Shown: one piece after another, positions 1-64,000 of the stretch | How the letters are laid out: each line of letters opens with the position of its first letter | Numbering within the stretch: position 1 is the stretch's first letter | DNA from: Alphaproteobacteria bacterium | GTDB lineage: Bacteria; Pseudomonadota; Alphaproteobacteria; Geminicoccales; Geminicoccaceae | Assembly: GCA_027045875.1 (NCBI GenBank) | Contig: JALUAG010000049.1 | Span: 62,001 to 126,000 of the forward strand | Direction of reading: 5' to 3' | DNA length: 64,000 nucleotides | Translations under genes and position numbers: made by a program | The notes under the pieces: model-generated | The model's database searches: none | What the model was told of the DNA's origin: nothing | What the model saw: only the letters and a program-made list of their open reading frames with translations

Positions 1-31
1 GAAGAGCCGCACGGACCGCCCGACCCATCCC

Positions 32-1309
32 GTGCGCCGACTGCTCACCCCGATCGAGGAGTTCCTGCAGACGGAAGCCCTCGGCGGCGTGGTGCTGATC
101 ACCACCGCCGTCATCGCCCTCTTGTGGGCGAATTCCCCCTGGGCGGATGCGTACGAGGCGCTCAGGAAGTTCCCGATCGCCATCACCTTCGGCGACTTCA
201 CCCTGGTCGAACCCTTCGCCTACTGGGTCAACGACCTGCTGATGGCGATCTTCTTCTTCCTGGTCGGTCTCGAGATCAAGCGCGAGCTCCTGGTGGGCGA
301 ACTCGCGGGATGGAAGAAGGCGGCCCTGCCGGTGGCGGCGGCGGTGGGCGGCATGGTGGTGCCGGCCGGCATCTATCTGGCCTTCACCTTCGGCACCCCG
401 GAGGCGGTGGGCTGGGGGGTGCCGATGGCCACCGACATCGCCTTCGCGGTGGGCGTGCTGGCCCTGCTCGGGGCACGGGTGCCGGTGGCCCTCAAGGTCT
501 TTCTGCTGGCCCTCGCCATCATCGACGATCTGGGTGCCGTGCTGGTGATCGCGCTCTTCTACACGGGCGAACTCAACAGCGGCTATCTGGCGCTGGCGGC
601 GGTCACATGGGTGGTCGCCTTCGCCTACGGCGGCTTCGGCGGCGGCCGCGCGGCGGTGTTCGCGGCCATCGGTCTCGTGCTGTGGTTCTTCACCTTCGAG
701 TCCGGTGTCCATGCGACCGTCGCCGGGGTGGCGCTCGCCTTCACCGTGCCCATCGCCCGCAACGTCGATCGCAGGACCCTGGTCCAGGAACTGGGCATGC
801 GGCCCAGCGGCGGCTTCGAGCAGGTGGAGATCAGCATCGGCCACGCCGCCGACGTGCTGCTCGCGGCCCGCAGCCCGCTGCACCGTTTCGAGCACGCGCT
901 GGCGCCCTATGTCGCCTATCTGATCATGCCCCTGTTCGCGCTGCTCAACGCCGGCATCAGCTTCGGTGGCGAGGGCGGCGGCAGCATGTTCTCGACGGTG
1001 ATGATCGGCGCCTTCCTCGGCCTCCTGCTGGGCAAGCCCCTGGGCATTCTCGGCGCCAGCTGGCTCGCACAGGCGACCGGCATCGCCCGGCTGCCCGAGG
1101 GGGTACCGCTGACTGCGCTGCTCGGTGTGGGCTTTCTCGCCGGCATCGGCTTCACCATGTCGCTGTTCATCGGCGCGCTGGCCTTCGGCGACGGGCCGGT
1201 GCTCGATCAGGCCAAGCTCGGCGTGCTGCTGGCCTCGCTGCTGGCGGCGCTGGCGGGGCTTGCCATCCTCTACCGGGCGCTGCCGGAAAGGGGTGGCGGC
1301 ACGGGCTGA
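32..1309 (+). CDS. nhaA: Na+/H+ antiporter NhaA
   Basis: This is an inner-membrane sodium/proton antiporter that exchanges protons for Na+ or Li+ and so supports pH and salt homeostasis. The 425-aa product has about twelve hydrophobic segments. It carries the family signature ATDIAFAVGVLALLG followed by IIDDLGA, whose Asp pair (about residues 165-166) matches the ion-binding Asp163/Asp164 of E. coli NhaA. The length is slightly above the usual 390 aa because of a longer loop and C-terminus. The GTG at 32 is the first start in the window, but the frame is open to base 2, so the true start could lie off the left edge. The gene converges on the treT-like gene with only 16 bases between stops. 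Family assignment is firm. Confidence 0.93.
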   Translation: MRRLLTPIEEFLQTEALGGVVLITTAVIALLWANSPWADAYEALRKFPIAITFGDFTLVEPFAYWVNDLLMAIFFFLVGLEIKRELLVGELAGWKKAALPVAAAVGGMVVPAGIYLAFTFGTPEAVGWGVPMATDIAFAVGVLALLGARVPVALKVFLLALAIIDDLGAVLVIALFYTGELNSGYLALAAVTWVVAFAYGGFGGGRAAVFAAIGLVLWFFTFESGVHATVAGVALAFTVPIARNVDRRTLVQELGMRPSGGFEQVEISIGHAADVLLAARSPLHRFEHALAPYVAYLIMPLFALLNAGISFGGEGGGSMFSTVMIGAFLGLLLGKPLGILGASWLAQATGIARLPEGVPLTALLGVGFLAGIGFTMSLFIGALAFGDGPVLDQAKLGVLLASLLAALAGLAILYRALPERGGGTG

Positions 1310-1325
1310 ACGGGCGCGGTCCCGC

Positions 1326-2576
1326 TCAGGGAACCCGGCTGCGCAGGCGGAACCGGGCCTCGATGGAGCTCACGAGATCGACGTGGTCCTCCATCAGCCG
1401 GCTCATCAGGAAGCGCTCGCGCACCGTCCTGCGGGCGGCCGCGCCGAGCCGCCGTCGCAGATCGGGATCCCTGACGAGCTGGACGATACGGGCCGCCGCC
1501 TCCTCCACATTGTTGACGAGGAAGCCGTTCACCCCGTCCCGGATCTGGTGGCGGATGCCGCCGACGTTGCCGCCGATCACCGCCGCTCCCTTCCACATCG
1601 CCTCCGTCACGGTGAGGCCGAAACCCTCGCGCAGGGATTTCTGCAGCACCACCGCCGCCCGTCGCTGGAGGGCGTTGACCAGCGCCGAGTCCTGGACCGA
1701 GAGGATGTGGATGCGGTCGTCGCGGCAGGCGCAGAGGCTCGCGAAGACCTCCTGGCCCTCGGGATCGTCGGTGGCCACATTGCCCACCAGCACCAGAGTG
1801 GCGTCGATCTCGCGGCGGGCGATGCGGAAGGCCTCGATGACCCCCTGCGGGTCCTTCCAGCGGTCGAAGCGGGAGATCTGGACGACCAGCGGAAGGTCGG
1901 TGGGAATGCCGTAGTTGGCCAGCCGTTCCTCGATCTCCTCCTCGCTCAGCTCCTTGTTGGTGGTGTTGAAGGGATTGATGGCCGGCATGATGAACCGCTG
2001 CGGCACCTGCAGGCGCTGGGCGTATTCCGGCAGATGGAGGATCACCGCGTCGTACTGCTCGATGAATCCGCGCAGATACCGCCAGACCTCGCGGTTGGGG
2101 GCGGAGAGATCGACGTGGCAGCGCCAGAGCCAGGGGCTCTTGCGGCGATAGTGGCGGATGAGCGGCAGCGGCTGCGGATCGTGGACGACGACGAGATCGT
2201 GATCGAAATGCATCCGCACCGCGTTCTCGTAGACCACCTCCTCGTAGACGCTGCGTTTGAGCTCGGTGAAGTTGATCTCGGCGCCCTGCAGGGCGTTGTG
2301 GAACTTCTTGGTGATGTTGAAGAAGTCGGGGCGCCCCTGGATCACCCGCCAGCCCGTGTGCACCCCGGCGGCGTTGAACAGCAGGGTCAGGGAGGAGAGG
2401 ATTTCCGCCACGCCGCCGCCGTAATAGGTGGAGTTCACATGGACGATGTGCAGGTCCCGCAGACGGCGGGTCTTGGCGAGAATCCGCTCCACCGCCTCCT
2501 CACCGACGAGCGGCGCATAGTCCTCGAGGGTAACGAGTCGGGTCGGTGCCGGCTCCGGTTCGATGAAACGGGTCAT
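1326..2576 (-). CDS. treT: Trehalose synthase-type glycosyltransferase (TreT-like, GT4)
   Basis: The 416-aa product is a GT4-fold glycosyltransferase resembling trehalose glycosyltransferring synthase (TreT), which makes trehalose from an NDP-glucose and glucose. The N-terminal domain has the TreT-like stretch HVNSTYYGGGVAEIL. The C-terminal nucleotide-sugar domain has QISRFDRWKDPQGVIEAF and the E-x7-E motif in EGFGLTVTEAMWKG. The ATG at 2576 has a GGGAG eleven bases upstream. It is the last gene of the long minus-strand series, 91 bases after the protoporphyrinogen oxidase gene, so it may be co-transcribed or have its own promoter. The likely role is making a compatible solute. A trehalose phosphorylase of the same fold is an alternative reading. 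Confidence 0.8.
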   Translation of the reverse strand: MTRFIEPEPAPTRLVTLEDYAPLVGEEAVERILAKTRRLRDLHIVHVNSTYYGGGVAEILSSLTLLFNAAGVHTGWRVIQGRPDFFNITKKFHNALQGAEINFTELKRSVYEEVVYENAVRMHFDHDLVVVHDPQPLPLIRHYRRKSPWLWRCHVDLSAPNREVWRYLRGFIEQYDAVILHLPEYAQRLQVPQRFIMPAINPFNTTNKELSEEEIEERLANYGIPTDLPLVVQISRFDRWKDPQGVIEAFRIARREIDATLVLVGNVATDDPEGQEVFASLCACRDDRIHILSVQDSALVNALQRRAAVVLQKSLREGFGLTVTEAMWKGAAVIGGNVGGIRHQIRDGVNGFLVNNVEEAAARIVQLVRDPDLRRRLGAAARRTVRERFLMSRLMEDHVDLVSSIEARFRLRSRVP

Positions 2577-2667
2577 GATCGGCTCGGCTCCCTGGCCGTG
2601 GAGCGGATGCGCGGGGACGGTAGCGGAACGGCGGGGCGCCGGGCAAGCGGCGAGGCGCCGGCGCCGC

Positions 2668-4080
2668 TCAGCGGAAACGGGCGACGGCCGGCCGGCCGGA
2701 GGATCCCGCCTCCTCGCGGGCGAGATAGGTGGCCACCCGCAGCGCCGTCGCTTCGGCCTGGGCGACGCAGCAGCCGACGGACAGTCCGTTCAGGAAATTG
2801 CCGGTGACGAAGAGGCCCGGCTGGCGCTCGTCGAGGGTGGCGATCCGTTCCACCCGGCCGGCGTGACCGGGCAGGTACTGCGGCAGGCCGCGCGGCCAGC
2901 GGCGCACGCGCACCACCTGCGGCTCCCCCTCGGCGCCCAGGAGATCCGCGAGCTCCCTGCGGGCGATCGCCACCAGCTCCGCCTCCGGCAGCCGGGCGAG
3001 ATCCGGCGCCCGCGCGCCGCCGATGTAGGCCGCGAGCGCCACCGCGCCCTGCGGCGCGCGATGCGGGAACATGCTGGAGCAGAAGAGGATGCCGTTGACG
3101 GGACGCCTCTCGCGGCTCGCGGCGAGGCAGCCGACGCCGTCCAGCGGATGGGCCACGCGCCGGCGGGGAAACCCGGTGAACACCACCGCGAGTGGCGGCG
3201 CGGGGATGGCCAGGAGGGCGGTGCTCGCCGGCTCGTCCAGCCCTTCCAGGAGGGCGCCCGCCACATGGGGCTGGGTGGCGAGGACCAGGGCCCGCGCGCG
3301 GACCGTGCCCCGATCGCCGAGTTCGAGGCGGAACCCCCGGGCCGTGCGGCCGATGCGGCGCACCGCGACCCCGGTGCGCACGGCGTCGCCGAGCTCGGCG
3401 GCGAGCGCCCGCGGCAGGCTCGCCACCCCGTCGCGCCAGGAGAAGAGCCGGCGGCCGGGCATCGCCGATCCCGCGCGGCGTCGTGCCATCATCGCCCGGG
3501 TCACGGAGCCGTGACGCCGTTCGAGCTCGACGATGCGCGGAAAGGTGGCGGGCATCGACAGCTGGTGGCTGCAGCCGGCGAACAGACCGCCCACCAGCGG
3601 ATCGATCACTCCCTGCTCGAATTCCGGTCCGAAGCGCCGGCGCCAGAAGGCGGCCACCGTCTCCTCGCCGGCCTCCGGGCTCGCCGGCGGAACCAGGATC
3701 TCGGCCAGACTGCGCAACCGGCCCCGCCAGGACAGATACGAACTCACGAAGAGCCCCGCGGGGTGGAGGGGAATGGCCCGCAGCCGCCCGTCCTTCACGA
3801 GGTAGCGATGACGCACGGCGGCGGTGAGGCCGCATTCCTCGGAGGCGAGGCCGAGGGCGCGCGAAAGGGCCGGTGCGGCGGGCAGCATGGCGTTCACCGA
3901 ACTCGGCCCGTGCTCCATGAGAAAGCCGTCGATGCGCTCCGAGATCGCGTTGCCGCCGATGCGCACCTGGCGTTCCAGAACCGTCACCCGATAGCCGTGC
4001 CGCCGCAGCAGCCGTGCCGCGGTGAGGCCCGAGATGCCGGCACCGACGACGACGACGTCGCTCCGGGCGTCCGCCGTCAT
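2668..4080 (-). CDS. hemG: Protoporphyrinogen oxidase (HemG/HemY-type FAD enzyme)
   Basis: This 470-aa FAD flavoprotein belongs to the monoamine-oxidase-like PPOX family, which oxidises protoporphyrinogen IX (or coproporphyrinogen III) late in heme synthesis. The N-terminal dinucleotide-binding motif VVVVGAGISGLTAARLL is followed by an acidic strand end (VTVLER). The FAD-contacting EHGPSSVN segment and the C-terminal FVTGNFLNGLSVGCCV segment are also typical. Its ATG overlaps the stop of the radical SAM gene by four bases (ATGA), so the two are translationally coupled. The pairing with a radical SAM heme-type enzyme beside many cytochrome genes suggests cofactor supply for this locus. Whether it uses proto- or coproporphyrinogen cannot be decided here. 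Confidence 0.85.
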   Translation of the reverse strand: MTADARSDVVVVGAGISGLTAARLLRRHGYRVTVLERQVRIGGNAISERIDGFLMEHGPSSVNAMLPAAPALSRALGLASEECGLTAAVRHRYLVKDGRLRAIPLHPAGLFVSSYLSWRGRLRSLAEILVPPASPEAGEETVAAFWRRRFGPEFEQGVIDPLVGGLFAGCSHQLSMPATFPRIVELERRHGSVTRAMMARRRAGSAMPGRRLFSWRDGVASLPRALAAELGDAVRTGVAVRRIGRTARGFRLELGDRGTVRARALVLATQPHVAGALLEGLDEPASTALLAIPAPPLAVVFTGFPRRRVAHPLDGVGCLAASRERRPVNGILFCSSMFPHRAPQGAVALAAYIGGARAPDLARLPEAELVAIARRELADLLGAEGEPQVVRVRRWPRGLPQYLPGHAGRVERIATLDERQPGLFVTGNFLNGLSVGCCVAQAEATALRVATYLAREEAGSSGRPAVARFR

Positions 4081-5354
4081 CTCGGTCCCGGACGGCGGAA
4101 CGCCGCCGGCGGCCCGGCATCGCCGAAACGCCGGCGGGCCAGCCGCTCCAGATGCTCGACCCGCACCACCTCCTCGCCGAGCGCGCGGACGTGGTCCTCG
4201 GCCCGGCGGCGGACGAAGCGGCGGACGAAGCCGGGGACCCGGGCGAGCCGCCGCTCCGCTTCCGGGCTCCAGACCAGGGTGGGACCACGGTCACGCAGGG
4301 GTTCGACCGTCGCCCCGCCCCGCGGCCGGTAACCGCAGAGGAAATCCTCGCCCATGAGCTCGCCCGAGCGGGCGAGCGGGCGCGCCCGGCAGCCGCCGCA
4401 GAGGCGGGCGTATTCGCAGGCGCCGCAGCGGCCCTCGAGCTCGGGCTTCCGCAGCCGGCGGAACAGCGGCGCCTCGTTCCAGATGGTGGCGAAATCCCGC
4501 TCGCGCAGGGAGCCGGCCGAGAGCTCCATGTAGGGACAGGGGGTGATCTCCCCCGAAGGGGTGATCCGGCAGTAGCGGGTGCCGGCGAGGCAGCCGCCCG
4601 CCTCGTAGCCGTCGGCCAGGGTGACCGGCAGCGGCGGATCCGCCTCCATGGCGAGGCGCTTGAAATGCGGCGCGCAACGTACCCGCACCAGCAGTTCGGG
4701 TTCGTCGCGGGCGGCCGCCACGGCACGGGCCAGCACCCGGTCGTAGGTCTCGACCGAGATGTTGGTGACCTTCTGGCCGCGGCCGGTGCAGACGAGGAAG
4801 AAGAGGTTGAGGACCGCCGCCCCCACCTCCCGGGCGAAGGCGATCATCGAATCCAGCTCGCCCGCGTTGTCGTCGGTGACCGAAAAGTGGAGCTGGAAGG
4901 TGAGGCCGGCGCGCCGGCAGGCCTCGATGCCGGCCAGGGTGCGGGCGAAGGCACCGGGCAGGCCGCGGAAGGCGTCGTGGTGCTCGGGGTCCAGCGAGTC
5001 GAGACTGATGCCGACCGCCGCCACCCCGGCCTTTCTAAGGGCCGCCACCCGCCGCTCGGTGAGCAGCAGGCCGTTGGTGCCCACCACCACCATCAGGCCG
5101 AGCGCCGCCGCATGGGCGGCGATCTCGAGAAGATCGGCACGCAGCAGCGGTTCGCCGCCGGTGAGCACGATCATCGTCTCGTCGCTCAAGGCGGCGATCT
5201 GGTCGAGGAGATCCTTCACCTCTCCGGTGGACAGCTCCGCCGGATCGCCGGCCCGGCGCAGGCCGGCATCGAGATAGCAGTGCGCACATTCGAGGTTGCA
5301 GCGCCGGGTGAGGTTGAGGGCAACGAGGAACGGCGGATCGGCGACGGCCGTCAT
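4077..5354 (-). CDS. Radical SAM/SPASM protein (AhbD/NirJ-like) with C-terminal PCP_red-like domain
   Basis: The 425-aa product has the radical SAM cluster motif at C19/C23/C26 (CNLECAHCY) and the SAM-binding LTGGEPLLR. A Cys-rich SPASM region follows (GGCLAG, YCRITPSGEITPCPY, CGACEYARLCGGC, LCGY) that would hold auxiliary 4Fe-4S clusters. This layout resembles AhbC/AhbD and NirJ, which tailor heme or heme d1 precursors. Past residue 360 a short domain, PEAERRLARVPGFVRRFVRR, looks like the PCP_red domain of protochlorophyllide reductase subunits; the same unit occurs three times in the neighbouring UspA gene. It overlaps the hemG-like gene by four bases and lies seven bases after the UspA gene. 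A heme-biosynthetic role is inferred. A peptide-modifying SPASM enzyme is possible but no precursor peptide is seen. Confidence 0.78.
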   Translation of the reverse strand: MTAVADPPFLVALNLTRRCNLECAHCYLDAGLRRAGDPAELSTGEVKDLLDQIAALSDETMIVLTGGEPLLRADLLEIAAHAAALGLMVVVGTNGLLLTERRVAALRKAGVAAVGISLDSLDPEHHDAFRGLPGAFARTLAGIEACRRAGLTFQLHFSVTDDNAGELDSMIAFAREVGAAVLNLFFLVCTGRGQKVTNISVETYDRVLARAVAAARDEPELLVRVRCAPHFKRLAMEADPPLPVTLADGYEAGGCLAGTRYCRITPSGEITPCPYMELSAGSLRERDFATIWNEAPLFRRLRKPELEGRCGACEYARLCGGCRARPLARSGELMGEDFLCGYRPRGGATVEPLRDRGPTLVWSPEAERRLARVPGFVRRFVRRRAEDHVRALGEEVVRVEHLERLARRRFGDAGPPAAFRRPGPR

Positions 5355-5361
5355 CGCCCGC

Positions 5362-7014
5362 TCACGAATCTTCGGGCGCGGGGTGGCCGCCCTCCCGCAT
5401 CACCCGCTGCATGAGCTCGCGCGATTCGGCGATGCTCTCCTCAAGAAGCGCCAGATCGACCTCCGCGAGCTCGCGGTCGCGGGCCATCAGCTCGGTGCGC
5501 CGGCGCAGGCTCTCCCGCACCATCCCGGGCACCCGCGCGAGGCGGGCGAGGGCCGCCGCCTGCCAGTGCAGGGCCGGTGCGGTCTCGGTGTCGAGGAAGG
5601 GGCGGACATGCTCGACGGCGACCGTGTCGGCGCCCTCGCGGCGGGCCCGCTTCTCCGCCCGCAGGCGGATGCTGGCGCCGATCGCCGGGTCCCCCATCCG
5701 GTCCAGGAGGGCGGACGCCTCGGGCGACCAGGGCATCGCCTGCTGCTGCGCGTCCCGCCCGCCGAAATGGGGACAGAAGCGGGTCGTCGCCTCGTCGATC
5801 AGGGAGGCGGTGATCACCGTATGGCCGCGTTCCTGGGCGAGGCGCAGAATGGCGAGGCGCACCATGCCACGGGCGGTTTCGGGCACCCTGGCGAGTCGAT
5901 CCTCCGCCTCGCGGGTCCAGCTCACGGTCTTGCCCGCGAGGATGTCGAGGGGCGGCGTGAAGCGCGCCTCGCCGATCCACAGATGGCAGGGAGCGGCGAG
6001 CAGCAGGTTCTCGGTGGTGCCGCCGATGTCCAGTTCGGGATCGGCGTGGATGCCGGTCTTGCCGAGCAGCACGAGGCTCGCCCCCACCTCCTCGAGATAG
6101 GCCGCGATCACCCGGTGGGGCTTGCCGTCGAGCAGCCGGGTTTCGATCGTCGCATCCCGCGCCGCCGCCAGCTCCCGCGCGACGTCGAGGTGCGACTGGT
6201 AGATGCGGGCGATGCCGGCGTCGATGATCTGCTCGTGGAGCGCCTCCTGCTCCTTGAAGCGGAAGATCTCGCCCGCCTCCTCGCTGAGGCTGGCGGCGAT
6301 GCGGTTGAAGGCGACATAGTGGAAATAGGGGTCGTAGGCGGCCACCGCATGGACCGGCGCGTCCAGCCGGCGCCCGAGATCGAGGGCGGTCAGCAGGGCG
6401 CCGAAGGAGCGCGTGGAGCCGTCGAGGGCGACGACCAGCGGTCCGTCGCCGAGAGGCCGGTCCGGATCGCGGATCACCAGCACGTCGATCGGGCTGCGTC
6501 GCACCACCCGCCAGCAGACGGTGCCGACCGTGGTGCCGGGCACCGCTCCGAGACCCAGCACGCCCATCGCCAGCAGGTCGAAGGCGCCGCTCGCCGCCGC
6601 CTCCGACAGTCGGCGGTAATTCTTGCCCTCGGGGCTCAGGCGCCGGAAGGGCACCGCCGCCGCCTCGCACAGCTTGGCCGCATCGTCGTGGTAGCTGTCG
6701 CTGATGATGCCGAGACCGCGGGTGATGAGATCGTCGTGCACCACCCGCTGTCGTTCCAGCTCGTCCTCGTGGCGGTAGCGCTCCGGCAGTCCCCCTTCCA
6801 TCTGGCGGAAGCGCCGGTCGTGCAGCTTGGCGGCGTAGGCGTGGATGCCGGTCACCGTCCCGCCCGCCGAGGCGGCGAGCCGCACCGCCTCGGCGAGAGC
6901 GCGATTGGCGTGATCGGAAGCGTCGAGCGCTACCAGGATGCGCCGCAGGGAAACCGGCGCCGTGGCCGCGGTCTCGCTCGCGGGCGGGGTCAGGGGTCGT
7001 GTCTGCATGGCCAT
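5362..7014 (-). CDS. Tandem UspA protein with three PCP_red-like repeats
   Basis: The 550-aa product has two universal-stress-protein domains. The first covers about residues 22-165 (starting RRILVALDASDHANRAL), the second about 170-325 (starting LVVALDGSTRSFGALL, with the nucleotide-loop-like LLGKTGIH). About 200 residues of PCP_red-like repeats follow, beginning SWTREAEDRLARVPETARG, MPWSPEASALLDRMGD and LHWQAAALARLARVPGMVRE. No catalytic motif is visible. UspA domains usually bind ATP or AMP and act in stress signalling; PCP_red is a small helical domain first seen in protochlorophyllide reductase. Sharing it with the adjacent radical SAM protein suggests a common partner or cluster. The ATG at 7014 is preceded by a GGAGGAT seven bases upstream. 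The architecture is unusual and the function unknown. Confidence 0.75.
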   Translation of the reverse strand: MAMQTRPLTPPASETAATAPVSLRRILVALDASDHANRALAEAVRLAASAGGTVTGIHAYAAKLHDRRFRQMEGGLPERYRHEDELERQRVVHDDLITRGLGIISDSYHDDAAKLCEAAAVPFRRLSPEGKNYRRLSEAAASGAFDLLAMGVLGLGAVPGTTVGTVCWRVVRRSPIDVLVIRDPDRPLGDGPLVVALDGSTRSFGALLTALDLGRRLDAPVHAVAAYDPYFHYVAFNRIAASLSEEAGEIFRFKEQEALHEQIIDAGIARIYQSHLDVARELAAARDATIETRLLDGKPHRVIAAYLEEVGASLVLLGKTGIHADPELDIGGTTENLLLAAPCHLWIGEARFTPPLDILAGKTVSWTREAEDRLARVPETARGMVRLAILRLAQERGHTVITASLIDEATTRFCPHFGGRDAQQQAMPWSPEASALLDRMGDPAIGASIRLRAEKRARREGADTVAVEHVRPFLDTETAPALHWQAAALARLARVPGMVRESLRRRTELMARDRELAEVDLALLEESIAESRELMQRVMREGGHPAPEDS

Positions 7015-7047
7015 GCCTCGAAGATCCTCCCGAATGCTCGCCGAGGG

Positions 7048-7797
7048 TCACGCCCTGCCGTCGTCCGTCGGCCGCACGCAGCGGAAGCCGAAGAACTCGG
7101 CGACGGTATCCGGATAGTCGAAGAGCCGCTCGTAGACCTTGGCCATGTGCGGCAGCCCCTGGAAATGCCCACCGCGCAGGAAGGCCCGGAAGTCGTCGTC
7201 GCCGATCTCGGTCGGGGTCGGGCAGATGCCGCTGCGGCAGGCCCCGCCGCCGACGAACATGTCCGCGACCCATTCGGAAACGTTGCCCGCCATGTCGTAG
7301 ACCCCGTAGGGGCTCACGTCGGCGGGATGGCTGCCGACCGGGGCCGGCAGCTCGCCCTCGAGATAGGCGAATTCCGGTGCGAAGCGGTCGCCCCAGGGAT
7401 AGAGACGGCCGTCGGTTCCGCGCGCCGCCTTCTCCCACTCCCGTTCGGTGGGCAAACGCTTGCCCTGCCAGCGGCAGTAGGCCTCGGCGTCGTCCCAGCT
7501 CACTCCGGTCACCGGCTGGTCCGGGCGGTTGAAATCCGGATCGTCGGCGAACATCGGCGGACGGTGCCCGGTGGCCCGCACGAAGGCCATGTATTCGGCG
7601 TTGGTAACCTCGAAGCGGTCGATCCAGAAGCCGTCGACGTCGACCACCGTCGGCCCCGGCATGGCGGTGGGCGAGGGGCCGCCGAGCGGGACCGGCCCGG
7701 GCGGCACGTAGACCATCCCGCCCGGTCCTGCGGAGGAGCCGCTGGTGCCGGCCGCCAGCAGGAGGAGCAGGGCGAATCGGAGCGGCCGCCCGGTCAT
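7048..7797 (-). CDS. SUMF1/FGE-like exported protein, catalytic Cys pair absent
   Basis: The product is 249 aa from the ATG at 7797. An N-terminal signal peptide (RFALLLLLAAGTSGSS) precedes a formylglycine-generating-enzyme fold with the usual landmarks EVTNAEYMAFV, PVTGVSWDDAEAYCRW, RLPTEREWEKAARG and GVYDMAGNVSEWV, ending in GFRCVRP. The region before GFRC lacks the active-site Cys pair of sulfatase-activating FGEs, so it is probably a binding or structural member like those in NosD/redox operons or TagR. The ATG overlaps the stop of the 38-aa membrane peptide (ATGA). An upstream TTG at 7809 is possible but less likely. The setting in the idr-linked operon suggests a periplasmic assembly or scaffold role (inferred). 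Confidence 0.82.
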   Translation of the reverse strand: MTGRPLRFALLLLLAAGTSGSSAGPGGMVYVPPGPVPLGGPSPTAMPGPTVVDVDGFWIDRFEVTNAEYMAFVRATGHRPPMFADDPDFNRPDQPVTGVSWDDAEAYCRWQGKRLPTEREWEKAARGTDGRLYPWGDRFAPEFAYLEGELPAPVGSHPADVSPYGVYDMAGNVSEWVADMFVGGGACRSGICPTPTEIGDDDFRAFLRGGHFQGLPHMAKVYERLFDYPDTVAEFFGFRCVRPTDDGRA

Positions 7798-7910
7798 CGC
7801 AGGAGCCAATAGCCGAACAGCAGCAGCACCACGGCGGCGTTGACGGCGGCGCCGGCGAGCACGAACCCGTCGAACAGGTTCGGCCGGCGCCGCGCGGTCG
7901 AACGGTGCAT
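7794..7910 (-). CDS. 38-aa single-span membrane peptide
   Basis: This short frame starts at an ATG at 7910 and encodes 38 residues: a basic N-terminus (MHRSTARRRPN), then one hydrophobic helix of about 20 residues and a terminal LLR. Its stop overlaps the start of the SUMF1-like gene by four bases and it begins eight bases after the preceding gene's stop. This tight spacing in a row of coupled genes is the main reason to call it real. It would sit in the inner membrane with the N-terminus inside. It resembles the tiny accessory subunits found with respiratory complexes, but no family is recognised. Confidence 0.6.
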   Translation of the reverse strand: MHRSTARRRPNLFDGFVLAGAAVNAAVVLLLFGYWLLR

Positions 7911-7918
7911 CGGCGGCC

Positions 7919-8656
7919 TCAGTACGAGAAGGAGGCCTCGACGGTACCGCCGGCCGGCACCTCCACCTCGATCTCCTTGTCGCCGAGGCGACCGTGCCAG
8001 ACCTTGAGCACGTATTTTCCGGGCGGCACGTTGTCGATGGTGAAGTTGCCGTTGTCGTCGACGATGGCGAAATAGGGGTTCTTGGCGACGAACACCCAGC
8101 TGTGCATGAAGTTGTGCACGTCGCATTCCACCTTCATCGCCACGCCCTTCCGGAGCCGGATCTTCTTGGTGACCACGTTGCCCTGCTCGGACTGGCTGAC
8201 GTTGATCACCGTCCGCCGCGCCCGGCCGATGATCTCGTAGGTGTGGATGTTGTGGGTGACGGGGTCCGAGTTGATCATGGCGAGCTTGCCGCCGTTGGCC
8301 ATCGCCTGCAGATAGGGCACGAAGGCGCAGGCTTTCTGGTCGATCTCGGCGGTCTTGAGCGCCTCGGGGAAGGGTTTGCCCTCCTTGACCTTCTCGAGAT
8401 AGACGACGGCGTCGAGGAGTGCGTCGCCGTTGATCCGCACCCAGGGCACCGGGCGTTCGCCCTCGCCGCAGACGCTCTGGTCCTTGGTGATCAGGAAGGG
8501 TTCGACTTCCGGCTGGGCGTCGCCGGCCAGCACGCGGCCGGTGATGGTGCCCCCGTTGGTGACCTCGATCTCCTTGTACTTCTTGGCCATCGCCGGCGAT
8601 CCCTGTGCGATACCCAGAAGGCCGACCAGGCCTGCCGTCAACAGCAGTTTCTTCAT
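7919..8656 (-). CDS. Exported beta-rich protein with carboxypeptidase-regulatory-like C-terminus
   Basis: The 245-aa product has a clear Sec signal (MKKLLLTAGLVGLLGIAQG, cleavage near AMA-KK). The mature part starts GGTITGRVLAG and ends with a domain reading GNFTIDNVPPGKYVLKVWHG, typical of carboxypeptidase-regulatory-like or rhamnogalacturonan-lyase-type beta sandwiches. The middle has conserved-looking His and Cys (VTHNIHTYEI, KVECDVHNFMHSWVFV) reminiscent of cupredoxin-like metal sites, though a full blue-copper ligand set is not evident. The start at 8656 has an AGGAGG ribosome site ten bases upstream. It lies 16 bases after the HEAT-repeat gene. Similar proteins occur beside periplasmic cytochromes. 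A metal-binding or electron-transfer role is only a suggestion. Confidence 0.72.
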   Translation of the reverse strand: MKKLLLTAGLVGLLGIAQGSPAMAKKYKEIEVTNGGTITGRVLAGDAQPEVEPFLITKDQSVCGEGERPVPWVRINGDALLDAVVYLEKVKEGKPFPEALKTAEIDQKACAFVPYLQAMANGGKLAMINSDPVTHNIHTYEIIGRARRTVINVSQSEQGNVVTKKIRLRKGVAMKVECDVHNFMHSWVFVAKNPYFAIVDDNGNFTIDNVPPGKYVLKVWHGRLGDKEIEVEVPAGGTVEASFSY

Positions 8657-8672
8657 CGCGGGTTTCCCTCCT

Positions 8673-10997
8673 CTAGCTCTGCAGCGGTGAGCCCGCCGCA
8701 CCGCGTCGCTCCCCCGGTTCCGTATCCGGCCGGAACAGTTCCTCCGCCAGCTCGACGGCCGCCCGGCAGCGTTCGGGCTCGACGCCCGGCGCCAGGTCCT
8801 CCAGCAGGCAGCGACCGGCACCCGCCGCGTCGCTGCCGCGCAGCAGCCGACCGAGTCGGCGACGGTAGTAGCCTTCGAAGGCGACTGCCCGGCGGGCCAG
8901 TTCCGGCACCATCCGCGGTCCCTCGCAGGCGAGAAGGGCCTCGGCCGCCGCCAGTCGCACGGCGGGCTCCCGGTCGTCGAGCGCCGCCTCGCAGGCGGCA
9001 CGGTGCGCCCCGAGCCGGCCGAGACCGCGAAGCGCCTCGGCCCGCACGAAGGGGTCCTCGTCCTCGAGGGCTGCGGCGAGCGCGTCGCCGGCGGCCAGGT
9101 TCCGGGCCTCGCCCAGCGCGCGCACGACGGCGAGACGGCTGTCGCGGTCGGTGACGAAGCGGGCCGCCAGCAGCGCCTCGCCGGCGGTTTCCGGCAGCCG
9201 TCCGTCGCGGGCCGCCATGCGCGCCAGGGAGTCGGCGGCGGCGCCGGCGAGTTCGCGATCGCGGTCCAGCAGCAGGCGGGCGAGGGCCAGGGCGATGTCG
9301 TCCCCGGAAAGATCTGCCACCAGACGGGCGGCCAGCCGCGGTACGTCCTCCTCGGCCGCGATCTCGGGCTCCGGGGAGACCCGCCGCTTGCGGGGCAGCC
9401 GATGGGCGAGGGCCAGGAATTCGAGATCCTCCTCGGTGAGCTCGACGCTCTCCTCCTCCGCCTCCCGCGGCTCGGGCGCCGGCGGGGGACCGCCGAGGAT
9501 GGCCTCGAGGGTGGAGACGGGATAGCCGCCTTCCTCCTCCTGCGGCGGCGTCTGCGCCTTCTCCTTCGGCCCGTCCGCGTCGGCGTCCGCCTCCCCGTCC
9601 GTCGCCGTGGCGTGTGGGCGCCGCGCCTCCTCCCCTTCTTCTGCCGCCTGCCCGGCGGCCGCGGGCTCCGGATCCGGGTCCTCGGGCTCGCGGGCGAGTG
9701 TGCCCAGGAGCACCGTCCTGGCCTCCTCCGCGTTGGCGTCCTCGCCGCCGGCGAGGCCGGCCAGGAGCGAGAGCACGGTGATCCGCACCGCACGACGCGG
9801 ATCGTGGACATGGGGCGCGAGCAGCGGCACCGGCGCCGCATCCAGCCGGGCGAGGCATTCGGCGGCGGTGCAGCGCAGCGGATCGGGACGTGCGGTGTCG
9901 GCGAGCTGCTCGGCGAGATCCCGGCGGGCGATCTCGGGGGCGCGCGCGGCGAGGGCCTCGGCCGCCTTGGCCGCGACCGCCCCGTCCGGACCGCGCAGCT
10001 TGACCCGCAGCCGGCGCACGAGACGCGGGACGGTGAGGCGGGGAGCCTGGGCCAGCAGTTCGAGCACGGCACCCTGCACCTCGCCGCTCGGATCGTCGAG
10101 CAGCGCATCGAGATGTTCGCCGTGGAAGCGGCCGCAGCGACGCAGCGCCTCGGTGCGCAGCCGCGGTTCGGGGTCGCGTAGGAGCGCGGCCAGCGCCGGA
10201 TCGCGGGGGTCTCGTTCGGCGAGGGCGGCGAGCGCCACCAGTCGCACTTCGGGGTCCCGGTCGCGCAGCCCTTCGAGGAGCAGTGGCCGTGCCTCTTCCT
10301 GCCCGGAAACGGCGGCCGCCCGCATCACCCGCCGGCGCAGGCGGGGATCGGGATCGCGGGCGAGCTGCCGCAGTGCCGCGATGCCGGCGGCGCCCAGCCG
10401 GGCCAGCGCCCGGGTCGCGGGCTCGGACAGGTCCTGCCCCTCCTCGTCCCGCATGGCGGCAAGGATGTCCTCGGCCGCCGCCTCGACGCCCATCCGGGCG
10501 AGGGCCTCGATCGCGCGGGCCTGCACGTCCAGCCAGTCGTCCCAGCCTTCGAGGAGGAAGCCCTCCTCGTCCCACACCACGCCGGCTTCGCGGCTGCGCA
10601 CGAGAGCGCGCAGCAGGGGCACGGCCGGCTCGTGGCGCAGCCTCGCGAGACCGTCGATGGCCGCCAGCTTGACGGCCCCGCAGGGATCCTCGGCGAGGCT
10701 CTCGAGCAGGCCGTCGCCGAGCTCCGGACCGGCGAGGAGAGCCAGCGCCTCCGCCGCATCGCTGCGCACGTCCTCGTCGGGATCGCGGAGGGCCTCGGCG
10801 AGGGCGCGTACCGCCCTTCGGTCGGCGATCCGCCCGAGGGCCTGGGCCGCCCAGCAGCGCCGCAGCTCGTCCTCGCCGCCGAGCAGGCGACACAGCGCAT
10901 CGACGACGGCCTCGCGGACCGTCTCGGCTGCCGCATTCGACGATATCTTCGGGGTACTCTCGATCACGGGCCCGGACCTGCCTTCGTTGCCGTTCAC
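8673..10997 (-). CDS. HEAT-repeat protein
   Basis: The 774-aa product is built from tandem helical HEAT/PBS-lyase-like repeats (for example RRAVRALAEALRDPDEDVR and DPALAALLRDPEPRLRTEAL). The repeats form two blocks separated by an acidic, Pro/Ala-rich linker at about residues 430-520. There is no signal peptide or membrane segment, so it should be cytoplasmic. HEAT proteins serve as binding scaffolds or as bilin-lyase-like chaperones, and no catalytic site is visible. The first start is a GTG at 10997 with no good ribosome site. A second GTG at 10967, with AGG upstream, is a reasonable alternative. It follows idrA by 46 bases, across a strong hairpin. A role in maturing the reductase or its cytochromes is an inference from position. 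Confidence 0.8.
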   Translation of the reverse strand: MNGNEGRSGPVIESTPKISSNAAAETVREAVVDALCRLLGGEDELRRCWAAQALGRIADRRAVRALAEALRDPDEDVRSDAAEALALLAGPELGDGLLESLAEDPCGAVKLAAIDGLARLRHEPAVPLLRALVRSREAGVVWDEEGFLLEGWDDWLDVQARAIEALARMGVEAAAEDILAAMRDEEGQDLSEPATRALARLGAAGIAALRQLARDPDPRLRRRVMRAAAVSGQEEARPLLLEGLRDRDPEVRLVALAALAERDPRDPALAALLRDPEPRLRTEALRRCGRFHGEHLDALLDDPSGEVQGAVLELLAQAPRLTVPRLVRRLRVKLRGPDGAVAAKAAEALAARAPEIARRDLAEQLADTARPDPLRCTAAECLARLDAAPVPLLAPHVHDPRRAVRITVLSLLAGLAGGEDANAEEARTVLLGTLAREPEDPDPEPAAAGQAAEEGEEARRPHATATDGEADADADGPKEKAQTPPQEEEGGYPVSTLEAILGGPPPAPEPREAEEESVELTEEDLEFLALAHRLPRKRRVSPEPEIAAEEDVPRLAARLVADLSGDDIALALARLLLDRDRELAGAAADSLARMAARDGRLPETAGEALLAARFVTDRDSRLAVVRALGEARNLAAGDALAAALEDEDPFVRAEALRGLGRLGAHRAACEAALDDREPAVRLAAAEALLACEGPRMVPELARRAVAFEGYYRRRLGRLLRGSDAAGAGRCLLEDLAPGVEPERCRAAVELAEELFRPDTEPGERRGAAGSPLQS

Positions 10998-11003
10998 GCG
11001 AAC

Positions 11004-11037
11004 GGCCCGCCACCCGGCCGGGGCCGGATGGCGGGCC
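11004..11037 (-). terminator. Strong hairpin between idrA and the HEAT-repeat gene
   Basis: A perfect 9-bp inverted repeat (GGCCCGCCA / TGGCGGGCC) encloses a second internal GGCC/GGCC pairing. It falls in the 46-base gap after the idrA stop. No T-run follows on the minus strand, so it is not a canonical intrinsic terminator. It could be a partial terminator, an attenuator or an mRNA-stabilising hairpin that sets a higher level of the idr part of the transcript. Confidence 0.4.
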
Positions 11038-11043
11038 CGCCCC

Positions 11044-13716
11044 TCAGGCGATGTCGCGCGGTGCGAAGCTCATCGATCGGAAGCTGTTCTTGTAGGGCGA
11101 TGCGCCGACTTTCTTGATGCGGCCGACACCGATCTTGTAGTTGTAGTTGCCGCTGATCCAGTCGACCACGCGCCCCTCGAGGGCGTTCGCCGGCTGCTGG
11201 GTGTGCAGGAAGTCCATGTAGAGGACGCCCTTCTTGATGGCCGGCGTGACGATCGCCACTGCGGTGACCGCCGCCTTCGACAGCTCGATGTAGCCGTTCT
11301 TCATCAGGCCGCTGAAGCGGTAGTCGTCGGCATAGACGCCGAGCAGGGTCTCCTTCACGCTCGGGATCCGATCCGAGTAGAGCATCACGTAGTCGCCGCT
11401 CTCGATGCCGCGGGCGGCGGCATCCTCGGGATGGATCTCCACCCAGTTCTCCGGCCAGCGTTGGACCACGTAGGGGCGACGGCGATCGTCGAACCCGGAC
11501 TGCCAGCGCTCGTTGATTCGCCCCGAGGTGATCCACAGTTCGTCACCCTTGGGCTTCATCCACTCCCAGTAGTCGGAAAAGAGCGACCAGGGCGCCTTCT
11601 GCAGGTTGCACTTGCCGGTCTGGCTGTTGAAGCGCATCAACTTCTTGTTGAACACGTTGGCCCCGGCCGGGCCGGTCTCGGGCAGCTCTCGGGTGGTGTC
11701 GTGCAGCCGCTTGGTGCCGACGAGCGTGCCGTCGTCGCGCATGAACACCGGGCCCTGGATGCCGTCGGTACCGAACTCGGCCAGCTTCTGGTGCAGGGTC
11801 TTGCCCTCGCGCTGGGCCGCCACCTTGATCATGAAGAAGTCCTTGCGCGAACCGCGCGAGAAGCGGGCTGCCTCCTCCGCGACCTCGTTGGTGTCCCTCC
11901 AGTCGAAGCCGTCGAAGCCCATGCGCTTGGCGAGCTGTGCGACGATCCACCAGTCGGGCTTCGCCACGCCGGGCGGATCGTAGAACCGATTGTAGAGGCG
12001 CAGGCGACGCTCGCCGTTGGCGCGCATGAACGTGTCCTCGCCCCAGGTCGCCGCCGGGAAGACGATGTCGGCGTAGCGGTTGCCGATGGGATCGACGAGG
12101 TAGATGTCCTGGTTGATCACCACCATGCCGCCGGAATCCGCCCGCGCCTTCAGGGTGTCGATGATCTCCTGCTTGTCGAAGGAGCGGATCTGGTGGGGAT
12201 TGGCCACGACGAGCTCGTCGAAGCGCTTGGCGATCGCCTGGGAACCGGCCATCGACTGGATCCAGGTGCAGCCGATGGCATGGGCGAAGCGGGTATGCCC
12301 GGCCAGCAGCCATGTGTCGGTGTCCAGCGCGCGGCGCCGGCGGCCGGGAACCTTCATCGGCGACTTGTTGCGCGGATACTTGCCACCCCGCAGGCCGCCC
12401 CGCTGGTGTCCACCGGCACGGGCCACCACCTGTCCGGGCCTTCCGCCCGCGCCGCAGATGATGCCCAGCGCCGCCAGCGCATTGGTGTTACCGGTGTTGT
12501 TCGACCAGTAGCCACCCTTCTCGATCATCAGCGACGTCTTGGGGCGCGTGCCGTCCGGCCGCGGCTTGGCCATCCATTCGGCGGCGGTGCGGATCTTCTG
12601 GGGATCGATCTGGGCGATGGCCGCTGCCTTCTCCACCTCGAACTCGGGCTGCGCCAGCAGCCACTTCTTCCAGTCCTCGAAGCCGTCGGTCTGGAACAGG
12701 CCCCAGGTGGTCCGCCATTGCCAGGGGGTGTTGCGGGTGCCCTGGCCGAAACCGGAGTTGGATTCCCATTTGTTGTTGACGAACTTGGCGATCCACTCCT
12801 TGTCCTGCCAGTCGTTCTCCACGATCACCCGGGCGATGGCCATCATCACCACGAGGTCGGTGCCCGGGGTGACGTCGATCCACATGCCGCCGTTCTTCTC
12901 GGCATAGGCGACGCCCGCGGTCCGCCGCGGCAGCAGGAAGATGGTCTTCTGACCGCGCTGGATGCCGGGCATGATCCACTGGGTGAACAGGATGGTCTTG
13001 GTCTCGTAGGGATCGGTGCCGCAGATGAACAGCGTCTCGGCGTCCCGCCAGTCCTCGTACGAGGGGCCGAAGTTGTCGAACCCGGCATCCCGGAAACCCG
13101 GCGTCGAGGTGACGTCGGACGGGGTGTCGTGGAAGGTGAAGTTGGCGGTGTTGATGTGCCGCAGCGCGAACTTGGTGATGGCGTAGGTGTTCTCGATGAA
13201 CTGGTAGGAGTACATCTTGACGCCATACGCCAGCGGGCCGTGCTTCTCGATGACGTAGCGGCCCACCTCGGCGGCGATGTCGAGGGCGAAATCCCAGGAC
13301 ACCGGCATCAGGGTACCGTACATGCGCAGGAGCGGCGTCTTCAGACGGTCGCGGGTGGGAGTCTGCGGGTTGTAGCACTTCTGGGCGATGCAGCCGCCCC
13401 GCAGGCTCGAATCCCCGTTGAGGTTGACCGACTTGATGTCCTTGTCGGGGATGATCACCACATGGTGCGGCTGGCCGTTGTGCAGCACGATGTTGTGCTG
13501 GTTGGGCGCCACCCAGGGACCCAGCGGATCCACCGGGAAGTCGACGCCGAAGGCGTTCTCCTCCTTGCTCGGCCCACCCGATGCGGCGATCACCGGCCAG
13601 CGGTAGACCTTGTACCCACAGGCGACGACACAGTAGTCGCAGACCGTGTCGATGACTTCCGCACCCTTGGGAGGCAGGGGGACCTTGCTCTCGGGAATGT
13701 AGTAGGGCGTTGCCAT
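11044..13716 (-). CDS. idrA: Iodate reductase-like molybdopterin catalytic subunit IdrA (AioA family)
   Basis: This 890-aa DMSO-reductase-family enzyme binds a bis-MGD molybdenum centre. The N-terminal cluster motif C26-x2-C29-x3-C33 (CDYCVVACGYKVYRWP), with a Ser (about residue 104, SSLRGGCIAQK) where other family members have the fourth Cys, is the arsenite-oxidase-type 3Fe-4S arrangement. There is no Tat signal, so export would ride on the IdrB partner, as in AioAB. The two diheme peroxidase-like genes in the same operon are characteristic of dissimilatory iodate reductase (IdrABP1P2) and are not part of aio loci. The predicted reaction is periplasmic reduction of iodate. The start has AGGAGG eight bases upstream, overlapping the idrB stop. 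Arsenite oxidase or another AioA-like activity is the main alternative. Confidence 0.82.
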   Translation of the reverse strand: MATPYYIPESKVPLPPKGAEVIDTVCDYCVVACGYKVYRWPVIAASGGPSKEENAFGVDFPVDPLGPWVAPNQHNIVLHNGQPHHVVIIPDKDIKSVNLNGDSSLRGGCIAQKCYNPQTPTRDRLKTPLLRMYGTLMPVSWDFALDIAAEVGRYVIEKHGPLAYGVKMYSYQFIENTYAITKFALRHINTANFTFHDTPSDVTSTPGFRDAGFDNFGPSYEDWRDAETLFICGTDPYETKTILFTQWIMPGIQRGQKTIFLLPRRTAGVAYAEKNGGMWIDVTPGTDLVVMMAIARVIVENDWQDKEWIAKFVNNKWESNSGFGQGTRNTPWQWRTTWGLFQTDGFEDWKKWLLAQPEFEVEKAAAIAQIDPQKIRTAAEWMAKPRPDGTRPKTSLMIEKGGYWSNNTGNTNALAALGIICGAGGRPGQVVARAGGHQRGGLRGGKYPRNKSPMKVPGRRRRALDTDTWLLAGHTRFAHAIGCTWIQSMAGSQAIAKRFDELVVANPHQIRSFDKQEIIDTLKARADSGGMVVINQDIYLVDPIGNRYADIVFPAATWGEDTFMRANGERRLRLYNRFYDPPGVAKPDWWIVAQLAKRMGFDGFDWRDTNEVAEEAARFSRGSRKDFFMIKVAAQREGKTLHQKLAEFGTDGIQGPVFMRDDGTLVGTKRLHDTTRELPETGPAGANVFNKKLMRFNSQTGKCNLQKAPWSLFSDYWEWMKPKGDELWITSGRINERWQSGFDDRRRPYVVQRWPENWVEIHPEDAAARGIESGDYVMLYSDRIPSVKETLLGVYADDYRFSGLMKNGYIELSKAAVTAVAIVTPAIKKGVLYMDFLHTQQPANALEGRVVDWISGNYNYKIGVGRIKKVGASPYKNSFRSMSFAPRDIA

Positions 13717-13728
13717 GCCGGCGTCCTC

Positions 13729-14313
13729 CTAGCCTTTGAGATTGTCGTAGCGGCCGAAGATCAGCCCGAAGATGCCGACCGCGTAGATCTCGTCGCCTTC
13801 GAGCTCCAGCAGCACCTGGGGCAGGCTCTGGTAGGCCTGGCCGGAGATCAGGATGCCGTGACGGGTGAGGTCGTAGGTCGACAGATGCAGCGGGCAGGGC
13901 CCCAGGGATTTGGTGGCACCCCTGTAGGTCTCCTGCAGCGGGCCGCCCTGATGGGTGCAGGTATAGTTGAAGGCGACGACGTCGCGGTCGGGGCCGATGC
14001 CGCCGCCGGCGGGCACGCCGAGCTTGACCAGCATCGATTCCGCATAGGCCCCTTCGTCGGGATAGGTGAAGTCGACCGGCACGTCGACCTCGAGCTCGCT
14101 GAGCCTGGCGATGAACTTGCGCTCAAACACCGCCACCCGGGCCGGCGCCTTCTGGGCCAGCGCCGTGCCGGCGTTCAGCACCACCATGGTGGTGAAGGTG
14201 GTGGCTCCCGAGGTCAGCAGGAAATGACGGCGGGACATGGCGCAGGGAGCGTGTTCGCCGCCGGCCGTGCCGCGCTCCAGGTCCAGTCCGGGGTTTCGAT
14301 AGACGGTTGTCAT
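13729..14313 (-). CDS. idrB: Iodate reductase-like Rieske subunit IdrB (AioB family)
   Basis: The 194-aa Rieske 2Fe-2S protein has ligands C119-T-H121 (CTHQGG) and C140-x2-H143 (CPLH). It carries a twin-arginine signal (SRRHFLLTSG) followed by a hydrophobic stretch, so the folded heterodimer with the catalytic subunit should leave through Tat. It would pass electrons between the molybdenum subunit and periplasmic cytochrome c. I chose the ATG at 14313 because GAGGAA lies seven bases upstream. A second in-frame ATG at 14331 overlaps the stop of the preceding cytochrome gene (ATGA) and would add six residues. The idrA gene follows after 12 bases. As in AioB and IdrB, there is no transmembrane anchor after the signal. 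Confidence 0.85.
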   Translation of the reverse strand: MTTVYRNPGLDLERGTAGGEHAPCAMSRRHFLLTSGATTFTTMVVLNAGTALAQKAPARVAVFERKFIARLSELEVDVPVDFTYPDEGAYAESMLVKLGVPAGGGIGPDRDVVAFNYTCTHQGGPLQETYRGATKSLGPCPLHLSTYDLTRHGILISGQAYQSLPQVLLELEGDEIYAVGIFGLIFGRYDNLKG

Positions 14314-14327
14314 GACCGGTTCCTCGC

Positions 14328-15467
14328 TCATTCGGTGATCGCCGGCAGGGGCGCGTAATCGGGCAGCTTCGGAGGAGTGATCCGGATTTCCTCGCCGCTC
14401 AGCGATTCGAGGAACGCCACCAGATCCTCCACCTCCTCGTCGCTCAGCCCGAGCGGCTTGATGAGTTCGCTCTTGGTCTCCATGAACTCGTTCTCGCCGC
14501 CGCCGGCGTTGTAGAACTCGACCACCTCCTGGAGATCCCAGAGCGCGCCGTTGTGCATGTAGGGGGCGGTGTAGAGGGTGTAGCGCAGCGGTGCGGTGCG
14601 GAACTTGCCCTTGTCCTTCGGATTCTTGGTCCGGTAGTAGAGACCCGCATCGTCCTTGATCGAGCGGTACATCTCCTCCGTCACGCCCTTGGCGTACTGT
14701 TCGTAGCGGAAGGTGACCTGGGCGAGCCCGTCCTCCTCCCAGCGCTCCGCCGGGGGCACGCCGATGTTGTAGTACTTCTGGTCGGTCAGCAGCGCCCCGT
14801 TGTGGCACTGGATGCAGCCGGCCTTGCCCTGGAACAGCTCCAGCCCGCGCACCTGCTGTTCGGTGAGCGCGTTCTTGTTGCCCCGCATGTACTGGTCGAA
14901 GGGCGTGTCGTTGTGGATCAGCGTCCGCTCGAAGGCGGCGATCGCCCGCCAGGCGTTGCCGATGGTCGGCCACGGATCACCGAAGATCTCGCGGAACAGG
15001 CGACGGTATTCGGGGATGAAGGCGAGGCGCGCTTCCATCATGTCGCTCTCGCCGTTGCCGGCCACCGCGCCCTTGGCCGCGCTCGCCGCCTGCGCCTCCA
15101 GCGACTTCGAGGCGCCGGCCCAGAACAGCTTGCCGAGATAGGCGGCGTTCACCACCGTCTGGCTGTTCCGCCAGTGGACGGTTCCCGGATAGCCGCGTGA
15201 GAAGTCGTCGGAGAACGCCCAGCCCTGCGCAGCCTCGTGACAGCTCGAGCAGGCGATCGAGGCATCGCCGCCGAGGCGGGGGTCGAAGAACAGCATCTTG
15301 CCCAGTTCGACCTTCTCCGGTGTCTGCGGATTGTCGGCCGGGATGGGCGGAGGGCCGAGCGCCGCCAGGGGCGGGAAGTCCTCGCCCGCGAGGGCCGGCG
15401 GCTCGGGCTGCAGCAGGGCGATGAGGGCCGCCGCCGAGAGAAGGAAGGTGGTCTTGCGCGTGATCAT
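14328..15467 (-). CDS. idrP1: Diheme cytochrome c peroxidase-like protein (IdrP1/IdrP2 type)
   Basis: The 379-aa exported protein (signal MITRKTTFLLSAAALIALL) belongs to the MauG/cytochrome c peroxidase family. It has two covalent heme sites, CSSCH (about residue 76) and CIQCH (about residue 218), plus the family motifs GKMLFFDPRLGGD, LFQGKAGCIQCHNG and TAPYMHNG. Iodate reductase loci encode two such proteins, proposed to remove H2O2 or a reactive iodine intermediate formed during iodate reduction. It lies ten bases after its paralogue and abuts idrB. Which copy corresponds to P1 and which to P2 cannot be settled without alignment. A stand-alone H2O2 peroxidase is the alternative, but position in the operon argues for the Idr role. 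Confidence 0.8.
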   Translation of the reverse strand: MITRKTTFLLSAAALIALLQPEPPALAGEDFPPLAALGPPPIPADNPQTPEKVELGKMLFFDPRLGGDASIACSSCHEAAQGWAFSDDFSRGYPGTVHWRNSQTVVNAAYLGKLFWAGASKSLEAQAASAAKGAVAGNGESDMMEARLAFIPEYRRLFREIFGDPWPTIGNAWRAIAAFERTLIHNDTPFDQYMRGNKNALTEQQVRGLELFQGKAGCIQCHNGALLTDQKYYNIGVPPAERWEEDGLAQVTFRYEQYAKGVTEEMYRSIKDDAGLYYRTKNPKDKGKFRTAPLRYTLYTAPYMHNGALWDLQEVVEFYNAGGGENEFMETKSELIKPLGLSDEEVEDLVAFLESLSGEEIRITPPKLPDYAPLPAITE

Positions 15468-15477
15468 CGCTCGGCTC

Positions 15478-16593
15478 CTAGTTCGGGGTGTTCCGCCAGT
15501 CCTCGATCGCCTCGTATTCGGTCGGGATCGGCTCGCTCCACACGAACTCCGGTCCGTCGAGCGGGTCCCCGGAAAGCGCCATCAGGAAGGCCACGAGATC
15601 GATCTGCTCCTGGGTGGAAAGTCCGAGGGGCCGGATGGCGGGATCCTTGTTGGGATCGGTGCCGCCGCCGGCGTTGTAGAAGGCGACCACTTCCTCGAGC
15701 GTCTTGAACACGCCGTTGTGCATGTAGGGCGCCGTGTACTTGAGCTCGCGCAGACTCGGCGTCATGAACTTGCCGATGTCGGAGCCGTCGGCCTTGTGGG
15801 TCTGCACGTGGGCGCCGACGTCGCGGCGGATGTTCATGTAGTTCTCGACGCCCATGAACTTCGCGTAGGCCACGTAGGTGACGTGCCGCAGGGGATTGCG
15901 GAAGACGTCGAGATTCTCCGGCACTCCCAGATTGTGCGCCTGCTGGTCGGTGAACAGCGGGCCGCTGTGGCACTGGGCGCAGCCCGCCTTGCCCTTGAAC
16001 AGCTCGAAACCGCGCTTCGCCGAATCCGACATCCGGCCGGTGTCGAAGGGCGCGTTCCGCGAGGTCAGGGTCTTGAGATACTCGGGGATCGCCTTGCGGG
16101 CGCCGCCGTTGCTGGGCTCGCCCAGCCCGGCCTTTTCGAACATCTCGACGTAGACCGGATCCTGCTTGAGGCGCTCCTGCATCAACCTCATGTCCATGTT
16201 CATGAAGTAGCTTTCCGTGATCATCTCACGGGTGACGTCGTTGAGGTTGGTGCCGATGCGGCCGTCGTGGAACCAGATCCGCTTGTAGGCGGTATTGATC
16301 AGCGTCGGTGTGTTGCGGAAGCCGTCCGAGCCCGGATAGGCGGGCGAGAGGGGGAGATTGTTGGCGTAACCGTACTGCGGCTGGTGACAGCTCGCGCAGC
16401 TCAGCGCCGCGTCCCCGGAAAGGCGCTTGTCGAAGAACAAGCGCTTGCCGAGCTCGGCGCGGGCCGCGTTCACCTCCAGCGGCTCGAGAGGGCCGAATTC
16501 CTGGGCGGCCACGGCGGTCGCCCCCACCGCCATGCTCGCGACCAGTGCCAGCGCGAAACTTCGCGGCAGGTTGACGGGGCGCCTTGCTTTCAT
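15478..16593 (-). CDS. idrP2: Diheme cytochrome c peroxidase-like protein (IdrP2/IdrP1 type)
   Basis: The 371-aa periplasmic diheme protein has a signal peptide (FALALVASMAVGATAVAAQ) and CxxCH sites CASCH and CAQCH. Family motifs are GKRLFFDKRLSGD, FKGKAGCAQCHSG and TAPYMHNGVFKTLEEVV. It is a diverged paralogue of the next gene and is the first gene of the idr set, preceded by a 157-base intergenic region with an FNR-type palindrome 108 bases upstream of the start. The ATG at 16593 has GGAGG in the expected window. The proposed job is detoxifying peroxide or hypoiodous acid released by the reductase, using electrons from cytochrome c. The P1/P2 naming is provisional. Confidence 0.8.
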   Translation of the reverse strand: MKARRPVNLPRSFALALVASMAVGATAVAAQEFGPLEPLEVNAARAELGKRLFFDKRLSGDAALSCASCHQPQYGYANNLPLSPAYPGSDGFRNTPTLINTAYKRIWFHDGRIGTNLNDVTREMITESYFMNMDMRLMQERLKQDPVYVEMFEKAGLGEPSNGGARKAIPEYLKTLTSRNAPFDTGRMSDSAKRGFELFKGKAGCAQCHSGPLFTDQQAHNLGVPENLDVFRNPLRHVTYVAYAKFMGVENYMNIRRDVGAHVQTHKADGSDIGKFMTPSLRELKYTAPYMHNGVFKTLEEVVAFYNAGGGTDPNKDPAIRPLGLSTQEQIDLVAFLMALSGDPLDGPEFVWSEPIPTEYEAIEDWRNTPN

Positions 16594-16700
16594 AGGACAA
16601 GCCTCCTTCGATATCGTTCCGGGCTGCGCCGGCCCGGAGCGCTCCGTGCTCGTTCAGACGGCTGACGGGCGAACTGCAGCCCGAAACCGGCTGCGATGCC

Positions 16701-16714
16701 TTGATACAGGTCAA
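16701..16714. promoter_or_regulatory. FNR/CRP-family binding site upstream of the idr genes
   Basis: TTGATACAGGTCAA matches the FNR/ANR consensus TTGAT-N4-ATCAA with one changed base. It lies in the 157-base gap before the first idr gene, about 108 bases upstream of its start codon. In a high-GC genome such a chance match in the right gap is unlikely. It would make the reductase genes respond to low oxygen, as expected for an anaerobic respiratory enzyme. Confidence 0.6.
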
Positions 16715-16750
16715 CGCCGGTGGTCGGCGGGCGGTTTTCGGCGTGCGGGA

Positions 16751-19054
16751 TCAGCGGTCGCGATCGTCGAAACGACGCCGTTGCGCGCGCACGCCGGCAA
16801 GGAAGAGGAGGCCGGCCAGCAGCCCGGCGAGACCGCTCGTGCCATAGAGACGGATCGGGTCCTCCTCCGGCTCCAGCAGCAGCCAGTACCAGCCGGTCAG
16901 GGTGTGGCGACTGCCCTGCTGGCCGTCCCAGCCGTCCCAGTTGGCGAAGGCCACCGGGATGTAGCGCCCCGCCTCGAAACGGATGTCGCGCCCGTCCGCG
17001 GTCTCCAGAGGCCGGCGGAAGACGACCCGCCACTGCCCGTCCGACCATTCGCCGCGGACCCGCAGCGCGCTGCTGTCGTCGCGCGGGCTCGGCGGACCGT
17101 CGGGGCCGCGGGCATCGAGGATCAGCCCCTCCTCCGGCGCCGGCGGTTCGATGGAGGGGGCGCGCCAGTACCAGATGTTGACCGGGTTCTTGGGGTCGCC
17201 GTGGCGGAACCAGGGCTTTTCGCTGGTGGTCGGGATGGTGGTCGGGAACTGCACGGCCACCGCGTCACGAGTGGGTTCCACCCCGTCCCGACGATACTGC
17301 TTCTCGAGCGGGTCGCCGGGCACCGAGTAGGTGCGGTCGTCGACATCGAGGCGCATTGCCATCGCCTCGGCATTGAACAGCACCCGCACCGTCACCCGGT
17401 CGTTGAGGGAGTGGAAGAGACGCGGTTCCTTGATGACGTTGGGCAGCAGCGCGAAGGTGACGGCCGGCGCCTCCTCCCAGGCGGGATCGTCCGGATCCTC
17501 GGGCAGCGGGCCGTCGATGCGCAGCCCGCGCACCACCGTCTCGCCGGCGCTCAGCGGCACCGCCTTGTCGCGCAGGGTCATCACGTAGTTGGCGATGTCC
17601 CAGCGCTGCCGCTCGCTCATCTCCGTCGTGTGCTCGGGCATCGGCGTGCCGCGGATGCCCGTGCTGATGCGCTGGAACACGTCCTCGGCGTCCTTGGTCC
17701 AGCGCCAGGTCGAGGGGCGGGTCAGATTGCGCGGCCAGATGCGGTCGCCCCAGTCGTCCTTGAGCTTCTTGCCGGAGGTGACGTTGCCGCGGCCTTCCGC
17801 GCCGTGGCACTGCACGCAGGCCTTCTCGAACAGCTCGCGGCCGCGGGCCAGGGAAGCGGCGTCGGGCTCGACCCGCTCACCGAGTTCGATGGGCGCGAGA
17901 CCGAGATCCTCCGGCGTGTCCTCGTCCCACTCGCCGAACTCCTTGATGAGCCGCACGAGCGCGTCGATCTCGGGTTCCTTGAGGCGCTTGCCCCATCCCG
18001 GCATGGCGGTCCCCGGCAGGCCCTCGCGGATCGTCTTCTTGAGATCCTCGTCGTAGGGGAACTCGGAATCGGCGTGGGTGGTCTTGTACTTGAAGACGCC
18101 GAGGGTGAAGTCGCGCGGCTTGGGGTAGAGGAACTCGGCCACCGGCCCCTGACCGTCGCCCTCCCGGCCGTGGCACTGGGCGCAGTAGGTGAGATAGAGC
18201 TCTTCGGCCCGCTCCCGGCTCACCTCGCCGGCGGCCGCCTCGCCCGACGGTACCGGATCCGGCTGCGGCGTTTCCTCCACCGCCCCGGTCTCGGCCAGCT
18301 CCCAGGAACGGGGTTCGAAACCGGTGTAGTCGTAGAGGAACAGGATCGCCTTCCAGACCTCTTCCTCGTCGAGCATCTCCTCCCAGACGGGCATCGCCGA
18401 CAGCCAGGGGGCGCCTTCCCGCGGCAGCCCGGGGCCGCCCGTGGTGATCCGCCAGAAGACGTAGGATTCCTGGAGCTGGGCGATGGTGCCGACGTCCCGG
18501 AAGTTGGCCGGCTGCGGGTTGAAGCCGTAGGCGAAGACGCCGTCGCCGTCGAGATCGTCGCCGTGACAGTAAAGGCAGTTCTTGTAGTAGATCTCGGCCC
18601 CCTCGGCGACCAGGGCACGGTAGCCCTCGCTGCCCTTGGGGTTGTCCTCGCGCAGCGGATTCCGGAGTTCCACGAGATTGAAGGTCTTGTCGTAGATGCG
18701 GATGGTGGTGGGCGGTGCCGGGTGCACCGAACGCAGTTCCACCGGCGCCTCGAAGCTCGGCTTGGCCCAGGAGTAGGCCAGCGAGGCGCTGCCCCCGACC
18801 ACGAGCAGCAGGGCCAGGAGACGCAGCCAGCGCAGGCGCGGATGCCCCAGCAGCAGGCGGAAGGGTTCGACGAGCCGCTCGTAGGTGACGTCGTCGAAGG
18901 TGGCCACCATCAGCACGCCGATGACCGTGAAGACCATGAACTGCAACAGCAGCGAGCGCGGCATCGGCGGCTGGAGGCCGTAGGCGAAAAAGGCGTACAG
19001 GGCGAGAATGACCACCACCACCCAGAGCAGGGGATGGGTAACGACGCGTCTCAC
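16751..19054 (-). CDS. Membrane triheme cytochrome c with ethylbenzene-dehydrogenase-type heme b domain
   Basis: The 767-aa product starts with three membrane helices (residues about 8-27, 36-52, 77-95). It then has three c-heme sites: CLYCH near 160, CAQCH near 289 and CVQCH near 410. From about residue 495 a beta-rich domain (VRGLRIDGPLPEDPDDPAW through WDGWDGQQGSRHTLTGWYW) resembles the gamma subunit of ethylbenzene/DMS dehydrogenases, which holds one heme b. A last helix anchors the C-terminus. This fusion would carry electrons at the periplasmic face between a respiratory enzyme and the bd-like subunit. Its start overlaps the stop of the upstream diheme cytochrome gene by four bases. The domain order is uncommon; similar parts occur in nitrite-oxidiser and chlorate/DMS respiratory loci. 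Confidence 0.8.
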   Translation of the reverse strand: MRRVVTHPLLWVVVVILALYAFFAYGLQPPMPRSLLLQFMVFTVIGVLMVATFDDVTYERLVEPFRLLLGHPRLRWLRLLALLLVVGGSASLAYSWAKPSFEAPVELRSVHPAPPTTIRIYDKTFNLVELRNPLREDNPKGSEGYRALVAEGAEIYYKNCLYCHGDDLDGDGVFAYGFNPQPANFRDVGTIAQLQESYVFWRITTGGPGLPREGAPWLSAMPVWEEMLDEEEVWKAILFLYDYTGFEPRSWELAETGAVEETPQPDPVPSGEAAAGEVSRERAEELYLTYCAQCHGREGDGQGPVAEFLYPKPRDFTLGVFKYKTTHADSEFPYDEDLKKTIREGLPGTAMPGWGKRLKEPEIDALVRLIKEFGEWDEDTPEDLGLAPIELGERVEPDAASLARGRELFEKACVQCHGAEGRGNVTSGKKLKDDWGDRIWPRNLTRPSTWRWTKDAEDVFQRISTGIRGTPMPEHTTEMSERQRWDIANYVMTLRDKAVPLSAGETVVRGLRIDGPLPEDPDDPAWEEAPAVTFALLPNVIKEPRLFHSLNDRVTVRVLFNAEAMAMRLDVDDRTYSVPGDPLEKQYRRDGVEPTRDAVAVQFPTTIPTTSEKPWFRHGDPKNPVNIWYWRAPSIEPPAPEEGLILDARGPDGPPSPRDDSSALRVRGEWSDGQWRVVFRRPLETADGRDIRFEAGRYIPVAFANWDGWDGQQGSRHTLTGWYWLLLEPEEDPIRLYGTSGLAGLLAGLLFLAGVRAQRRRFDDRDR

Positions 19055-19899
19055 GGCTTGGGCTCCCCGCCGTCGAGGCCAGCCAGGTAGTCGAGCAGGA
19101 TCTCCAGTTCGCTGGCACGCATCTGTTCACCGAAGTCACCCGGCATCAGCCCGGGCTCGTAGCCCGGCGCGACCTCGGCGTCGGGATCGAGGATGGCGCG
19201 GCGCAGTGCCTCGCGGTCGAGCCGGGCGCCGATGCCCGCGAGCGGCGGTCCGAGATCGGCACCCGAACCGTCGAGATCGTGACAGGCGGCGCAGCCGTAG
19301 CGGTCGATCACCTCCTCGGGAGTCGTGGCCGGTGCCTCCTCCTCCCCATCGGCGCCGGCCTCGGCCGCCGCCGTCGTCCCGGCGGCGGGCAGGGGAACGG
19401 TGATCTCGACCCCCGCCCGATCCTGGAGAAAGGCGATCAGGGCGTCGATCTCCGTCGGCGTCAGCGAGATGGGTGGGACGTCCACCCTGGGCATCGGGCT
19501 CTCGCGATCCTGCGTCCCCTTCTTGCCGAAGCCGGGCACCACGTAGACCGAGGGCTCGAGCATCGATTCCCGCAGATAGACCTCGAACGCCTCCGCCTCC
19601 TCGAGCCCCTTGGCGGCTCCGGTGTAGCGGGGATCCTCGATCCGGCTGCGCAGCTCCTCGGCGAGATCCATGGCCAGCATGTCGGGGGCGCGGCCCAGCT
19701 TGTTGTGGCACAGGGTGCAGGTGCCCTTGCCCGAGAACAGCCGTTCGCCCCAGGCGATCTGGCCGGCGCGATCGAGACTGCCGAGCTCGATCTCCTCCTC
19801 GGCCGGCGGGTTGGACTGCACCTGCGGCAGGATGTTGGCGAAAAGGGTGTAGGCCAGGAGCACCGCCAGGCTGAACAGGGTGACGCGCAGGAAGGTCAT
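19051..19899 (-). CDS. Membrane-anchored diheme cytochrome c
   Basis: The 282-aa product has an uncleaved N-terminal helix (FLRVTLFSLAVLLAYTLFA) and two c-heme sites, CTLCH at residue 61 and CAACH near residue 205. They sit in two cytochrome c domains separated by an Ala/Glu-rich linker. Probable axial Met residues are in SPMPRVDVPP and GLMPGDFGE. It overlaps the genes on both sides by four bases, giving an oxidase-cytochrome-cytochrome unit. It likely relays electrons to or from the bd-like subunit, which lacks a recognisable quinol site. The exact partner is not known. Confidence 0.82.
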   Translation of the reverse strand: MTFLRVTLFSLAVLLAYTLFANILPQVQSNPPAEEEIELGSLDRAGQIAWGERLFSGKGTCTLCHNKLGRAPDMLAMDLAEELRSRIEDPRYTGAAKGLEEAEAFEVYLRESMLEPSVYVVPGFGKKGTQDRESPMPRVDVPPISLTPTEIDALIAFLQDRAGVEITVPLPAAGTTAAAEAGADGEEEAPATTPEEVIDRYGCAACHDLDGSGADLGPPLAGIGARLDREALRRAILDPDAEVAPGYEPGLMPGDFGEQMRASELEILLDYLAGLDGGEPKP

Positions 19900-21650
19900 C
19901 GGCCGCCCTCCGCAGCCGGCGCCTGCTGGCGGGTGTCACCCACCTGGCTGAGCCAGAAGATGAACACGATCACCGCCATGAAGACGAGGGTGATCACGGT
20001 GATGAAATTGCCCGCCTCGCCGATGGTCGGGATGTAGGCGTCGGGAGAGCGGTCCTTCATGATGGTGTAGACGTGCCAGTAGGTGCGGACCGAGCTGCGG
20101 ATGTAGCCCATCAGCGCCATCAGCCAGGTGAAGGCCACCGGCAGCACGAACAGGGCGTACTGCGAACGTGTCGACATCCGTCCCCACGCCACCGGCCGGG
20201 TGACCGCGCCCCGGTACATGAAGGCCTCGATCACCAGGGCGAAGACGATCACCGCCAGGGTGGAGAGCACCTGCGGCACCGAGGCGCCGACCTTGTAGAC
20301 GGTGGGCGTGACATAGCCGTAGATGCCGGCACCGACGATGTTGAGCGTCGCCGCCAGATAGAGAGCGGCGATCACGCAGTTCCCGATCCAGGCCCAGGGC
20401 ACGGTGGGGGTGCGGCTCGCGCGCCGGAACAGCTGGAAGGAAAGGAAGGTGGCGAGCAGCATCATGTTCACGGCGGTGTTCTTGGCCGGCATGATGCCGA
20501 GGGGACCGAGGAGGGGATGGTTGGTGCCGCCGATGGCCAGCACCTCCTGCGGCGTGAGAATCAGGGTGTGCGGGGTCACCCAGACGAGGAATCCGGCCAC
20601 CAGCACGGCGGCGATGTACTTGACCCAGGGCACGAACCGGCGTCCGCCCTCGGTGCGCATCAGGCCGCACCACAGATAGTAGTTGGCGGCCAGCAAGATG
20701 GAGCCGATCAGCACCGCCTGGATGATGAACAGCCAGGCCAGGACGCCGCCCATGGCGGTGATCCCCATCTGCTGGCTGTAGGCGTAGATCTCGGCCATCA
20801 GCCAGTAGCCGGCGAAGGGCAGGGGCAGGAAGCCGAGGATGGCGATGAAGTTGGCGGTGTAGCCCATCCAGTCGTAATGGGCCCGTTCCTCGGCGGTGCG
20901 GGCGGCGAGGAACCGGTAGGCGGCGTAGGCGCCGACGATGGCCCCGCCGTAGGCGATGTTGGCGAGGAAGCGGTGGAGGTTGAGCGGGTTCCAGAGCGGG
21001 CCCTGCATCGCCGCCCACACCGACCCCAGGGGAGTCCCCGCCTCGTCGACGCCGGAAGGCGCCATCATGAAGGTGGCCCAGGCGTTGGCGACGAACATCA
21101 GCGTGGTGCCCACGGCGTTGAGCAGCACGCCGATCGACAGGTGGATCCATTTGCGGTCACCGTAGCGCAGGGCGTTCCAGGTGTAGAAATAGACGTAGAG
21201 CAGCAGGCTCTCGAGGATGAACAGGAGGGCGTAGATGAGGACCTGGCCGTCGAATACCCGGAGCAGATAGCCCATCAGCACCGGATAGAAGAGGAACAGG
21301 GCGAGGGCCAGGGCGCCGCCGGTGAGGGCGGTGAAGGCATAGGCCGCCATCGAGATCTTCATGAACTCGTGGGCCATGCGATCGTAGCGCTCGTCCCGGG
21401 TCAGCACCCCGGTGAGCTCGATCGCCACCACGAACATCGGCACGGCGAGCACGAAGGCGGCCAGAAAGAGGTGCATCTGGGCCAGCGCCCACACCACCGG
21501 CCGACCGGTCATGCCGGCGATGCGAGGATAGTCGGCGGCGGTGGGGGAGGGTGCCGGGGCACCCGGATCTTCCGCCGCGAGGCCGAAATGAGGCAGGACG
21601 ACGGCGAGACCGACGGCCGCCAGTCCGCAGAGGAGGAGCCGCCACTTCAT
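19896..21650 (-). CDS. Cytochrome bd-like oxidase subunit I (CydA-like)
   Basis: The 584-aa polytopic membrane protein resembles cytochrome bd subunit I. It begins with a signal-like segment, then a helix with a candidate heme ligand His60 (ALAQMHLFLAA) and a second His in NPLNLHRFLANIAYGG. More than ten further helices follow. The quinol-binding Q-loop motif GRQPW of true CydA is not seen, and no CydB gene is adjacent. Instead the gene is fused by overlap to two c-type cytochrome genes. This matches the bd-like oxidases described in nitrite-oxidising bacteria, proposed to take electrons from cytochrome c. ATG at 21650 overlaps the stop of a 42-aa membrane peptide. Substrate (O2 or otherwise) is not proven by sequence. 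Confidence 0.78.
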   Translation of the reverse strand: MKWRLLLCGLAAVGLAVVLPHFGLAAEDPGAPAPSPTAADYPRIAGMTGRPVVWALAQMHLFLAAFVLAVPMFVVAIELTGVLTRDERYDRMAHEFMKISMAAYAFTALTGGALALALFLFYPVLMGYLLRVFDGQVLIYALLFILESLLLYVYFYTWNALRYGDRKWIHLSIGVLLNAVGTTLMFVANAWATFMMAPSGVDEAGTPLGSVWAAMQGPLWNPLNLHRFLANIAYGGAIVGAYAAYRFLAARTAEERAHYDWMGYTANFIAILGFLPLPFAGYWLMAEIYAYSQQMGITAMGGVLAWLFIIQAVLIGSILLAANYYLWCGLMRTEGGRRFVPWVKYIAAVLVAGFLVWVTPHTLILTPQEVLAIGGTNHPLLGPLGIMPAKNTAVNMMLLATFLSFQLFRRASRTPTVPWAWIGNCVIAALYLAATLNIVGAGIYGYVTPTVYKVGASVPQVLSTLAVIVFALVIEAFMYRGAVTRPVAWGRMSTRSQYALFVLPVAFTWLMALMGYIRSSVRTYWHVYTIMKDRSPDAYIPTIGEAGNFITVITLVFMAVIVFIFWLSQVGDTRQQAPAAEGGR

Positions 21651-21775
21651 GACAGTGGCATCAGGTTCCAGCCGACCGGCAGGCCTTGCGCCGTCATGAC
21701 GAGCCAGTCGACAGCATAGAAGAACACCGCCCAGCCCGCGAAGGCGAGCAGGAACACCAGGGCCCGGGCCGCCAT
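21647..21775 (-). CDS. 42-aa single-span membrane peptide
   Basis: A short frame with ATG at 21775 and a GGGGAG ribosome site six bases upstream encodes 42 residues. These comprise one hydrophobic helix (LVFLLAFAGWAVFFYAVDWL) and a short polar tail ending NLMPLS. Its stop overlaps the start of the bd-like subunit by four bases. Small one-helix subunits such as CydX or CcoQ stabilise terminal oxidases. This could be an equivalent for the bd-like protein, but no family is recognised. Confidence 0.6.
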   Translation of the reverse strand: MAARALVFLLAFAGWAVFFYAVDWLVMTAQGLPVGWNLMPLS

Positions 21776-21787
21776 TCGTCACTCCCC

Positions 21788-21916
21788 TCAGCCTTCCATA
21801 CCGGCCGGTACCCCGTGCCGGTAGATCAGGAACCACCAGAAGAAGACCAGCACGGCCGCCAGCGTCGCGGCGAAGATCCACGGGCCGATCCGTGCCGGCC
21901 GGCGGGGGTCGGTCAT
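21788..21916 (-). CDS. 42-aa single-span membrane peptide
   Basis: ATG at 21916 opens a 42-residue frame with a basic, Pro-rich start (MTDPRRPARIGP), one helix (WIFAATLAAVLVFFWWFLIY) and a short tail. It lies 12 bases before the second small membrane peptide and 37 bases after the 99-aa gene. Size and placement suggest a small oxidase or cytochrome-complex subunit. The call rests on the good helix, the codon pattern and operon spacing, not on homology. Confidence 0.55.
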   Translation of the reverse strand: MTDPRRPARIGPWIFAATLAAVLVFFWWFLIYRHGVPAGMEG

Positions 21917-21953
21917 GACGCGTTCCTCCCCTCCGGTGGTCCGCCGACCGCGC

Positions 21954-22253
21954 TCACGAACAGCGCTCGGCGATCGCCTGCCGGAGCCGGTCGAGATAGG
22001 CCGTCTCGGGTTCCTCCGGTCGCGGGGGCACGAGGTAGAGCAGCCTGGCGGCGATCGCGTAGCCGCGGGTGGGCTCCTCGCCGGCCGGCCGGCGCTCGCG
22101 CAGTACGCGGGCCACCCGCTCCAGGGTCTCTTCGCGCGTCTCGCAGTAGCGCGGCAGGGTCACCCGGTCGGCATACCATTCGGCGGCCGCGAACAGTCCC
22201 CGCAGCAACAGGAACACGGTCAGCAGAACGACGACGACGCGCAAACCCGACAT
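21954..22253 (-). CDS. Hypothetical membrane-anchored protein (99 aa)
   Basis: The product has one N-terminal helix (LRVVVVLLTVFLLLRGLFAAA) followed by a charged, helical domain of about 75 residues with two Cys (PRYCETREETLERV and AERCS at the C-terminus) that could form a disulfide in the periplasm. I chose ATG at 22253; the frame could start further upstream at 22322, but that extension is basic and unlike a membrane protein N-terminus. It is the first gene of the bd-like/cytochrome operon and lies about 94 bases from an FNR-type palindrome. No family recognised. Confidence 0.62.
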   Translation of the reverse strand: MSGLRVVVVLLTVFLLLRGLFAAAEWYADRVTLPRYCETREETLERVARVLRERRPAGEEPTRGYAIAARLLYLVPPRPEEPETAYLDRLRQAIAERCS

Positions 22254-22346
22254 CTCGCGGCAACTCGCTGGCCTCCCGGATTTCCTCGCCGACACGGCCG
22301 GTCGTGGTCGGCCCAGCGACAATGTGGGTCGCCTCCCACCCCTTCC

Positions 22347-22360
22347 TTGACTTGGGTCAA
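22347..22360. promoter_or_regulatory. Perfect FNR/CRP-family palindrome upstream of the bd-like operon
   Basis: TTGACTTGGGTCAA is a perfect TTGAC-N4-GTCAA inverted repeat of the type bound by FNR/DNR/NnrR-like regulators. It sits in the 175-base gap between tRNA-Gln and the first gene of the bd-like/cytochrome operon, about 94 bases from that start codon. Its half-site is nearly the same as that of the palindrome before idr, which suggests one regulator controls both units. Confidence 0.6.
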
Positions 22361-22428
22361 TCGTCGGAGCGGGGGGAACGGGCTAGCGGTGCGCGGATGC
22401 GCGGGTTTGCGTGATCAGAACCGGGAAC

Positions 22429-22503
22429 TGGCTGGGGCGGCAGGATTCGAACCTGCGAATGCTGGAACCAAAATCCAGTGCCTTACCACTTGGCGACGCC
22501 CCA
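22429..22503 (-). tRNA. tRNA-Gln (anticodon UUG)
   Basis: The minus strand folds as a standard 75-base tRNA. The 7-bp acceptor stem pairs TGGGGCG with CGCCCCA. The D arm includes AAGTGGTAAGGC, and the anticodon stem CTGGA/TCCAG encloses a loop with TTG. The T arm is GCAGGTTCGAATCCTGC, with discriminator G followed by an encoded CCA. It decodes CAA. Its 3' end faces the bd-like/idr gene block, a common insertion point for genomic islands. Confidence 0.95.
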
Positions 22504-22540
22504 TCGTGCGAGCGGAAAATACGGAGCCGGGACGCGGCTT

Positions 22541-23272
22541 TCAACCGCCGGTCCGGCGCACGACGACCGGCGTGCCGGGGGCCAGTCCGAGCTCGCGGGC
22601 GGCGTGGCCGCGATTGACCGCGATTTCCACGAGACCGGCACTGTTCGCGTACCAGAAGGCGGTGCCGCCGGGCACCGCCTCGAAGGTGCGGGCACGGGCG
22701 ATCCGCCGTCCGCCGATCTCCAGCACGGTGGCCGCCGCCACGCGCTCGGCGCGCAGACCGGTCATCGCGTTGCCGTAACCGTCGACGTAGACGACCGCCG
22801 CCCAGTCGTCGGGCCAGTCGGCGAACCGCGTGGGCTCGACGGGGCGGAGGTCCCGGCGCTCGCCACGGGCGAGACGGGCGGCCACCGGCGCGAACAGGTC
22901 GCGGCCGTGGAAACTCGCCGACAGCTCCGGCGGACACCAGTCGATGGCGAAACAGCGTAGGCGCTCCGCGCGCCGCATCACGAGCTCGAACAGACCGTTG
23001 TCGGGGCCCACGAACCAGCGGCCGTCGGCCTCGAGGGCGAGGGGCAGCCGCTCGCCACCGACGCCGGGGTCGACGACGGCGAGGCAGACATCGCCGGGTG
23101 CGAAGCGGGTGGCCAGCGCCGCCAGCAGATAGGCCGACGGCCGCGGGGCGAAGGCGGGGGCGTCGGCCATCAGACGGATGCGGGGCACTTCCGGTGCGTG
23201 GCGGGCGAGCACCGCCTCCATCTCCCCGAGATAGGGGCCGCCGTGGCCGAAGTCGGTGAACATCAGGATCAC
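22541..23272 (-). CDS. SAM hydrolase / hydroxide adenosyltransferase (DUF62 family)
   Basis: The 243-aa product matches the SAM hydroxide adenosyltransferase (DUF62) family. These enzymes hydrolyse S-adenosylmethionine to adenosine and methionine and are related to fluorinases. Motifs are MFTDFGHGGPYLGEM at the N-terminus, VVDPGVGGER, GPDNGLFE and FHGRDLFAPVAA. The C-terminal domain contains VDGYGNAMTGL. The GTG at 23272 overlaps the ispE stop (GTGA) and gives the usual N-terminus; ATG at 23263 is three codons in. It forms a three-gene overlap chain with ispE and the TPR lipoprotein. Confidence 0.88.
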   Translation of the reverse strand: MILMFTDFGHGGPYLGEMEAVLARHAPEVPRIRLMADAPAFAPRPSAYLLAALATRFAPGDVCLAVVDPGVGGERLPLALEADGRWFVGPDNGLFELVMRRAERLRCFAIDWCPPELSASFHGRDLFAPVAARLARGERRDLRPVEPTRFADWPDDWAAVVYVDGYGNAMTGLRAERVAAATVLEIGGRRIARARTFEAVPGGTAFWYANSAGLVEIAVNRGHAARELGLAPGTPVVVRRTGG

Positions 23273-24144
23273 GGCCGGCTCTCCACCGTCCCGTGGACGA
23301 TCCACCAGCCGGGCCGGTCGGCGGCGAGGGCTTCGGCCGCCGCCGCGGCGGCGGCGGGGCGCGCGAACAGCCCCCAGCAGGTGGCGCCGCTGCCCGACAT
23401 GCGGGCCACCAGGCAGTCGGGCGCGCCGCGGATGCGGGTCAGCACGTCGGCGATCACCGGCTGCAGCTCGCAGGCCGCCGCTTCGAGATCGTTGCGGCCG
23501 CGTTCCAGCCAGGCGGCGAACAGGGGAAGGGTGGCGGCGGCGGGCAGCGGCGGCCGGCCCCGTTCGCCGGTACGGCCGCGCAGGGCCTCGAACACCGTCG
23601 CCGTGGGCAGCTCGACCCCGGGATTGACCAGCAGCAGCGGCAGATCGGGGAGGTTGCGCACGGGATCGATGCGCTCGCCGCGGCCCCGCATCCGGGCGGT
23701 CCTGCCGTAGACGCAGACCGGCACGTCGGCGCCCAGCGACGCCGCCAGCTCGAGGAGCTGCACGAGGTCCAGCTCGAGCCCCCAGAGCCGGCGGAGACCG
23801 CGCAGGGTGGCGGCCGCGTCCGCCGAGCCGCCGCCGAGGCCGGCGGCGGGCGGCAGGTTCTTCTCCAGCACGATGCGGGCGCCGCGCGCGGTCCCCGTCC
23901 AGGCCGCCAGATCGCGGGCCGCCCGCAGTACCAGATTGGCCTCGCCGTGGGGCACCGTGGCGGCGAACGGTCCCCGGAGCTCGAGTTCGAATTCGGCGGC
24001 CGGGGCGAAGGTCAGACGGTCGGCGACCGGGCCGAACACGACGAGACTGTCGAGCTCGTGATAGCCGTTCTCGCACCGGCCGAGCACATGGAGGTCGAGA
24101 TTGACCTTGGCGGCGGCACGTTCCTCGACGACGGGCTCAGCCAC
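23269..24144 (-). CDS. ispE: 4-diphosphocytidyl-2-C-methyl-D-erythritol kinase IspE
   Basis: This 291-aa GHMP-family kinase phosphorylates CDP-methylerythritol in the non-mevalonate isoprenoid pathway. Typical motifs are AKVNLDLHVLGRCENGYHEL near the N-terminus, the ATP-binding LPPAAGLGGGSADAAA, and the C-terminal MSGSGATCWGLF. The GTG at 24144 overlaps the end of the TPR gene by eight bases and is followed by the expected start of the family, so it is a sound choice. The length is normal. Confidence 0.95.
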   Translation of the reverse strand: MAEPVVEERAAAKVNLDLHVLGRCENGYHELDSLVVFGPVADRLTFAPAAEFELELRGPFAATVPHGEANLVLRAARDLAAWTGTARGARIVLEKNLPPAAGLGGGSADAAATLRGLRRLWGLELDLVQLLELAASLGADVPVCVYGRTARMRGRGERIDPVRNLPDLPLLLVNPGVELPTATVFEALRGRTGERGRPPLPAAATLPLFAAWLERGRNDLEAAACELQPVIADVLTRIRGAPDCLVARMSGSGATCWGLFARPAAAAAAAEALAADRPGWWIVHGTVESRP

Positions 24145-25894
24145 GGCGGGGCCCGGTCTCCCCGAGGCCGGAGCGGAGCTTGCGTCGGATCTCTCCCACG
24201 AGGTCGTCCTCGGGTTCGAGGGTCAGTGCGCGCCGCCACTGGAAGCGGGCTTCGCGGGTCCGCCCGACCCGCCAGTAGGCGTCGCCCAGATGGTCGTTGA
24301 TCACGGGATCACCCGGCTCCAGCTCGACGGCGCGTTCGAGGTATTCGACCGCCTTCTCGTAGTCGCCCAGGCGGTAGTAGGCCCAGCCCAGGCTGTCGAC
24401 GATGAAGCCGTCGTTGGGGCGCAGCTCCACCGCCCGGTGCAGCATCTCCTTGGCGCGCTCCAGATTGATCCCCTGGTCGACCCAGCTGTAGCCCAGATAG
24501 TTGAGGACGAAGGGCTGATCCGGCTGCAGTTCGAGGGCGCGGAGAAAGGCCTTCTCGGCCTCCGGCCAGCGGTCGGTGCGCTCGAGGGTGATGCCGTGCA
24601 CGTAGAACAGCCGCCAATGGCGCGGCGCCACGTCGCGGAGGCGCGAGATGGCCTCGCGATAGGCCTTCTCGGCGCGGGCGTAGTCCTCGTCGCGGCGGAA
24701 CAGATCGCCCAGCGTGACCAGCGCTTCGATCCGCGTCGGATCCTCGTCCGCCATGCGGCGTAGCAGCCGCACCGCCTCCTCCCTGCGGCCGGCCTCCACC
24801 AGCGCGTCGGCTTCGAGCAGCCGGCCCCGCCAGGCCCAGGGCGAGCCGGGCGTGAGTCGCGCCAGCGCCGCGAGGGCGAGCCGGGGCTGGTCGCGACCGA
24901 GCGCCAGCCGGGCGACGAGGAACCAGGCCTCGTCCAGCTCCGGACGGATGAAGGTGGCGAGACGGGCGAGGACCAGGCTGCGCTCGCCGATGTTCTGATC
25001 CTGCAGCGCCTGGGCCAGTCCGAGCAGCACGTCGGCCATGCCGCCGGCCGGATCCTCGAAGGGCGGCCACACCGCCTCGCCGGCGGCGAGGCGGGCCTCG
25101 AGGGCGGCCAGCAGGGGATTGTCGAGCGAGCCCGCGCGCTGGTCGCGGAGCAGCGCCCGCGCCTCCTCGGCGCGGTCCGCCCGCTGCAGGGCGAAGGCCA
25201 GGGCCTGGACCATCCGGGTGGGCGCCGTCTCGCCGGGCCGGACGTATTCGCGCAGCAGCGTGATCGCGTCTTCGAGCCGCCCGTCGAGGATCAGCATCAT
25301 GCCGCGGTGGTAGGCGTTCAGTCGCGGCAACCCCTCGCTCCGGTCCTCCTCGGCCAGGAGATCGAGCGCCGCGTGCGCGCCCTCGTCGGCGTAGGTGGCC
25401 CAGCCGAGCAGTATCGGCCGTGCCATGCCGAGAACACCGCGGCGGCCGAGCCGGTCGAGCCGGTCGCGGACCTCGCGCCAGCTGCCGCGGCGCAGCGCCT
25501 CGATGGCGAGTACCATGTGCACTTCGGGCAGTCGCGGGCTCAGCTGCGCGAGCTCGCCGGCCGACCGCAACGCATCCTCGAAGGCGCCGGTCTCGATTTC
25601 GAGGACGAACACCCGGCGGCGGAGTTCGAGATCGTCGGGCTGGTCGGCGAGGGCCCGCCGGTAGAGCTCGAGGGCGGTGACGAAATCGCCTTTGCGGAGC
25701 GCGAAGCGTCCCGCGAGATAGGCGCCCGCGGGGCCCGGATCCTCCACCCGGATCGGGGGGGCGGTTCTGGCGTCGGTGTAGGGATCGTAGAGGGGGGATG
25801 CGCCGCTGCAACCAGCGAGGCCCAGCCCGCCGATCAGAAGGCTGCTGCGAATGGCGGCGAGAACCGGCGGCAGGCGCCGAAACCGAGAGGCCAT
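24137..25894 (-). CDS. TPR-repeat lipoprotein
   Basis: The 585-aa product has a lipoprotein signal with lipobox LGLAGC near residue 30. Tandem TPR units follow (AYLAGRFALRKGDFVTALEL at the start; AEKAFLRALELQPDQPFVLN, AVELRPNDGFIVDSLGWAYY and AVEYLERAVELEPGDPVIND near the end). It is likely anchored to the outer membrane facing the periplasm. Its upstream linkage to ispE is conserved in many alphaproteobacteria, where such proteins are annotated only as tetratricopeptide-repeat proteins. TPR domains mediate protein contacts, and the partner is unknown. ATG at 25894 places the signal peptide correctly; upstream frame is out of character. Confidence 0.88.
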   Translation of the reverse strand: MASRFRRLPPVLAAIRSSLLIGGLGLAGCSGASPLYDPYTDARTAPPIRVEDPGPAGAYLAGRFALRKGDFVTALELYRRALADQPDDLELRRRVFVLEIETGAFEDALRSAGELAQLSPRLPEVHMVLAIEALRRGSWREVRDRLDRLGRRGVLGMARPILLGWATYADEGAHAALDLLAEEDRSEGLPRLNAYHRGMMLILDGRLEDAITLLREYVRPGETAPTRMVQALAFALQRADRAEEARALLRDQRAGSLDNPLLAALEARLAAGEAVWPPFEDPAGGMADVLLGLAQALQDQNIGERSLVLARLATFIRPELDEAWFLVARLALGRDQPRLALAALARLTPGSPWAWRGRLLEADALVEAGRREEAVRLLRRMADEDPTRIEALVTLGDLFRRDEDYARAEKAYREAISRLRDVAPRHWRLFYVHGITLERTDRWPEAEKAFLRALELQPDQPFVLNYLGYSWVDQGINLERAKEMLHRAVELRPNDGFIVDSLGWAYYRLGDYEKAVEYLERAVELEPGDPVINDHLGDAYWRVGRTREARFQWRRALTLEPEDDLVGEIRRKLRSGLGETGPRRG

Positions 25895-26038
25895 CGGCAA
25901 AGTCCATGGCTGGTGGGCGGGCGAGGGGTCGTCACCACCCCTTGACGGCATCGGGGGGACACCCCAAAGAAAGCCCGCCGCGGGGACAGGCCCGCGGCCG
26001 GCGGTTCCTGTCGTACCCCGATTCGTGGAGCGCATCCT

Positions 26039-26242
26039 ATGTTGAAAACGTCCAAGAGCAAGAACGATCCATCGGCGCGCGGGCCAGCGCAGCAGCTGAA
26101 GACTTTCGAGGGCAAGAAGGTCAAGCCTACGCTCTACGTCGGGACCGCCGTGGGCCACGGACGATACATAGCCGCGCAGGACGAGAGCGGCAAGCTCGTG
26201 TGCGACCGCGACGGCAGGCCGATTCCCTACCGGGAGATCTGA
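26039..26242 (+). CDS. Small hypothetical protein (67 aa)
   Basis: A 67-aa hydrophilic product with a Lys-rich N-terminus (MLKTSKSKNDP), a centre reading VGTAVGHGRYIAAQ, and a tail GRPIPYREI. It has no signal or membrane segment. It stands alone, divergent from the TPR lipoprotein gene. The protein-like composition, distinct from flanking intergenic sequence, supports a real gene. No function can be assigned. Confidence 0.65.
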   Translation: MLKTSKSKNDPSARGPAQQLKTFEGKKVKPTLYVGTAVGHGRYIAAQDESGKLVCDRDGRPIPYREI

Positions 26243-26350
26243 TCTCCCGCGCCGCATGCCGGCGGCCCCACGACGCCGTCGGGCGAGGCCACGCCCCCCT
26301 TCGAGCCTCATGGTATCGCATGACGTAGGGTAGATTAACGGGCGCTTGCG

Positions 26351-26365
26351 TTAACGAGCGGTTAA
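26351..26365. promoter_or_regulatory. CtrA-type binding site (TTAA-N7-TTAA)
   Basis: TTAACGAGCGGTTAA matches the full CtrA consensus of alphaproteobacteria. It lies in the AT-rich 203-base gap before the uracil-DNA glycosylase/transglycosylase/moaB genes, 95 bases from the first start. A further TTAA twelve bases upstream adds to the cluster. CtrA times cell-cycle and envelope genes; here it may control the downstream murein hydrolase operon. Confidence 0.5.
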
Positions 26366-26445
26366 AAGTACCACTAGGGGCGTGGAATAAATCCGGATAC
26401 CTCCGGTCCTCGTATGCGGAGCGAATCTGGGGGGGAAGAAACGGG

Positions 26446-27330
26446 ATGGAGGGAGCTGCCGGCAGGTCCCCCGGCGCGTTCGACGGCGAGGCGGTGGCCG
26501 CCTGGCTCGAATGGCAGGCGCTGGCCGGCGTCGATTGCTGCCTCGACGATCCCTCGCCGCGGCCCGCCGAGGCGCCGCGGCCCGATCCCCGAGGGAAGCT
26601 CGCCGTGCCGGCGCCGGTGGCCGCCGATCTGTTCGCCGGCGCGGCGCCGCGCGATTCCCTGGCGGACGCCCGTAGCCTCGCCCGGTCCTGCACCACGCTC
26701 GACGAGCTGCGGCAGGCGCTCGAGCGTTTCGAGGGCTGTGCGCTGCGGCAGACGGCGACCCGGCTCTGTTTCGCCGACGGCAGCGCCGAGGCGCCCCTGA
26801 TGCTGATCGGCGAGGCGCCCGGCGCCGAGGAGGACCGCCAGGGACTGCCGTTCGTGGGCCCGAGCGGTCGGCTGCTGGACCGCATCCTGTCCTGGATCGG
26901 CCTTGATCGGCGCAGCGTCTGGATCACCAATGCCATCTTCTGGCGGCCGCCGGGAAACCGCGCCCCGACCACCTCCGAGCTCGCCGTCTGTCAGCCGTTC
27001 CTCGAGCGCCAGATCGAACTGCTGCGGCCGGAGATGTTGCTCTTTCTGGGCGGCATCGCCGCCCGCGGGCTGCTGGGAGTCAGGGAAGGCGTGACGCGGC
27101 TTCGGGGGCGGGAGTTCCTCTACCGGCGGGAAGCCGGGGGGCGGGCCGTTCCGGCGATCGTCACCTTCCATCCCGCCTATCTGCTGCGGCAGCCGGCACA
27201 GAAGCGTCTGGTCTGGCGGGATTTTCTGACGGTGCGGCAGCGCCTCGAGGAGCTGGCTCCCGAACGGCTGCCGGAGATCGGGTCGGGGAGGCAGGCCGCA
27301 TCCTCGCATCTGCGAACGGGGGCTTCATGA
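26446..27330 (+). CDS. Uracil-DNA glycosylase family 4
   Basis: This 294-aa base-excision repair enzyme removes uracil from DNA. Family-4 motifs are LIGEAPGAEEDRQGLPFVG, NAIFWRPPGNRAPT and the C-terminal VTFHPAYLLRQPAQKRLVW. Cys residues in FEGCALRQTATRLC and later in LAVCQPF are candidates for the 4Fe-4S cluster, although the first pair departs from the usual CxxC spacing. About 100 variable residues precede the catalytic domain, as in alphaproteobacterial homologues. Start has a GGGGGGAAG ribosome site. The stop overlaps the start of the transglycosylase gene (ATGA). Confidence 0.88.
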   Translation: MEGAAGRSPGAFDGEAVAAWLEWQALAGVDCCLDDPSPRPAEAPRPDPRGKLAVPAPVAADLFAGAAPRDSLADARSLARSCTTLDELRQALERFEGCALRQTATRLCFADGSAEAPLMLIGEAPGAEEDRQGLPFVGPSGRLLDRILSWIGLDRRSVWITNAIFWRPPGNRAPTTSELAVCQPFLERQIELLRPEMLLFLGGIAARGLLGVREGVTRLRGREFLYRREAGGRAVPAIVTFHPAYLLRQPAQKRLVWRDFLTVRQRLEELAPERLPEIGSGRQAASSHLRTGAS

Positions 27331-29162
27331 GAGCGGGAGCGGGAATCCTGCGGTCGTGGCCGGCGCTGCTGCTGACCGTGTTCTGGCTGGAGGCGCTGCC
27401 GGCGAGCGCGCTCGCCGAGGCCGCCGACGGACCGCGTACGCAGCTCGCCCGGCTGGAGACCTTCGCCGCTCCCCCCGCGGTGCTCGATCGCCTGCCGCGG
27501 CCGCTGTCGCGCCGCGACGCCGAGCTCTACCGGCGCATCTTCGCGGCGCAGGAAAAGGGACGCTGGCGGGAGGCCGACCGGCTCATCGGGCAGCTCCGCA
27601 GCCGGCTGCTGATGGGCCATGTGCTCGCTCAGCGCTACCTCCATCCGACCGCCTACCGCTCGCGCTACGAGGAACTGCGGGCCTGGCTCGCCGAATACGC
27701 CGATCTGCCGGAGGCCTCGCGGATCTACCGCCTGGCGGTCAAGCGGCGCCCGGCGGGCAGCCCGCCGCCGCCGCGTCCCCTGAACGGTTATCTCGCCGGC
27801 GCCGGGCAGAATCTCCTCGAGCCGGGCGGCGAGGTCGTCGGGGACGGGAAGCTGCCCGGCGAGGTTCGGCGCTGGCTGCGGAAGATCTCGCGGGCGGTGG
27901 CCGCCGGTCGCACCGGCGAGGCGGCGAAGCTCCTCTCGGGAGCGTCTCGGGCGCACGTCCGCGATCCGCGGCTGCGCGATCGGGCGGCCTGGATCGTCGC
28001 CCGCGGCTATCTGGCCGACGGCAGGGACCGCGAGGCCTACCGCCTCGCCAGCGCGGCCGCCGAGCGTTCGGGCGAGGCGTTGCCCGGGCTGCACTGGACC
28101 GCCGGGCTCGCCGCCTGGCGGCTCGGGGACCGGGCGGCGGCGGCCCGCCATTTCGCCGCCCTCGCGACCCACGAGCTCGCCCGCCAGGAGGGCAAGGCGG
28201 CGGCGGCCTTCTGGGCCGCGCGGGCCTATCTGGTCACCGGGCGGCCGCAGCTCGCCGCCCGCTTCCTGCGGCTGAGCGCCTCCGCCAGCGACGGTTTCTA
28301 CGGGCTGATCGCGCAGGCGGTGCTGGGTCAGACGATCCGCTTCGACTGGGAAGAGCAGGGGCTGCGCGACGAGCTGGTCTCGCTCCTGATCCGTTTCCCG
28401 GGTTCGCGCCGGGCGCTGGCGCTGGCCCAGATCGGTCAGCGGCGTCTGGCGGAAGCGGAGATCCGCAAGCTCGCCGCCCGGGCCCGTCCCCGGCTGCTGC
28501 GAGCGCTCGCGGCACTTGCCGAGAGCGTCGGGCTGCCGGCCGCACAGATGCGGGTGGCGCAGCGGCTGCGGCTGATCGACGGTCGCCGTCACGACGGCGC
28601 CATGTTCCCGATCCCCGGCTGGCGTCCGGAGGGCGGCTTCCGCATCGATCGGGCGCTGCTGTTCGCCCTCGCCCGGGCGGAGAGCGGGTTCGATCCCGAT
28701 GCCAGGAGCGGGCGGGGTGCGATGGGGCTGATGCAGATCATGCCCGCCACCGCCCGTCAGATCGCGAGCCTCAGCGACATCCGCTACGGCGGGCGCGGTG
28801 ATCTGCGCGATCCCGTCAAGAACCTGACCATCGGCCAGGCCTATATCGAGAAGCTGCTGCGGGAGGAGCCGAGCCGGCGCAGTCTCGTTCATCTGGCGCT
28901 GGCCTACAACGCCGGCCTCGCCCGGCTGAAGCGCTGGCAGCGGCGGCTCGAACGCTTCGAGGACGACCCGCTGCTCTATCTCGAAAGCGTGCCGGTGGCC
29001 GAATCCCGCCTCTACGTCAAGAAGATCCTCGCCAATCTCTGGGCCTATCGCATCCGCCTCGGCCAGGACACGCCGTCGCTCGAGGCTCTGGCCACCAACC
29101 GATGGCCGGAATACGTTCCGCTCGATGCGATGGGGAGCTGGCGCGATGCCCGGGCGAATTGA
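27327..29162 (+). CDS. slt: Soluble lytic murein transglycosylase (Slt-like)
   Basis: The 611-aa exported protein has a signal peptide ending near ALPASALA, a long alpha-helical superhelix (U and L domains) and a C-terminal goose-lysozyme-like domain. The catalytic Glu is in LFALARAESGFDP, followed by GAMGLMQIMPATA and LAYNAGLARLKRWQ. It cleaves the MurNAc-GlcNAc bond in peptidoglycan, forming 1,6-anhydro ends, and acts in the periplasm during wall growth and turnover. It is coupled to the UDG gene by start overlap and overlaps the moaB start by 17 bases. Confidence 0.92.
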   Translation: MRAGAGILRSWPALLLTVFWLEALPASALAEAADGPRTQLARLETFAAPPAVLDRLPRPLSRRDAELYRRIFAAQEKGRWREADRLIGQLRSRLLMGHVLAQRYLHPTAYRSRYEELRAWLAEYADLPEASRIYRLAVKRRPAGSPPPPRPLNGYLAGAGQNLLEPGGEVVGDGKLPGEVRRWLRKISRAVAAGRTGEAAKLLSGASRAHVRDPRLRDRAAWIVARGYLADGRDREAYRLASAAAERSGEALPGLHWTAGLAAWRLGDRAAAARHFAALATHELARQEGKAAAAFWAARAYLVTGRPQLAARFLRLSASASDGFYGLIAQAVLGQTIRFDWEEQGLRDELVSLLIRFPGSRRALALAQIGQRRLAEAEIRKLAARARPRLLRALAALAESVGLPAAQMRVAQRLRLIDGRRHDGAMFPIPGWRPEGGFRIDRALLFALARAESGFDPDARSGRGAMGLMQIMPATARQIASLSDIRYGGRGDLRDPVKNLTIGQAYIEKLLREEPSRRSLVHLALAYNAGLARLKRWQRRLERFEDDPLLYLESVPVAESRLYVKKILANLWAYRIRLGQDTPSLEALATNRWPEYVPLDAMGSWRDARAN

Positions 29163-29691
29163 CGAGAACATTCCCTTCCGACCTCTCAGGATCGCGGTGC
29201 TGACGGTCTCCGATTCGCGGGACGAGCGCAGCGACCGCTCGGGCGCGGTGCTGGTGGAGCGGCTGCAGGCGGCCGGTCACCTCCTGGCCGCCCGGGACAT
29301 CGTGCGCGACGAGGTGGAGCAGATCGCGGCTCGGCTGCGGGCCTGGATCGAGGATCCGGCGATCGAGGTGGTGCTGACCACCGGCGGCACCGGCGTCACC
29401 GGGCGCGACGTCACGCCCGAGGCGCTGGCGATGGTCGCGGAAAAGCGGATCCCCGGCTTCGGCGAACTGTTCCGCTGGCTCTCCTACGCCAAGATCGGCA
29501 CCTCCACCATCCAGTCCCGCGCCGACGCGGGTGTCGCCCGGGGGACCTACATCTTCTGCCTGCCGGGATCGCCCGGGGCCTGTCGCGACGCCTGGGACGA
29601 CATCCTCGCGACCCAGCTCGACATCCGCTACCGGCCCTGCAACTTCGCCGAGATGATGCCGCGGCTGCGCGAGCACGAACCGGGCGGCTGA
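29146..29691 (+). CDS. moaB: Molybdenum cofactor biosynthesis protein B (MoaB)
   Basis: The 181-aa MoaB/MogA-family protein acts in molybdopterin adenylylation. Motifs are [16 protein letters not shown], the substrate-binding [16 protein letters not shown] and [16 protein letters not shown] chose ATG at 29146, with GGGGAG eight bases upstream, which gives the normal MoaB N-terminus and overlaps the transglycosylase stop. It is relevant here because the window encodes at least two molybdoenzymes (IdrA and XdhB), although it is not next to either. Confidence 0.93.
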
Positions 29692-29694
29692 GCG

Positions 29695-31041
29695 TCAGAA
29701 GCGCAGATTGGCGCTCACCGTCAGGATGTCGATGCCGTTGTCGTAGGAGGCGTCGAGCTCGGCACGGAAGGTGTTGCCGACGCCGGCGGTATCGAGGCGC
29801 ACTTCCGAATCGTCGACGAAGATGTGCGTGTATCCGACGCTCAGATCGAACCAGGAACTCGGCGTCCAGCTCAGACCCGCGGCCAGCCACAGGCGGTCGT
29901 TGCCCGGTATGCGGGGCGTGCGGTAGCGGGTACGGATCGGCGTCTGGTCGTAGGCGACGCCGAAGCGGAAGACCAGGTCCTCGCGCGCCCGGTAGGTGAC
30001 GCCGGCGGCGTAGAACCAGCTCCCCTCCCATTTCTCCTCGGTGACGTTGTCGGCCTCCGACGGGTTGTCGAACTTGATGCGCAGCTCGTCGAACTCGCCC
30101 CAGTCGGTGAACATGGCGTCGGCCATCACCGCCCAGCGATCGTCGATCTCGTGATAGACGCCGAAGGAGATGCTCTGCGGGGTGGTCAGGCGGGCGGAGG
30201 CGCCGGTGTCGACGAACCTCCCGGTGGCGGCGGAAAGGGCGGCGCCGATGCCGGCGCTGTCGAGCGTGAAATCCACCTCGCCCTTGAGATTGTGCTCGAC
30301 CTTCGAGCGGTAGCCGAGGCCGAGGCGCGTGCCCGTCCAGGGCTCGACGATGGCGCCCAGGGTGAAGCCGTAGCCCCAGTCGTTCCCCTCGAGACGGCTG
30401 CGCCCGTCCTGGGTGCCGGGCACCGCACCGGGAATGCCGGATACCGCCCCGATGGTGCCGAAATCGACGGCGTTCGTGAGTTTCGCTTCGACGTACTGGA
30501 TCTGCGCACCGAAGCCGAGGCTGAGCCAGGGGAGAGGGCGTAGGGCCAGGGTCGGCGCGATGTTGGCGGTCATGAGTCGGGAGCCGATGGCGTGGTAGCG
30601 GCCGACCCAGTCGTCCGGATAACGGGTTTCGAGGCCGAAGGGCACGGTGAGCGCGAGGCCGAAACGCCACACCTCGTCGAGGGCGTAGGTGAGATAGAAG
30701 GCCGGGACGGTCTCGTCTTCGGCGATGTCGCCCTTGGTGGTGCGGCCGCCGATCGCGGCCCCGGTCACCGTCGTCGCACGCGCGTTCTCCAGCCGCGATC
30801 CCGGCATGATGCGGCTGATCACCAGCTGCGCCCGGACGCCGTCCTGGTAGCCGAGGGCGGCCGGGTTGAAGAAGATGAAGCTCGGATCCTCGGCGGCGGC
30901 CGTGGCCCCGGCGAAGGCGTTGCCGAGGGCGGTGGCCGACTGCTCCTTGAGGGCGAAGCCGGCCGCCCGGACCGGCTCGGCCGCGAGCAGGGCCAGCCCG
31001 AGAACCGGAAGCAGGGTGAGGATGCTCTGGCGGTGCGGCAT
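29695..31041 (-). CDS. FadL-family outer-membrane transport protein
   Basis: The 448-aa product has a signal peptide (ILTLLPVLGLALLAAEPVRA), then the FadL/TodX start GFALKEQSATALGNAFAG and EDPSFIFFNPAALGY. It continues in alternating beta-barrel strands and ends in a C-terminal aromatic residue (SANLRF), typical of outer-membrane proteins. Family members carry long-chain fatty acids or hydrophobic aromatics across the outer membrane. It is a single gene that converges on moaB with three bases between stops. Confidence 0.88.
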   Translation of the reverse strand: MPHRQSILTLLPVLGLALLAAEPVRAAGFALKEQSATALGNAFAGATAAAEDPSFIFFNPAALGYQDGVRAQLVISRIMPGSRLENARATTVTGAAIGGRTTKGDIAEDETVPAFYLTYALDEVWRFGLALTVPFGLETRYPDDWVGRYHAIGSRLMTANIAPTLALRPLPWLSLGFGAQIQYVEAKLTNAVDFGTIGAVSGIPGAVPGTQDGRSRLEGNDWGYGFTLGAIVEPWTGTRLGLGYRSKVEHNLKGEVDFTLDSAGIGAALSAATGRFVDTGASARLTTPQSISFGVYHEIDDRWAVMADAMFTDWGEFDELRIKFDNPSEADNVTEEKWEGSWFYAAGVTYRAREDLVFRFGVAYDQTPIRTRYRTPRIPGNDRLWLAAGLSWTPSSWFDLSVGYTHIFVDDSEVRLDTAGVGNTFRAELDASYDNGIDILTVSANLRF

Positions 31042-31254
31042 GGGTCGGCCTCCCGGACGGGACGTCGCTCTTCCGGCGCGATCGCCTCGCCGACACGACT
31101 ATCCTCGCCCCGAGCGGCCTGCTAGTGCGGGAATGCTACACTGACCGGGGATTTGCCCGCCTGCGACGACCGCGCGCAAGCCGGCCACATTGATTCGGCC
31201 ACTTCGGTTACCCATCATGAAGGGCGGAGTGGTGCTCCCGAGGGGACCGAACGG

Positions 31255-31611
31255 ATGTCGAGACGGCACCATCGACGCGGGCTCCGCCTGGCGTTCTCGC
31301 TGCTGCCGACGATGTTCCTCCTGCTGTTCGGTTTCGTTCTGGCGGCGCCGGCCGCGGTCTCCGGAGCGGCTCGCGGCGGGGTAGCGGTGGCGACGGTCGC
31401 GGATCATCCGTCGCTTCCGTGCCACGAGGACTGTGCGGGAGGCGGATGGCTTTGCGCCGATCTCGGTCCCTGTTCGATGGTGATCCTGCCGATCGCCCAG
31501 CAGGCTTCCGGCAACATTCTCGGCATGCTCGCCGCCACGCCCGAGCAGCGGCGTCCTAAGCCGCATCCGCCGGCGGTGCTTCTCCGCCCCCCGACGGTGG
31601 ACCGGGTCTGA
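31255..31611 (+). CDS. Hypothetical membrane/exported protein (118 aa)
   Basis: The product has a basic start (MSRRHHRRGLRL) and a long hydrophobic segment (FSLLPTMFLLLFGFVLAA). A Cys/His cluster follows (PCHEDCAGGGWLCADLGPCS) that could bind metal, then a second weakly hydrophobic stretch and a Pro-rich tail. I chose ATG at 31255, which has GAGGGG upstream. It opens the copper/redox gene run, so a metal-related role is plausible but not shown. No family recognised. Confidence 0.6.
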   Translation: MSRRHHRRGLRLAFSLLPTMFLLLFGFVLAAPAAVSGAARGGVAVATVADHPSLPCHEDCAGGGWLCADLGPCSMVILPIAQQASGNILGMLAATPEQRRPKPHPPAVLLRPPTVDRV

Positions 31612-31705
31612 TCCGATCGCACCGCCGCGCCGGAAAGCGGCGGTCGACCGTGCGGAACCGACTTCGAGCAACCGGTCTTCTTCTTTCCGACGAGGGGAAA
31701 CGGAC

Positions 31706-32332
31706 ATGAGCACCGAAACGTTCGCCATCGCCGGCTTTCGCCGCACCCGCGCGCTTCGCCGGGCGCGCATCGCCGCCGCCCTCGCGGCGGGCCTGTTCTT
31801 CACCGCCCCGGTCGCGGCCCACGGTCCGGCCGGCCCCGGACAGGGGCCGGGCTTCGGCATGGGGCCGGGCATGATGATGGGGCCGCAGGGTGGTCCCGGC
31901 ATGATGATGGGTCCGCAGGGCGGCCAGGGCATGATGGGTCCCGGCATGATGATGGGCCCCTGCGGCGGCCAGGGCATGATGGGTCCCGGCATGATGACGG
32001 GTCCGCAGGGCGGCCAGGGCTTCGGGGGAGGTCCCGGCATGATGGGCCCGCAGCAGGGTGGCCCGGGCATGATGGGGCCGCAGGGGCGTCGCGGGATGAT
32101 GGCGCCCGGACCGAAGACGGCGTTGCCGGGCAAGGACCTGACCGTCGACGACGTCCGCGCACGGCTCGAGAACTGGCTCCGGCACATGGGCAATCCGCGC
32201 CTCGAGGTGGGTGAGGTGAAGGAGCTCGACGAGGACACGATCGTCGCCGACATCGTCACCAAGGAGGGCAGGGCCCTGGTCGATCGCTTCCGCGTCGACC
32301 GCCATACGGGTGCCATGCAGCGGGAAAGCTGA
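31706..32332 (+). CDS. Met/Gly-rich exported protein with PepSY-like C-terminus
   Basis: The 208-aa product has a signal peptide ending near APVAAHG. About 85 residues of Gly-Pro-Gly-Met-Met repeats follow, then a domain of about 65 residues (LTVDDVRARLENWL ... VDRFRVDRHTGAMQ) resembling a PepSY unit. Methionine clusters in the periplasm often bind Cu(I), and this gene precedes a CopB-type copper ATPase and small cytochromes, so a copper-buffering role is the best guess. The ribosome site GAGGGG lies ten bases before the ATG. No assigned family covers the repeat part. Confidence 0.72.
   Translation: MSTETFAIAGFRRTRALRRARIAAALAAGLFFTAPVAAHGPAGPGQGPGFGMGPGMMMGPQGGPGMMMGPQGGQGMMGPGMMMGPCGGQGMMGPGMMTGPQGGQGFGGGPGMMGPQQGGPGMMGPQGRRGMMAPGPKTALPGKDLTVDDVRARLENWLRHMGNPRLEVGEVKELDEDTIVADIVTKEGRALVDRFRVDRHTGAMQRES
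31855..32106 (+). repeat. In-frame GPGMM coding repeat
   Basis: A run of imperfect 15-45-base units encoding GPGMMMGPQGG-like blocks fills the middle of the Met/Gly-rich gene. The units are similar at DNA level, so the tract may expand or contract by slippage and may be hard to assemble. Confidence 0.75.
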
Positions 32333-32413
32333 CGACGCTCCCGGAAGGGCGGGGCTTCCGTCGCCGGCGGCGGCCCCGCCATCCCCTCTCAGCCATCTGT
32401 TCGGGAAAATGCT

Positions 32414-32863
32414 ATGGCCGAAACGGGCTCTGGAACCTCCGGCAGGCGGGGGCTCGTGATCGGTGCCGTCGTCCTCCTGGCGGCCGTCGGCTTCGGTGTC
32501 GGCCGCTGGTGGGACGGTGCCAGTCGCGCGGCGCTCGTCGATGTCGAGGTTCCCACGCTTTCGGTCCTCGCCCGCAAGGGCGCGAAGGCCTTCGATGCCA
32601 ATTGCGCGCGCTGCCACGGGCAGAACGGCGCCGGCACCGACCGGGGGCCGCCTCTGGTGTACGACACCTACAACCCCGGCCATCATGGCGATGGCGCCTT
32701 CGTTTCGGCGGCGCGCTTCGGCGTCCAGCAGCACCACTGGCGGTTCGGCGACATGCCGGCACAGCCCCAGGTGACCGACGAGGAGCTGGTCGCCATCATC
32801 AGATACGTGCGCGAGCTTCAGGAGGCCAACGGGATCTTCTACAAACCGCATATCATGCAATAG
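32414..32863 (+). CDS. Membrane-anchored monoheme cytochrome c
   Basis: The 149-aa product has one N-terminal helix (GLVIGAVVLLAAVGFGVG) and a single class-I cytochrome c domain with CARCHG near residue 73 and a probable axial Met in RFGDMPAQP. A His-rich patch (NPGHHGDG, QQHHWRF) lies beside it. It would hand electrons to a periplasmic partner. It follows the Met/Gly-rich gene by 81 bases in the copper/redox run. Similar cytochromes accompany copper or sulfide handling genes. Confidence 0.85.
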   Translation: MAETGSGTSGRRGLVIGAVVLLAAVGFGVGRWWDGASRAALVDVEVPTLSVLARKGAKAFDANCARCHGQNGAGTDRGPPLVYDTYNPGHHGDGAFVSAARFGVQQHHWRFGDMPAQPQVTDEELVAIIRYVRELQEANGIFYKPHIMQ

Positions 32864-32909
32864 ACCCGGCGCCTCGCGCCATCCACCGCTACGAGAGAAG
32901 GAGACGAGC

Positions 32910-33299
32910 ATGGCCTACAGCATGGACAGGACGATCACCGGCCGTCGTTTCGACGAGGTCGTCGAACGGGCGCGGGAGGCCCTGCAGGCCGAGGGTTTCG
33001 GCGTGCTGACCGAGATCGACGTCAAGGCCACCCTCAAGAAGAAGCTCGATGTCGATGTCGCCCCCTACCTCATCCTGGGTGCCTGCAATCCGCCGCTCGC
33101 GCACCGGGTGCTGCAGCTGGAGCCACGGATCGGCGTGCTGCTGCCCTGCAACGTGGTGGTCCGCGAGCTCGGCGACGGCAGCATCGAGGTGTCGGCGATG
33201 GATCCCGCGGCCGCCATGCAGGTGGTGGAGAACCCCGCGGTGCACGAGGTGGCGGCGGAGGTGCGCGACCGTCTCGCCCGCGTCCTGGCGGCGCTCTGA
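32910..33299 (+). CDS. DUF302 family protein
   Basis: This 129-aa soluble protein matches DUF302: start MDRTITGRRFDEVVERAREAL, LTEIDVKATLKKKL, and YLILGACNPPLAHRVLQLEP. The Cys in GACNPP is characteristic. There is no signal, so it is cytoplasmic. DUF302 proteins are often next to metal-resistance or sulfur genes, but their function is unknown. A good AAGGAG ribosome site precedes the ATG. Confidence 0.88.
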   Translation: MAYSMDRTITGRRFDEVVERAREALQAEGFGVLTEIDVKATLKKKLDVDVAPYLILGACNPPLAHRVLQLEPRIGVLLPCNVVVRELGDGSIEVSAMDPAAAMQVVENPAVHEVAAEVRDRLARVLAAL

Positions 33300-33307
33300 G
33301 GCCGGTC

Positions 33308-33895
33308 GTGCGTGTCCCGCCGCGGCGGGTCGCGGACTGCCCCTGGTATCTGCGCCCCTTCTTCTGGAACCAGAAGCGCAAGTACGGTGCGGTGTTGCAG
33401 GCCGCGCTGCTGTGGGCCCGGGCGCCGCGGCTGTTCCTCGGCGTCGCCTTTCTCTACGGGATGATCGATCGGCGCTCGTCGCCGATCGATCCGGCCCTGC
33501 GGTCGCTGATCACCGTGCGCATCTCCCAGATCAATCACTGCCCCTTCTGCGTCGACATCAATTCCATGACGCTCATGAAGCGCGGCGTGCCGGAGGAGAA
33601 GGTGCAGGCCCTCGCCGAATGGCGCACGAGCCCCCTGTTCGACGATCGCGAGCGGGCGGCGCTCGATTATGCCGAGGCGGTGACGGTGACCGGCGCCGAG
33701 GTGACGGACGGGATGTTCGCCGCGCTGCGACGGCATTTCGACGAGGATGCCATCGTCGAGCTGACCGGGCTGATCGCCTTCCAGAACCTCTCGAGCAAGT
33801 TCAACGCCGCCCTCGAGGTGCCGCCGCAGGGGTTCTGTCGGCTGCCGGCGCCGGCCCCGGCGCCGGATCACGAAAAGCCGGTGCGCACCCCTTGA
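33308..33895 (+). CDS. Carboxymuconolactone decarboxylase / AhpD-like protein
   Basis: This 195-aa alpha-helical protein of the CMD/AhpD superfamily has the redox pair in NHCPFCVDINS (CxxC). AhpD-like members reduce peroxidase partners or scavenge peroxides; the CxxC favours that over a decarboxylase role. It starts with GTG at 33308, nine bases after the DUF302 stop, with GAGG overlapping that stop, so the pair is co-transcribed. Confidence 0.85.
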   Translation: MRVPPRRVADCPWYLRPFFWNQKRKYGAVLQAALLWARAPRLFLGVAFLYGMIDRRSSPIDPALRSLITVRISQINHCPFCVDINSMTLMKRGVPEEKVQALAEWRTSPLFDDRERAALDYAEAVTVTGAEVTDGMFAALRRHFDEDAIVELTGLIAFQNLSSKFNAALEVPPQGFCRLPAPAPAPDHEKPVRTP

Positions 33896-33953
33896 GCTTC
33901 CAGTTGCTGGAATGACCATATCACGCGCGATCACGGTATCGTAGGGATCCGCA

Positions 33954-34352
33954 ATGGCGCGGGCCCGTAGTGGACGGAAGCCGATGCGCGTTACGAACCG
34001 GAGCGAGGGGAACGGACGGGACGGCCGTCCGACGGGGCGACTGCCGCTTCTCCTCGTCCTGATCGCGCTCCTGTTCCTCGCCTTCGCCCCGGCTCCCGGC
34101 GGTGCCGACGTTCCCGTCTCCGGTCCGACGGAAGTCCACGCGATCGGGCCGGACCGCGAAGGCGGGAAGACCTTTCTCGAGCTCATCGCCGAGTGCGCCA
34201 CCCATCCCGCAGCCTGTAGCACGGCGCTCGCCCCCGCATCCGCCTTCGCCCGCGAGACGCGGCCGTGGGCGGCACGTCCTCACCGGACCGCCGTCCGCCC
34301 GTCCGGTCTCGTGCCCGAACGGACCCCGCCTCCCCCGCGCGTCCTCCGCTGA
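33954..34352 (+). CDS. Hypothetical exported protein
   Basis: This is a possible 132-aa product with one hydrophobic stretch (LPLLLVLIALLFLAFAPAPGG) that could be a signal peptide, a short mature part (TFLELIAECATHPAACS) with two Cys, and a Pro/Arg-rich tail. ATG at 33984 is an alternative start. It sits between the AhpD-like gene and the copper ATPase. The low-complexity tail makes the reality of the gene uncertain. Confidence 0.42.
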   Translation: MARARSGRKPMRVTNRSEGNGRDGRPTGRLPLLLVLIALLFLAFAPAPGGADVPVSGPTEVHAIGPDREGGKTFLELIAECATHPAACSTALAPASAFARETRPWAARPHRTAVRPSGLVPERTPPPPRVLR

Positions 34353-34528
34353 AGCGGGTATCGCGCGCGGACGGCCCGCGGCCGGCCTCCGCGTGCGCCG
34401 AACCGTGACCGCCCTGCGTGCGGACCCGCCCGCGAAACCGCGTGATTTCGGGGAAAGCAGGGGTCACGGGCATATTCGATCATCGACGAGAGAGCGGGTC
34501 ATCTCTCGAGGACGTGGAGATCCCGGCA

Positions 34529-36697
34529 ATGACGGACGAACGTGGCGGCGCGGCGAGCCAGGGTGAGGAACGTCGGGCCGGGCATCGGACCAGCGACGCC
34601 CATGCGCATCACGGGCACGGTGCCCACGCCGGTCACGGCGCAGGCCACGGCGAGGCGGCCGCCCATGGCGGCCACGAGCACGCCGGCCACGGGCACGCCG
34701 GTCACGACCATGCGGCGATGGTCGCCGACTTCCGGCGCCGGTTCTGGGTCTCGCTGGTGCTCACGGTGCCGGTGCTCGCCCTGTCGCCGCTGGTGCAGCG
34801 GGTCCTGGGACTCGAGGAGGCGCTCGCCTTCCCCGGTTCCATCTACGTCCTGTTCGCCCTTTCGGCGGTGGTCTTCTTCTACGGCGCCTGGCCGTTCCTG
34901 ACCGGCCTCGTGAGCGAGCTCAGGAAGCGCCAGCCGGGGATGATGACCCTGATCGCCCTCGCGATCGGGACCGCCTTCTTCTACTCGACGGCCGTCACCT
35001 TCGGGCTGCCGGGCAAGGTCTTCTTCTGGGAGCTCGTCACCCTCATCGACGTCATGCTGCTCGGTCACTGGATCGAGATGCGGTCGGTGATGGGGGCGTC
35101 GGGCGCCCTCGAAGCGCTCGTCAAGCTCCTGCCCTCCTCGGCCGCCAAGCTGCTGCCGGACGGCAGCACGGTGGAGGTGCCCATCGCCGAGCTGCGGCCC
35201 GGTGATCGGGTGCTGATCCGTCCCGGCGAAAAGGTCCCCATCGACGGCGTCATCGTCGAGGGCCGCTCGAGCTTCAACGAATCGATGCTCACCGGCGAAT
35301 CTAAGCCGGTCGACAAGAAGGAGGGCGACGAGGTCATCGGCGGTGCCGTCAACGGCGAGGGGTCGGTGGTCGTCGAGGTCCGCAAGACCGGCGACCAGAC
35401 CTACCTCGCCCAGGTCATCGAGATGGTACGCCAGGCCCAGGAGACCCGCTCCCGGACCCAGGACATCGCCAACCGCGCCGCCCACTGGCTGACCTGGATC
35501 GCCCTCGGGGGCGGCGCCGTCACCCTCGTGAGCTGGCTGGCCCTGGGCTATCCCTTCGAATGGGCGCTCGAGCGGATGGTCACGGTGATGGTCATCACCT
35601 GCCCGCACGCCCTCGGGCTCGCGGTGCCGCTGGTGGTGGCGGTCAGCACCAAGCTCACCGCCCAGAACGGTCTCCTCATCCGCGACCGGGCGGCGTTCGA
35701 GCGGGCCCGCAATCTCCAGGCGGTGATCTTCGACAAGACGGGCACTCTCACCGAGGGACGGTTCGGAGTGACCGACGTGGTACCCTTGAGCGATCTTCCC
35801 GATAAGGAGGTGCTGCGGCTCGCGGCCGCGCTCGAGAGCCGTTCCGAGCATCCCATCGCGCAGGGGGTGGTGCGCACCGCCCGGGAACGCGGCCTCGCGC
35901 TGCCCGCGGTCGAGGAATTCCGGGCCATCACCGGCCGCGGCGTCGAGGGGCGCGTCGACGGTCGGGACGTCAAGGTGGTGAGCCCGGGCTATCTGCGCGA
36001 GCGGGGTGCCGTCGTCGAGGATCCGCGCGTCGCCGCCCTCGGCGAGGAGGGCAGGACCACGGTGTTCCTGCTGGTCGAGGACCGGCCGGTCGGTGCCATC
36101 GCGCTCGCCGACATCATCCGCCCCGAATCCTTCGAGGCCGTCGCCCGGCTCAAGGAGCTCGGCATCCGGCCGATGATGCTCACCGGCGACGCCGAAGCGG
36201 TGGCGAGGAGCGTCGCCCGCGAACTCGGGCTCGACGACTATTTCGCCGAGGTGCTGCCGCACGAGAAGGCGGAGAAGGTGCGGGAGGTGAAAGGCCGCGG
36301 TCTCACCGTGGCGATGGTGGGTGATGGGGTCAACGACGCCCCCGCGCTGGTCGAGGCGGACCTCGGCATCGCCATCGGCGCCGGCACCGACGTGGCGATC
36401 GAATCCGCCGATGTGGTGCTGGTCCGCAGCGATCCGCGCGACGTGTTCGCGATCCTCGCCCTGTCGCGCGCCACCTACGGCAAGATGATCCAGAACCTGC
36501 TCTGGGCGACCGGTTACAACACCGTCGCCATCCCGCTGGCGGCGGGCGTGCTCTATCCTTGGGGAGTCGTGCTCACCCCGGCCTTCGCCGCCGCTCTCAT
36601 GTCCCTGTCCACGGTGATCGTGGCGATCAACGCGAAGCTGCTGGAGCGGGCTCGCCGGCTGGTGAATGCCACCGGCGAGGCCGCACATCGTTCCTGA
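34529..36697 (+). CDS. copB: Copper-translocating P1B-type ATPase, CopB-like
   Basis: This 722-aa heavy-metal ATPase exports copper (or silver) across the inner membrane. A His-rich N-terminus (HAHHGHGAHAGHGAGHG and HAGHGHAGHDHA) replaces the usual Cys metal-binding domain. Key motifs are TGES, the transmembrane CPH (VITCPHALGLAVPL), the phosphorylated Asp in DKTGTLTEG, the HP-locus SEHPIAQ and GDGVNDAPAL. The CPH motif with a His-rich N-terminus marks subgroup P1B-3 (CopB type, Cu2+/Ag+), unlike CPC-type CopA. I chose ATG at 34529 with GGAG nine bases upstream. It leads the copper part of this region. Confidence 0.9.
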   Translation: MTDERGGAASQGEERRAGHRTSDAHAHHGHGAHAGHGAGHGEAAAHGGHEHAGHGHAGHDHAAMVADFRRRFWVSLVLTVPVLALSPLVQRVLGLEEALAFPGSIYVLFALSAVVFFYGAWPFLTGLVSELRKRQPGMMTLIALAIGTAFFYSTAVTFGLPGKVFFWELVTLIDVMLLGHWIEMRSVMGASGALEALVKLLPSSAAKLLPDGSTVEVPIAELRPGDRVLIRPGEKVPIDGVIVEGRSSFNESMLTGESKPVDKKEGDEVIGGAVNGEGSVVVEVRKTGDQTYLAQVIEMVRQAQETRSRTQDIANRAAHWLTWIALGGGAVTLVSWLALGYPFEWALERMVTVMVITCPHALGLAVPLVVAVSTKLTAQNGLLIRDRAAFERARNLQAVIFDKTGTLTEGRFGVTDVVPLSDLPDKEVLRLAAALESRSEHPIAQGVVRTARERGLALPAVEEFRAITGRGVEGRVDGRDVKVVSPGYLRERGAVVEDPRVAALGEEGRTTVFLLVEDRPVGAIALADIIRPESFEAVARLKELGIRPMMLTGDAEAVARSVARELGLDDYFAEVLPHEKAEKVREVKGRGLTVAMVGDGVNDAPALVEADLGIAIGAGTDVAIESADVVLVRSDPRDVFAILALSRATYGKMIQNLLWATGYNTVAIPLAAGVLYPWGVVLTPAFAAALMSLSTVIVAINAKLLERARRLVNATGEAAHRS

Positions 36698-36728
36698 ACC
36701 GACCAACAACGGGCAAAGGAGAACCGCA

Positions 36729-37838
36729 ATGACCCGAAAGACGTTCCTGGCTTCTCTGGTGGGGGCGCTGGCCGGCTCCGCGCTGGGGTTCGCCGCCGCG
36801 GCCGCCGCGCCGGCGGACGAGATCTACGTCCCGCTCGGCGGGGCCGGCAAGGTGCTCGTGGTCGATGCCGCGAGCGACCGGGCCGTGGGCACGATCGAAG
36901 GCCTGCCGGCCGCGCACGGGCTCGCCGCCACGCCCGACGGCCGCTTTCTGGTGGTCGGCAGCTTCAGCGAGCGCGAGCCCGGCTCCGCGCCGCCCAAGCC
37001 CGAGGGCATGAGCCAGGAGGAGCATGCCGCGCATCACGGCATGGCCGGCATGGACATGAAGAAGAGGGGCGAGGGCGCCGGCAAGATGGCGATGGACGGC
37101 GCGAAGCCGATCAGCACGGTGTCGGTGGTCGACCTCGCAAAGCGCGAGGTGGTGCGGCGCATCGACGTGCCGGGGGCCGTACATCACGTGGCGGTGAGCC
37201 CGGACGGCCGCTTCGCGGTGGTCACCCAGCCCAACGCCGGTACGGTGTCGGTGATCGATCTCTCGAACTTCTCCCTCGTCGCCACGGTGCCGACAGGCCC
37301 GCTTCCCAACTACGCCGCCTTCGCCCCCGACGGCGGCCGGGTCTTCGTCAGCAGCGCCGGTTCCGACCGGGTGGTGGAGATCGCGACCGGCGACTGGAAG
37401 GTCGCGCGCGCGATCGAGACCGGCGCCGGCCCCGAGCATCTGGTGATCGATGCCCAGGGGGCGCGCCTCTACGTCGTCAACAACGGTGACGGCACGGTGG
37501 GCGAGATCGACCTCGCGGCGGGCAAGCGGCTGCGGGCGATTCCCGTCGGAGAGGTGCTCCACGGCATCGATCTCGGCGACGACGGACGCAGGCTGTTCGT
37601 GGCGGTCATGGGCGAGAACAAGCTCACCGCCTACGATCTCGTGACCGGCACCTTCCGCAGCACCGAACTCGCTTCGGGGCCGTTCCACGTGATGGCCGTC
37701 CGCGGCCGCGGCAAGCTCTACGTCTCGAGTGCCGAGGAACCGAGGATCTGGGCGATCGATCAGAAGACCCTCGAGCTTCGTGGCGAGATCCCGATCGAGG
37801 GCAAGGGGCACCAGATGGCCCAGCAGCTTGGCTCGTGA
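36729..37838 (+). CDS. Exported YncE/YVTN-type beta-propeller with His/Met-rich insert
   Basis: The 369-aa product has a signal peptide (SLVGALAGSALGFAAAAAAPA) and about six or seven beta-propeller blades (for example VSPDGRFAVVTQPNAGTVSV and LYVVNNGDGTVGEIDLAAG). After the second blade there is a roughly 45-residue insert rich in His and Met (MSQEEHAAHHGMAGMDMKK) that resembles periplasmic copper-binding segments. It follows copB by 31 bases with a strong AAGGAG site. Propellers of this type act as periplasmic binding or scaffold proteins. Copper binding is inferred from the insert and the neighbours. Confidence 0.82.
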   Translation: MTRKTFLASLVGALAGSALGFAAAAAAPADEIYVPLGGAGKVLVVDAASDRAVGTIEGLPAAHGLAATPDGRFLVVGSFSEREPGSAPPKPEGMSQEEHAAHHGMAGMDMKKRGEGAGKMAMDGAKPISTVSVVDLAKREVVRRIDVPGAVHHVAVSPDGRFAVVTQPNAGTVSVIDLSNFSLVATVPTGPLPNYAAFAPDGGRVFVSSAGSDRVVEIATGDWKVARAIETGAGPEHLVIDAQGARLYVVNNGDGTVGEIDLAAGKRLRAIPVGEVLHGIDLGDDGRRLFVAVMGENKLTAYDLVTGTFRSTELASGPFHVMAVRGRGKLYVSSAEEPRIWAIDQKTLELRGEIPIEGKGHQMAQQLGS

Positions 37839-37858
37839 CTACCGGAAGGAGGGAGACG

Positions 37859-38389
37859 ATGAAGCGTTGTCGCCGTTTCACATGGTCCGCGATCGTCGCC
37901 GCCAGCCTGCTGCCGGCGGCCAGCGCCAATGCCGCGCAGCACGGGGCCGCGACGGAGCCGGAGCCCGCGGCCGACCCGGCACCCGAGGTCCTCATGCTGA
38001 TGCCGCTCATGAATCCCGAGCGCGGGCGCAAGCTGTTCGCCAGCAAGGGCTGCGTGGTCTGCCACGCCGTCAACGGCGTGGGCGGCGAGGACGCACCGCC
38101 GCTCGATTTCGACAGCACCAACGCCTACATGAACCCTTTCGACTTCGCCGCCCGCATGTGGGCCGGCGCCGAGGCGATGATCTACCTGCAGCAGGAAGAG
38201 CTGGGCGAGCAGATCGAGCTCACCGGGCAGGAGCTCGCCGACATCATCGCCTTCACCCACAGCCCCTCGCAGCAGTCGAGATTCTCGATGGCGGACGTTC
38301 CGCCGCGCATCCAGGACATGATGCATCACCGCGGCGAGGACGAGGAAGAAGGGGAGAAGCACGAGGAGGATCACGTCGAGGGCGACTGA
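37859..38389 (+). CDS. Exported monoheme cytochrome c
   Basis: The 176-aa product has a signal peptide (TWSAIVAASLLPAASANA) and one cytochrome c site in GCVVCHAVNGVGG. Candidate axial Met residues are in NAYMNPFDFAARMWAG. The C-terminus is strongly acidic with His (HHRGEDEEEGEKHEEDHVEGD region). AGGAGGGA precedes the ATG at 37859. It lies between the propeller and the Rieske gene, so it may exchange electrons with the latter. Confidence 0.85.
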   Translation: MKRCRRFTWSAIVAASLLPAASANAAQHGAATEPEPAADPAPEVLMLMPLMNPERGRKLFASKGCVVCHAVNGVGGEDAPPLDFDSTNAYMNPFDFAARMWAGAEAMIYLQQEELGEQIELTGQELADIIAFTHSPSQQSRFSMADVPPRIQDMMHHRGEDEEEGEKHEEDHVEGD

Positions 38390-38436
38390 CCGGCAGCCCT
38401 GCCGGGTCCGGTCGCGGCGCGAGAGGAGGATCGGCG

Positions 38437-38979
38437 ATGCACATCCATTCGCGAGCCGTCGAGGCGGCGTCCGCACGGCGCGATTTCCTGGAACTCGTCG
38501 CCTGGTCGACCTTCGGTGTCGGCACCCTCGCCGCGCTGTGGCCGCTGGTCGACAGCATGAACCCGTCAGCAGCGGTCCTGGCGGCGGCCGAGACCGAGGT
38601 CGATCTCGCGCCCATCGAACCGGGGCAGCGGGTGACCGTCACCTGGCAGGGCAAGCCCGTCTTCATCGCCCACCGGACCGAGGAGGAGATCGCCCTCGCG
38701 CGGGCCGACAACGGCGCCGATTTGCGGGATCCGGCAACCGACGCGGAGCGGGTGGTGAAGCCCGAATGGCTGGTGGTGATCGGCATCTGCACCCATCTCG
38801 GCTGCGTGCCGCTCGGTCAGCGTCCCGGCTCGCCGCGAGGGGAATGGAAGGGCTGGTTCTGCGCCTGCCACGGTTCGGCCTACGATACCGCCGGCCGGAT
38901 CCGGAAGGGACCTGCGCCCAAGAACCTCTATCTGCCGCCCTACGCCTTCGTCACCGACACGCTGGTCCGTATCGGCTAA
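38437..38979 (+). CDS. Rieske iron-sulfur protein of the cytochrome bc1 type
   Basis: The 180-aa product matches the ubiquinol-cytochrome c reductase Rieske subunit. It has a twin-arginine-like anchor (SARRDFLELVAWSTFGVG), cluster ligands in CTHLGC and CACHGSAYD, and the typical end NLYLPPYAFV. No cytochrome b or c1 gene is adjacent, so it is an orphan or second copy. GAGAGGAGG lies seven bases before ATG. With the small cytochromes around it, it may form a separate electron path. Confidence 0.9.
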   Translation: MHIHSRAVEAASARRDFLELVAWSTFGVGTLAALWPLVDSMNPSAAVLAAAETEVDLAPIEPGQRVTVTWQGKPVFIAHRTEEEIALARADNGADLRDPATDAERVVKPEWLVVIGICTHLGCVPLGQRPGSPRGEWKGWFCACHGSAYDTAGRIRKGPAPKNLYLPPYAFVTDTLVRIG

Positions 38980-39022
38980 CATGACGGCCGTCGCGGAACG
39001 GCGGAACGAGGAGGAAAGGTCG

Positions 39023-39721
39023 GTGAAGGCCAAGGACATCATGACCCGCAAGGTGGTCACCGTGACCCCCGACACCGAGGTGCGCGAGGTCGCGAGACTG
39101 CTCACCGAACGGCGCATCAGCGCGGTGCCGGTGGTCGACGAGCAGGGGCGGGTGCTGGGGATCGTCAGCGAGGGCGATCTCGTCCGTCGTCCCGAACTGG
39201 GCACCGAGCGCCATCCGTCCTGGTGGCTCCGCCTGTTCCTCTCCCCCGAGGATCAGGCGCGGGAGTTCGTGAAGAGCCACGGCCACCGGGCACGCGACGT
39301 GATGACCCGGGATCCGGTCACCGTCGATGAGGAGGCATCGCTCGAGGACATCGCCGAGCTTCTCGAAACCCGGCACATCAAGCGCGTGCCGGTGGTGCAC
39401 GAGGGCCGCCTCGTGGGCATCGTCAGCCGGGCCGATCTCCTGCGGGCCCTCGCCACCCGCAAGGCCGCACCCGAACCGCGGGCCGACGACCGCACGCTGC
39501 GCGACCGCATCGAACGGGCGCTCGAGGAGGCCGGTGTCCGCCACGAATTCATGAGCGTCATGGTCTCGGGCGGCGTCGCCCATCTCTGGGGCATCGTGGA
39601 CACGCCCGAGGAGCGCGAGGCCGCGCGGGTGGCGGCCGAGAGCGTGCCCGGGGTGCGCGAGGTGCGGGTCCGCCTCAACATCCTGCCACCCGGTACCCGC
39701 GCGCTGATCGGCGCCGAATAG
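39023..39721 (+). CDS. CBS-pair protein with BON domain
   Basis: The 232-aa cytoplasmic protein has two CBS units, KAKDIMTRKVVTVTPDTEVR and ARDVMTRDPVTVDEEASLE, each ending in a GIVS-type strand. A C-terminal BON domain follows (RIERALEEAGV ... VSGGVAHLWGIVDTPEER). CBS pairs sense adenine nucleotides; BON domains bind membranes or other ligands. I chose GTG at 39023 because AGGAGG lies eight bases upstream; an ATG at 38981 is in frame but lacks a ribosome site. It is common next to respiratory or stress genes. Confidence 0.85.
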   Translation: MKAKDIMTRKVVTVTPDTEVREVARLLTERRISAVPVVDEQGRVLGIVSEGDLVRRPELGTERHPSWWLRLFLSPEDQAREFVKSHGHRARDVMTRDPVTVDEEASLEDIAELLETRHIKRVPVVHEGRLVGIVSRADLLRALATRKAAPEPRADDRTLRDRIERALEEAGVRHEFMSVMVSGGVAHLWGIVDTPEEREAARVAAESVPGVREVRVRLNILPPGTRALIGAE

Positions 39722-40045
39722 CCGTTCCGCGGGGCGGGAGCTGCGGGGCACATCGCCGGCACCGCGGCAGGCGCGGGCGACGCGAAGGCAAGCGCGCATG
39801 CTCGAATCCCCGGTCCTCGAGCCGGGGTTCGTGCCGCTCGCCCTCCGTGCCGGCCCGATCGGGGCGTTCCTCTACCACCTCGGCCGCCGCGAGCCGCGAC
39901 CCGGCCTGCGAGATCCTCCTCGTGACGGCGCTCTCCTTCCCGTTCCTCGCCCTCGGGATCGCGGTCGCCCTCCGACCGCCCTCCGCTCTTGCCGCCGGCG
40001 GCCGCGCGGCTCATGCTCCCCGTCGTCACGAAGGGGGGAGAGCCG
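39722..40045. other. 324-base intergenic stretch with hairpin
   Basis: No convincing gene is seen. A strong inverted repeat at 39805-39829 (CCCCGG, loop TCCTCGAG, CCGGGG) could act as a transcript end after the CBS-BON gene, although no T-run follows. The rest is very GC-rich with no recognisable promoter; the ribosome site of the next gene (GGGGGGAG) ends it. Confidence 0.4.
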
Positions 40046-41203
40046 ATGACCAACGAGATCCGCGTCGCCACCTTCGCCGGTCCCGGAGCGCGACCCGAGA
40101 TCCGCACCGTACCCTGGCCCGAGGTGCCGAAGAAGGCGGCGCTCGTCCGCATCGCCTGCTGCGGCGTCTGCGGCACCGATCTGCACATCCTGAAGGGCCA
40201 CTGGCCGAAGCCGCTGCCCTGGCCCTTCACCCTCGGGCACGAGCTGTCGGGGGAGATCGTGGAGATCGGCCCCGAGCTCACCCGGGACTGGCCGGGCGAG
40301 CCGCTCCATGTCGGCGCCCGGGTGATGCTGCCGCCGCTGATGCCGTGTCATGCCTGCGACTGGTGCAACCGCTATCCCGAACAGGCCAACAAATGCCCCA
40401 ATCCCGTCTACTACGGGCGCTATCTCGGCTTCGAGAAGCCGCCCCATCTCTGGGGCGGTTTCGCCGAATACGTCTACGTCGATCTCGACATGCTGCCGGG
40501 GACCAAGATCTACCGCGTGCCCGACGACATGCCGCATCGCCTGGCCTCGCTGTCGGAGCCGCTCACCTCCTGCATCCGGGCCTTCGAGCGGGCGCGCAGG
40601 GCGGGCGGCTTTCCCTGGGGAGCGACGGTGGTGGTGCAGGGCACGGGGCCGATCGGTATCCTCGCCATCGCCGCGGCGCAGGAGATGGGGGCCGGGCGGG
40701 TGATCGCCGTCGGTGCGCCGGAGAAGCCGCGCCTCGAGCTCGCCCGCCGTTTCGGCGCCGATGCCACGGTGGACATCGAGCGGCACGCGACGCCGGAGGC
40801 GCGGATCGCGGCGGTGCGCGAGATCGTGGGCGGCTGGGGGGCCGATCTCGTGATCGACTGCAGCGGTCATCCGAGCGCCGGTCCCGAGGGGCTCGAATTC
40901 CTGCGCGACGGCGGCACCTATGTGGAGATGGGCCAGTTCACCGATGCCGGGGCGATCACCACGAGCTGGCATCGCATCTGCGCGAAGGACGTCACCATCC
41001 TGGGATCCTGGGGCTTCACCGCCAACGATCTGCCGCTCGGCATCCGGATGCTGGATCTGGCCCGCGACCGCTACCCCTGGTACGCCATGCAGACCCTCTT
41101 CCCCTTCGGCGAGGAGGGGCTGGCCGAGGCCATCGACGCCGCCATGGCCATGCGCACGGTCAAGTCGACGGTGGTGATCGCCGAGGACCTCTGCCGCGAG
41201 TGA
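40046..41203 (+). CDS. Zinc-dependent alcohol dehydrogenase family protein
   Basis: This 385-aa medium-chain dehydrogenase carries catalytic zinc ligands in CCGVCGTDLH and GHELSGEIVEIG. The structural zinc lobe reads CHACDWCNRYPEQANKC, and the cofactor-binding motif is VVVQGTGPIGILAIAAA. It oxidises an alcohol or polyol with NAD(P)+; the substrate cannot be read from sequence, but the lobe spacing resembles threonine or polyol dehydrogenases. It precedes and converges on the OHCU decarboxylase gene, and may belong to the purine or two-carbon metabolism here. Confidence 0.85.
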   Translation: MTNEIRVATFAGPGARPEIRTVPWPEVPKKAALVRIACCGVCGTDLHILKGHWPKPLPWPFTLGHELSGEIVEIGPELTRDWPGEPLHVGARVMLPPLMPCHACDWCNRYPEQANKCPNPVYYGRYLGFEKPPHLWGGFAEYVYVDLDMLPGTKIYRVPDDMPHRLASLSEPLTSCIRAFERARRAGGFPWGATVVVQGTGPIGILAIAAAQEMGAGRVIAVGAPEKPRLELARRFGADATVDIERHATPEARIAAVREIVGGWGADLVIDCSGHPSAGPEGLEFLRDGGTYVEMGQFTDAGAITTSWHRICAKDVTILGSWGFTANDLPLGIRMLDLARDRYPWYAMQTLFPFGEEGLAEAIDAAMAMRTVKSTVVIAEDLCRE

Positions 41204-41209
41204 GCGGTC

Positions 41210-41719
41210 TCAGGGCAGCAGCTCGCGCAGGCGGAGGAGCGCGATCTTCTCGATCTCCGAGAGCGCGGTCGCGAATTCGGTCTCGGGATCGTTGTCGAGG
41301 CGGCGCTCGAAGGCCGCGAGGATCTCCTGCCGGCTGCGGCCCTTGACGGCCATCACGAAGGGAAAGCCGAACTTTTCCCGATAGGCCGCGTTGAGCTCGG
41401 TGAAGCGGGCGAACTCCTCCTCGCTGCAGGCGTCGAGGCCGGCGCTCGCCTGCTCGTTGCGCGAGGCTTCGGTAAGGGTACCGCGACGGGCGAGCCGGCC
41501 GGCGAGATCGGGGTGGGCGCGGATCAGCGCGAGCTGCCGCTCCCGCGGTGCGGCGCGCATCACGGCGCACATGGCGCGGTGCAGCCCCTCCGCGCTGTCG
41601 GCCTCCGGGCCGAGGCCGCGGGCGAAGGTCTCCTCGGCGATCCAGGGCGAGTGCTCGAACACCCCGCCGAAGCGGGCGAGGAAATCGTCGCGGTCCATGC
41701 CGCTCGGTCGTTCCGCCAC
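41210..41719 (-). CDS. uraD: 2-oxo-4-hydroxy-4-carboxy-5-ureidoimidazoline decarboxylase (UraD)
   Basis: This 169-aa enzyme decarboxylates OHCU to S-allantoin, the last step from urate. Motifs include the catalytic His in FEHSPWIAE, IRAHPDLAGRLA, and FPFVMAVKG. I chose GTG at 41719 with GGGAGG six bases upstream; ATG at 41698 is an alternative with no ribosome site. It is transcribed opposite to the aldolase and near uraH and xdhABC, which makes a purine catabolic role firm. Length is normal. Confidence 0.9.
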   Translation of the reverse strand: MAERPSGMDRDDFLARFGGVFEHSPWIAEETFARGLGPEADSAEGLHRAMCAVMRAAPRERQLALIRAHPDLAGRLARRGTLTEASRNEQASAGLDACSEEEFARFTELNAAYREKFGFPFVMAVKGRSRQEILAAFERRLDNDPETEFATALSEIEKIALLRLRELLP

Positions 41720-41810
41720 CGCGTTCCTCCCTTCGGTTCGTCGGGCAGGAGATACTCGCCCGGCGGCGGCGACGCCACTAGGATCGACGCCGCAACCGGA
41801 GGGGGGAGCG

Positions 41811-42578
41811 ATGTTCCGCGACAACCGCATGAAGGCCCGGATCCGTGCCGGCGAAGCCTGTCTCGGCATCTGGATCCAGTCGGGAAGCCCGGCCGTGGCC
41901 GAGATGGCCGCCCGCGCCGGCTACGACGTGGTGCTGATCGACCTCGAGCACGGTGCCGGCGATCTCGAGGATCTCGGGCACATGCTGCGGGCGGTCCAGA
42001 CCACCGCCGCCACCGCCATGGTGCGCCCGCCGGGCAAGGATCCGTTCCTCCTCAACCGCATCCTCGATCTCGGCGCGGAGGCGCTGCTCCTGCCGATGGT
42101 CCGGGACGGCGCCGAAGCCGCGGCCGTGACCGCCGCCTGCCGCTACCCGCCGGAAGGAAAGCGCGGCTACGCCTGGCCGGTGGTGCGCGCCTCGGGTTAC
42201 GGGACCGCCGCCGACCGCTTTTCCCGGGCCAATACCGATCTGCTGCTGGCGGTGCAGATCGAGAGCGCCGAGGCGGTGGACAATGCCGAAGCCATCGCGT
42301 CGGTGCCCGGCGTCGACATGGTGTTCGTCGGCCCCTTCGATCTCGCCGGCAGTCTCGGTCATCCGCAGGAGAGCGGCCATCCCGAGGTGGTGGCCCGCAT
42401 CCGCGAGGTGGAGGCGGCCGCCCGGGCGGCCGGCAAACCCCTCGGCACCATCCCCCGCGGCGACGTGGACGCGGCCGGTCTGCTCGCGGAACGCTACGCC
42501 TTCGTCGTGCTCACGAGCGACGTCTTCCTGCTGGGGGAGGGGATGGGGCGGAGCCTCGCCGGAGCCCGCCGGCCGTGA
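41811..42578 (+). CDS. HpcH/HpaI aldolase family protein
   Basis: This 255-aa class II aldolase resembles 4-hydroxy-2-oxoheptanedioate or 2-dehydro-3-deoxyglucarate aldolase. Motifs are CLGIWIQSGSPAVAEMAA, IDLEHGAGD, AMVRPPGKD (catalytic Arg) and MVFVGPFDLAGSLG with the metal-binding Glu in QIESAEA. It cleaves 2-oxo acids to pyruvate and an aldehyde. Its stop overlaps the start of the PLP lyase gene (GTGA), so the two are translationally coupled. Substrate unknown; location suggests use of glyoxylate-level purine products. Confidence 0.87.
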   Translation: MFRDNRMKARIRAGEACLGIWIQSGSPAVAEMAARAGYDVVLIDLEHGAGDLEDLGHMLRAVQTTAATAMVRPPGKDPFLLNRILDLGAEALLLPMVRDGAEAAAVTAACRYPPEGKRGYAWPVVRASGYGTAADRFSRANTDLLLAVQIESAEAVDNAEAIASVPGVDMVFVGPFDLAGSLGHPQESGHPEVVARIREVEAAARAAGKPLGTIPRGDVDAAGLLAERYAFVVLTSDVFLLGEGMGRSLAGARRP

Positions 42579-43537
42579 CCCTCACCGCCCGCCGCATCCA
42601 CGAGGCCCGCCGGCGCATCCGCGGCATCGCGCAGCGGACGCCGCTTCTGCATTCGCCCGCCCTCTCCGCGGCGCTGCCCGGGGAGGTCTTCCTCAAGCTC
42701 GAAAGCGTACAGGAGACCGGCTCCTTCAAGCTCCGCGGCGCCGTCAACCGGATGGCGGTGCTCGCGCCCGAAGAGAGACGCCGCGGGGTGATCACGGTTT
42801 CCACCGGCAACCACGGACGGGCCGTGGCCTACGCCGCGCATCGGATGGGCATTCCCGCCGTGGTCTGTCTCACCGACCGGGTACCGGAGGTGAAGCGGCG
42901 CGCGATCGCCGCGCTCGGGGCCGAAATCCGCATCGCCGGCGCGACCCAGGACGAGGCCGAAGCGGCGGCGCATCGCATCGCCGAGGCGGAGGGGCGGACG
43001 ATGATCCATCCGTTCGACGATCCTCTGGTGATCGCCGGTCAGGGGACGGTCGGGCTCGAGCTCCTCGAGGATTTGCCGGCGCTGGACACGGTGGTGGTGC
43101 CGCTTTCCGGCGGCGGGCTCGCGGGCGGCATCGCGCTCGCCCTCGAGAGCGCCGATCCCGGGATCCGGGTGGTCGGTGTGTCGATGGAACGCGGTGCCGC
43201 CATGTACGAGAGCATCCGTGCGGGTTCGCCCGTCGAGGTCGAGGAATACGAGACCCTGGCGGACTGTCTGAGCGGTGGCATCGGCGCCGACAACCGCTAC
43301 ACCCTCGATCTCTGCCGGCGTCTCCTGGATGCGGTCCATCTCGTGAGCGAGGCGGAGATCGCCGAGGCCCTGCGCTTTCTTTTCCGCGAGGAGCGTCTGG
43401 TGGCCGAGGGCGGGGCGGCGGTGGGCGTGGCGGCCCTTCTGTCGGGCAAGATCTGTCCGTCCCCCACCGATCGTACGGTGGTGGTGATCAGCGGCCGCAA
43501 CATCGACCCCGACCGCCTGCTATCGGTGGTCGGCTGA
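42575..43537 (+). CDS. PLP-dependent threonine dehydratase-like lyase
   Basis: The 320-aa fold-type II PLP enzyme has the PLP lysine in GSFKLRGA, the substrate loop STGNHGRAVA, a Gly-rich phosphate loop SGGGLAGGIALA, and GRNIDPD at the C-terminus. It lacks the ACT regulatory domain of biosynthetic IlvA. Close family members are threo-3-hydroxyaspartate ammonia-lyase and the hydroxyectoine-utilisation enzyme EutB. GTG at 42575 overlaps the aldolase stop. Paired with an aldolase, it may process a hydroxy-amino acid such as 3-hydroxyaspartate formed from glyoxylate and glycine (inference). Confidence 0.85.
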   Translation: MTLTARRIHEARRRIRGIAQRTPLLHSPALSAALPGEVFLKLESVQETGSFKLRGAVNRMAVLAPEERRRGVITVSTGNHGRAVAYAAHRMGIPAVVCLTDRVPEVKRRAIAALGAEIRIAGATQDEAEAAAHRIAEAEGRTMIHPFDDPLVIAGQGTVGLELLEDLPALDTVVVPLSGGGLAGGIALALESADPGIRVVGVSMERGAAMYESIRAGSPVEVEEYETLADCLSGGIGADNRYTLDLCRRLLDAVHLVSEAEIAEALRFLFREERLVAEGGAAVGVAALLSGKICPSPTDRTVVVISGRNIDPDRLLSVVG

Positions 43538-43810
43538 GCCCTCGTCCTCCGCCCGAAACGCGAGCCGTTCTTCGAGGCGACCGATCGGAAGATGCCCGGT
43601 CGACGACCGTCATGAATATTCGGTGACCCTTGCGGGCCTCACGGGACAGCCGCCGTCTCCGGCTCGGGCACCGGGCGACCTCACACGTTCCGGTGACGAT
43701 CGCGCCGGCTCATCTGCCCGTCCTTTCGTGCTCCGTGCTTGACGGTACGGCCTTTGTCGTCATCATCGTTCGGGGGCGCAAGGCGGAGCGGCTACGACGG
43801 GGAGAGGGTG

Positions 43811-44173
43811 GTGGCGCAGGGAGGCCGGCTGACGACCCATGTGCTGGATTTGGTCCGCGGCTGTCCGGCCTGCGGGCTCCGGGTCGATCTCTACCGCATC
43901 GAAGGGGCCGAGCGGGTCCATCTCGCGAGCCTGTTCACCAATGCCGACGGCCGCTTGGACAGCCCGCTCCTCGAGGAGGAGGCGCTGCGCGAAGGGACCT
44001 ACGAGCTCGTCTTCCATGCCGGCGACTATCAGCGCGCGGAGCACATCCAGGTCGGAAAGCCCCTGTTCCTCGAGGAGATCCCGGTCCGCTTCGCGATCAC
44101 CGACGCGAGCCGGCACTACCACGTGCCGCTGCTGCTCTCGGCCTTCGGCTACACGACCTACCGGGGAAGCTGA
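43811..44173 (+). CDS. uraH: 5-hydroxyisourate hydrolase (transthyretin-like, UraH)
   Basis: The 120-aa transthyretin-like enzyme hydrolyses 5-hydroxyisourate to OHCU. The N-terminal motif LTTHVLD, the internal RYHVPL-like HYHVPLLLSAFGYTTYR and the diagnostic C-terminal YRGS are all present. Start GTG at 43811 with GGGGAG upstream gives the usual length; another GTG lies one codon earlier. It acts before UraD and stands just before xdhA, so it belongs to the purine operon. Confidence 0.93.
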   Translation: MAQGGRLTTHVLDLVRGCPACGLRVDLYRIEGAERVHLASLFTNADGRLDSPLLEEEALREGTYELVFHAGDYQRAEHIQVGKPLFLEEIPVRFAITDASRHYHVPLLLSAFGYTTYRGS

Positions 44174-44176
44174 CCC

Positions 44177-45637
44177 TTGCGCCGCCGGCTGCGCTTTCTC
44201 CTCGGCCACGCGCCGCGCGAGCTCGACGAGGTCGAGCCGACCCTGACGGTGCTCGAATATCTGCGCCGCATCGAGCGTCGCCGCGGCACCAAGGAGGGCT
44301 GCGCGGAGGGCGATTGCGGCGCCTGCACCGTCGTCCTGGGCCGTCCGGAGGGCGGGCGCATGGCGTACCGCGCGGTCGACGCCTGCATCCTGCTCCTGCC
44401 GATGCTGGACGGCTGCCAGCTCCTCACGGTCGAGGATCTGCGGATGCCGGACGGATCCCTGCATCCGGTGCAGCGGGCGATGGTCGAGGCCCACGCCTCG
44501 CAGTGCGGCTTCTGCACCCCCGGGTTCGTGATGGCCCTCTACGCCCGTCTCCGGACGCCCGCCGGCGAGCGTCCGCCGCTCACCGACGGGCTCGCCGGCA
44601 ATCTCTGCCGCTGCACGGGATACGGCCCGATCCTGGCGGCCGGGCGCCGGCTCGAGGAGACGCCCGGGGGCGACCATCTCGAGGCGCGCGAAGCGGAAAC
44701 GGTGGCCCTCCTCGAACGCTGGCGGGACGGCGAGACCCTGGCGGTGGGCCGCGGCGGGCGGATGTTCTACGCACCCGCCACGGCCGAGGCTTTGGCCCGC
44801 CTGCTGCTCGAACATCCGGGGGCCACGCTCCTCGGCGGCGCCACCGACGTCGGGCTCTGGATCACCAAGCAGCACCGGCGTCCCTCGCCCATCGTCTGGA
44901 CCGGCCGTGTGCGGGATCTGGCGCGCGTCGAGGAGACGGAGGAGGGCCTCCGCATCGGCGCCGCCGCGACCTATCGCGAGGTGATCGGCCCGCTCGCCTC
45001 CCTCTACCCGGATGCCGATGCCGTGCTGCGCCGTGTGGGCTCGGTGCAGATCCGCAACCTCGGCACCGTCGGCGGCAACATCGCCAACGGTTCGCCCATC
45101 GGCGACAGCCCGCCGCTGCTGATCGCCGCCGGGGCCGAGCTGCTGTTGCGGCGCGGAGAGGCGCGGCGCCGGATGCCGCTCGAGGATTTCTTCCTGGCCT
45201 ACGGCCGCCAGGACCGCCGGCCGGGCGAGTTCGTGGAAGCGGTCGTCGTGCCGAAGCCGGCGCCCGGCACCCTCTTCCGCGCCTACAAGGTGAGCAAGCG
45301 CTTCGACCAGGACATCTCCTCCGTCTGCGCCGCCTTCCGCATCGACCTCGATGACGGTCGCGTAGCGGCCGCCCGGCTCGCCTACGGCGGCATGGCGCCG
45401 GTGCCGAAGCGGGCCACGCGGGCCGAACGGGCGCTCGCCGGGCGACCGTGGAGCCGGGCCACCGTGGAGGCGGCGATGGCGGCGATGGAGCGCGATTTCT
45501 CCCCGATCGACGACTGGCGGGCGAGCGCCGGCTACCGCATGACGGTGGCCCGCAATCTGCTGCTCAGATGCTGGCTCGAGAGTACGGGCGAGATCGATCG
45601 ACGGCTCGACCGGGCGCCGGAGATGGCGAATGCCTGA
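44177..45637 (+). CDS. xdhA: Xanthine dehydrogenase small subunit XdhA
   Basis: The 486-aa subunit carries two 2Fe-2S clusters and FAD. The plant-type cluster is in GCAEGDCGACTVVLG and the second in CGFCTPG with CRCTGYGPI. The FAD domain begins near residue 195 (GGATDVGLWITKQHR, GTVGGNIANGSPIGD). It moves electrons from the molybdenum centre to NAD+. The start is TTG at 44177, two bases after the uraH stop; no other start fits the family N-terminus. The stop overlaps the xdhB start. Confidence 0.93.
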   Translation: MRRRLRFLLGHAPRELDEVEPTLTVLEYLRRIERRRGTKEGCAEGDCGACTVVLGRPEGGRMAYRAVDACILLLPMLDGCQLLTVEDLRMPDGSLHPVQRAMVEAHASQCGFCTPGFVMALYARLRTPAGERPPLTDGLAGNLCRCTGYGPILAAGRRLEETPGGDHLEAREAETVALLERWRDGETLAVGRGGRMFYAPATAEALARLLLEHPGATLLGGATDVGLWITKQHRRPSPIVWTGRVRDLARVEETEEGLRIGAAATYREVIGPLASLYPDADAVLRRVGSVQIRNLGTVGGNIANGSPIGDSPPLLIAAGAELLLRRGEARRRMPLEDFFLAYGRQDRRPGEFVEAVVVPKPAPGTLFRAYKVSKRFDQDISSVCAAFRIDLDDGRVAAARLAYGGMAPVPKRATRAERALAGRPWSRATVEAAMAAMERDFSPIDDWRASAGYRMTVARNLLLRCWLESTGEIDRRLDRAPEMANA

Positions 45638-47957
45638 CACGCCGCGCCGCATCGTCCATCGGCCACTGCCCCACGACAGCGCCGCGGCGCATGTGACGGG
45701 CGAGGCGGTCTACATCGACGACATCCCGGAGCCCGCCGGCACCCTCGAGATCCACCTCGCCCGTGCCCCCTGGACCCATGCCGAGCTCCTCGCGCTGGAT
45801 CTCGAGCCCGTGCGCCGCACGCCCGGCGTCGTCTGCGCCCTCGGCGCCGCCGACATCCCGGGGATCAATGACATCGGACCCACCCACCGGCACGACGATC
45901 CGGTGTTCGCCGAGGGGCGGGTGATGTTCTGGGGTCAGCCGCTGTTCGCGGTCGCCGCCGAACGGCTCGAGACCGCGCGCGAGGCGGCGGCGCGGGCGCG
46001 GATCGAGGCACGGCCCCTGCCGCCCGTGCTGACGATCGAGGAGGCCCGTCGGCGCGGCGATCTCGTCACCGAGGGGCTGGTGCTCGAGCGTGGCGAGGTG
46101 GCGCGCGGGCTCCGCGAGGCCCCGCACCGCCTCGCCGGCCGGATGACCATCGGCGGCCAGGATCACTTCTACCTCGAGGGCCAGGTGGCGCTGGCGCTGC
46201 CCGGCGAGGAGGGGGAGATGCGGGTCTGGTCCTCGACCCAGCACCCCTCCGAGGTGCAGCAGATGATCGCCCGCGTGCTGGGTATCGCCGCCCACCGGGT
46301 AACGGTCGTGGTGCGGCGGATGGGCGGTGGCTTCGGTGGCAAGGAGACCCAGGCGAGCCAGTTCGCCTGCATCGCCGCCCTCGTGGCGGCGGTCACGGGA
46401 CGGCCGGCCAAGCTGCGCCTCGATCGCGACACCGACATGATCGTCACCGGCAAGCGCCACGATTTCCTCGTCGATTACGAGGTCGGCTTCGACGAGGACG
46501 GGCGCATCCGTGCGGTGAAGATGGACCTCGCCGCCCGCTGCGGCTTCTCCGCCGATCTCTCGGGACCGGTCACCGACCGCGCCCTGTTCCATGCCGACAA
46601 CTGCTACTTCTATCCCGCGGTGCGGCTCGAATCCTTTCCCTGTCGCACCAACACCGTTTCCAACACGGCCTTCCGCGGCTTCGGCGGCCCGCAGGGGATG
46701 CTGGCCGCCGAGCGGGTGATCGAGGAGGTGGCCTTCGCCACCGGGCTCGATCCGCTCGAGGTGCGGCGGCGCAACTTCTACGGTGGCGAGGGGCGCGACC
46801 TCACCCCCTACCACATGCGGGTCGAGGAACGGGTCTTCGCCGAGATCGTGGAACGGCTCGCGGCGGAGGCCGATTATGCCGAAAGGCGTGCCGCGATCCG
46901 CGTCTTCAACCGGGAGAACGCCTGGTTCCGCCGGGGTCTGGCCCTCACCCCGGTCAAGTTCGGCATCGCCTTCACCGCCACCTGGTACAACCAGGCGGGC
47001 GCCCTCCTCCACATCTACCGCGACGGCAGCGTCCAGCTCAATCACGGCGGCACCGAGATGGGGCAGGGGCTGCACGTCAAGGTGGCCCAGGTGGTGGCGG
47101 AGGAACTCGGCCTGCCGATGGAGCGCATCGCCGTCGCCGCCACCAGCACCGGCCGCGTGCCCAACACCTCGGCCACCGCCGCCTCCTCGGGCTCGGATCT
47201 GAACGGCATGGCGGCGCTCGCGGCGGCCCGCACCCTCAAGCGTCGCCTGATCGCCCACATCGCGGATCGCTGGGGGGTGGGGGAACGGGAGGTCGAATGG
47301 CTGCCCGGCCGCGTGCGCGCCGGTAGGCGGGAGACGACCTTCGAGGCGCTGGTGGAGGACGCCTATCGGGCCCGGGTCTCCCTGTCCGCCACCGGCTTCT
47401 ACCGGACGCCCAAGATCCACTGGGACCGCAGCGCGGGCCGCGGCCGGCCGTTCCTCTATTTCGCCTGCGGCGCCGCGGTGAGCGAGGTGGTCGTCGATCT
47501 CCTCACGGGCGAGTACCGGGTCGAGCGGGTGGACATCCTCCACGACGTCGGCGACTCCCTGAACCCGGCCATCGACCTCGGCCAGATCGAGGGCGGCTTC
47601 GTCCAGGGCATGGGCTGGCTCACCACCGAGGAGCTCTCGTGGGATGCCGAGGGCCGGTTGCGCACCCACGCCCCTTCCACTTACAAGATCCCGGCCTGCG
47701 GCGACCGGCCGCGAGTTTTCAACATCCGCCGGCTCGAAGGCCGCCCGAACAGGGAGGAGACCATCTACCGCTCCAAGGCGGTGGGAGAACCGCCCCTGAT
47801 GCTCGCGATTTCCGTCCTCCACGCGCTGTCGGACGCGGTGGCCAGCGTCGCCGATCACCGCATCTGTCCGCGGCTCGATCCGCCGGCGACACCGGAGCGG
47901 GTGCTCGAGGCCGTCGATCGTCTGCGCGAGGCGGCGTCGCGGATGGCGGCGGAGTAG
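45630..47957 (+). CDS. xdhB: Xanthine dehydrogenase molybdopterin subunit XdhB
   Basis: The 775-aa molybdenum-binding subunit hydroxylates hypoxanthine and xanthine to urate. Motifs include QDHFYLEGQVALAL, MGGGFGGKETQA, TAFRGFGGPQGML and the catalytic Glu in KAVGEPPLMLAIS. It overlaps xdhA by eight bases and is followed by xdhC after nine bases. It is one of two molybdoenzymes in the window; unlike IdrA its centre needs a terminal sulfido ligand, which explains the xdhC neighbour. Confidence 0.94.
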   Translation: MPDTPRRIVHRPLPHDSAAAHVTGEAVYIDDIPEPAGTLEIHLARAPWTHAELLALDLEPVRRTPGVVCALGAADIPGINDIGPTHRHDDPVFAEGRVMFWGQPLFAVAAERLETAREAAARARIEARPLPPVLTIEEARRRGDLVTEGLVLERGEVARGLREAPHRLAGRMTIGGQDHFYLEGQVALALPGEEGEMRVWSSTQHPSEVQQMIARVLGIAAHRVTVVVRRMGGGFGGKETQASQFACIAALVAAVTGRPAKLRLDRDTDMIVTGKRHDFLVDYEVGFDEDGRIRAVKMDLAARCGFSADLSGPVTDRALFHADNCYFYPAVRLESFPCRTNTVSNTAFRGFGGPQGMLAAERVIEEVAFATGLDPLEVRRRNFYGGEGRDLTPYHMRVEERVFAEIVERLAAEADYAERRAAIRVFNRENAWFRRGLALTPVKFGIAFTATWYNQAGALLHIYRDGSVQLNHGGTEMGQGLHVKVAQVVAEELGLPMERIAVAATSTGRVPNTSATAASSGSDLNGMAALAAARTLKRRLIAHIADRWGVGEREVEWLPGRVRAGRRETTFEALVEDAYRARVSLSATGFYRTPKIHWDRSAGRGRPFLYFACGAAVSEVVVDLLTGEYRVERVDILHDVGDSLNPAIDLGQIEGGFVQGMGWLTTEELSWDAEGRLRTHAPSTYKIPACGDRPRVFNIRRLEGRPNREETIYRSKAVGEPPLMLAISVLHALSDAVASVADHRICPRLDPPATPERVLEAVDRLREAASRMAAE

Positions 47958-47966
47958 GAGCGGGCG

Positions 47967-48788
47967 ATGCCGAGCCGTCCCGACCCCGGCGCCGATCCGG
48001 TCGTGCTCGTGCGGGTGGCCGAGGTGCTGGGCTCGGCGCCGCGCGAGGCGGGAGCCGCGATGCTGGTGGGACCGGACGACGGCGAGGGGACCATCGGCGG
48101 CGGTGCCCTCGAATGGCGGGCGCAGGCGATCGCCCGCGAGATGCTGGCCACCGGCGAGGCATCCCGGCGGGTCACCCTGCCGCTGGGACCGGCCCTCGGG
48201 CAGTGCTGCGGCGGCCAGGTGACGCTCGCGTTTACCCTCACGACGCGCGAGGCGGGGCGGGCGGCGCTCGACGAGGCGGTCGGCGATCTCCCCTTGGTCG
48301 CCCTCTACGGTGCCGGTCATGTGGGGCGGGCGGTGGCGCGCATCCTCGGCGAGCTGCCCTGTCGCCTGCTCTGGTTCGATCCGAGGCCCGGGATGTTCCC
48401 CGCCGGCCTGCCGGCGCGGGTGCGGACGCGGCGGCTGGACATGCCCGAGGCGGCGGTGGCGGCGGTGCCGGGCGACGCCTTCCATCTCGTGATGACCCAC
48501 AGCCATCCCCTCGATCTGGCGCTCACCGAGGCGGTGCTGCGGCGCGGCGATTTCGCCTGGCTCGGGCTCATCGGTTCGCGCACCAAGCGGGCGCGCTTCG
48601 CGCGTCGTCTGCGGGCCGCCGGGATCGGCGAGGATCTGCTGGCCCGGCTCGTCTGCCCGATCGGTGTTTCGGGGATCCGCGGCAAGCGGCCCGCAGTGAT
48701 CGCCGTTGCGGTGGCGGCCCAGCTCCTGCTCGCCTTCGAGGCGTGGGCTGTCCGGCACCGGCTGCGGCAGCCGGAGGTCGCCGGATGA
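47967..48788 (+). CDS. xdhC: Xanthine dehydrogenase accessory protein XdhC
   Basis: The 273-aa chaperone binds molybdenum cofactor and helps its sulfuration and insertion into XdhB. The N-terminal XdhC/CoxI domain has the Cys of LGQCCGGQV. The C-terminal Rossmann domain has ALYGAGHVGRAVARIL and WLGLIGSRTKRARF. The stop overlaps the start of the ABC ATPase gene by four bases, joining the dehydrogenase and transporter into one transcript. Confidence 0.93.
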   Translation: MPSRPDPGADPVVLVRVAEVLGSAPREAGAAMLVGPDDGEGTIGGGALEWRAQAIAREMLATGEASRRVTLPLGPALGQCCGGQVTLAFTLTTREAGRAALDEAVGDLPLVALYGAGHVGRAVARILGELPCRLLWFDPRPGMFPAGLPARVRTRRLDMPEAAVAAVPGDAFHLVMTHSHPLDLALTEAVLRRGDFAWLGLIGSRTKRARFARRLRAAGIGEDLLARLVCPIGVSGIRGKRPAVIAVAVAAQLLLAFEAWAVRHRLRQPEVAG

Positions 48789-50317
48789 GCGCGCCGCCGA
48801 ACCGCCTCGAACTGCGCGGCATCACCAAGCGCTTTCCCGGCGTGCTCGCCAACGACCGTGTCGATCTCGCGGTGCGCCCCGGCGAGATCCATGCGCTCTT
48901 GGGCGAGAACGGCGCCGGCAAGAGCACCCTCGTCAAGATCGTCTACGGCGTCCTGCAGCCGGACGAGGGCGAGATCCTGTGGGAGGGCAGGCGGGTCGAG
49001 ATCCGCAGCCCCCATCAGGCGCGGCGCCTCGGCATCGGCATGGTGTTCCAGCATTTCACGCTGTTCGAGGCCCTGAGCGTGCGCGAGAACATCGCCCTCG
49101 GTCTCGAGGAGCGATACGAGCGGGGGGAGCTCGAACGGCGCATCCGCGAGGTCTCCGAGGGCTACGGCCTGCCGCTCGATCCCGACCGCGACGTCCACAC
49201 CCTGTCGGTGGGAGAACGCCAGCGCATCGAGATCCTGCGCTGCCTCCTCCAGAACCCGAGGCTCCTGGTGATGGACGAACCCACCTCGGTACTCACGCCG
49301 CAGGAGGTCGACCGCCTGTTCGCGACCCTGCGCCGGCTCGCCGCCGAGGGCTGTTCCATCCTCTACATCAGCCACAAGCTCGAGGAGGTGAAAGCGCTCT
49401 GCGAGCGGGCCACCATCCTGCGCGGCGGCCGTGTGGTGGCGGTCTGCGATCCGCGGGTGGAGACCGCGCGCAGCATGGCGGAGACCATGGTCGGCGCCGC
49501 CATCCGCGAGCCGGCGCGGCCGGCCGGCCGCCTCAAGCGGGCGCCCCGGCTCCTGGTCGACCGTCTGTCGCTGGAGCCGGAAGACCCGTTCGGCACCGCC
49601 CTTCGGGACATCACCTTCCTCGTCCGCCGCGGCGAGATCTTCGGCATCGCCGGTGTCGCCGGCAACGGTCAGGACGAGCTCCTCGCCGCCCTCTCGGGGG
49701 AGCGCCCGGCGCCGAAACCGGAGATGGTCCGTATCGGCGATGCCCGGGTCGGCCGTCTGGGTCCCACCGCGCGGCGCCGTCTCGGCCTGTGCGTCATCCC
49801 CGAGGAGCGCAACGGTCATGCCGCGGTGCCCGAACTGACGCTCACCGAGAACGCGCTGCTGTCCGCCCACGGCCGCCTGCAGCTCCTGCGCCTCGGCTTC
49901 GTGCGCCGGCGGGCGGTGGCCGCCTTCGCCCGTCGCATCGTCGAGCGGTTCGACGTGCGCACGCCCGGCATCGAGGTCACCGCGGGCAGTCTCTCCGGCG
50001 GCAACCTGCAGAAGTTCGTGGTCGGCCGCGAGATCCTCCAGAACCCGGAGGTGCTGATCGCCGCCCAGCCCACCTGGGGCGTCGATGCGGGCGCCGCGGT
50101 GGCGATCCACGCGGCGCTTCTGGAGCTGGCCGAGCGGGGCACCGCGGTGCTCGTGATCTCCCAGGATCTCGACGAGCTGCTGGCGCTCACCGATCGCCTC
50201 GCCGTCATCCACGCCGGCCGCCTCTCGCGCAGTTTCGAGACGCGGGATGTGGAGATCGCACGGATCGGCATGCTGATGGCGGGAGTGGAAGAACCGGCGC
50301 CGGCGGAGGCGAGCTGA
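48785..50317 (+). CDS. Nucleobase/nucleoside ABC importer, ATP-binding protein
   Basis: The 510-aa product holds two fused ABC domains. The first has Walker A GENGAGKST, signature LSVGERQRIEI and Walker B LLVMDEPT. The second has a degenerate P-loop (GVAGNGQDELL) and signature LSGGNLQKF with VLIAAQPT, as in sugar and BMP-type nucleoside importers. With the two permeases and a BMP-family binding protein it forms a complete importer of the purine nucleoside/nucleobase type. The start overlaps xdhC. Confidence 0.92.
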   Translation: MSAPPNRLELRGITKRFPGVLANDRVDLAVRPGEIHALLGENGAGKSTLVKIVYGVLQPDEGEILWEGRRVEIRSPHQARRLGIGMVFQHFTLFEALSVRENIALGLEERYERGELERRIREVSEGYGLPLDPDRDVHTLSVGERQRIEILRCLLQNPRLLVMDEPTSVLTPQEVDRLFATLRRLAAEGCSILYISHKLEEVKALCERATILRGGRVVAVCDPRVETARSMAETMVGAAIREPARPAGRLKRAPRLLVDRLSLEPEDPFGTALRDITFLVRRGEIFGIAGVAGNGQDELLAALSGERPAPKPEMVRIGDARVGRLGPTARRRLGLCVIPEERNGHAAVPELTLTENALLSAHGRLQLLRLGFVRRRAVAAFARRIVERFDVRTPGIEVTAGSLSGGNLQKFVVGREILQNPEVLIAAQPTWGVDAGAAVAIHAALLELAERGTAVLVISQDLDELLALTDRLAVIHAGRLSRSFETRDVEIARIGMLMAGVEEPAPAEAS

Positions 50318-50321
50318 GCAC

Positions 50322-51401
50322 ATGCTGAGGATCGAGGCCCGTCCCGAACCGTCCCGGCGGATGCTCCTCGCGACGCCGTTCCTGGCGGTGCTGCTGACCG
50401 TCGTCAGCGGTGCGCTGCTCTTCGCCCTGCTCGGCCGCGACCCGCTCGTGAGCCTGCACGCCTTCTTCGTCACCCCGGTCTCCAGCCTCTACGGGCTCGG
50501 CGAGCTCGGTCTCAAGGCCACGCCCCTGATCCTGATCGGGATCGGGCTCGCCGCCGGCTTCCGCGCCAACGTCTGGAACATCGGTGCCGAGGGGCAGCTC
50601 GTTCTCGGGGCCGTCTGCGGCGGCGGCGTGGCGCTCTGGTTCTGGGAGGTGGACGCGCCCTGGGTGTTCCCGCTGATGGTGGTGGCGGCGGTGGCCGGCG
50701 GCATGGCCTGGGCGGCGATCCCGGCCTTCCTCAAGACCCGGCTCGAGGTCAACGAGATCCTGGTCAGCCTGATGCTGACCTATGTCGCGGTGCTGCTGCT
50801 GTCGGCCCTCGTCTACGGGCCCTGGAAGGATCCCGAGGGCTTCAACTTCCCCCAGTCGCGGATGTTCGGGGAGGCCGCACTGATGCCGCCCGTGGTGGAG
50901 GGGACGCGCCTGCACGCCGGCATCCTCGTGGCCCTCGCGGTGGCGCTCGCCGCCTGGCTGTGGCAGGCCCGTACCCTTTCGGGCTTCACCCTCAAGGTGG
51001 TGGGCCTCGCTCCCGCCGCCGCCCGCTTCGCCGGTTTCGAGCGGCGGCGCACCGTCTGGCTCACGCTCCTGCTGGGCGGCGGGCTCGCCGGGCTCGCCGG
51101 GCTGTTCGAGGTCGCCGGTCCGATCGGCCAGCTCGTGCCCCAGGTCTCGCCCGGCTACGGCTTCACCGCCATCATCGTGGCCTTCCTCGGGCGGCTCCAT
51201 CCCGTGGGCGTCGTCCTCGCGGCCCTCCTGGTGGCGCTCTCCTACATCGGTGGCGAGACGGCGCAGATCGAGGCCGGACTGCCGCAGGCGGTGACCGGCG
51301 TGTTCCAGGGGATGCTGCTGTTCTTCCTGCTGGCCACCGACTTCCTGATCCGCTACCGGCTGCGTCCGGTGGCACGACGACGGGGTGCGGAAGGCAGGTG
51401 A
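50322..51401 (+). CDS. BMP-type ABC importer, permease 1
   Basis: The 359-aa inner-membrane permease has about eight to ten helices and the family landmark NIGAEGQLVLGAVCGG. A cytoplasmic coupling loop reads LKVVGLAPAAARFAGF. It pairs with the next permease to form the channel of the purine importer. It lies four bases after the ATPase gene. Confidence 0.92.
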   Translation: MLRIEARPEPSRRMLLATPFLAVLLTVVSGALLFALLGRDPLVSLHAFFVTPVSSLYGLGELGLKATPLILIGIGLAAGFRANVWNIGAEGQLVLGAVCGGGVALWFWEVDAPWVFPLMVVAAVAGGMAWAAIPAFLKTRLEVNEILVSLMLTYVAVLLLSALVYGPWKDPEGFNFPQSRMFGEAALMPPVVEGTRLHAGILVALAVALAAWLWQARTLSGFTLKVVGLAPAAARFAGFERRRTVWLTLLLGGGLAGLAGLFEVAGPIGQLVPQVSPGYGFTAIIVAFLGRLHPVGVVLAALLVALSYIGGETAQIEAGLPQAVTGVFQGMLLFFLLATDFLIRYRLRPVARRRGAEGR

Positions 51402-51403
51402 GC

Positions 51404-52327
51404 ATGGATCCGATCGTCGCCACCACCGTGAGCGTGATCAGTGCGGCAACGCCGCTCCTCCTGGCGGCCAACGGCGAGCTCGTCGCCGAGAAGGCGGGCG
51501 TACTCAATCTCGGGGTCGAGGGGATGATGCTGGTGGGTGCGGTGAGCGGCTTCGCCGTGACGCTTATCACCGGCAGCGCCACCCTCGGCATCCTCGCCGC
51601 CGCCTCGGCCGGGGCCCTGCTGGCGCTCCTCTTCGGTCTCCTCACCCTCGGCCTGATGGCCAATCAGGTGGCCACCGGGCTCGCCCTCACCATCTTCGGC
51701 GTCGGCGTCTCCTCGCTGGTCGGAGCGGGCTTCGTCGGCACCCCGGTGGAGCGGCTCCCCCGGCTCGACATCCCGGGCCTGAGCGATCTCCCGGTTCTCG
51801 GCCCGCTGCTCTTCGGCCACGACGCCCTCGTCTATCTGTCGGTGGCGATGGTGGCCCTCACCGCCTGGTTCCTCGGCCGCACCCGCGCCGGCATGATCCT
51901 CAGAGCCTGCGGCGAGAACGACGAAGCGGCGCACGCCCTGGGCTATCCGGTGATCGCGGTGCGCTTCGCGGCGGTGCTGTTCGGCGGCGTGATGAGCGGG
52001 CTCGCCGGCGCCTTCCTCTCGCTTTCCTACACGCCCATGTGGGTGGAGGCGATGACCGCCGGGCGTGGCTGGATCGCCCTCGCCCTCGTGGTGTTCGCCG
52101 CCTGGCGGCCGTGGCGCCTGCTGATCGGCGCCTATCTTTTCGGCGGCGTCACCATCCTCCAGCTCCACGCCCAGGGGCTCGGGCTGTTCGCCGTCCCCTC
52201 GCAGGTCTTGTCGATGCTGCCCTATCTCGCCACCATCCTGGTCCTGACGCTGATCGCCGCGGGATCCGGGCGTCGCCGGCTGGACGCGCCGGCCTGCCTG
52301 GGCAGACCCTTCCGTCCGCCGGCCTGA
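51404..52327 (+). CDS. BMP-type ABC importer, permease 2
   Basis: The 307-aa permease has the landmark [18 protein letters not shown] and the coupling-loop motif [16 protein letters not shown]. It has about eight to nine helices. It starts two bases after the stop of permease 1, so their translation is coupled. It is the second half of the channel, as in YufP/YufQ-type guanosine transporters. Confidence 0.92.
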
Positions 52328-52371
52328 ACCGTGCGAGGATTTCCGATCGTCCCCAAGCAAGGAGGAAGCCG

Positions 52372-53451
52372 ATGACACTCAAGACGACGCGCCGTACGCT
52401 GCTGGCGGGCGCTGCCGCGACCGGTGCCCTGGCGCTGCCCGGGAGCCGGCTGCTGGCGACCGAGCAGGTCAAGGCCGGCTGGGTCTACGTCGGGCCCATC
52501 GGCGATCACGGCTGGACCTACACCCACGACCAGGGACGGCTCGACGTCGAGAAGGCGCTCGGCGACAAGGTGGTGACGACCTACGTGGAGAACGTCGCCG
52601 AGGGGCCGGATGCCGAGCGGGTGATCCGCCAGCTCGCGGCCAGCGGCAACGACATCATCTTCGCCACCTCCTTCGGCTTCATGAACCCGGTGATCCGGGT
52701 CGCCAAGCAGTTCCCGAAGGTCAAGTTCGAGCATGCCACCGGCTACAAGACGGCGCCCAACGTGGCGGTCTACAACGCCCGCTTCCACGAGGGCCGGACG
52801 GTGATCGGGACCATCGCCGGCCGGCTGTCCAAGTCGGGGATCGTGGGCTACATCGCCTCCTTCCCGATCCCCGAGGTGGTGATGGGCATCAACGCCTTCA
52901 CCCTCGCCATGCGCAAGCGGCGTCCCGACGCCCAGATCAAGGTGGTGTGGGTCAACAGCTGGTACGACCCGGGCAAGGAGGCGGACGCCGCCAAGGCCCT
53001 GATCGACCAGGGAGCCGACATCATCACCCAGCACACCGACAGTCCGGCGCCGCTGCAGGTGGCGGAGGAACGCGGCGTCTCCGGTTTCGGCCAGGCCTCG
53101 GACATGCGCAAGTTCGCGCCCAACGCCCAGCTCACCGCCATCGTCGACCACTGGGGTCCCTACTACGTCGAGCGGGTCAAGGCGGTGCTCGAGGGCACCT
53201 GGAAGAGCCACATCATCTGGCACGGACTCAAGGAGGGCATGGTGCAGATCGCGCCCTACGGCCCGCGGGTGCCGGAGGAGGTCCGCGCCGAGGCGGATGC
53301 CGTCAAGCAGGGGATCATCGACGGCACGCTCCACCCCTTCGCCGGCCCCATCAGGGATCAGGCGGGCGAGCTGCGGGTTCCCGAAGGACAGAGCCTGTCC
53401 GACGAGGAACTCCTCAAGATGGACTGGTACGTCGAAGGCGTGCAGGCCTGA
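52372..53451 (+). CDS. BMP-family ABC importer substrate-binding protein
   Basis: The 359-aa periplasmic binding protein has a Tat-like signal (TTRRTLLAGAAATGALALPG). BMP-domain motifs follow: AGWVYVGPIGDHGWTYTHDQG, ATSFGFMNPVIRVAKQFP and VVWVNSWYDPGKEADAAKALI. Family members bind purine nucleosides or related bases; here the xdhABC context points to a purine or urate-like ligand. GGAGG lies seven bases before ATG. Some Ala/Thr-rich BMP proteins bind other solutes, so the ligand is unproven. Confidence 0.9.
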   Translation: MTLKTTRRTLLAGAAATGALALPGSRLLATEQVKAGWVYVGPIGDHGWTYTHDQGRLDVEKALGDKVVTTYVENVAEGPDAERVIRQLAASGNDIIFATSFGFMNPVIRVAKQFPKVKFEHATGYKTAPNVAVYNARFHEGRTVIGTIAGRLSKSGIVGYIASFPIPEVVMGINAFTLAMRKRRPDAQIKVVWVNSWYDPGKEADAAKALIDQGADIITQHTDSPAPLQVAEERGVSGFGQASDMRKFAPNAQLTAIVDHWGPYYVERVKAVLEGTWKSHIIWHGLKEGMVQIAPYGPRVPEEVRAEADAVKQGIIDGTLHPFAGPIRDQAGELRVPEGQSLSDEELLKMDWYVEGVQA

Positions 53452-53457
53452 ACCCCC

Positions 53458-53486
53458 GGGGGACGGGCGGCGACGGCCCGTCCCCC
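53458..53486. terminator. Bidirectional hairpin between convergent genes
   Basis: An 11-bp perfect stem (GGGGGACGGGC / GCCCGTCCCCC) with a 7-base loop fills the 52-base gap between the binding-protein gene and the convergent flavin-fold gene. Position and strength fit a bidirectional terminator, though no T-run is present. Confidence 0.55.
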
Positions 53487-53503
53487 CGCACCGGCCGGGG
53501 GCG

Positions 53504-54151
53504 CTATCCGGTCCGCGATACCCGCAACGCCTCCGGCGGTTCCACCCCGTCGGGATTGCGCGGATCCGGCACCGGCGTCCCGATCACCTCGCGCACCGGC
53601 AGCACCCCGGCCCAGATCGGCAGCGCGTAGTCGGCCTCCTCGTCGACCGGCGGTCCGGTGCGGATCTTGGCCGAGGCCTCCTCGATCGGCAGGCGGAGCA
53701 CGGCGGTCGCCTTCAGCTCCTGCTCGGTCATCGGCCGCAGGGTCGGCCACCTTCCCGGCAGCAGACGGTCGAAGAAGGTCTCGAGATGGCGCAGCTTCCG
53801 GCCCGGATCCTCGATCCGCCGCGCCCGTCCGTAGATCATCACCGAGCGGTAGTTGACCGAATGATGGAAGGCCGAGCGGGCGAGCACGTAGCCGTCGAGC
53901 AGGGTGACGGCGAGACAGACCTCGGCGCCGTCCTGGGCCCGCAGCGCGCGGCTCGCCGAGGAGCCGTGCCAGTAGACGTGATCGCCCTCCCGCCACTGCA
54001 GCGTCGGCAGAACGGCCGGTGTTCCGTCGCGCAGATAGGCGATGTGGCAGACCGGCTGCGCGTCGAGAGCGGCGTCGATCGTTTCGCGGTCGTGGCGCCC
54101 CCGTGCGTGGGCGCGGCGCAGGCGCGTGCGCGGGCTCGGCGGTCGGCTCAT
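53504..54151 (-). CDS. Pyridoxamine 5'-phosphate oxidase-family FMN-binding protein
   Basis: The 215-aa protein has the split-barrel flavin fold: AYLRDGTPAVLPTLQWREGDHVYWHG, then SVNYRSVMIYGRARRIEDP. Such proteins bind FMN, heme or F420 and are mostly oxidoreductases of unknown substrate; this one resembles the stand-alone, non-PdxH group. ATG at 54151 is preceded by GGGAG seven bases upstream; longer in-frame extension looks non-coding. It is monocistronic, opposite to xsc. Confidence 0.82.
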   Translation of the reverse strand: MSRPPSPRTRLRRAHARGRHDRETIDAALDAQPVCHIAYLRDGTPAVLPTLQWREGDHVYWHGSSASRALRAQDGAEVCLAVTLLDGYVLARSAFHHSVNYRSVMIYGRARRIEDPGRKLRHLETFFDRLLPGRWPTLRPMTEQELKATAVLRLPIEEASAKIRTGPPVDEEADYALPIWAGVLPVREVIGTPVPDPRNPDGVEPPEALRVSRTG

Positions 54152-54540
54152 CCTCCTGCTCCCTTGTGAGGCGGACAGGAAAGCCCGAAACGGGCCCGAG
54201 GTCACGATCCGTTTTCGGGCCCGTCGCCCGCCTCCGGGGGCCGGACATGCGCCCGTTCCCACCCGTCGAACGGGGCGACGGCGAGATCCGCGTCGACTGC
54301 AAGGCGGGCGAACGTTCCATCAGCAGATGGCGGCGAGCGAAGCCGGCCGCGCCGACGGATGCCGATCGGAGGCTTGCGAATCGCCGGCCGTTGCCCCATG
54401 CCCGACTCGGTCCGCGGGGCGGGACCGCATCGACCGCCGGGACCGCGCGTGGGACGCGGGTTTCAGCCGGTGGCGTCGCGGCGGAGAGGCGGCCACCGGC
54501 GGGGCTCGCGGGACGCGAACGGAGAGGGGAGAGCATCGCA
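54152..54540. other. 389-base divergent intergenic region with inverted repeat
   Basis: No gene is seen between the flavin-fold gene and xsc. A 10-bp inverted repeat, ACGGGCCCGA at 54190-54199 and TCGGGCCCGT at 54215-54224, sits close to the start of the flavin-fold gene and could be an operator for either divergent gene. The remainder must hold the xsc promoter, but no clear -35/-10 pair stands out. Confidence 0.4.
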
Positions 54541-56316
54541 ATGAGAATGACCACCGAAGAGGCCTTCGTGAAGGTGCTGCAGCTTCACGGCATCGACCAG
54601 GCCTTCGGCATCATCGGTTCGGCCTTCATGCCGATCTCGGACCTGTTCCCGAAGGCGGGCATCACCTTCTGGGACGTGGCCCACGAGTGCAACGCCGGCT
54701 ACATGGCCGACGGCTACACCCGGGTCACCGGCCGCATGGCCATGTGCATCGGCCAGAACGGCCCCGGCATCACCAACTTCCTGACCTCGGTCAAGACCGC
54801 CTACTGGAACCACACGCCGATGCTGCTGGTGACGCCCCAGGCGGCCAACCGCACCATCGGGCTCGGCGGCTTCCAGGAGATGGAGCAGATGTCGGCCTTC
54901 CGTGATGCCGTCTGCTACCAGGAGGAGGTGCGGGATCCCGCGCGCATCGCCGAGGTGCTGAACCGCGTCATCACCCGCGCCTGGCGGGGCATGGCGCCGG
55001 CCCAGATCAACGTGCCGCGGGACTACTGGACGCAGGTGATCGACATCGAGCTGCCCCAGCTCCTGCCCATCGAACGGCCGGCCGGCGGCGAGGCGGCCAT
55101 CGCGGAGGCGGCGCGGCTCCTCTCCGAGGCCCGCTTTCCGGTGATCCTGAACGGGGCCGGGGTGGTGCTGGGTGATGCCATCGAGGCCTCGATGGCCCTC
55201 GCCGAGCGTCTCGACGCGCCGGTCTGCTGCGGCTACCAGCACAACGACGCCTTCCCCGGCTCCCATCCGCTGTCGGTGGGGCCGCTCGGCTACAACGGCT
55301 CCAAGGCGGCGATGCAGCTCATCGCCAGGGCGGACGTGGTGCTGGCGCTCGGTACCCGCCTCAATCCCTTCTCCACCCTGCCCTGCTACGGCATCGACTA
55401 CTGGCCGAAGGACGCCAGGGTCATCCAGGTGGATCTCAACCCGGACCGGATCGGCCTCACCAAGCGGATCACCGTCGGCATCTGCGGCGATGCGAAGAGG
55501 GTGGCGGAGCGCATCCTCGCACGGCTGTCCCCCACCGCCGGGGACGTGGACCGCGAGGAGCGCCGGGCGCTCGTCCACCGGACCAAATCCGCCTGGCTGC
55601 AGGAGCTCAGCTCGATGGACCACGAGGCGGACGATCCCGGCACCGACTGGAATGCCCGCGCCCGCGCCGCCCATCCGGATCGCATGTCGCCGCGTCAGGC
55701 CTGGCGGGCGATCCAGGGCGCGCTGCCGGAGGATGCCATCATCTCCATGGACATCGGCAACAACTGTGCCATCGGCAACGCCTATCCGACCTTCGAGGCG
55801 GGTCGGAAATATCTCTCGCCGGGGCTGTTCGGCCCCTGCGGCTACGGATTTCCGGCCATCATCGGGGCCAAGATCGGACGCCCCGGGGTGCCGGTGGTGG
55901 GCTTCGCCGGCGACGGTGCCTTCGGCATCTCGATGAACGAGATGACGGCCATCCACCGCGAGGGCTGGCCGGCAATCACCATGGTGGTCTTCCGCAACCA
56001 TCAGTGGGGGGCGGAGAAGCGCAACACGACGCTCTGGTACGACGACAATTTCGTCGGCACGGAGCTCGATCCCGAGCTCTCCTACGCCCGCATCGCCGAG
56101 GCCTGCGGCTTCCGGGGCGTGGTCGCGCGCACCCCGGAGGAACTGGCGGCGGCGATCCGCGAGGGCTGCGAGGCGCAGAAGAGCGGCACCACCACCTTCG
56201 TCGAAGCGATCCTCAACCAGGAGCTGGGCGAGCCCTTCCGCCGCGACGCCATGAAGAAGCCGGTGGTGGTGGCCGGCATCCGCCGCGAGGACATGCGCCG
56301 CGAGCAGCTCGGTTGA
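54541..56316 (+). CDS. xsc: Sulfoacetaldehyde acetyltransferase (Xsc)
   Basis: The 591-aa ThDP enzyme converts sulfoacetaldehyde and phosphate to acetyl phosphate and sulfite in taurine and isethionate breakdown. Specific stretches are FGIIGSAFMPISDLFPKAGI, GQNGPGITNFLTSVKTAYWN, CGYQHNDAFPGSHPLSVGPLGYNGS, and the ThDP-Mg motif GDGAFGISMNEMTAI with FRNHQWGAEKRN. These match Xsc rather than acetolactate synthase. GAGAGGGGAGAG precedes the ATG. No pta, taurine transporter or sulfite exporter gene is next to it, so it is an orphan copy in this window. Confidence 0.92.
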   Translation: MRMTTEEAFVKVLQLHGIDQAFGIIGSAFMPISDLFPKAGITFWDVAHECNAGYMADGYTRVTGRMAMCIGQNGPGITNFLTSVKTAYWNHTPMLLVTPQAANRTIGLGGFQEMEQMSAFRDAVCYQEEVRDPARIAEVLNRVITRAWRGMAPAQINVPRDYWTQVIDIELPQLLPIERPAGGEAAIAEAARLLSEARFPVILNGAGVVLGDAIEASMALAERLDAPVCCGYQHNDAFPGSHPLSVGPLGYNGSKAAMQLIARADVVLALGTRLNPFSTLPCYGIDYWPKDARVIQVDLNPDRIGLTKRITVGICGDAKRVAERILARLSPTAGDVDREERRALVHRTKSAWLQELSSMDHEADDPGTDWNARARAAHPDRMSPRQAWRAIQGALPEDAIISMDIGNNCAIGNAYPTFEAGRKYLSPGLFGPCGYGFPAIIGAKIGRPGVPVVGFAGDGAFGISMNEMTAIHREGWPAITMVVFRNHQWGAEKRNTTLWYDDNFVGTELDPELSYARIAEACGFRGVVARTPEELAAAIREGCEAQKSGTTTFVEAILNQELGEPFRRDAMKKPVVVAGIRREDMRREQLG

Positions 56317-56654
56317 GCCGCACGGCGCGGCGCCCGCCAGCCCCGGGCGCCGCCACTCGCTCCGCGGATCCCGCGGTTCCCACACTCGCGAGAGCCGCGC
56401 CCCCGGGCGCGGGCGGACCATCACGTCCCCGCGCCGGAGAGCGATGCGCGGAAGTGACAGGCGGCTCGGGAGCGGCCGTGTCGGCTCGCGTACGGCGCTG
56501 GCGAAGCCGGGAGGAATCGAACCTTCGGTCCGCTTCCGTGGTGATCTGCGCTCCGAACCGCTGCCACCCGCTCACGCTCTCGAGCTCTACCGAGATGGGT
56601 GCCGAGGGACGCGGGCGGCCACCGGACTCGGCCGAGGCTGGCCTCTCTCCTCTG
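56317..56654. other. 338-base gap with tRNA 3'-end-like remnant
   Basis: No gene is seen between xsc and the SH3 lipoprotein. On the minus strand, 56527-56499 reads as a T arm plus acceptor 3' end with CCA (GGTTCGATTCCTCC, then CGGCTTCGCCA). Further upstream, near 56590, lies a D-arm-like GGTAGAGC. The spacing is about 30 bases too long and no 5' acceptor strand pairs, so it is not a working tRNA. It may be a degraded tRNA or the duplicated att end of an inserted element, since base composition changes right after it. Confidence 0.4.
56329..56351 (+). terminator. Hairpin just after xsc
   Basis: GGCGCCC and GGGCGCC pair around a 9-base loop, 12 bases past the xsc stop. Placement fits a transcript end, but the absence of a T-run makes the call weak. 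Confidence 0.35.
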
Positions 56655-57764
56655 CTACGCGCCCCGAAGCATGATCAAGGGCGTCCACGCCTGTGTTCGC
56701 AGGAGCAGCTCGAGATCGGCGATTTCGCGATCGACGACTTCCTTCTGCGCCTCGCTCTCGACCACGAGCTCCTTCTGGGCATAGGCGACCTTGCGGATCG
56801 GATCGCCGATCCTACGGCTCCTGGCTTCGACAGCCGGAAGCTCCACGGTCGACGCCACGGCGTTGGGCCGCGTACGCGAGAGATATTCGGACGACACGAA
56901 ACCTTCACGTCCGCGATAACGCACCTTCGTCCATCCTGCCCGGCGTCCCAGGACCTCGACTTCGCCGCCCGGTGGCACCATCCCAAGGATCCGGTGCTGC
57001 GTTCCCGGGCCGGCACGCAGTCGTACGCTGGTCGTGGCGTAGGCGACCTCGCCCGAAGACCGGAAATCCGCGCTCGTGACCTGACCGCCCCTCACAGTCG
57101 GTTGGTAGTTTTCCCACTCGGCGGCAACCGCATCGAGCTGCCCCGGCTCGGTGACCGAAGCATAAGCACCCATGTAGATGCGAGTCTGCTGCTCGGTCAA
57201 TCCGGTTACATCGGCAACGAGCCGACTGTCTTCGGCGACCCAACGGCGAATCTTCTCCAGACGTGCACGTGCGGACGATCGGCTCAGCTCCTGCGCCGTT
57301 ACAAGCTGCTTCAAGGAGCGGATCTGTCGCACACGACACGCATTGAGCTTTTCGAGGCTTACCCGCATGCGCTCGATTTCGGTGGCGGTCGCCGAGCTGT
57401 CACCCTCGACTGCAGCCCTGAGTCCTTCCTTCGTATTTGCCCGGCTCCGAAGTTCCGATAGATATCCCAAGAGAGCTCCTCCTGCTGCACCGACAATGAC
57501 CGAAGCAAGGACTTTTTCGAGTGCATTCCGATTGCCGGTGATGGCGATTACCGAGCCGATGATCAGTCCAGTGAAAGCGCCTCTGACGGCCCAATTCCGG
57601 ATCTTGTCGTTCCAGGTATTGGCCCCTTGCTCGAAGGGCTGACGGTACCGCGCGCATTCGTCAGCGATGTCCCTCTTCGGGACCGACACGCATGAAGCGA
57701 GCACGCTGAGAACCAGCAGTGAAGCTGCACAGCGTCTCGGAAGCGCAGGAAAATCGAGCGTCAT
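56655..57764 (-). CDS. SH3-domain lipoprotein (possible TagQ analogue)
   Basis: The 369-aa product has a lipoprotein signal with lipobox LASC near residue 24. Two glycine-zipper-like hydrophobic segments follow (GAFTGLIIGSVIAITG and VIVGAAGGALLGYL), then a coiled helical region. Near residue 245 there is an SH3b-type domain (TTSVRLRAGPGTQHRILGMV, GWTKVRYRGREGFVSSEYL). It is the last gene of the five-gene run that matches TagTSR/PpkA. In that module the lipoprotein TagQ anchors TagR at the outer membrane. The position suggests the same role, but sequence similarity to TagQ itself was not established. Confidence 0.7.
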   Translation of the reverse strand: MTLDFPALPRRCAASLLVLSVLASCVSVPKRDIADECARYRQPFEQGANTWNDKIRNWAVRGAFTGLIIGSVIAITGNRNALEKVLASVIVGAAGGALLGYLSELRSRANTKEGLRAAVEGDSSATATEIERMRVSLEKLNACRVRQIRSLKQLVTAQELSRSSARARLEKIRRWVAEDSRLVADVTGLTEQQTRIYMGAYASVTEPGQLDAVAAEWENYQPTVRGGQVTSADFRSSGEVAYATTSVRLRAGPGTQHRILGMVPPGGEVEVLGRRAGWTKVRYRGREGFVSSEYLSRTRPNAVASTVELPAVEARSRRIGDPIRKVAYAQKELVVESEAQKEVVDREIADLELLLRTQAWTPLIMLRGA

Positions 57765-57792
57765 AACCGTTCCCTCCCAGGCGAGCCATGCC

Positions 57793-59715
57793 TCATAGTT
57801 CGCGCGTACAGGCCGTCTGACTCCGCCGCTCGCGAGAAATATCGATTTCGTTGAGGTAACGCCGGCGCATATTCCCAGTGACGCTACCGTGGCGGCGGGC
57901 TTCAGAGATCATGCTGCGAAAGAGATCGGCTGCGTCGTCGTAAACTGATAGCCGTTTGACCCGCAGCTCGTCGAGTACTTTGTCGAATCCTGCGCGCACG
58001 ATCGTCTTGTCGGAGCGGGCCAGATCGTCCACCCAAGTGAGGAGCATGTCGTACTGGTTTCCCATCTGCCATTCTCGTACACCCAATTCTTCGCACAGTT
58101 TTACCAGGCGGCTTCTGTAGGTTTCGCGATCATCGGATGGCATCGCACGAATCTTTTCGGCTAGCCGTTCTACTCCCTTTACGATAGTAAGCGCCACACC
58201 GCCGAATTCTCGAATACTCTTGGTGAGCATGATACCGGCTTTGACGCGCTCGGCGACGCGTGCCCGTTCAGCCTCGGCCAGTCGGAAACGGAGCTGCTCG
58301 GCCTCGGCTTCTACTTCCTGCAACTGTTCCGCGAAAGCCATCCGCAATTCTGTCTTCGATCGCTCCATCGTTTCGAGCTGCTCCGTCAGACGGCGTATCC
58401 GCTCCTGAATCCGTGCCGCACGGTCCTGATCCTCGGACCCCGTCGCCGCACCGAAGCGGTCGCGTGCTTCCTGCAGTTCTTTCAGGAGCTCTGTGTTGTA
58501 TTTCCCCGGGTCGTTCCAGCGGCCGCCGCGGCTCAGGAACGGTGCCGAAACAGCGAGCCGGAAACCGAGGGTCGGCGTCCGCCCCGGGCCGTTGCTGCTG
58601 TAAAGCGGCACCTCGATCCGGCGTCCCACAGCCAGCTCGGCTTCCGGTGTGTCGTACGCGCCGCCCCGCGCTACCAAACCTCCCCTTTGTCCCGCGACAG
58701 TGCGATCCGGTCGCACGGGCACGAAGAGATCCCACACCAGCTCCTCGACGTTGCCGACCATGTCATACAGTCCGAGTGGATTCGGGAGGCGACGACCGAC
58801 CGCGCGTACTCGGGTCCGGCGCCGCTCGGACCCAATGACGGCGATGCGGCGCGTATCCTCACCGACATCCACCAATTCGCCGTTTTCGAGGGCTATGTGG
58901 AGGCGTCGTGTCGGCGGACCTTCTGGAGCGAACTGCGGTCCGCCCCACGCAGCCAGCTCCCATTCGGCTTCCGAAGGCAGCCGGACAAACCCGGGGGATC
59001 CCAGTTCCCACGGCATCCATGGCGGCAGGCCGCGTCGCGCCCGGTCGTGGTCGATAGAAAAGATCCAGCGGTTGACGACTTCGACGAAACGCAAGGCCGA
59101 AAAGACGTCCACGCCCGTTGCCGGTTTGACGCGACCACGCGTCGCATGCTTGCGGGCGATGGCGTCGTTGCAGACCGGATGTCCAGGATCCGAAGCCTCA
59201 GGCTTGTCGAACAGGCCGTCCGTGAAGAGCGCAAACTGCAGTTCCGTTGTTTCGTACCGGGCAATGTAGTAGGACCGAAACCGAAGATCCTCGTACGCCC
59301 GCTGGATCGGCCGGCCATCCGCATCCTCGCTGAACCCGCCCGAGACCCGAACGTTGCGTGGTCCGAACAGGGCGCTTCGATACGCCGCCAGCTCGTCTTC
59401 TGCCTTGGGCATCGCGTAGCCGAAGGTCTTCTGCGGATCACTGAGCAATCCTCCGATCGGAATTCGCACCTTGCGGAACGCCAGCCAATGGCCACAGGGC
59501 AGCGGTAGATAGAGCGAATCCGGCAGCTGGACCCCGGACTTGGGCTCGGGACAGGTAACGTTGCCGGACCGCCGCTGATCCCGGTAGAGTGCGGGATCGT
59601 CGTAGACGCACCACGGCAGCCCGTCCCCGGTAGCGGCGGCGACCGGAATGCCGGACGAAACCGCCGCCAGCGCGAGAGAAAGGGTGAGGACGAAGTACCG
59701 TATTTCACCCATCAT
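57793..59715 (-). CDS. SUMF1/FGE-domain exported protein (TagR-like)
   Basis: The 640-aa product has a signal peptide (YFVLTLSLALAAVSSGIPVAA), then a SUMF1/FGE domain at about 150-420 with RYETTELQFALFTDG, RLPSEAEWELAAWGG and GLYDMVGNVEELVWD, ending GFRLAVSAP. The active-site Cys residues of true FGE are missing. A long coiled coil (about 440-530) and a helical tail follow. TagR in the P. aeruginosa type VI threonine-phosphorylation pathway is a periplasmic FGE-like protein that activates the kinase PpkA. The adjoining ABC and vWA genes support this reading. The start overlaps the permease gene by 11 bases. Confidence 0.75.
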   Translation of the reverse strand: MMGEIRYFVLTLSLALAAVSSGIPVAAATGDGLPWCVYDDPALYRDQRRSGNVTCPEPKSGVQLPDSLYLPLPCGHWLAFRKVRIPIGGLLSDPQKTFGYAMPKAEDELAAYRSALFGPRNVRVSGGFSEDADGRPIQRAYEDLRFRSYYIARYETTELQFALFTDGLFDKPEASDPGHPVCNDAIARKHATRGRVKPATGVDVFSALRFVEVVNRWIFSIDHDRARRGLPPWMPWELGSPGFVRLPSEAEWELAAWGGPQFAPEGPPTRRLHIALENGELVDVGEDTRRIAVIGSERRRTRVRAVGRRLPNPLGLYDMVGNVEELVWDLFVPVRPDRTVAGQRGGLVARGGAYDTPEAELAVGRRIEVPLYSSNGPGRTPTLGFRLAVSAPFLSRGGRWNDPGKYNTELLKELQEARDRFGAATGSEDQDRAARIQERIRRLTEQLETMERSKTELRMAFAEQLQEVEAEAEQLRFRLAEAERARVAERVKAGIMLTKSIREFGGVALTIVKGVERLAEKIRAMPSDDRETYRSRLVKLCEELGVREWQMGNQYDMLLTWVDDLARSDKTIVRAGFDKVLDELRVKRLSVYDDAADLFRSMISEARRHGSVTGNMRRRYLNEIDISRERRSQTACTREL

Positions 59716-60958
59716 GCAACACCTCTGCCGGCTCGATACGGGCGGCCCGCCATGCAGCACCGCAGGCGGCGAAGGCACCTATCATCGTACCGCCCGCCAG
59801 CGCTGCCAGGAGCTCGATGAGGGGCAAGTGGAAGGCCCCACGCTGGAGCCCGAGCGACTGGCGCAACAAGCCCTCGAGCAGAGGACCGGAAATGAATGCC
59901 AGCACTGTTCCGAGAAACACCCCTGCAGCCGCGAGGAGGGCCACTTGCACCAACGGAAACAGTCCCATCTCGACCCCCGAAAAGCCGAGGAGTCGCAGCA
60001 CGGCGAGCTCGCGCAGCCGCAGGTGTGCACGATGCCAACCGCTGACCGCGAACATCGCCGCGAGTCCGATGGTGGCCAGCAATGCAAGAGCGGCGAGCAG
60101 CCGGTCGAGGCGCTCGGCGAGCCGGAGCAGGGTCGCCACGCGCTCGTCGCGAAGGCGCGCCTCGATGCCGAGCTGCTCCAGAAATGCGCGAAGGCGCGGC
60201 GCACCCTCGAGGGAGCGCGCATAGAGCCTGATACGCGCCGTGGGGGTTTCGGGCAGGAGGTTTGGCGACGGCAGTATCCCGCTACCGTGCGCATCGATGC
60301 TGCCCTCTCGCCAGAGCTCGATCGCGCGGGCGAAATCCGACGACACGTAGCCGCGTACTTCGTAGTCGCGTTCTTCTGGCAGCACCTCAAGCACGCGGAG
60401 TTCTGCGCGCCGGGCCTCCCAATCGCCTGCCGCCGTCCGCCGACGCAATGTCATCCGCACCACGTCGCCGGGTGTCACTTCGAGGCGTTCTCCGGCCCGC
60501 CGGCTCAACACGATGGTAGCGTACCCTCGCGGGAGCGTAACGCCCTCCAGGAGCGGATCACCAGGGGCGGTGGGTTCGATTTCGAGCTCAACCAGTTCGC
60601 CCTCCCCCGATACGCGGCGCACGGGCAGGGCGGAATTGAGATAGCGTGGTTTGGCAAGCAGGAATCCGGTATCGGGATGTGTTCGGATCCGTCGGAGAAT
60701 GTCCGGGCCGAAGTTGCCGGACCCTGTCACCAGCACCTCACGACTGCGCGGATCCTGTTCAAGTGCTGCTCGCATCGATCCGACGGCACCGAGCTCGAGG
60801 CCCCGAAGCAGGAGCACGGGGGCTACGACTGCCGAGATCGCGAGTATCGTACCCAACGAGGACCATCGATCGTAACCCAGATCGTACACCGCCAACGACG
60901 CGCTACGCAGCCACGGCCACCGAAACATCCACGGAATGCGAAGCATCGTGGCGGTCAT
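59705..60958 (-). CDS. MacB/LolE-type ABC permease (TagS-like)
   Basis: The 417-aa permease has the MacB/LolCE plan. One N-terminal helix (LGTILAISAVVAPVLLLRG) is followed by a periplasmic domain of about 230 residues and three C-terminal helices with an LRLRELAVLRLLGFS coupling segment. Such transporters move lipoproteins or transmit signals across the envelope rather than importing solutes. It lies four bases after the ATPase gene. The TagS-like role is inferred from the gene set. Confidence 0.78.
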   Translation of the reverse strand: MTATMLRIPWMFRWPWLRSASLAVYDLGYDRWSSLGTILAISAVVAPVLLLRGLELGAVGSMRAALEQDPRSREVLVTGSGNFGPDILRRIRTHPDTGFLLAKPRYLNSALPVRRVSGEGELVELEIEPTAPGDPLLEGVTLPRGYATIVLSRRAGERLEVTPGDVVRMTLRRRTAAGDWEARRAELRVLEVLPEERDYEVRGYVSSDFARAIELWREGSIDAHGSGILPSPNLLPETPTARIRLYARSLEGAPRLRAFLEQLGIEARLRDERVATLLRLAERLDRLLAALALLATIGLAAMFAVSGWHRAHLRLRELAVLRLLGFSGVEMGLFPLVQVALLAAAGVFLGTVLAFISGPLLEGLLRQSLGLQRGAFHLPLIELLAALAGGTMIGAFAACGAAWRAARIEPAEVLHDG

Positions 60959-60962
60959 GTCC

Positions 60963-61691
60963 TCACTCGTCGAAGACCAGTCGGGAACAGCGTGTCCCCA
61001 TCACAAGTTCGACATGCACGTCCATGCGGGAAGCGAGTGTCGGATCGTGAGTGCCCACGAGGAGTGCCGCTCCGTCGCGCCGCGCCAGCTCGACCAGGAG
61101 CTTGCCGACCCGCGCCGCGTTGTCGCGATCCAAAGCGGCGGTGGGCTCGTCAGCGAGAATGATCGGTGGGGCCGTGCACACGGCACGGGCGATGGCGACG
61201 CGTTGCCGCTGCCCGACCGAGAGCTGTCGCGGATATCGGCCGAGTAGATGACTGATACCGAGAAACCGCGCGAGCTGCGCGGCACGAGTAGCAGCGGCGG
61301 GCAGGCGGTCACGCGCAGCAGCCAGAAGAATGTTGCGCTCGACCGAGACGAAGGGAAGCAGCCCCCCCTGCTGCAGTACGTAACCGAAGATGCGCTGTCG
61401 CCAGGTCGTCAATGCCGAAACGTCCCAGCCATTCAGGAGTTCTGCCAGATCGGCTTCTTCCCCGCTGGTATTGTCCCGCACGCGGAAACGACGCGGCCCT
61501 TCTATCGGCCGGCGCAGGAGCGCCAAGGCATCGAGCAGTGTGCTCTTGCCGCTGCCGGAAGGCCCGACCACGGCTACCGTGTGGCCGCGCCGCAAACGGA
61601 GACGTTCGAGCTGCAGGGAAAAGCTTTCCTCCCGATTTCCCCGGCGCACCGTCATCTCCGCTACATCCAGAACCACATCGCTGTTCGGCAT
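60963..61691 (-). CDS. LolD/MacB-type ABC ATPase (TagT-like)
   Basis: The 242-aa ATPase has Walker A VGPSGSGKSTLLDAL, Q-loop YVLQQGGLLPF, signature LSVGQRQRVAIARAV, Walker B IILADEPTAALD and the switch His in GTHD. It is of the LolD/MacB subgroup that pairs with MacB-type permeases. It starts one base after the stop of the vWA gene, so it is tightly coupled to it and to the permease gene. Confidence 0.88.
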   Translation of the reverse strand: MPNSDVVLDVAEMTVRRGNREESFSLQLERLRLRRGHTVAVVGPSGSGKSTLLDALALLRRPIEGPRRFRVRDNTSGEEADLAELLNGWDVSALTTWRQRIFGYVLQQGGLLPFVSVERNILLAAARDRLPAAATRAAQLARFLGISHLLGRYPRQLSVGQRQRVAIARAVCTAPPIILADEPTAALDRDNAARVGKLLVELARRDGAALLVGTHDPTLASRMDVHVELVMGTRCSRLVFDE

Positions 61692-61692
61692 G

Positions 61693-64000
61693 TCAGGGGA
61701 GGTATCGGAGCTCGAGCGGATAAACGTCGCGCGATCGATCGTCCGGAATCACTCGGATCCACTTCGCCTGATCCTCGACGACCTTCCGGTAGATGCCGAG
61801 CTTTTCGCGTGCTTCGTTGAGGAGAGCGAGCTGCTGTGCCTGCGGCATGGCGCTCCAATGATCGCGCGTGATCGAAAGCATCTTGCTACGGTAGGGAAGT
61901 CGTTCGAGATGGGCGGGCAGAAGCTCGCCCAGTCGCCGGACGGCATCGGGATCGGTCGTCTTGCTGCCGGACAGCCGGACGACATCCCGCCAGAAGGCCT
62001 CGGCACTTCCGCCCTTGCGCGCGGCTTCGACGATCGCCGCGAGTCGGGATGCGAGATCGTCGAGTTCCTTTCGTGTGAGAAAGACCGCTACGGTCAGTGC
62101 CTCGGCCCGTGGGTCGAGGAGATCGCGATCAACCGCCCAGGCTTCGACAAACTCTTCGAGCGTCGCATCGCCGGTCCTCCCTACGAACTCCAACCAGGAC
62201 CGCGCGAACACCTCGTGTAGCAGTAGACCTGACAGCGATCCCTCGGACGCCACCGGTGAACCACGCCCGTCTGCCGATGCCATGTCGGCGACGACGGTAC
62301 GAACCGCATCTTCGGTCCCGGCGGCAGCAACCGTCGCCGGCCAGCGCTCCAAGGCTGCGACGAGGTGCCTGGCCGTCGCCCCGAGCTGGGCTCCGAAGGC
62401 GGCCACCGTGTTGCCCTCGAAAGGTACGTATTTCGGTAGATTCCGGTCGCCGGTCCGGGCGAGCCTCCGATACTGATGCTCGGCGCGCGCAACATCGTCA
62501 GCGCGCTCCGCCTCCGGCGTGCGCATGTGGAGCACGACCACGGCAATGTCGCGCTGGCCCGCGAGGGCTTTGATGGTTTCGATCCCATAGGGTGTGGTGG
62601 CGAGCGGATCGGCTGGATCACGCGCGCTCGCATCGGTGACGAGAACGATCACGCGCGCGTCCACCTCTTCCCAGGCGAGTTCCTCGATCGCACTGTACAT
62701 GCCCGCGACGGCATCCTCCCGCCAGTTACGGGTAGACACCCGTGACGGATAGATTTTCAGTGCCGCGTCGATGATGTCTTTGTTCAGCGCCGAACGCCCG
62801 AAGTCGTGAAAAACACGGGTAGTGTATTCGATACGGGGATCCGGCGCCGGATTGTCCCGGTATCCGACGAGGGCGAGACGCACCCTGTCTCCGATTTCGG
62901 ATTGGCGTGCGAGTTTCTGGAAAGTGACGAGAAACCTTCGGACTTCGTCGATATACGGTCCCATCGACGTGGTAGTATCGATGACGAAGGCGATGCCGAT
63001 GCGAAAACGTCGTTCCCCCGCCGGCGCGTCAGAGGCGCCTGTAGCGACGCGCGACGAGGACGACGGTGTCCCGCGGGCAACGGCGGCGATCCGGACGACC
63101 GTGGCGAGTTCGCCGTCGTCGAATTCGGCATCTCGGACCTCGACAATGGGAAGGAGATACGGGTTGCGGGTGATGTCGATCGCGACTTCCGGTTCGGCGG
63201 CCACGACGCCCTTCGGCCTTTTGCCCCGCGCGATCTCCTCATAAAGCGCTCCGACCCGCCGTTTCCGGCCGGGATCCTCGACGAGATCCAGCAGGCTATC
63301 TCTATCATCGAAGAAAAGGACTCGCTGCCGGCTTCCCTTCTCGACGAGGCGCATCACCAGCATGTGCTTCCACGGTCGAGTGCGCCTCGCCTCTACCCAC
63401 CCGCGACCGGCATCGTCGAGTGCGGGGCCGGCGCACAGCCAGTCGCCTTCCTCGGCCGAGACGTAAAGGATCGAGAATAGCGGCAGGGCCTCTCCGGGAC
63501 CATCCGACCGCGGTGCGCTCTGCAACCGGGCCCCAGGAGCGGTCAGCACCCGGCGAAATAGCCCGGGAGCATCGGCGAGCTCGATGGCCGGAACTCCCTC
63601 TCGTCCACAATCGGCACTCCTTTGCCGAGACAGAAACGGTTCGCCAGGCAAAGGATCGTCGTTCCCACCGTTTTCGCGTGGCGCAACATAATTCGACAGC
63701 GCCGCCACGATCCTCCCGACGATCGCTTCATAGCGCTGGCGGGCTTCTCCGATGCGGGTCCGGAGGTCCCGCTCCTGCTGTATCAGCCTTTCGCGTCGCA
63801 CCTGCAGTTCCGCCAGCGATCCTGGCGGCGGAGAGGCGCGGAGCTCGCGCTCCCATGCATCGAGTTCCGCCTGCCAGCGATCGAGTGCTTGTGCGGCCTC
63901 CCGCAATGCCGCTTCCAGTTCAGGTGACGTAACGGCCGTCCCCGGATGGGTGGGCTCCCGTGACTGCTGCATGGTTGGCGAAGGGCTCGGCGCTGGTGAA
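61693..64000 (-). CDS. vWA-domain protein, PpkA C-terminal-like, probably partial at window edge
   Basis: The readable part is about 768 aa. An N-terminal coiled coil is followed by a domain resembling the linker of PpkA (DDAGRGWVEARRTRPWKHML). A von Willebrand A domain starts near residue 330 with the MIDAS motif FVIDTTTSMGPYI and VRLALVGYRD. The C-terminus (LPYRSKMLSITRDHW ... YPLELRYLP) resembles the end of type VI PpkA. The first Met is at 63972, but the frame stays open to the window end and reads Ser-Pro-Ala-Pro repeats before it, like an interdomain linker. A Ser/Thr kinase domain may lie beyond the edge. Confidence 0.75.
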   Translation of the reverse strand, partial: SPAPSPSPTMQQSREPTHPGTAVTSPELEAALREAAQALDRWQAELDAWERELRASPPPGSLAELQVRRERLIQQERDLRTRIGEARQRYEAIVGRIVAALSNYVAPRENGGNDDPLPGEPFLSRQRSADCGREGVPAIELADAPGLFRRVLTAPGARLQSAPRSDGPGEALPLFSILYVSAEEGDWLCAGPALDDAGRGWVEARRTRPWKHMLVMRLVEKGSRQRVLFFDDRDSLLDLVEDPGRKRRVGALYEEIARGKRPKGVVAAEPEVAIDITRNPYLLPIVEVRDAEFDDGELATVVRIAAVARGTPSSSSRVATGASDAPAGERRFRIGIAFVIDTTTSMGPYIDEVRRFLVTFQKLARQSEIGDRVRLALVGYRDNPAPDPRIEYTTRVFHDFGRSALNKDIIDAALKIYPSRVSTRNWREDAVAGMYSAIEELAWEEVDARVIVLVTDASARDPADPLATTPYGIETIKALAGQRDIAVVVLHMRTPEAERADDVARAEHQYRRLARTGDRNLPKYVPFEGNTVAAFGAQLGATARHLVAALERWPATVAAAGTEDAVRTVVADMASADGRGSPVASEGSLSGLLLHEVFARSWLEFVGRTGDATLEEFVEAWAVDRDLLDPRAEALTVAVFLTRKELDDLASRLAAIVEAARKGGSAEAFWRDVVRLSGSKTTDPDAVRRLGELLPAHLERLPYRSKMLSITRDHWSAMPQAQQLALLNEAREKLGIYRKVVEDQAKWIRVIPDDRSRDVYPLELRYLP

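Follow-up and report, generated by a model that had tools for sequence, protein, structure and literature searches.

Closest described systems

Iodate reductase clusters of the idrABP1P2 type are known from Pseudomonas sp. SCT, Denitromonas sp. IR-12, Azoarcus DN11 and Roseovarius azorensis (PMC8692401, PMC11445184, PMC10149662). In common with the locus studied here, they have four genes in the order P2-P1-B-A, IdrB alone carries a Tat signal while P1 and P2 have Sec-type ones, and the genome has no chlorite dismutase gene (cld), which is likewise missing from nearly all idr genomes (PMC8692401). The Denitromonas cluster lacks a quinone oxidoreductase, and the genes around idr are poorly conserved (PMC8692401). 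Alphaproteobacterial idr clusters have already been published (PMC8692401, PMC11445184), and three alphaproteobacterial relatives, of Roseovarius, Notoacmeibacter and Aliiroseovarius, reduce iodate (PMC11445184). The same idrP2, P1, B, A order is found outside the usual Proteobacteria strains in Methylomirabilis iodofontis, whose IdrA is closest to a planctomycete protein; no extended operon is described in the available part of that report (PMC10989891).

Through their part in setting the iodate/iodide balance of seawater, iodate reductases have a bearing on atmospheric ozone. The published clusters are described as having no dedicated partner that would bring electrons to IdrAB.

An iodate reductase core of known type

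The window (the whole 64-kb stretch of alphaproteobacterial DNA analysed here) contains four genes at 11044-16593, which the initial annotation had read as an iodate reductase locus with catalytic, Rieske and two diheme peroxidase genes. This description is confirmed: all four lie on the minus strand in the order IdrP2-IdrP1-IdrB-IdrA, with family matches far above chance:

11044..13716, minus strand: idrA, molybdopterin catalytic subunit, 890 aa (TIGR02693 408.7 bits, above cut-off; tree and motifs)
13729..14331, minus strand: idrB, Tat-exported Rieske small subunit, 200 aa (TIGR02694 109.7 bits; SRRHFLL; CTHQ...CPLH)
14328..15467, minus strand: idrP1, diheme cytochrome c peroxidase/MauG-family protein, 379 aa (PF03150 1e-42, two CxxCH)
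15478..16593, minus strand: idrP2, diheme cytochrome c peroxidase/MauG-family protein, 371 aa (PF03150 2e-37, two CxxCH)

The gaps P2/P1, P1/B and B/A are 10, -4 and 12 bases, as in one operon. By motif reading, IdrA has no signal peptide and carries a 3Fe-4S motif (C26-x2-C29-x3-C33), while in IdrB a twin-arginine signal (MSRRHFLL) is followed by the Rieske ligands C125-x-H ... C-x2-H. The start of IdrB is the ATG that gives 200 aa, and the longer listed ORF from 14973 has a wrong start. IdrP1 and IdrP2 each have a signal-like N-terminal stretch (Sec-type by motif) and a CCP_MauG domain, and they are the sole PF03150 proteins of the whole genome. A chlorite dismutase model was dropped, as the genome contains no cld.

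The P2-P1-B-A order is found in essentially all compared loci long enough to show it, and in the annotated idr locus of Azonexus. A genome of the same genus (G002, locus L031) has the same idr locus and flanks, with protein identities of 70-96%, so its existence does not depend on a single assembly.

Arsenite oxidase (AioAB; Alcaligenes faecalis, Rhizobium NT-26) resembles the window proteins in domain architecture, in the Rieske subunit and in a 3Fe-4S motif with serine. Moreover, the closest solved structures belong to AioA/AioB, as does the NCBIfam model, and that family name would be assigned automatically. However, the identity of the window IdrA to every AioA compared is only about 29-33%, against 96% to a same-genus protein and 75-81% to many marine alphaproteobacterial IdrA (66% for Vibrio, 50% for Azonexus and Thiothrix). 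In a maximum-likelihood tree, the window protein falls within a well supported IdrA clade (99/98) and AioA forms a separate group; this IdrA clade is anchored by gene order and an Aliiroseovarius relative (L102) rather than by an experimentally proven protein, the proven sequences from Pseudomonas sp. SCT, Denitromonas IR-12 and Roseovarius azorensis (WP_093034476.1) being outside the sampling, in which the contig scan gave the best 80 of 402 relatives. Branching inside the AioA clade, which the initial annotation had named as a refutation, is therefore not what the tree shows.

The active site points the same way. Ser104 lies at the place of the AioA serine, which is kept in all IdrA (86 of 86) and AioA (9 of 9) of the alignment, and the equivalents of AioA His195, Arg419 and His423 are retained. 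In contrast, the arsenite-binding Glu203 of AioA (Glu in 9 of 9) is Ser204 in the window and serine in 83 of 86 IdrA, and the HQE motif of AioA becomes HQR in 85 of 86 IdrA. No peroxidase genes are present at the AioA loci examined, NT-26 among them (the high-GC locus L150 was checked by tblastn and the L140 gene calls were left out). The genome also has its own AioAB elsewhere (at C54), without peroxidase genes. An arsenite oxidase that happens to adjoin peroxidase genes is thus exceedingly improbable, and this identity, already largely refuted, was rejected on the tree, the active site and the separate AioA.

From its sequence, 11044-16593 very probably encodes an IdrAB-P1-P2 iodate reductase. 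The core adds one more member to the known idrABP1P2 type, because alphaproteobacterial clusters have been published before and iodate reduction is documented for three such species. For the same reason, the suggestion that the locus extends the known context of iodate respiration does not hold for the organism alone; it does hold for the long operon, in ways that the initial annotation left unspecified. Respiration is also a stronger term than the published tests bear out: in the aerobic alphaproteobacteria assayed, iodate was reduced chiefly when oxygen was limiting, and these strains were unable to grow without it (PMC11445184).

A longer operon around the core

The idr core lies in a same-strand (minus) run of roughly 19 kb, from about 21.9 kb down to 2.7 kb. 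Gaps of 157 bp (EB_dh cytochrome gene to idrP2) and 76 bp (idrA to the HEAT gene) separate it from its neighbours. Compared with the published clusters, a HEAT-repeat gene follows the four genes, and a CydA-like/cytochrome c module and heme genes lie around them. We found no earlier description in the literature of this rest of the operon (an unusual bd-family complex, HEAT-repeat protein and heme-synthesis genes), whose parts are found again next to idr in many relatives. Upstream of idrP2 are the following features:

21954..22253, minus strand: conserved small protein, 99 aa, probable first operon gene (homologues near idr in L031, L036, L039, L080, L092 and L108)
21788..21916, minus strand: 42-aa ORF with a single helix, 5' of the CydA-like gene (sequence reading)
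21647..21775, minus strand: 42-aa single-helix ORF overlapping the CydA-like start (ATGA), CydX-like by position only (sequence reading)
19896..21650, minus strand: CydA-like membrane protein of the bd superfamily with some 12 helices or more and no long Q-loop evident (PF01654 1e-16)
19051..19899, minus strand: diheme cytochrome c with N-terminal anchor (two CxxCH; 4-base overlaps with neighbours)
16751..19054, minus strand: cytochrome c with membrane anchor, three CxxCH motifs and an EB_dh domain at the C terminus (heme b, DMSO reductase gamma-like; homologues at the corresponding position in L031, L062, L080, L090, L092 and L108)

Downstream of idrA are five further genes and the HEAT-repeat gene:

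8673..10967, minus strand: HEAT-repeat protein without signal peptide (PF13646 5.6e-45; alpha-solenoid model, pLDDT 85)
7919..8656, minus strand: exported protein with carboxypeptidase-regulatory-like domain (in 29 of 83 loci compared, usually after the HEAT gene)
7048..7809, minus strand: FGE-sulfatase-domain (formylglycine-generating-like) protein (PF03781 3.7e-53)
5362..7014, minus strand: universal stress protein domain with PCP_red repeats
4077..5354, minus strand: radical SAM protein of AhbD/NirJ2 (heme b/heme d1 synthesis) type with PCP_red domain (TIGR04545 312.8 bits and TIGR04055 308.9 bits, both under the cut-off of 500)
2668..4080, minus strand: protoporphyrinogen oxidase-like FAD enzyme (TIGR00562 261.6 bits, above the cut-off of 97.85)

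The HEAT gene lies directly 3' of idrA in 76 of 78 related loci. It also adjoins idr in the divergent genome G155 (L144; 1e-45), and in Vibrio it stands beside idr in divergent orientation (6e-8). Its structure model resembles many alpha-solenoids and is uninformative for function; the most likely role of the product is that of a cytosolic factor in IdrA assembly or Tat proofreading.

On its predicted structure and conserved residues, the product of 19896-21650 is a member of the bd superfamily. The AF2 model gives Z scores of 27-31 to ten bd (CydA) structures, with alternative complex III next (18-21), and H60, E147 and H226 are invariant in 24 homologues, H60 and H226 being the conserved heme histidines. 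The CydA-like gene lies upstream of idr in 6 loci and downstream, as a diverged subtype (33-44%), in 17; several idr relatives have two CydA-like paralogues in a single locus, whereas the window has one only. Among 385 genomes of the class, CydA-like protein and IdrA occur together in 7 (expected 0.34; p ~1e-9, uncorrected for kinship), that is, in 7 of 12 IdrA genomes against 4 of 373 others. No bd-like module was found within 10 kb of most Ruegeria/Roseibium-type idr loci, and the CydA-like protein had no tblastn match in the plasmid collection. The co-operonic module is likely to be functionally tied to Idr.

Possible roles of the module and direction of electron flow

The closest described modules are the CydAA'/OR-N and TO_1 complexes of Nitrospirota/Nitrospinota (PMC10839748, PMC12342949, PMC9040806), in which a CydA-type membrane protein is thought to work with periplasmic cytochromes. 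The window module is likened to them by make-up only; it differs in belonging to Alphaproteobacteria, within idr operons, with one CydA-like gene. What it does is open to more than one reading. A cytochrome-c-linked bd-family complex acting on the same cytochrome pool as Idr at low oxygen is a reasonable candidate, though short of an even chance. An equal chance may be given to a terminal oxidase for micro-oxic conditions (OR-N/OR-C, CydAA'-like) that is separate from Idr and simply co-regulated with it, both being useful at low oxygen. This fits the CydA fold and the predicted structure, where helices 253-274 and 277-294 are joined without a long Q-loop, and the OR-N enzymes described so far are regarded as oxygen reductases that oxidise cytochrome c. 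The bd-like module is also present in four genomes of the class without IdrA or AioA and is therefore not idr-specific. However, its strong co-occurrence with IdrA, in two arrangements and two subtypes within idr operons, suggests more than chance co-regulation, although co-regulation could itself yield such co-occurrence, and Tyr140 aligns where quinol bd oxidases have the heme-pocket Glu (E99/E101).

The same likeness raises the opposite direction, in which IdrAB would oxidise iodide (or another high-potential donor) and electrons would pass through the cytochromes and the bd-like oxidase to O2, as in nitrite- or manganese-oxidising Nitrospirota. IdrA co-occurs with an oxidase-like module, its superfamily has reversible members, and the nearest modules on record, TO_1 complexes of a bd-like protein with a periplasmic cytochrome b, are used by high-potential lithotrophs (PMC9040806). 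Yet the idr organisms in the cited papers reduce iodate, deletion of idrA abolishes iodate-dependent growth (PMC8692401), and low oxygen with iodate raises idr expression (PMC11445184). We consider the oxidative direction very unlikely. The iodide/iodate couple with O2 leaves little energy, which also counts against it.

Proposed model for the reductive system

The reductive model builds on what the sequence shows here (which genes are present, their clade, active-site residues, order, conservation, co-occurrence and folds), and takes iodate as the substrate, low-oxygen induction and the periplasmic location from papers on relatives; what the HEAT protein, the heme genes and the CydA-like module do, and which way electrons flow, is inferred. 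The Tat signal of IdrB would carry folded IdrA across the membrane, after cytosolic assembly or proofreading by the HEAT protein. The IdrB Rieske centre would receive electrons from c-type cytochromes and hand them to the IdrA 3Fe-4S cluster, and from there they would reach the Mo-bisMGD site. At that site, as in published models, iodate would be reduced to hypoiodous acid, and IdrP1 and IdrP2 may clear peroxide or other oxidants formed on the way. The CydA-like protein and the two multiheme cytochromes could form a bd-family complex that shares the cytochrome pool at low oxygen, with hemes probably supplied or tailored by the radical SAM and protoporphyrinogen oxidase enzymes.

It is conceivable, though rather doubtful, that in many Alphaproteobacteria iodate reductase belongs to a self-contained respiratory system with a HEAT assembly factor, a bd-family cytochrome-c-linked complex (one or two CydA-like subunits) and a heme-synthesis cassette. 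If true, this would name a dedicated membrane partner coupling iodate reduction to the respiratory chain. The HEAT gene and the co-operonic bd-like module are concrete candidates for deletion in culturable idr-bearing strains, and those with the HEAT gene include Ruegeria and Roseibium.

Genomic setting

An island inserted at tRNA-Gln (22429-22503) was considered and rejected: the tRNA's final 12 to 18 bases recur nowhere in the 64-kb window, and the flanks are common to the same-genus genome. The GC content of the idr core genes is 0.65-0.67, compared with 0.72-0.76 for the flanking genes, hinting at an older transfer.

Gene organization of the idr locus

The core consists of four minus-strand genes, with intergenic gaps of 10, -4 and 12 bases in the order P2, P1, B, A:

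15478-16593, minus strand: idrP2, diheme peroxidase (MauG family), two CxxCH
14328-15467, minus strand: idrP1, diheme peroxidase (MauG family), two CxxCH
13729-14331, minus strand: idrB, Rieske subunit with SRRHFLL and a Rieske site
11044-13716, minus strand: idrA, molybdopterin catalytic subunit with C-x2-C-x3-C and a conserved Ser, no signal peptide

The AioA-like large subunit with this Cys motif and Ser, the Tat-exported Rieske small subunit and the two diheme peroxidase paralogues beside them, all proposed in the initial annotation, are present. P1 and P2 are the only PF03150 proteins in the genome (3.5 Mb, completeness judged 99.9%), and chlorite dismutase was not found in it. NCBIfam labels both subunits arsenate reductase (azurin), i.e. 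AioAB-like, and no iodate reductase model is among the NCBIfam matches to them.

The core lies in a same-strand run extending from about 21.9 kb down to 2.7 kb of the window, which, judged by strand and spacing, may form a single transcript. Its other members are:

Upstream of idr, minus strand: 99-aa protein
Upstream of idr, minus strand: two 42-aa single-helix ORFs
19896-21650, minus strand: CydA-like protein
19051-19899, minus strand: diheme cytochrome c
16751-19054, minus strand: triheme cytochrome c/EB_dh protein
8673-10967, minus strand: HEAT-repeat protein, directly downstream of idrA
Downstream of idrA, upper part, minus strand: exported carboxypeptidase-regulatory-like protein; FGE-domain protein
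Downstream of idrA, lower part, minus strand: Usp/PCP_red protein; AhbD/NirJ2-like radical SAM protein; protoporphyrinogen oxidase

The CydA-like, diheme and triheme genes have 4-base overlaps. Against curated cut-offs, the radical SAM protein scores below and the protoporphyrinogen oxidase above.

Iodate reductase and arsenite oxidase

In a plasmid collection, three records match IdrA, with 66, 50 and 50% identity, and every AioA is at about 30%; the annotated Azonexus match (50%) belongs to a complete P2-P1-B-A cluster. A contig search with IdrA gave 402 relatives, of which the best 80 (75–96% identity) are nearly all from Alphaproteobacteria, many of them marine. The pocket keeps equivalents of His195, Arg419 and His423 of A. 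faecalis AioA, whereas Glu203 is replaced by Ser204 (Ser in 83 of 86 IdrA, Glu in 9 of 9 AioA) and the HQE motif by HQR; the residue roles in AioA are background from its structure. In a maximum-likelihood tree of 36 proteins, AioA stands apart from IdrA, and the window protein is nested among alphaproteobacterial IdrA, including that of an Aliiroseovarius; a species of this genus reduces iodate in culture (PMC11445184). Both the tree and the pocket alignment had been proposed as checks, and both place the protein with IdrA.

The same genome encodes a second, true AioA (33% identical to IdrA) with its own small subunit alongside. No peroxidase genes were found near it within the 16 kb examined, which agrees with the earlier claim that arsenite oxidase loci lack them.

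A locus from the window's own family (L146; G005:C62:139000-158900) carries at 8584-11774 an IdrB/IdrA-like pair that lacks peroxidase genes and has a diheme c and an exported protein after it. Its IdrA-like protein (43–45% identical) joins the IdrA clade at its base by a long branch, and the pair may be an intermediate form between AioA and IdrA.

The core locus adds one member to a family already published, and loci of this kind were known in the class, so the claimed extension of known context does not hold for the core. It holds for the HEAT gene as a fixed partner and for the bd-like/cytochrome module that recurs, for which no description was found in searchable texts, though the figures or supplements of PMC8692401 may show them.

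The HEAT gene

Among named loci with room to show it, the HEAT gene is directly 3' of idrA in 76 of 78; as these loci are the nearest to the window protein, the proportion is valid for alphaproteobacterial IdrA, not for all IdrA. A related HEAT gene also follows idrA in G155, an idr genome of greater divergence (58%), and none was found at the Azonexus idr locus. The protein has no signal peptide and may be an assembly or Tat-quality-control factor. In the plasmid idr cluster of Vibrio sp. THAF190c, a divergently transcribed 673-aa gene (L009:7028-9049, minus strand) is a weak HEAT relative (hmmsearch 6e-8).

The CydA-like protein and its module

The CydA-like protein matches Pfam PF01654 at 1e-16. 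Its AlphaFold model (pLDDT 78) aligns with ten bd-oxidase subunit I structures at Z 27–31, versus Z 18–21 for alternative complex III membrane subunits, and no long Q-loop is predicted in it. In alignment with known bd oxidases, H60 and H226 fall on conserved His and E147 on the conserved second Glu, whereas Tyr140 occupies the position of a Glu in quinol oxidases; the residue roles are general background. Two described bd-like systems can be set beside it by description: the OR-N CydAA' complexes found in Nitrospinota and Nitrospirota, believed to take electrons from cytochrome c rather than from quinol, and the TO_1 complex of Nitrospirota, in which a bd-like protein is paired with a periplasmic cytochrome b.

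A CydA-like gene lies upstream of idr in 6 loci (66–91% identity), and a longer subtype (33–44%) lies downstream, after HEAT, in 17. Both subtypes are consecutive, each with a separate cytochrome set, in G155, G309 and G315; G216 also has both, its contig ending within the second. The loci of these genomes (L144, L151, L145 and L149, respectively) are respiratory super-operons with idr followed by the two subtypes, and their cytochrome sets are of diheme c, monoheme c and EB_dh type. L151 additionally holds Usp, radical SAM and protoporphyrinogen oxidase genes.

Across 385 evenly sampled genomes of the class (E up to 1e-150 for IdrA, up to 1e-20 for CydA-like), 12 encode IdrA and 11 the CydA-like protein; 7 have both, versus 0.34 expected (Fisher p = 1e-9; 2e-8 without the window's genome; both values are too small, as kinship is ignored). 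These seven genomes fall in six families by the labels of the search tool. The module is also present in four genomes that lack both IdrA and AioA. IdrA is absent from the module loci L141, L142 and L143; in L142 a probable sensor kinase and response regulator precede the module, and in L141 the Usp, radical SAM and protoporphyrinogen oxidase genes are retained.

Proposed working

Electrons would pass from cytochrome c to IdrAB, reducing iodate to hypoiodous acid as in the published periplasmic model, in which P1 and P2 are oxidant scavengers, and at low oxygen the CydA-like complex might work on this same pool of cytochrome c. In relatives, iodate is fully reduced only in static, oxygen-limited conditions, iodate and static growth are inducing, and there is no anaerobic growth (PMC11445184). 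This behaviour fits a low-oxygen system better than strict anaerobic respiration.

Other features of the window

On the plus strand, 34529-38979 encodes in a row a copper-type P-ATPase, a beta-propeller protein, a c-type cytochrome and a second Rieske protein; the cytochrome and Rieske protein have counterparts at 64–66% in a set close to idr in Ruegeria intermedia (L066). Xanthine dehydrogenase-type subunits, then an ABC transporter with a PnrA/BMP-type binding protein (44177-53451, plus strand), probably serve purine uptake and degradation. The segment 56000-64000 has a GC of 0.64–0.65 versus 0.70 and contains long ORFs on the minus strand, among them those for an FtsX-type permease and a VWA-like protein.

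Follow-up and report, generated by a model that had tools for sequence, protein, structure and literature searches.

The window (the whole 64,000-nucleotide stretch of DNA analysed here) encodes on its minus strand a bd-like membrane complex that, as a well-supported prediction, would be linked to c-type cytochromes and independent of quinol, and these genes adjoin those of a predicted iodate reductase (Table 1). The association of a bd-like complex with an iodate-reductase cluster is new here. Our literature search, with most subscription journals outside it, found neither a link between bd-like and idr genes nor the micro-subunits described below, which does not imply their absence from print. 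The CydA-like core protein itself belongs to the bd-like OR-N group and does not constitute a new oxidase type. The loci studied are the best 80 of at least 553 relatives, and the clade counts given below apply to proteins closely related to the window's own.

Table 1 Features of the bd-like and iodate reductase block and its neighbours (window positions)
Feature	Coordinates	Strand	Basis or remark
Protoporphyrinogen-oxidase-like FAD protein	2668..4080	-	TIGR00562, 262 bits vs. 97.85
Radical SAM/SPASM protein near AhbD/NirJ2	4077..5354	-	Below both cut-offs
Universal-stress protein with PCP_red domains	5362..6885	-	Recurrent neighbour
Predicted type-1 blue-copper protein, copper domain within carboxypeptidase-regulatory-like sandwich	7919..8656	-	
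HEAT-repeat protein, 774 aa	8673..10997	-	PF13646
IdrA/AioA-like molybdopterin catalytic subunit, 890 aa	11044..13716	-	TIGR02693 over cut-off; Idr side of tree
IdrB/AioB-like Rieske subunit	13729..14331	-	TIGR02694 over cut-off, PF00355
Second IdrP-like diheme peroxidase (MauG2)	14328..15467	-	PF03150
IdrP-like diheme peroxidase, MauG/CCP family (MauG1)	15478..16593	-	PF03150
Triheme cytochrome c fused to EB_dh domain, 767 aa	16751..19054	-	PF09459, 64 bits vs. 33.3
Membrane-anchored diheme cytochrome c	19051..19899	-	CXXCH at 61 and 203
CydA-like (OR-N-type) membrane protein, 584 aa	19896..21650	-	PF01654, 60 bits vs. cut-off 26.2
Micro-subunit B, 42 aa, one TM segment, conserved QGLP-type end	21647..21775	-	HMM
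Micro-subunit A, 42 aa, one TM segment	21788..21916	-	Conserved order and HMM
p99, 99 aa, one N-terminal TM segment	21954..22253	-	

The genes are transcribed in the order p99, micro-subunit A, micro-subunit B, CydA-like protein, diheme cytochrome c and triheme cytochrome c/EB_dh protein. The 4-base overlaps that an earlier, sequence-only reading had noted between the last three are present (19896-19899 and 19051-19054), and a further one joins the second small peptide to the CydA-like gene (21647-21650). That reading ended the block at 16751, but MauG1, MauG2, IdrB, IdrA, the HEAT-repeat protein and the blue-copper protein are encoded further along this strand, as far as about 7919. The triheme gene and MauG1 lie 157 bases apart, which leaves a single transcript across this junction unproven, and promoter and terminator scans of the gap gave nothing decisive. 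The block order is kept in the relative G002 (CydA 91% identical) and also in G031, a member of another family (CydA 73%, tiny peptides 56-58%), so that the arrangement is more than chance. The p99 gene is less constant: of the 38 clade loci (from the best 80 of 553 relatives) whose upstream flank is long, 19 carry it, its position in the block varies, and no homologue was found in the G031 stretch. A search of plasmid records yielded nothing that matches the CydA-like protein of the window, and no match that spans 80% of the triheme protein.

A structure model of the CydA-like protein (pLDDT 82, pTM 0.84) matches CydA chains with Z 30-32 over 347-359 residues. This fold is shared with canonical CydABX, as are the equivalents of His19 and Glu107, each of which is kept in 35/35 clade rows (from the best 80 of 553 relatives). 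ActC/ActF of alternative complex III match the same helices more weakly (VIA Z 17-21), well below CydA, and none of the block proteins scanned was identified as an Act protein. The quinol side, on the other hand, differs from that of CydABX. The GRQPW motif of E. coli CydA is missing from the window's protein, the quinol-site residues Lys252 and Glu257 are replaced in clade rows, and extra helices in the model (303-330, 340-358, 387-412, 420-447 and 450-478) take the place of the Q-loop; membrane helices at this position are a feature described for the bd-like group in PMC3578206. In addition, a search for the CydB family (PF02322) gave no match in the source genome, which is 99.9% complete, with a control search recovering CydB in 10 of 14 known genomes. 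The sequence-only reading of a CydA-like protein devoid of GRQPW and of CydB thus holds, and finding neither a normal quinol site nor a CydB elsewhere speaks in its favour. A canonical quinol bd oxidase (qOR) is ruled out by the missing GRQPW and the missing CydB. Likewise, a CydAA' heteromer is ruled out in the source genome, where a profile search returned a single PF01654 protein; exactly one CydA-family protein is present in 22 of 26 clade genomes tested, which were chosen partly because idr genes showed at their loci. This compact one-CydA variant, without a CydA' partner, is new here.

A tree of 97 rows, built by a quick search, including 35 of the 55 clade loci and showing long Nitrospirota branches, sets quinol-type CydA apart from every bd-like row. 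The window's clade has an SH-aLRT of 99 in it, and the window's protein groups with Nitrospirota bd-like proteins of nitrite oxidisers, a phylogeny that the earlier reading had suggested. Bd-like matches occur in 59 of 148 Nitrospirota genomes. With the OR-N proteins of Nitrospirota and Nitrospinota the window's system shares the CydA-like core, the lack of quinol residues and the helices replacing the Q-loop, and in the nitrite oxidisers mono- and diheme cytochromes c, EB_dh/NxrC-like proteins and cupredoxins are neighbours as well. It differs in having one CydA-like gene and no CydA', in the fusion of the c and EB_dh genes, and in having IdrAB as its partner where the nitrite oxidisers have nitrite oxidoreductase. 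OR-N proteins are numerous in nitrite oxidisers. According to PMC10839748, their composition and function still await experimental proof, and PMC12342949 says the same of their O2 affinity. The one-CydA version in Proteobacteria, including Sedimenticola hydrogenitrophicus (L065), would allow OR-N proteins to be studied outside slow-growing nitrifiers.

Two further differences from CydABX concern the partners of the core. The tiny membrane peptides noticed in the earlier reading are real: the two peptides are conserved in order in G002 and G031, and HMMs built from clade rows alone detect micro-subunit A in 52/55 and micro-subunit B in 53/55 clade loci (from the best 80 of 553 relatives), and in 51/85 and 57/85 other bd-like genes, with no match among 3757 control ORFs. 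Both also occur in the Nitrospirota loci examined. These predicted micro-subunits, which are distinct from those of CydABX, recur across the bd-like family and are new here. The second difference is the c-type partners, the diheme c and triheme c/EB_dh proteins each being encoded in 42/42 clade loci with room for them, i.e. at least 3.5 kb downstream (from the best 80 of 553 relatives). Together with the lost Q-loop residues, the helices in their place and the lack of CydB in the source genome, these partners give good support to a cytochrome c-linked, non-quinol complex as first proposed. The triheme protein has a GTG start, three N-terminal hydrophobic segments and CXXCH motifs at 160, 291 and 413; in Nitrospirota, its c and EB_dh parts are two separate genes. 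The EB_dh-type heme b domain of the earlier reading stands as regards the family, given the PF09459 match, but the heme b itself is doubtful: the Met of EbdC and NxrC, which we take to be the ligand of heme b in these relatives, aligns with Gln602, and Gln occupies this position in 47/47 clade rows (from the best 80 of 553 relatives). This replacement weakens a plain reading of the domain as heme b-binding.

The adjoining genes encode a predicted iodate reductase: in the tree, its AioA-related molybdenum subunit falls on the Idr side, and it is accompanied by IdrB and a pair of diheme peroxidases. The same four components make up idrABP1P2, for which the Azonexus and Vibrio loci served as reference in place of proven IdrA sequences; in both, the genes run P, P, B, A as they do here, and IdrA is 50% identical to the Azonexus and 66% to the Vibrio protein. 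The bd-like, copper and porphyrin-enzyme genes are additional here. IdrA is only 29% identical to AioA of NT-25 and Thermus, and an arsenite oxidase (AioAB) is ruled out by a tree split at 100 and the adjoining peroxidases. One could still envisage that the Idr-like enzyme oxidises iodide, arsenite or some other substrate in the periplasm and that the bd-like complex hands the electrons to O2, given the relationship of IdrA to arsenite oxidase. We consider this unlikely: the gene set, with its two diheme peroxidases, is that of iodate reducers, and a residue kept as Glu in AioA is Ser, Ala or Asp in 35/35 Idr-type rows. Moreover, the iodate/iodide pair has a high potential, which disfavours the reverse reaction with iodide. 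The precedent for such a route lies with nitrite oxidisers, which likewise pair a periplasmic molybdenum enzyme with a bd-like complex and cupredoxins, and where electrons from nitrite oxidoreductase have been proposed to reach O2 via the bd-like complex (both PMC3578206).

The link to the iodate reductase is firmer than could be known from the window. IdrA is encoded in 46 of 50 clade genomes (from the best 80 of 553 relatives; 50 of the 55 clade loci, omitting L023, L035, L046, L049 and L056) and is absent from the other four. Among the 29 clade loci with a flank of at least 9.9 kb, IdrA lies inside the downstream flank in 17 and is not nearby in 12 (again from the best 80 of 553 relatives). 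In an even class sample, a count independent of the choice of the best 80 loci, IdrA is found in 7/11 bd-like genomes vs. 5/374 others (Fisher p 1e-9, or 2e-8 minus the source genome), with bd-like defined as E below 1e-30 and the weak matches G308 and G344 dropped. This large excess argues against the bd-like and Idr blocks merely travelling together on a transferable island with no shared function, as does the recurrence of the pairing in Alpha- and Gammaproteobacteria, in one-CydA and two-CydA arrangements and in differing gene orders. Such co-travel seems improbable to us, even though PMC8692401 portrays Idr loci as a transferable island and some genomes hold one block without the other.

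What would the complex do? Our preferred explanation, in which we place about even confidence, is a quinol-independent OR-N complex, linked to cytochromes c and copper, that is probably an O2 reductase and shares carriers with IdrAB. Directly supported are the gene content and family placement, the missing quinol site, the conserved micro-subunits and the association with IdrA. In this view, the membrane core would consist of the CydA-like protein plus the two one-helix micro-subunits; a periplasmic heme wire would be made up of the anchored diheme c and the triheme c/EB_dh protein, with the blue-copper protein acting as a soluble carrier. Since the core has no known quinol site, electrons would enter it from the periplasmic carriers, and O2 reduction, proposed in print for OR-N, is the most likely terminal reaction. 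Periplasmic IdrAB may be fed by the same carriers, which would split electrons between O2 and iodate; alternatively, the complex might keep O2 and peroxide scarce in the neighbourhood of the iodate reductase. Nearly all bd-like rows carry Tyr in place of Glu99 and Ser, Gly or Ala in place of Glu445; the His186 position is Ala or Gly, with an invariant His one turn earlier, and Met393 has no counterpart. The active site is thus far removed from the cytochrome bd one, leaving O2 reduction as a prediction. With three heme-copper oxidase matches, the source genome also has no oxidase missing.

The loss of the two canonical Glu residues would fit a complex that is not an oxidase but the membrane electron supply of IdrAB, drawing electrons from quinol at a site different from the cytochrome bd one and delivering them to the iodate reductase via the c hemes and the copper protein. 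The co-occurrence with IdrA points the same way, as do a Denitromonas idr cluster without a quinone oxidoreductase (PMC8692401) and the complex III-like role suggested for a Nitrospina bd-like protein (PMC3578206). Nevertheless, the invariant His19 and Glu107 equivalents have no obvious need in a pure electron conduit, no quinol site can be named, and some genomes that lack IdrA, e.g. G771, G798, G801 and G802 (L067 was left out of this search), carry bd-like genes as well, making a supply role a doubtful candidate. Clade genomes and loci without IdrA count against the preferred O2 reductase with shared carriers too, as do the Vibrio and Azonexus Idr sets, which have no bd-like genes in the stretches examined. 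The idrA association provides a candidate membrane partner for iodate respiration, and many marine bacteria encode a bd-like complex next to a predicted iodate reductase, which offers a handle on a poorly understood oxidase-like family.

Also new here are two porphyrin-type enzymes in the block, together with a blue-copper protein that is conserved. The blue-copper model (pLDDT 92) matches plastocyanin with Z 12, and the ligands His135, Cys178, His181 and Met184 are conserved in 57, 56, 57 and 56 of 57 rows. The radical SAM/SPASM protein scores 313 and 309 bits against NCBIfam AhbD and NirJ2, below the cut-off of 500. It is possible, though we would not expect it, that this protein and the protoporphyrinogen-oxidase-like enzyme supply a non-standard porphyrin to the altered active site of a bd-like complex in which the micro-subunits replace CydB and which acts as dedicated membrane partner of IdrAB via the blue-copper carrier. 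The micro-subunits and porphyrin enzymes are concrete targets to seek in any purified OR-N complex. Among 38 clade loci (from the best 80 of 553 relatives), the radical SAM protein is present in 31 and the protoporphyrinogen-oxidase-like protein in 29, alongside the universal-stress/PCP_red protein in 33 and the HEAT-repeat protein in 35.

The bd-like genes of the window share a minus-strand block with an AioA/IdrA-type molybdopterin subunit (table below), and the 4-base overlaps described in the sequence-only reading are real. Its proposal of a CydA-like protein lacking GRQPW and a CydB partner also holds: the motif is absent and the genome has no CydB match, with a single PF01654 protein and three heme-copper oxidase matches. 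One relative (G002) has all block genes in unchanged order; another from a different family (G031) keeps the order with 73% CydA identity, the 99-aa gene being absent from the stretch read.

Genes of the block, in order, and other features (window positions unless another locus, L, is named; G000 is the genome itself)
Feature	Position	Strand	Remark
99-aa one-helix protein		minus	first in block
Two 42-aa one-helix peptides		minus	after 99-aa gene
CydA-like protein, 584 aa		minus	after peptides
Anchored diheme cytochrome c		minus	after CydA-like gene
Triheme cytochrome c with EB_dh domain, 767 aa		minus	after diheme c
Two diheme peroxidases, MauG/CCP-type		minus	after triheme gene
Rieske subunit, then AioA/IdrA-type molybdopterin subunit		minus	after peroxidases
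HEAT-repeat protein, then 245-aa protein		minus	after molybdopterin subunit
Porphyrin-enzyme pair (radical SAM, near AhbD/NirJ2; protoporphyrinogen-oxidase-like) and universal-stress/PCP_red protein	2668-6885		recur beside bd-like blocks
FGE-sulfatase domain protein	7048-7716		adjoins block; related ORFs near a Nitrospirota bd-like pair (L157)
Blue-copper domain within carboxypeptidase-regulatory-like sandwich (the 245-aa protein)	7919-8656		conserved with bd-like block
tRNA-Gln	22429-22503		immediately upstream of block; possible integration site
P-type ATPase, beta-propeller (weak cytochrome d1-domain similarity), c-type cytochrome, Rieske protein	34718-38979		in a row
ORF between triheme gene and MauG1	L037: 14858-15622; L042: 14959-15552; L063: 15022-15621		some Gammaproteobacteria
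Heme-copper oxidase match	L011 (G000:C49:40000-59500)		same contig, about 17 kb before window

The analysis used the best 80 of the 553 relatives that a scan of the species-genome collection yielded. Among these 80, 55 one-CydA loci (set S) lie close to the window, from Alpha- and Gammaproteobacteria including Sedimenticola, Ca. Thiodiazotropha, Chromatiales and a tubeworm symbiont, while the two-CydA loci (set D), whose CydA' is longer (about 700 aa), come from Rhodospirillaceae, Acidiferrobacteraceae, Arenicellales and others. In a 97-row tree from a quick search, covering 35 of the 55 S loci and with some long Nitrospirota branches, the window and S rows form a single set (SH-aLRT 99), D and CydA' each have SH-aLRT 100, and quinol-type CydA is separated from every other set. 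Exactly one PF01654 protein is present in 22 of the 26 S genomes searched. Nitrospirota matches occur in 59/148 genomes, often as several copies; their loci resemble the window in having a diheme c, whereas the triheme/EB_dh protein corresponds to two separate genes. The best-supported assignment is to the OR-N group, the bd-like group of nitrite oxidisers, as a variant with a single CydA; the variant is new, the group already known. The genome of one locus (L017, genome G777) has three CydA-family matches, two sharing a contig with IdrA, possibly a mixed arrangement.

HMMs for the two 42-aa peptides, trained on S rows only, match 52/55 and 53/55 S loci and 51/85 and 57/85 other bd-like genes, Nitrospirota and D loci included. 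No match of either HMM was assigned to genes treated as CydA'. At the same threshold, control ORFs (reversed, downstream, shuffled) gave 0/3757 matches. The best reading of the peptides is that they are micro-subunits of the bd-like core and occur throughout the family.

Compared with solved structures, the predicted model of the CydA-like protein (pLDDT 82, pTM 0.84) resembles the CydA chains of cytochromes bd, with Z 30-32 over 347-359 residues; its sequence profile likewise matches CydA. Helices 303-478 are extra, replacing CydA's Q-loop, a feature shared with a Nitrospina protein described with extra helices there in PMC3578206. Relative to E. coli CydA, equivalents of His19 and Glu107 are retained in 35/35 S rows; Glu99 becomes Tyr, Glu445 Ser, His186 Ala, Lys252 mostly Leu and Glu257 Tyr or Phe, Met393 has no counterpart, and an invariant His226 lies one turn ahead of the His186 position. 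Because the quinol-site residues are replaced, the quinol site is gone. A rival reading, in which the complex supplies IdrAB with electrons from the quinol side, is unlikely. The O2-handling site of cytochrome bd is also much changed, so we infer O2 reduction by the complex from its family, and O2 would be the likeliest acceptor. The heme b earlier placed in the EB_dh part is doubtful, since the Met of EbdC and NxrC aligns with Gln602, which is Gln in 47/47 S rows and in 31/32 D and other rows with a letter there.

At E below 1e-100, an IdrA-type protein is found in 46/50 S genomes and not in the other four; it occurs in 17/24 D and other genomes searched. Where an S locus extends at least 9.9 kb downstream (29 loci), IdrA lies within the available stretch in 17 and is missing from it in 12, and MauG1 lies within it in 21. 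Of 385 evenly drawn genomes of the class, 11 have bd-like genes, 12 IdrA and seven both (Fisher p 1e-9); with the window's own genome removed, IdrA is present in 6/10 with bd-like genes vs 5/374 others (p 2e-8). Five genomes of this sample have IdrA and no bd-like genes, and four of the seven with both (G155, G216, G225, G315) carry IdrA and CydA' on one contig, a few kb apart. Plasmids of Vibrio and Azonexus carry the Idr set, and the stretches read from them contain no bd-like genes. These plasmids, the five class genomes with IdrA alone, the four S genomes lacking IdrA and the 12 S loci lacking it nearby speak against the link. Reyes-Umana et al. (PMC8692401) report poorly conserved surroundings of idrABP1P2 and a Denitromonas idr cluster without quinone oxidoreductase; 'cytochrome bd' is not mentioned in that text. 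Mere joint transfer of bd-like and Idr genes is a very improbable account of the co-occurrence. A small tree with arsenite oxidase (AioA) as outgroup places the window's IdrA on the Idr side, and a residue kept as Glu by AioA is Ser, Ala or Asp in 35/35 Idr-type rows; we doubt that the Idr-type enzyme runs as an oxidase with the bd-like complex as its O2 reductase. A bd-like membrane complex, c-type and copper-linked and functionally tied to IdrAB, is the best-supported reading.

The copper link would be the 245-aa protein, a predicted blue-copper carrier, with His135 conserved in 57, Cys178 in 56, His181 in 57 and Met184 in 56 of 57 rows. Residues 98-192 of its model (pLDDT 92) match plastocyanins (Z 12) and amicyanin (about 10.5). 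Nitrite-oxidiser clusters similarly have cupredoxin-like proteins, as reported in PMC3578206.

A radical SAM/SPASM protein is near AhbD and NirJ2, below the cut-off of both, and a protoporphyrinogen-oxidase-like FAD protein is above its own. They occur in 31/38 and 29/38 S loci with long upstream flanks, respectively, the radical SAM protein also in 11/19 D loci. Because a HemJ-family match lies elsewhere in the genome, the FAD enzyme is likely extra, and the pair suggests a dedicated porphyrin step. In three loci (L037, L042, L063) the triheme gene and MauG1 are separated by an ORF that, judged by its sequence, is SCO1-like.
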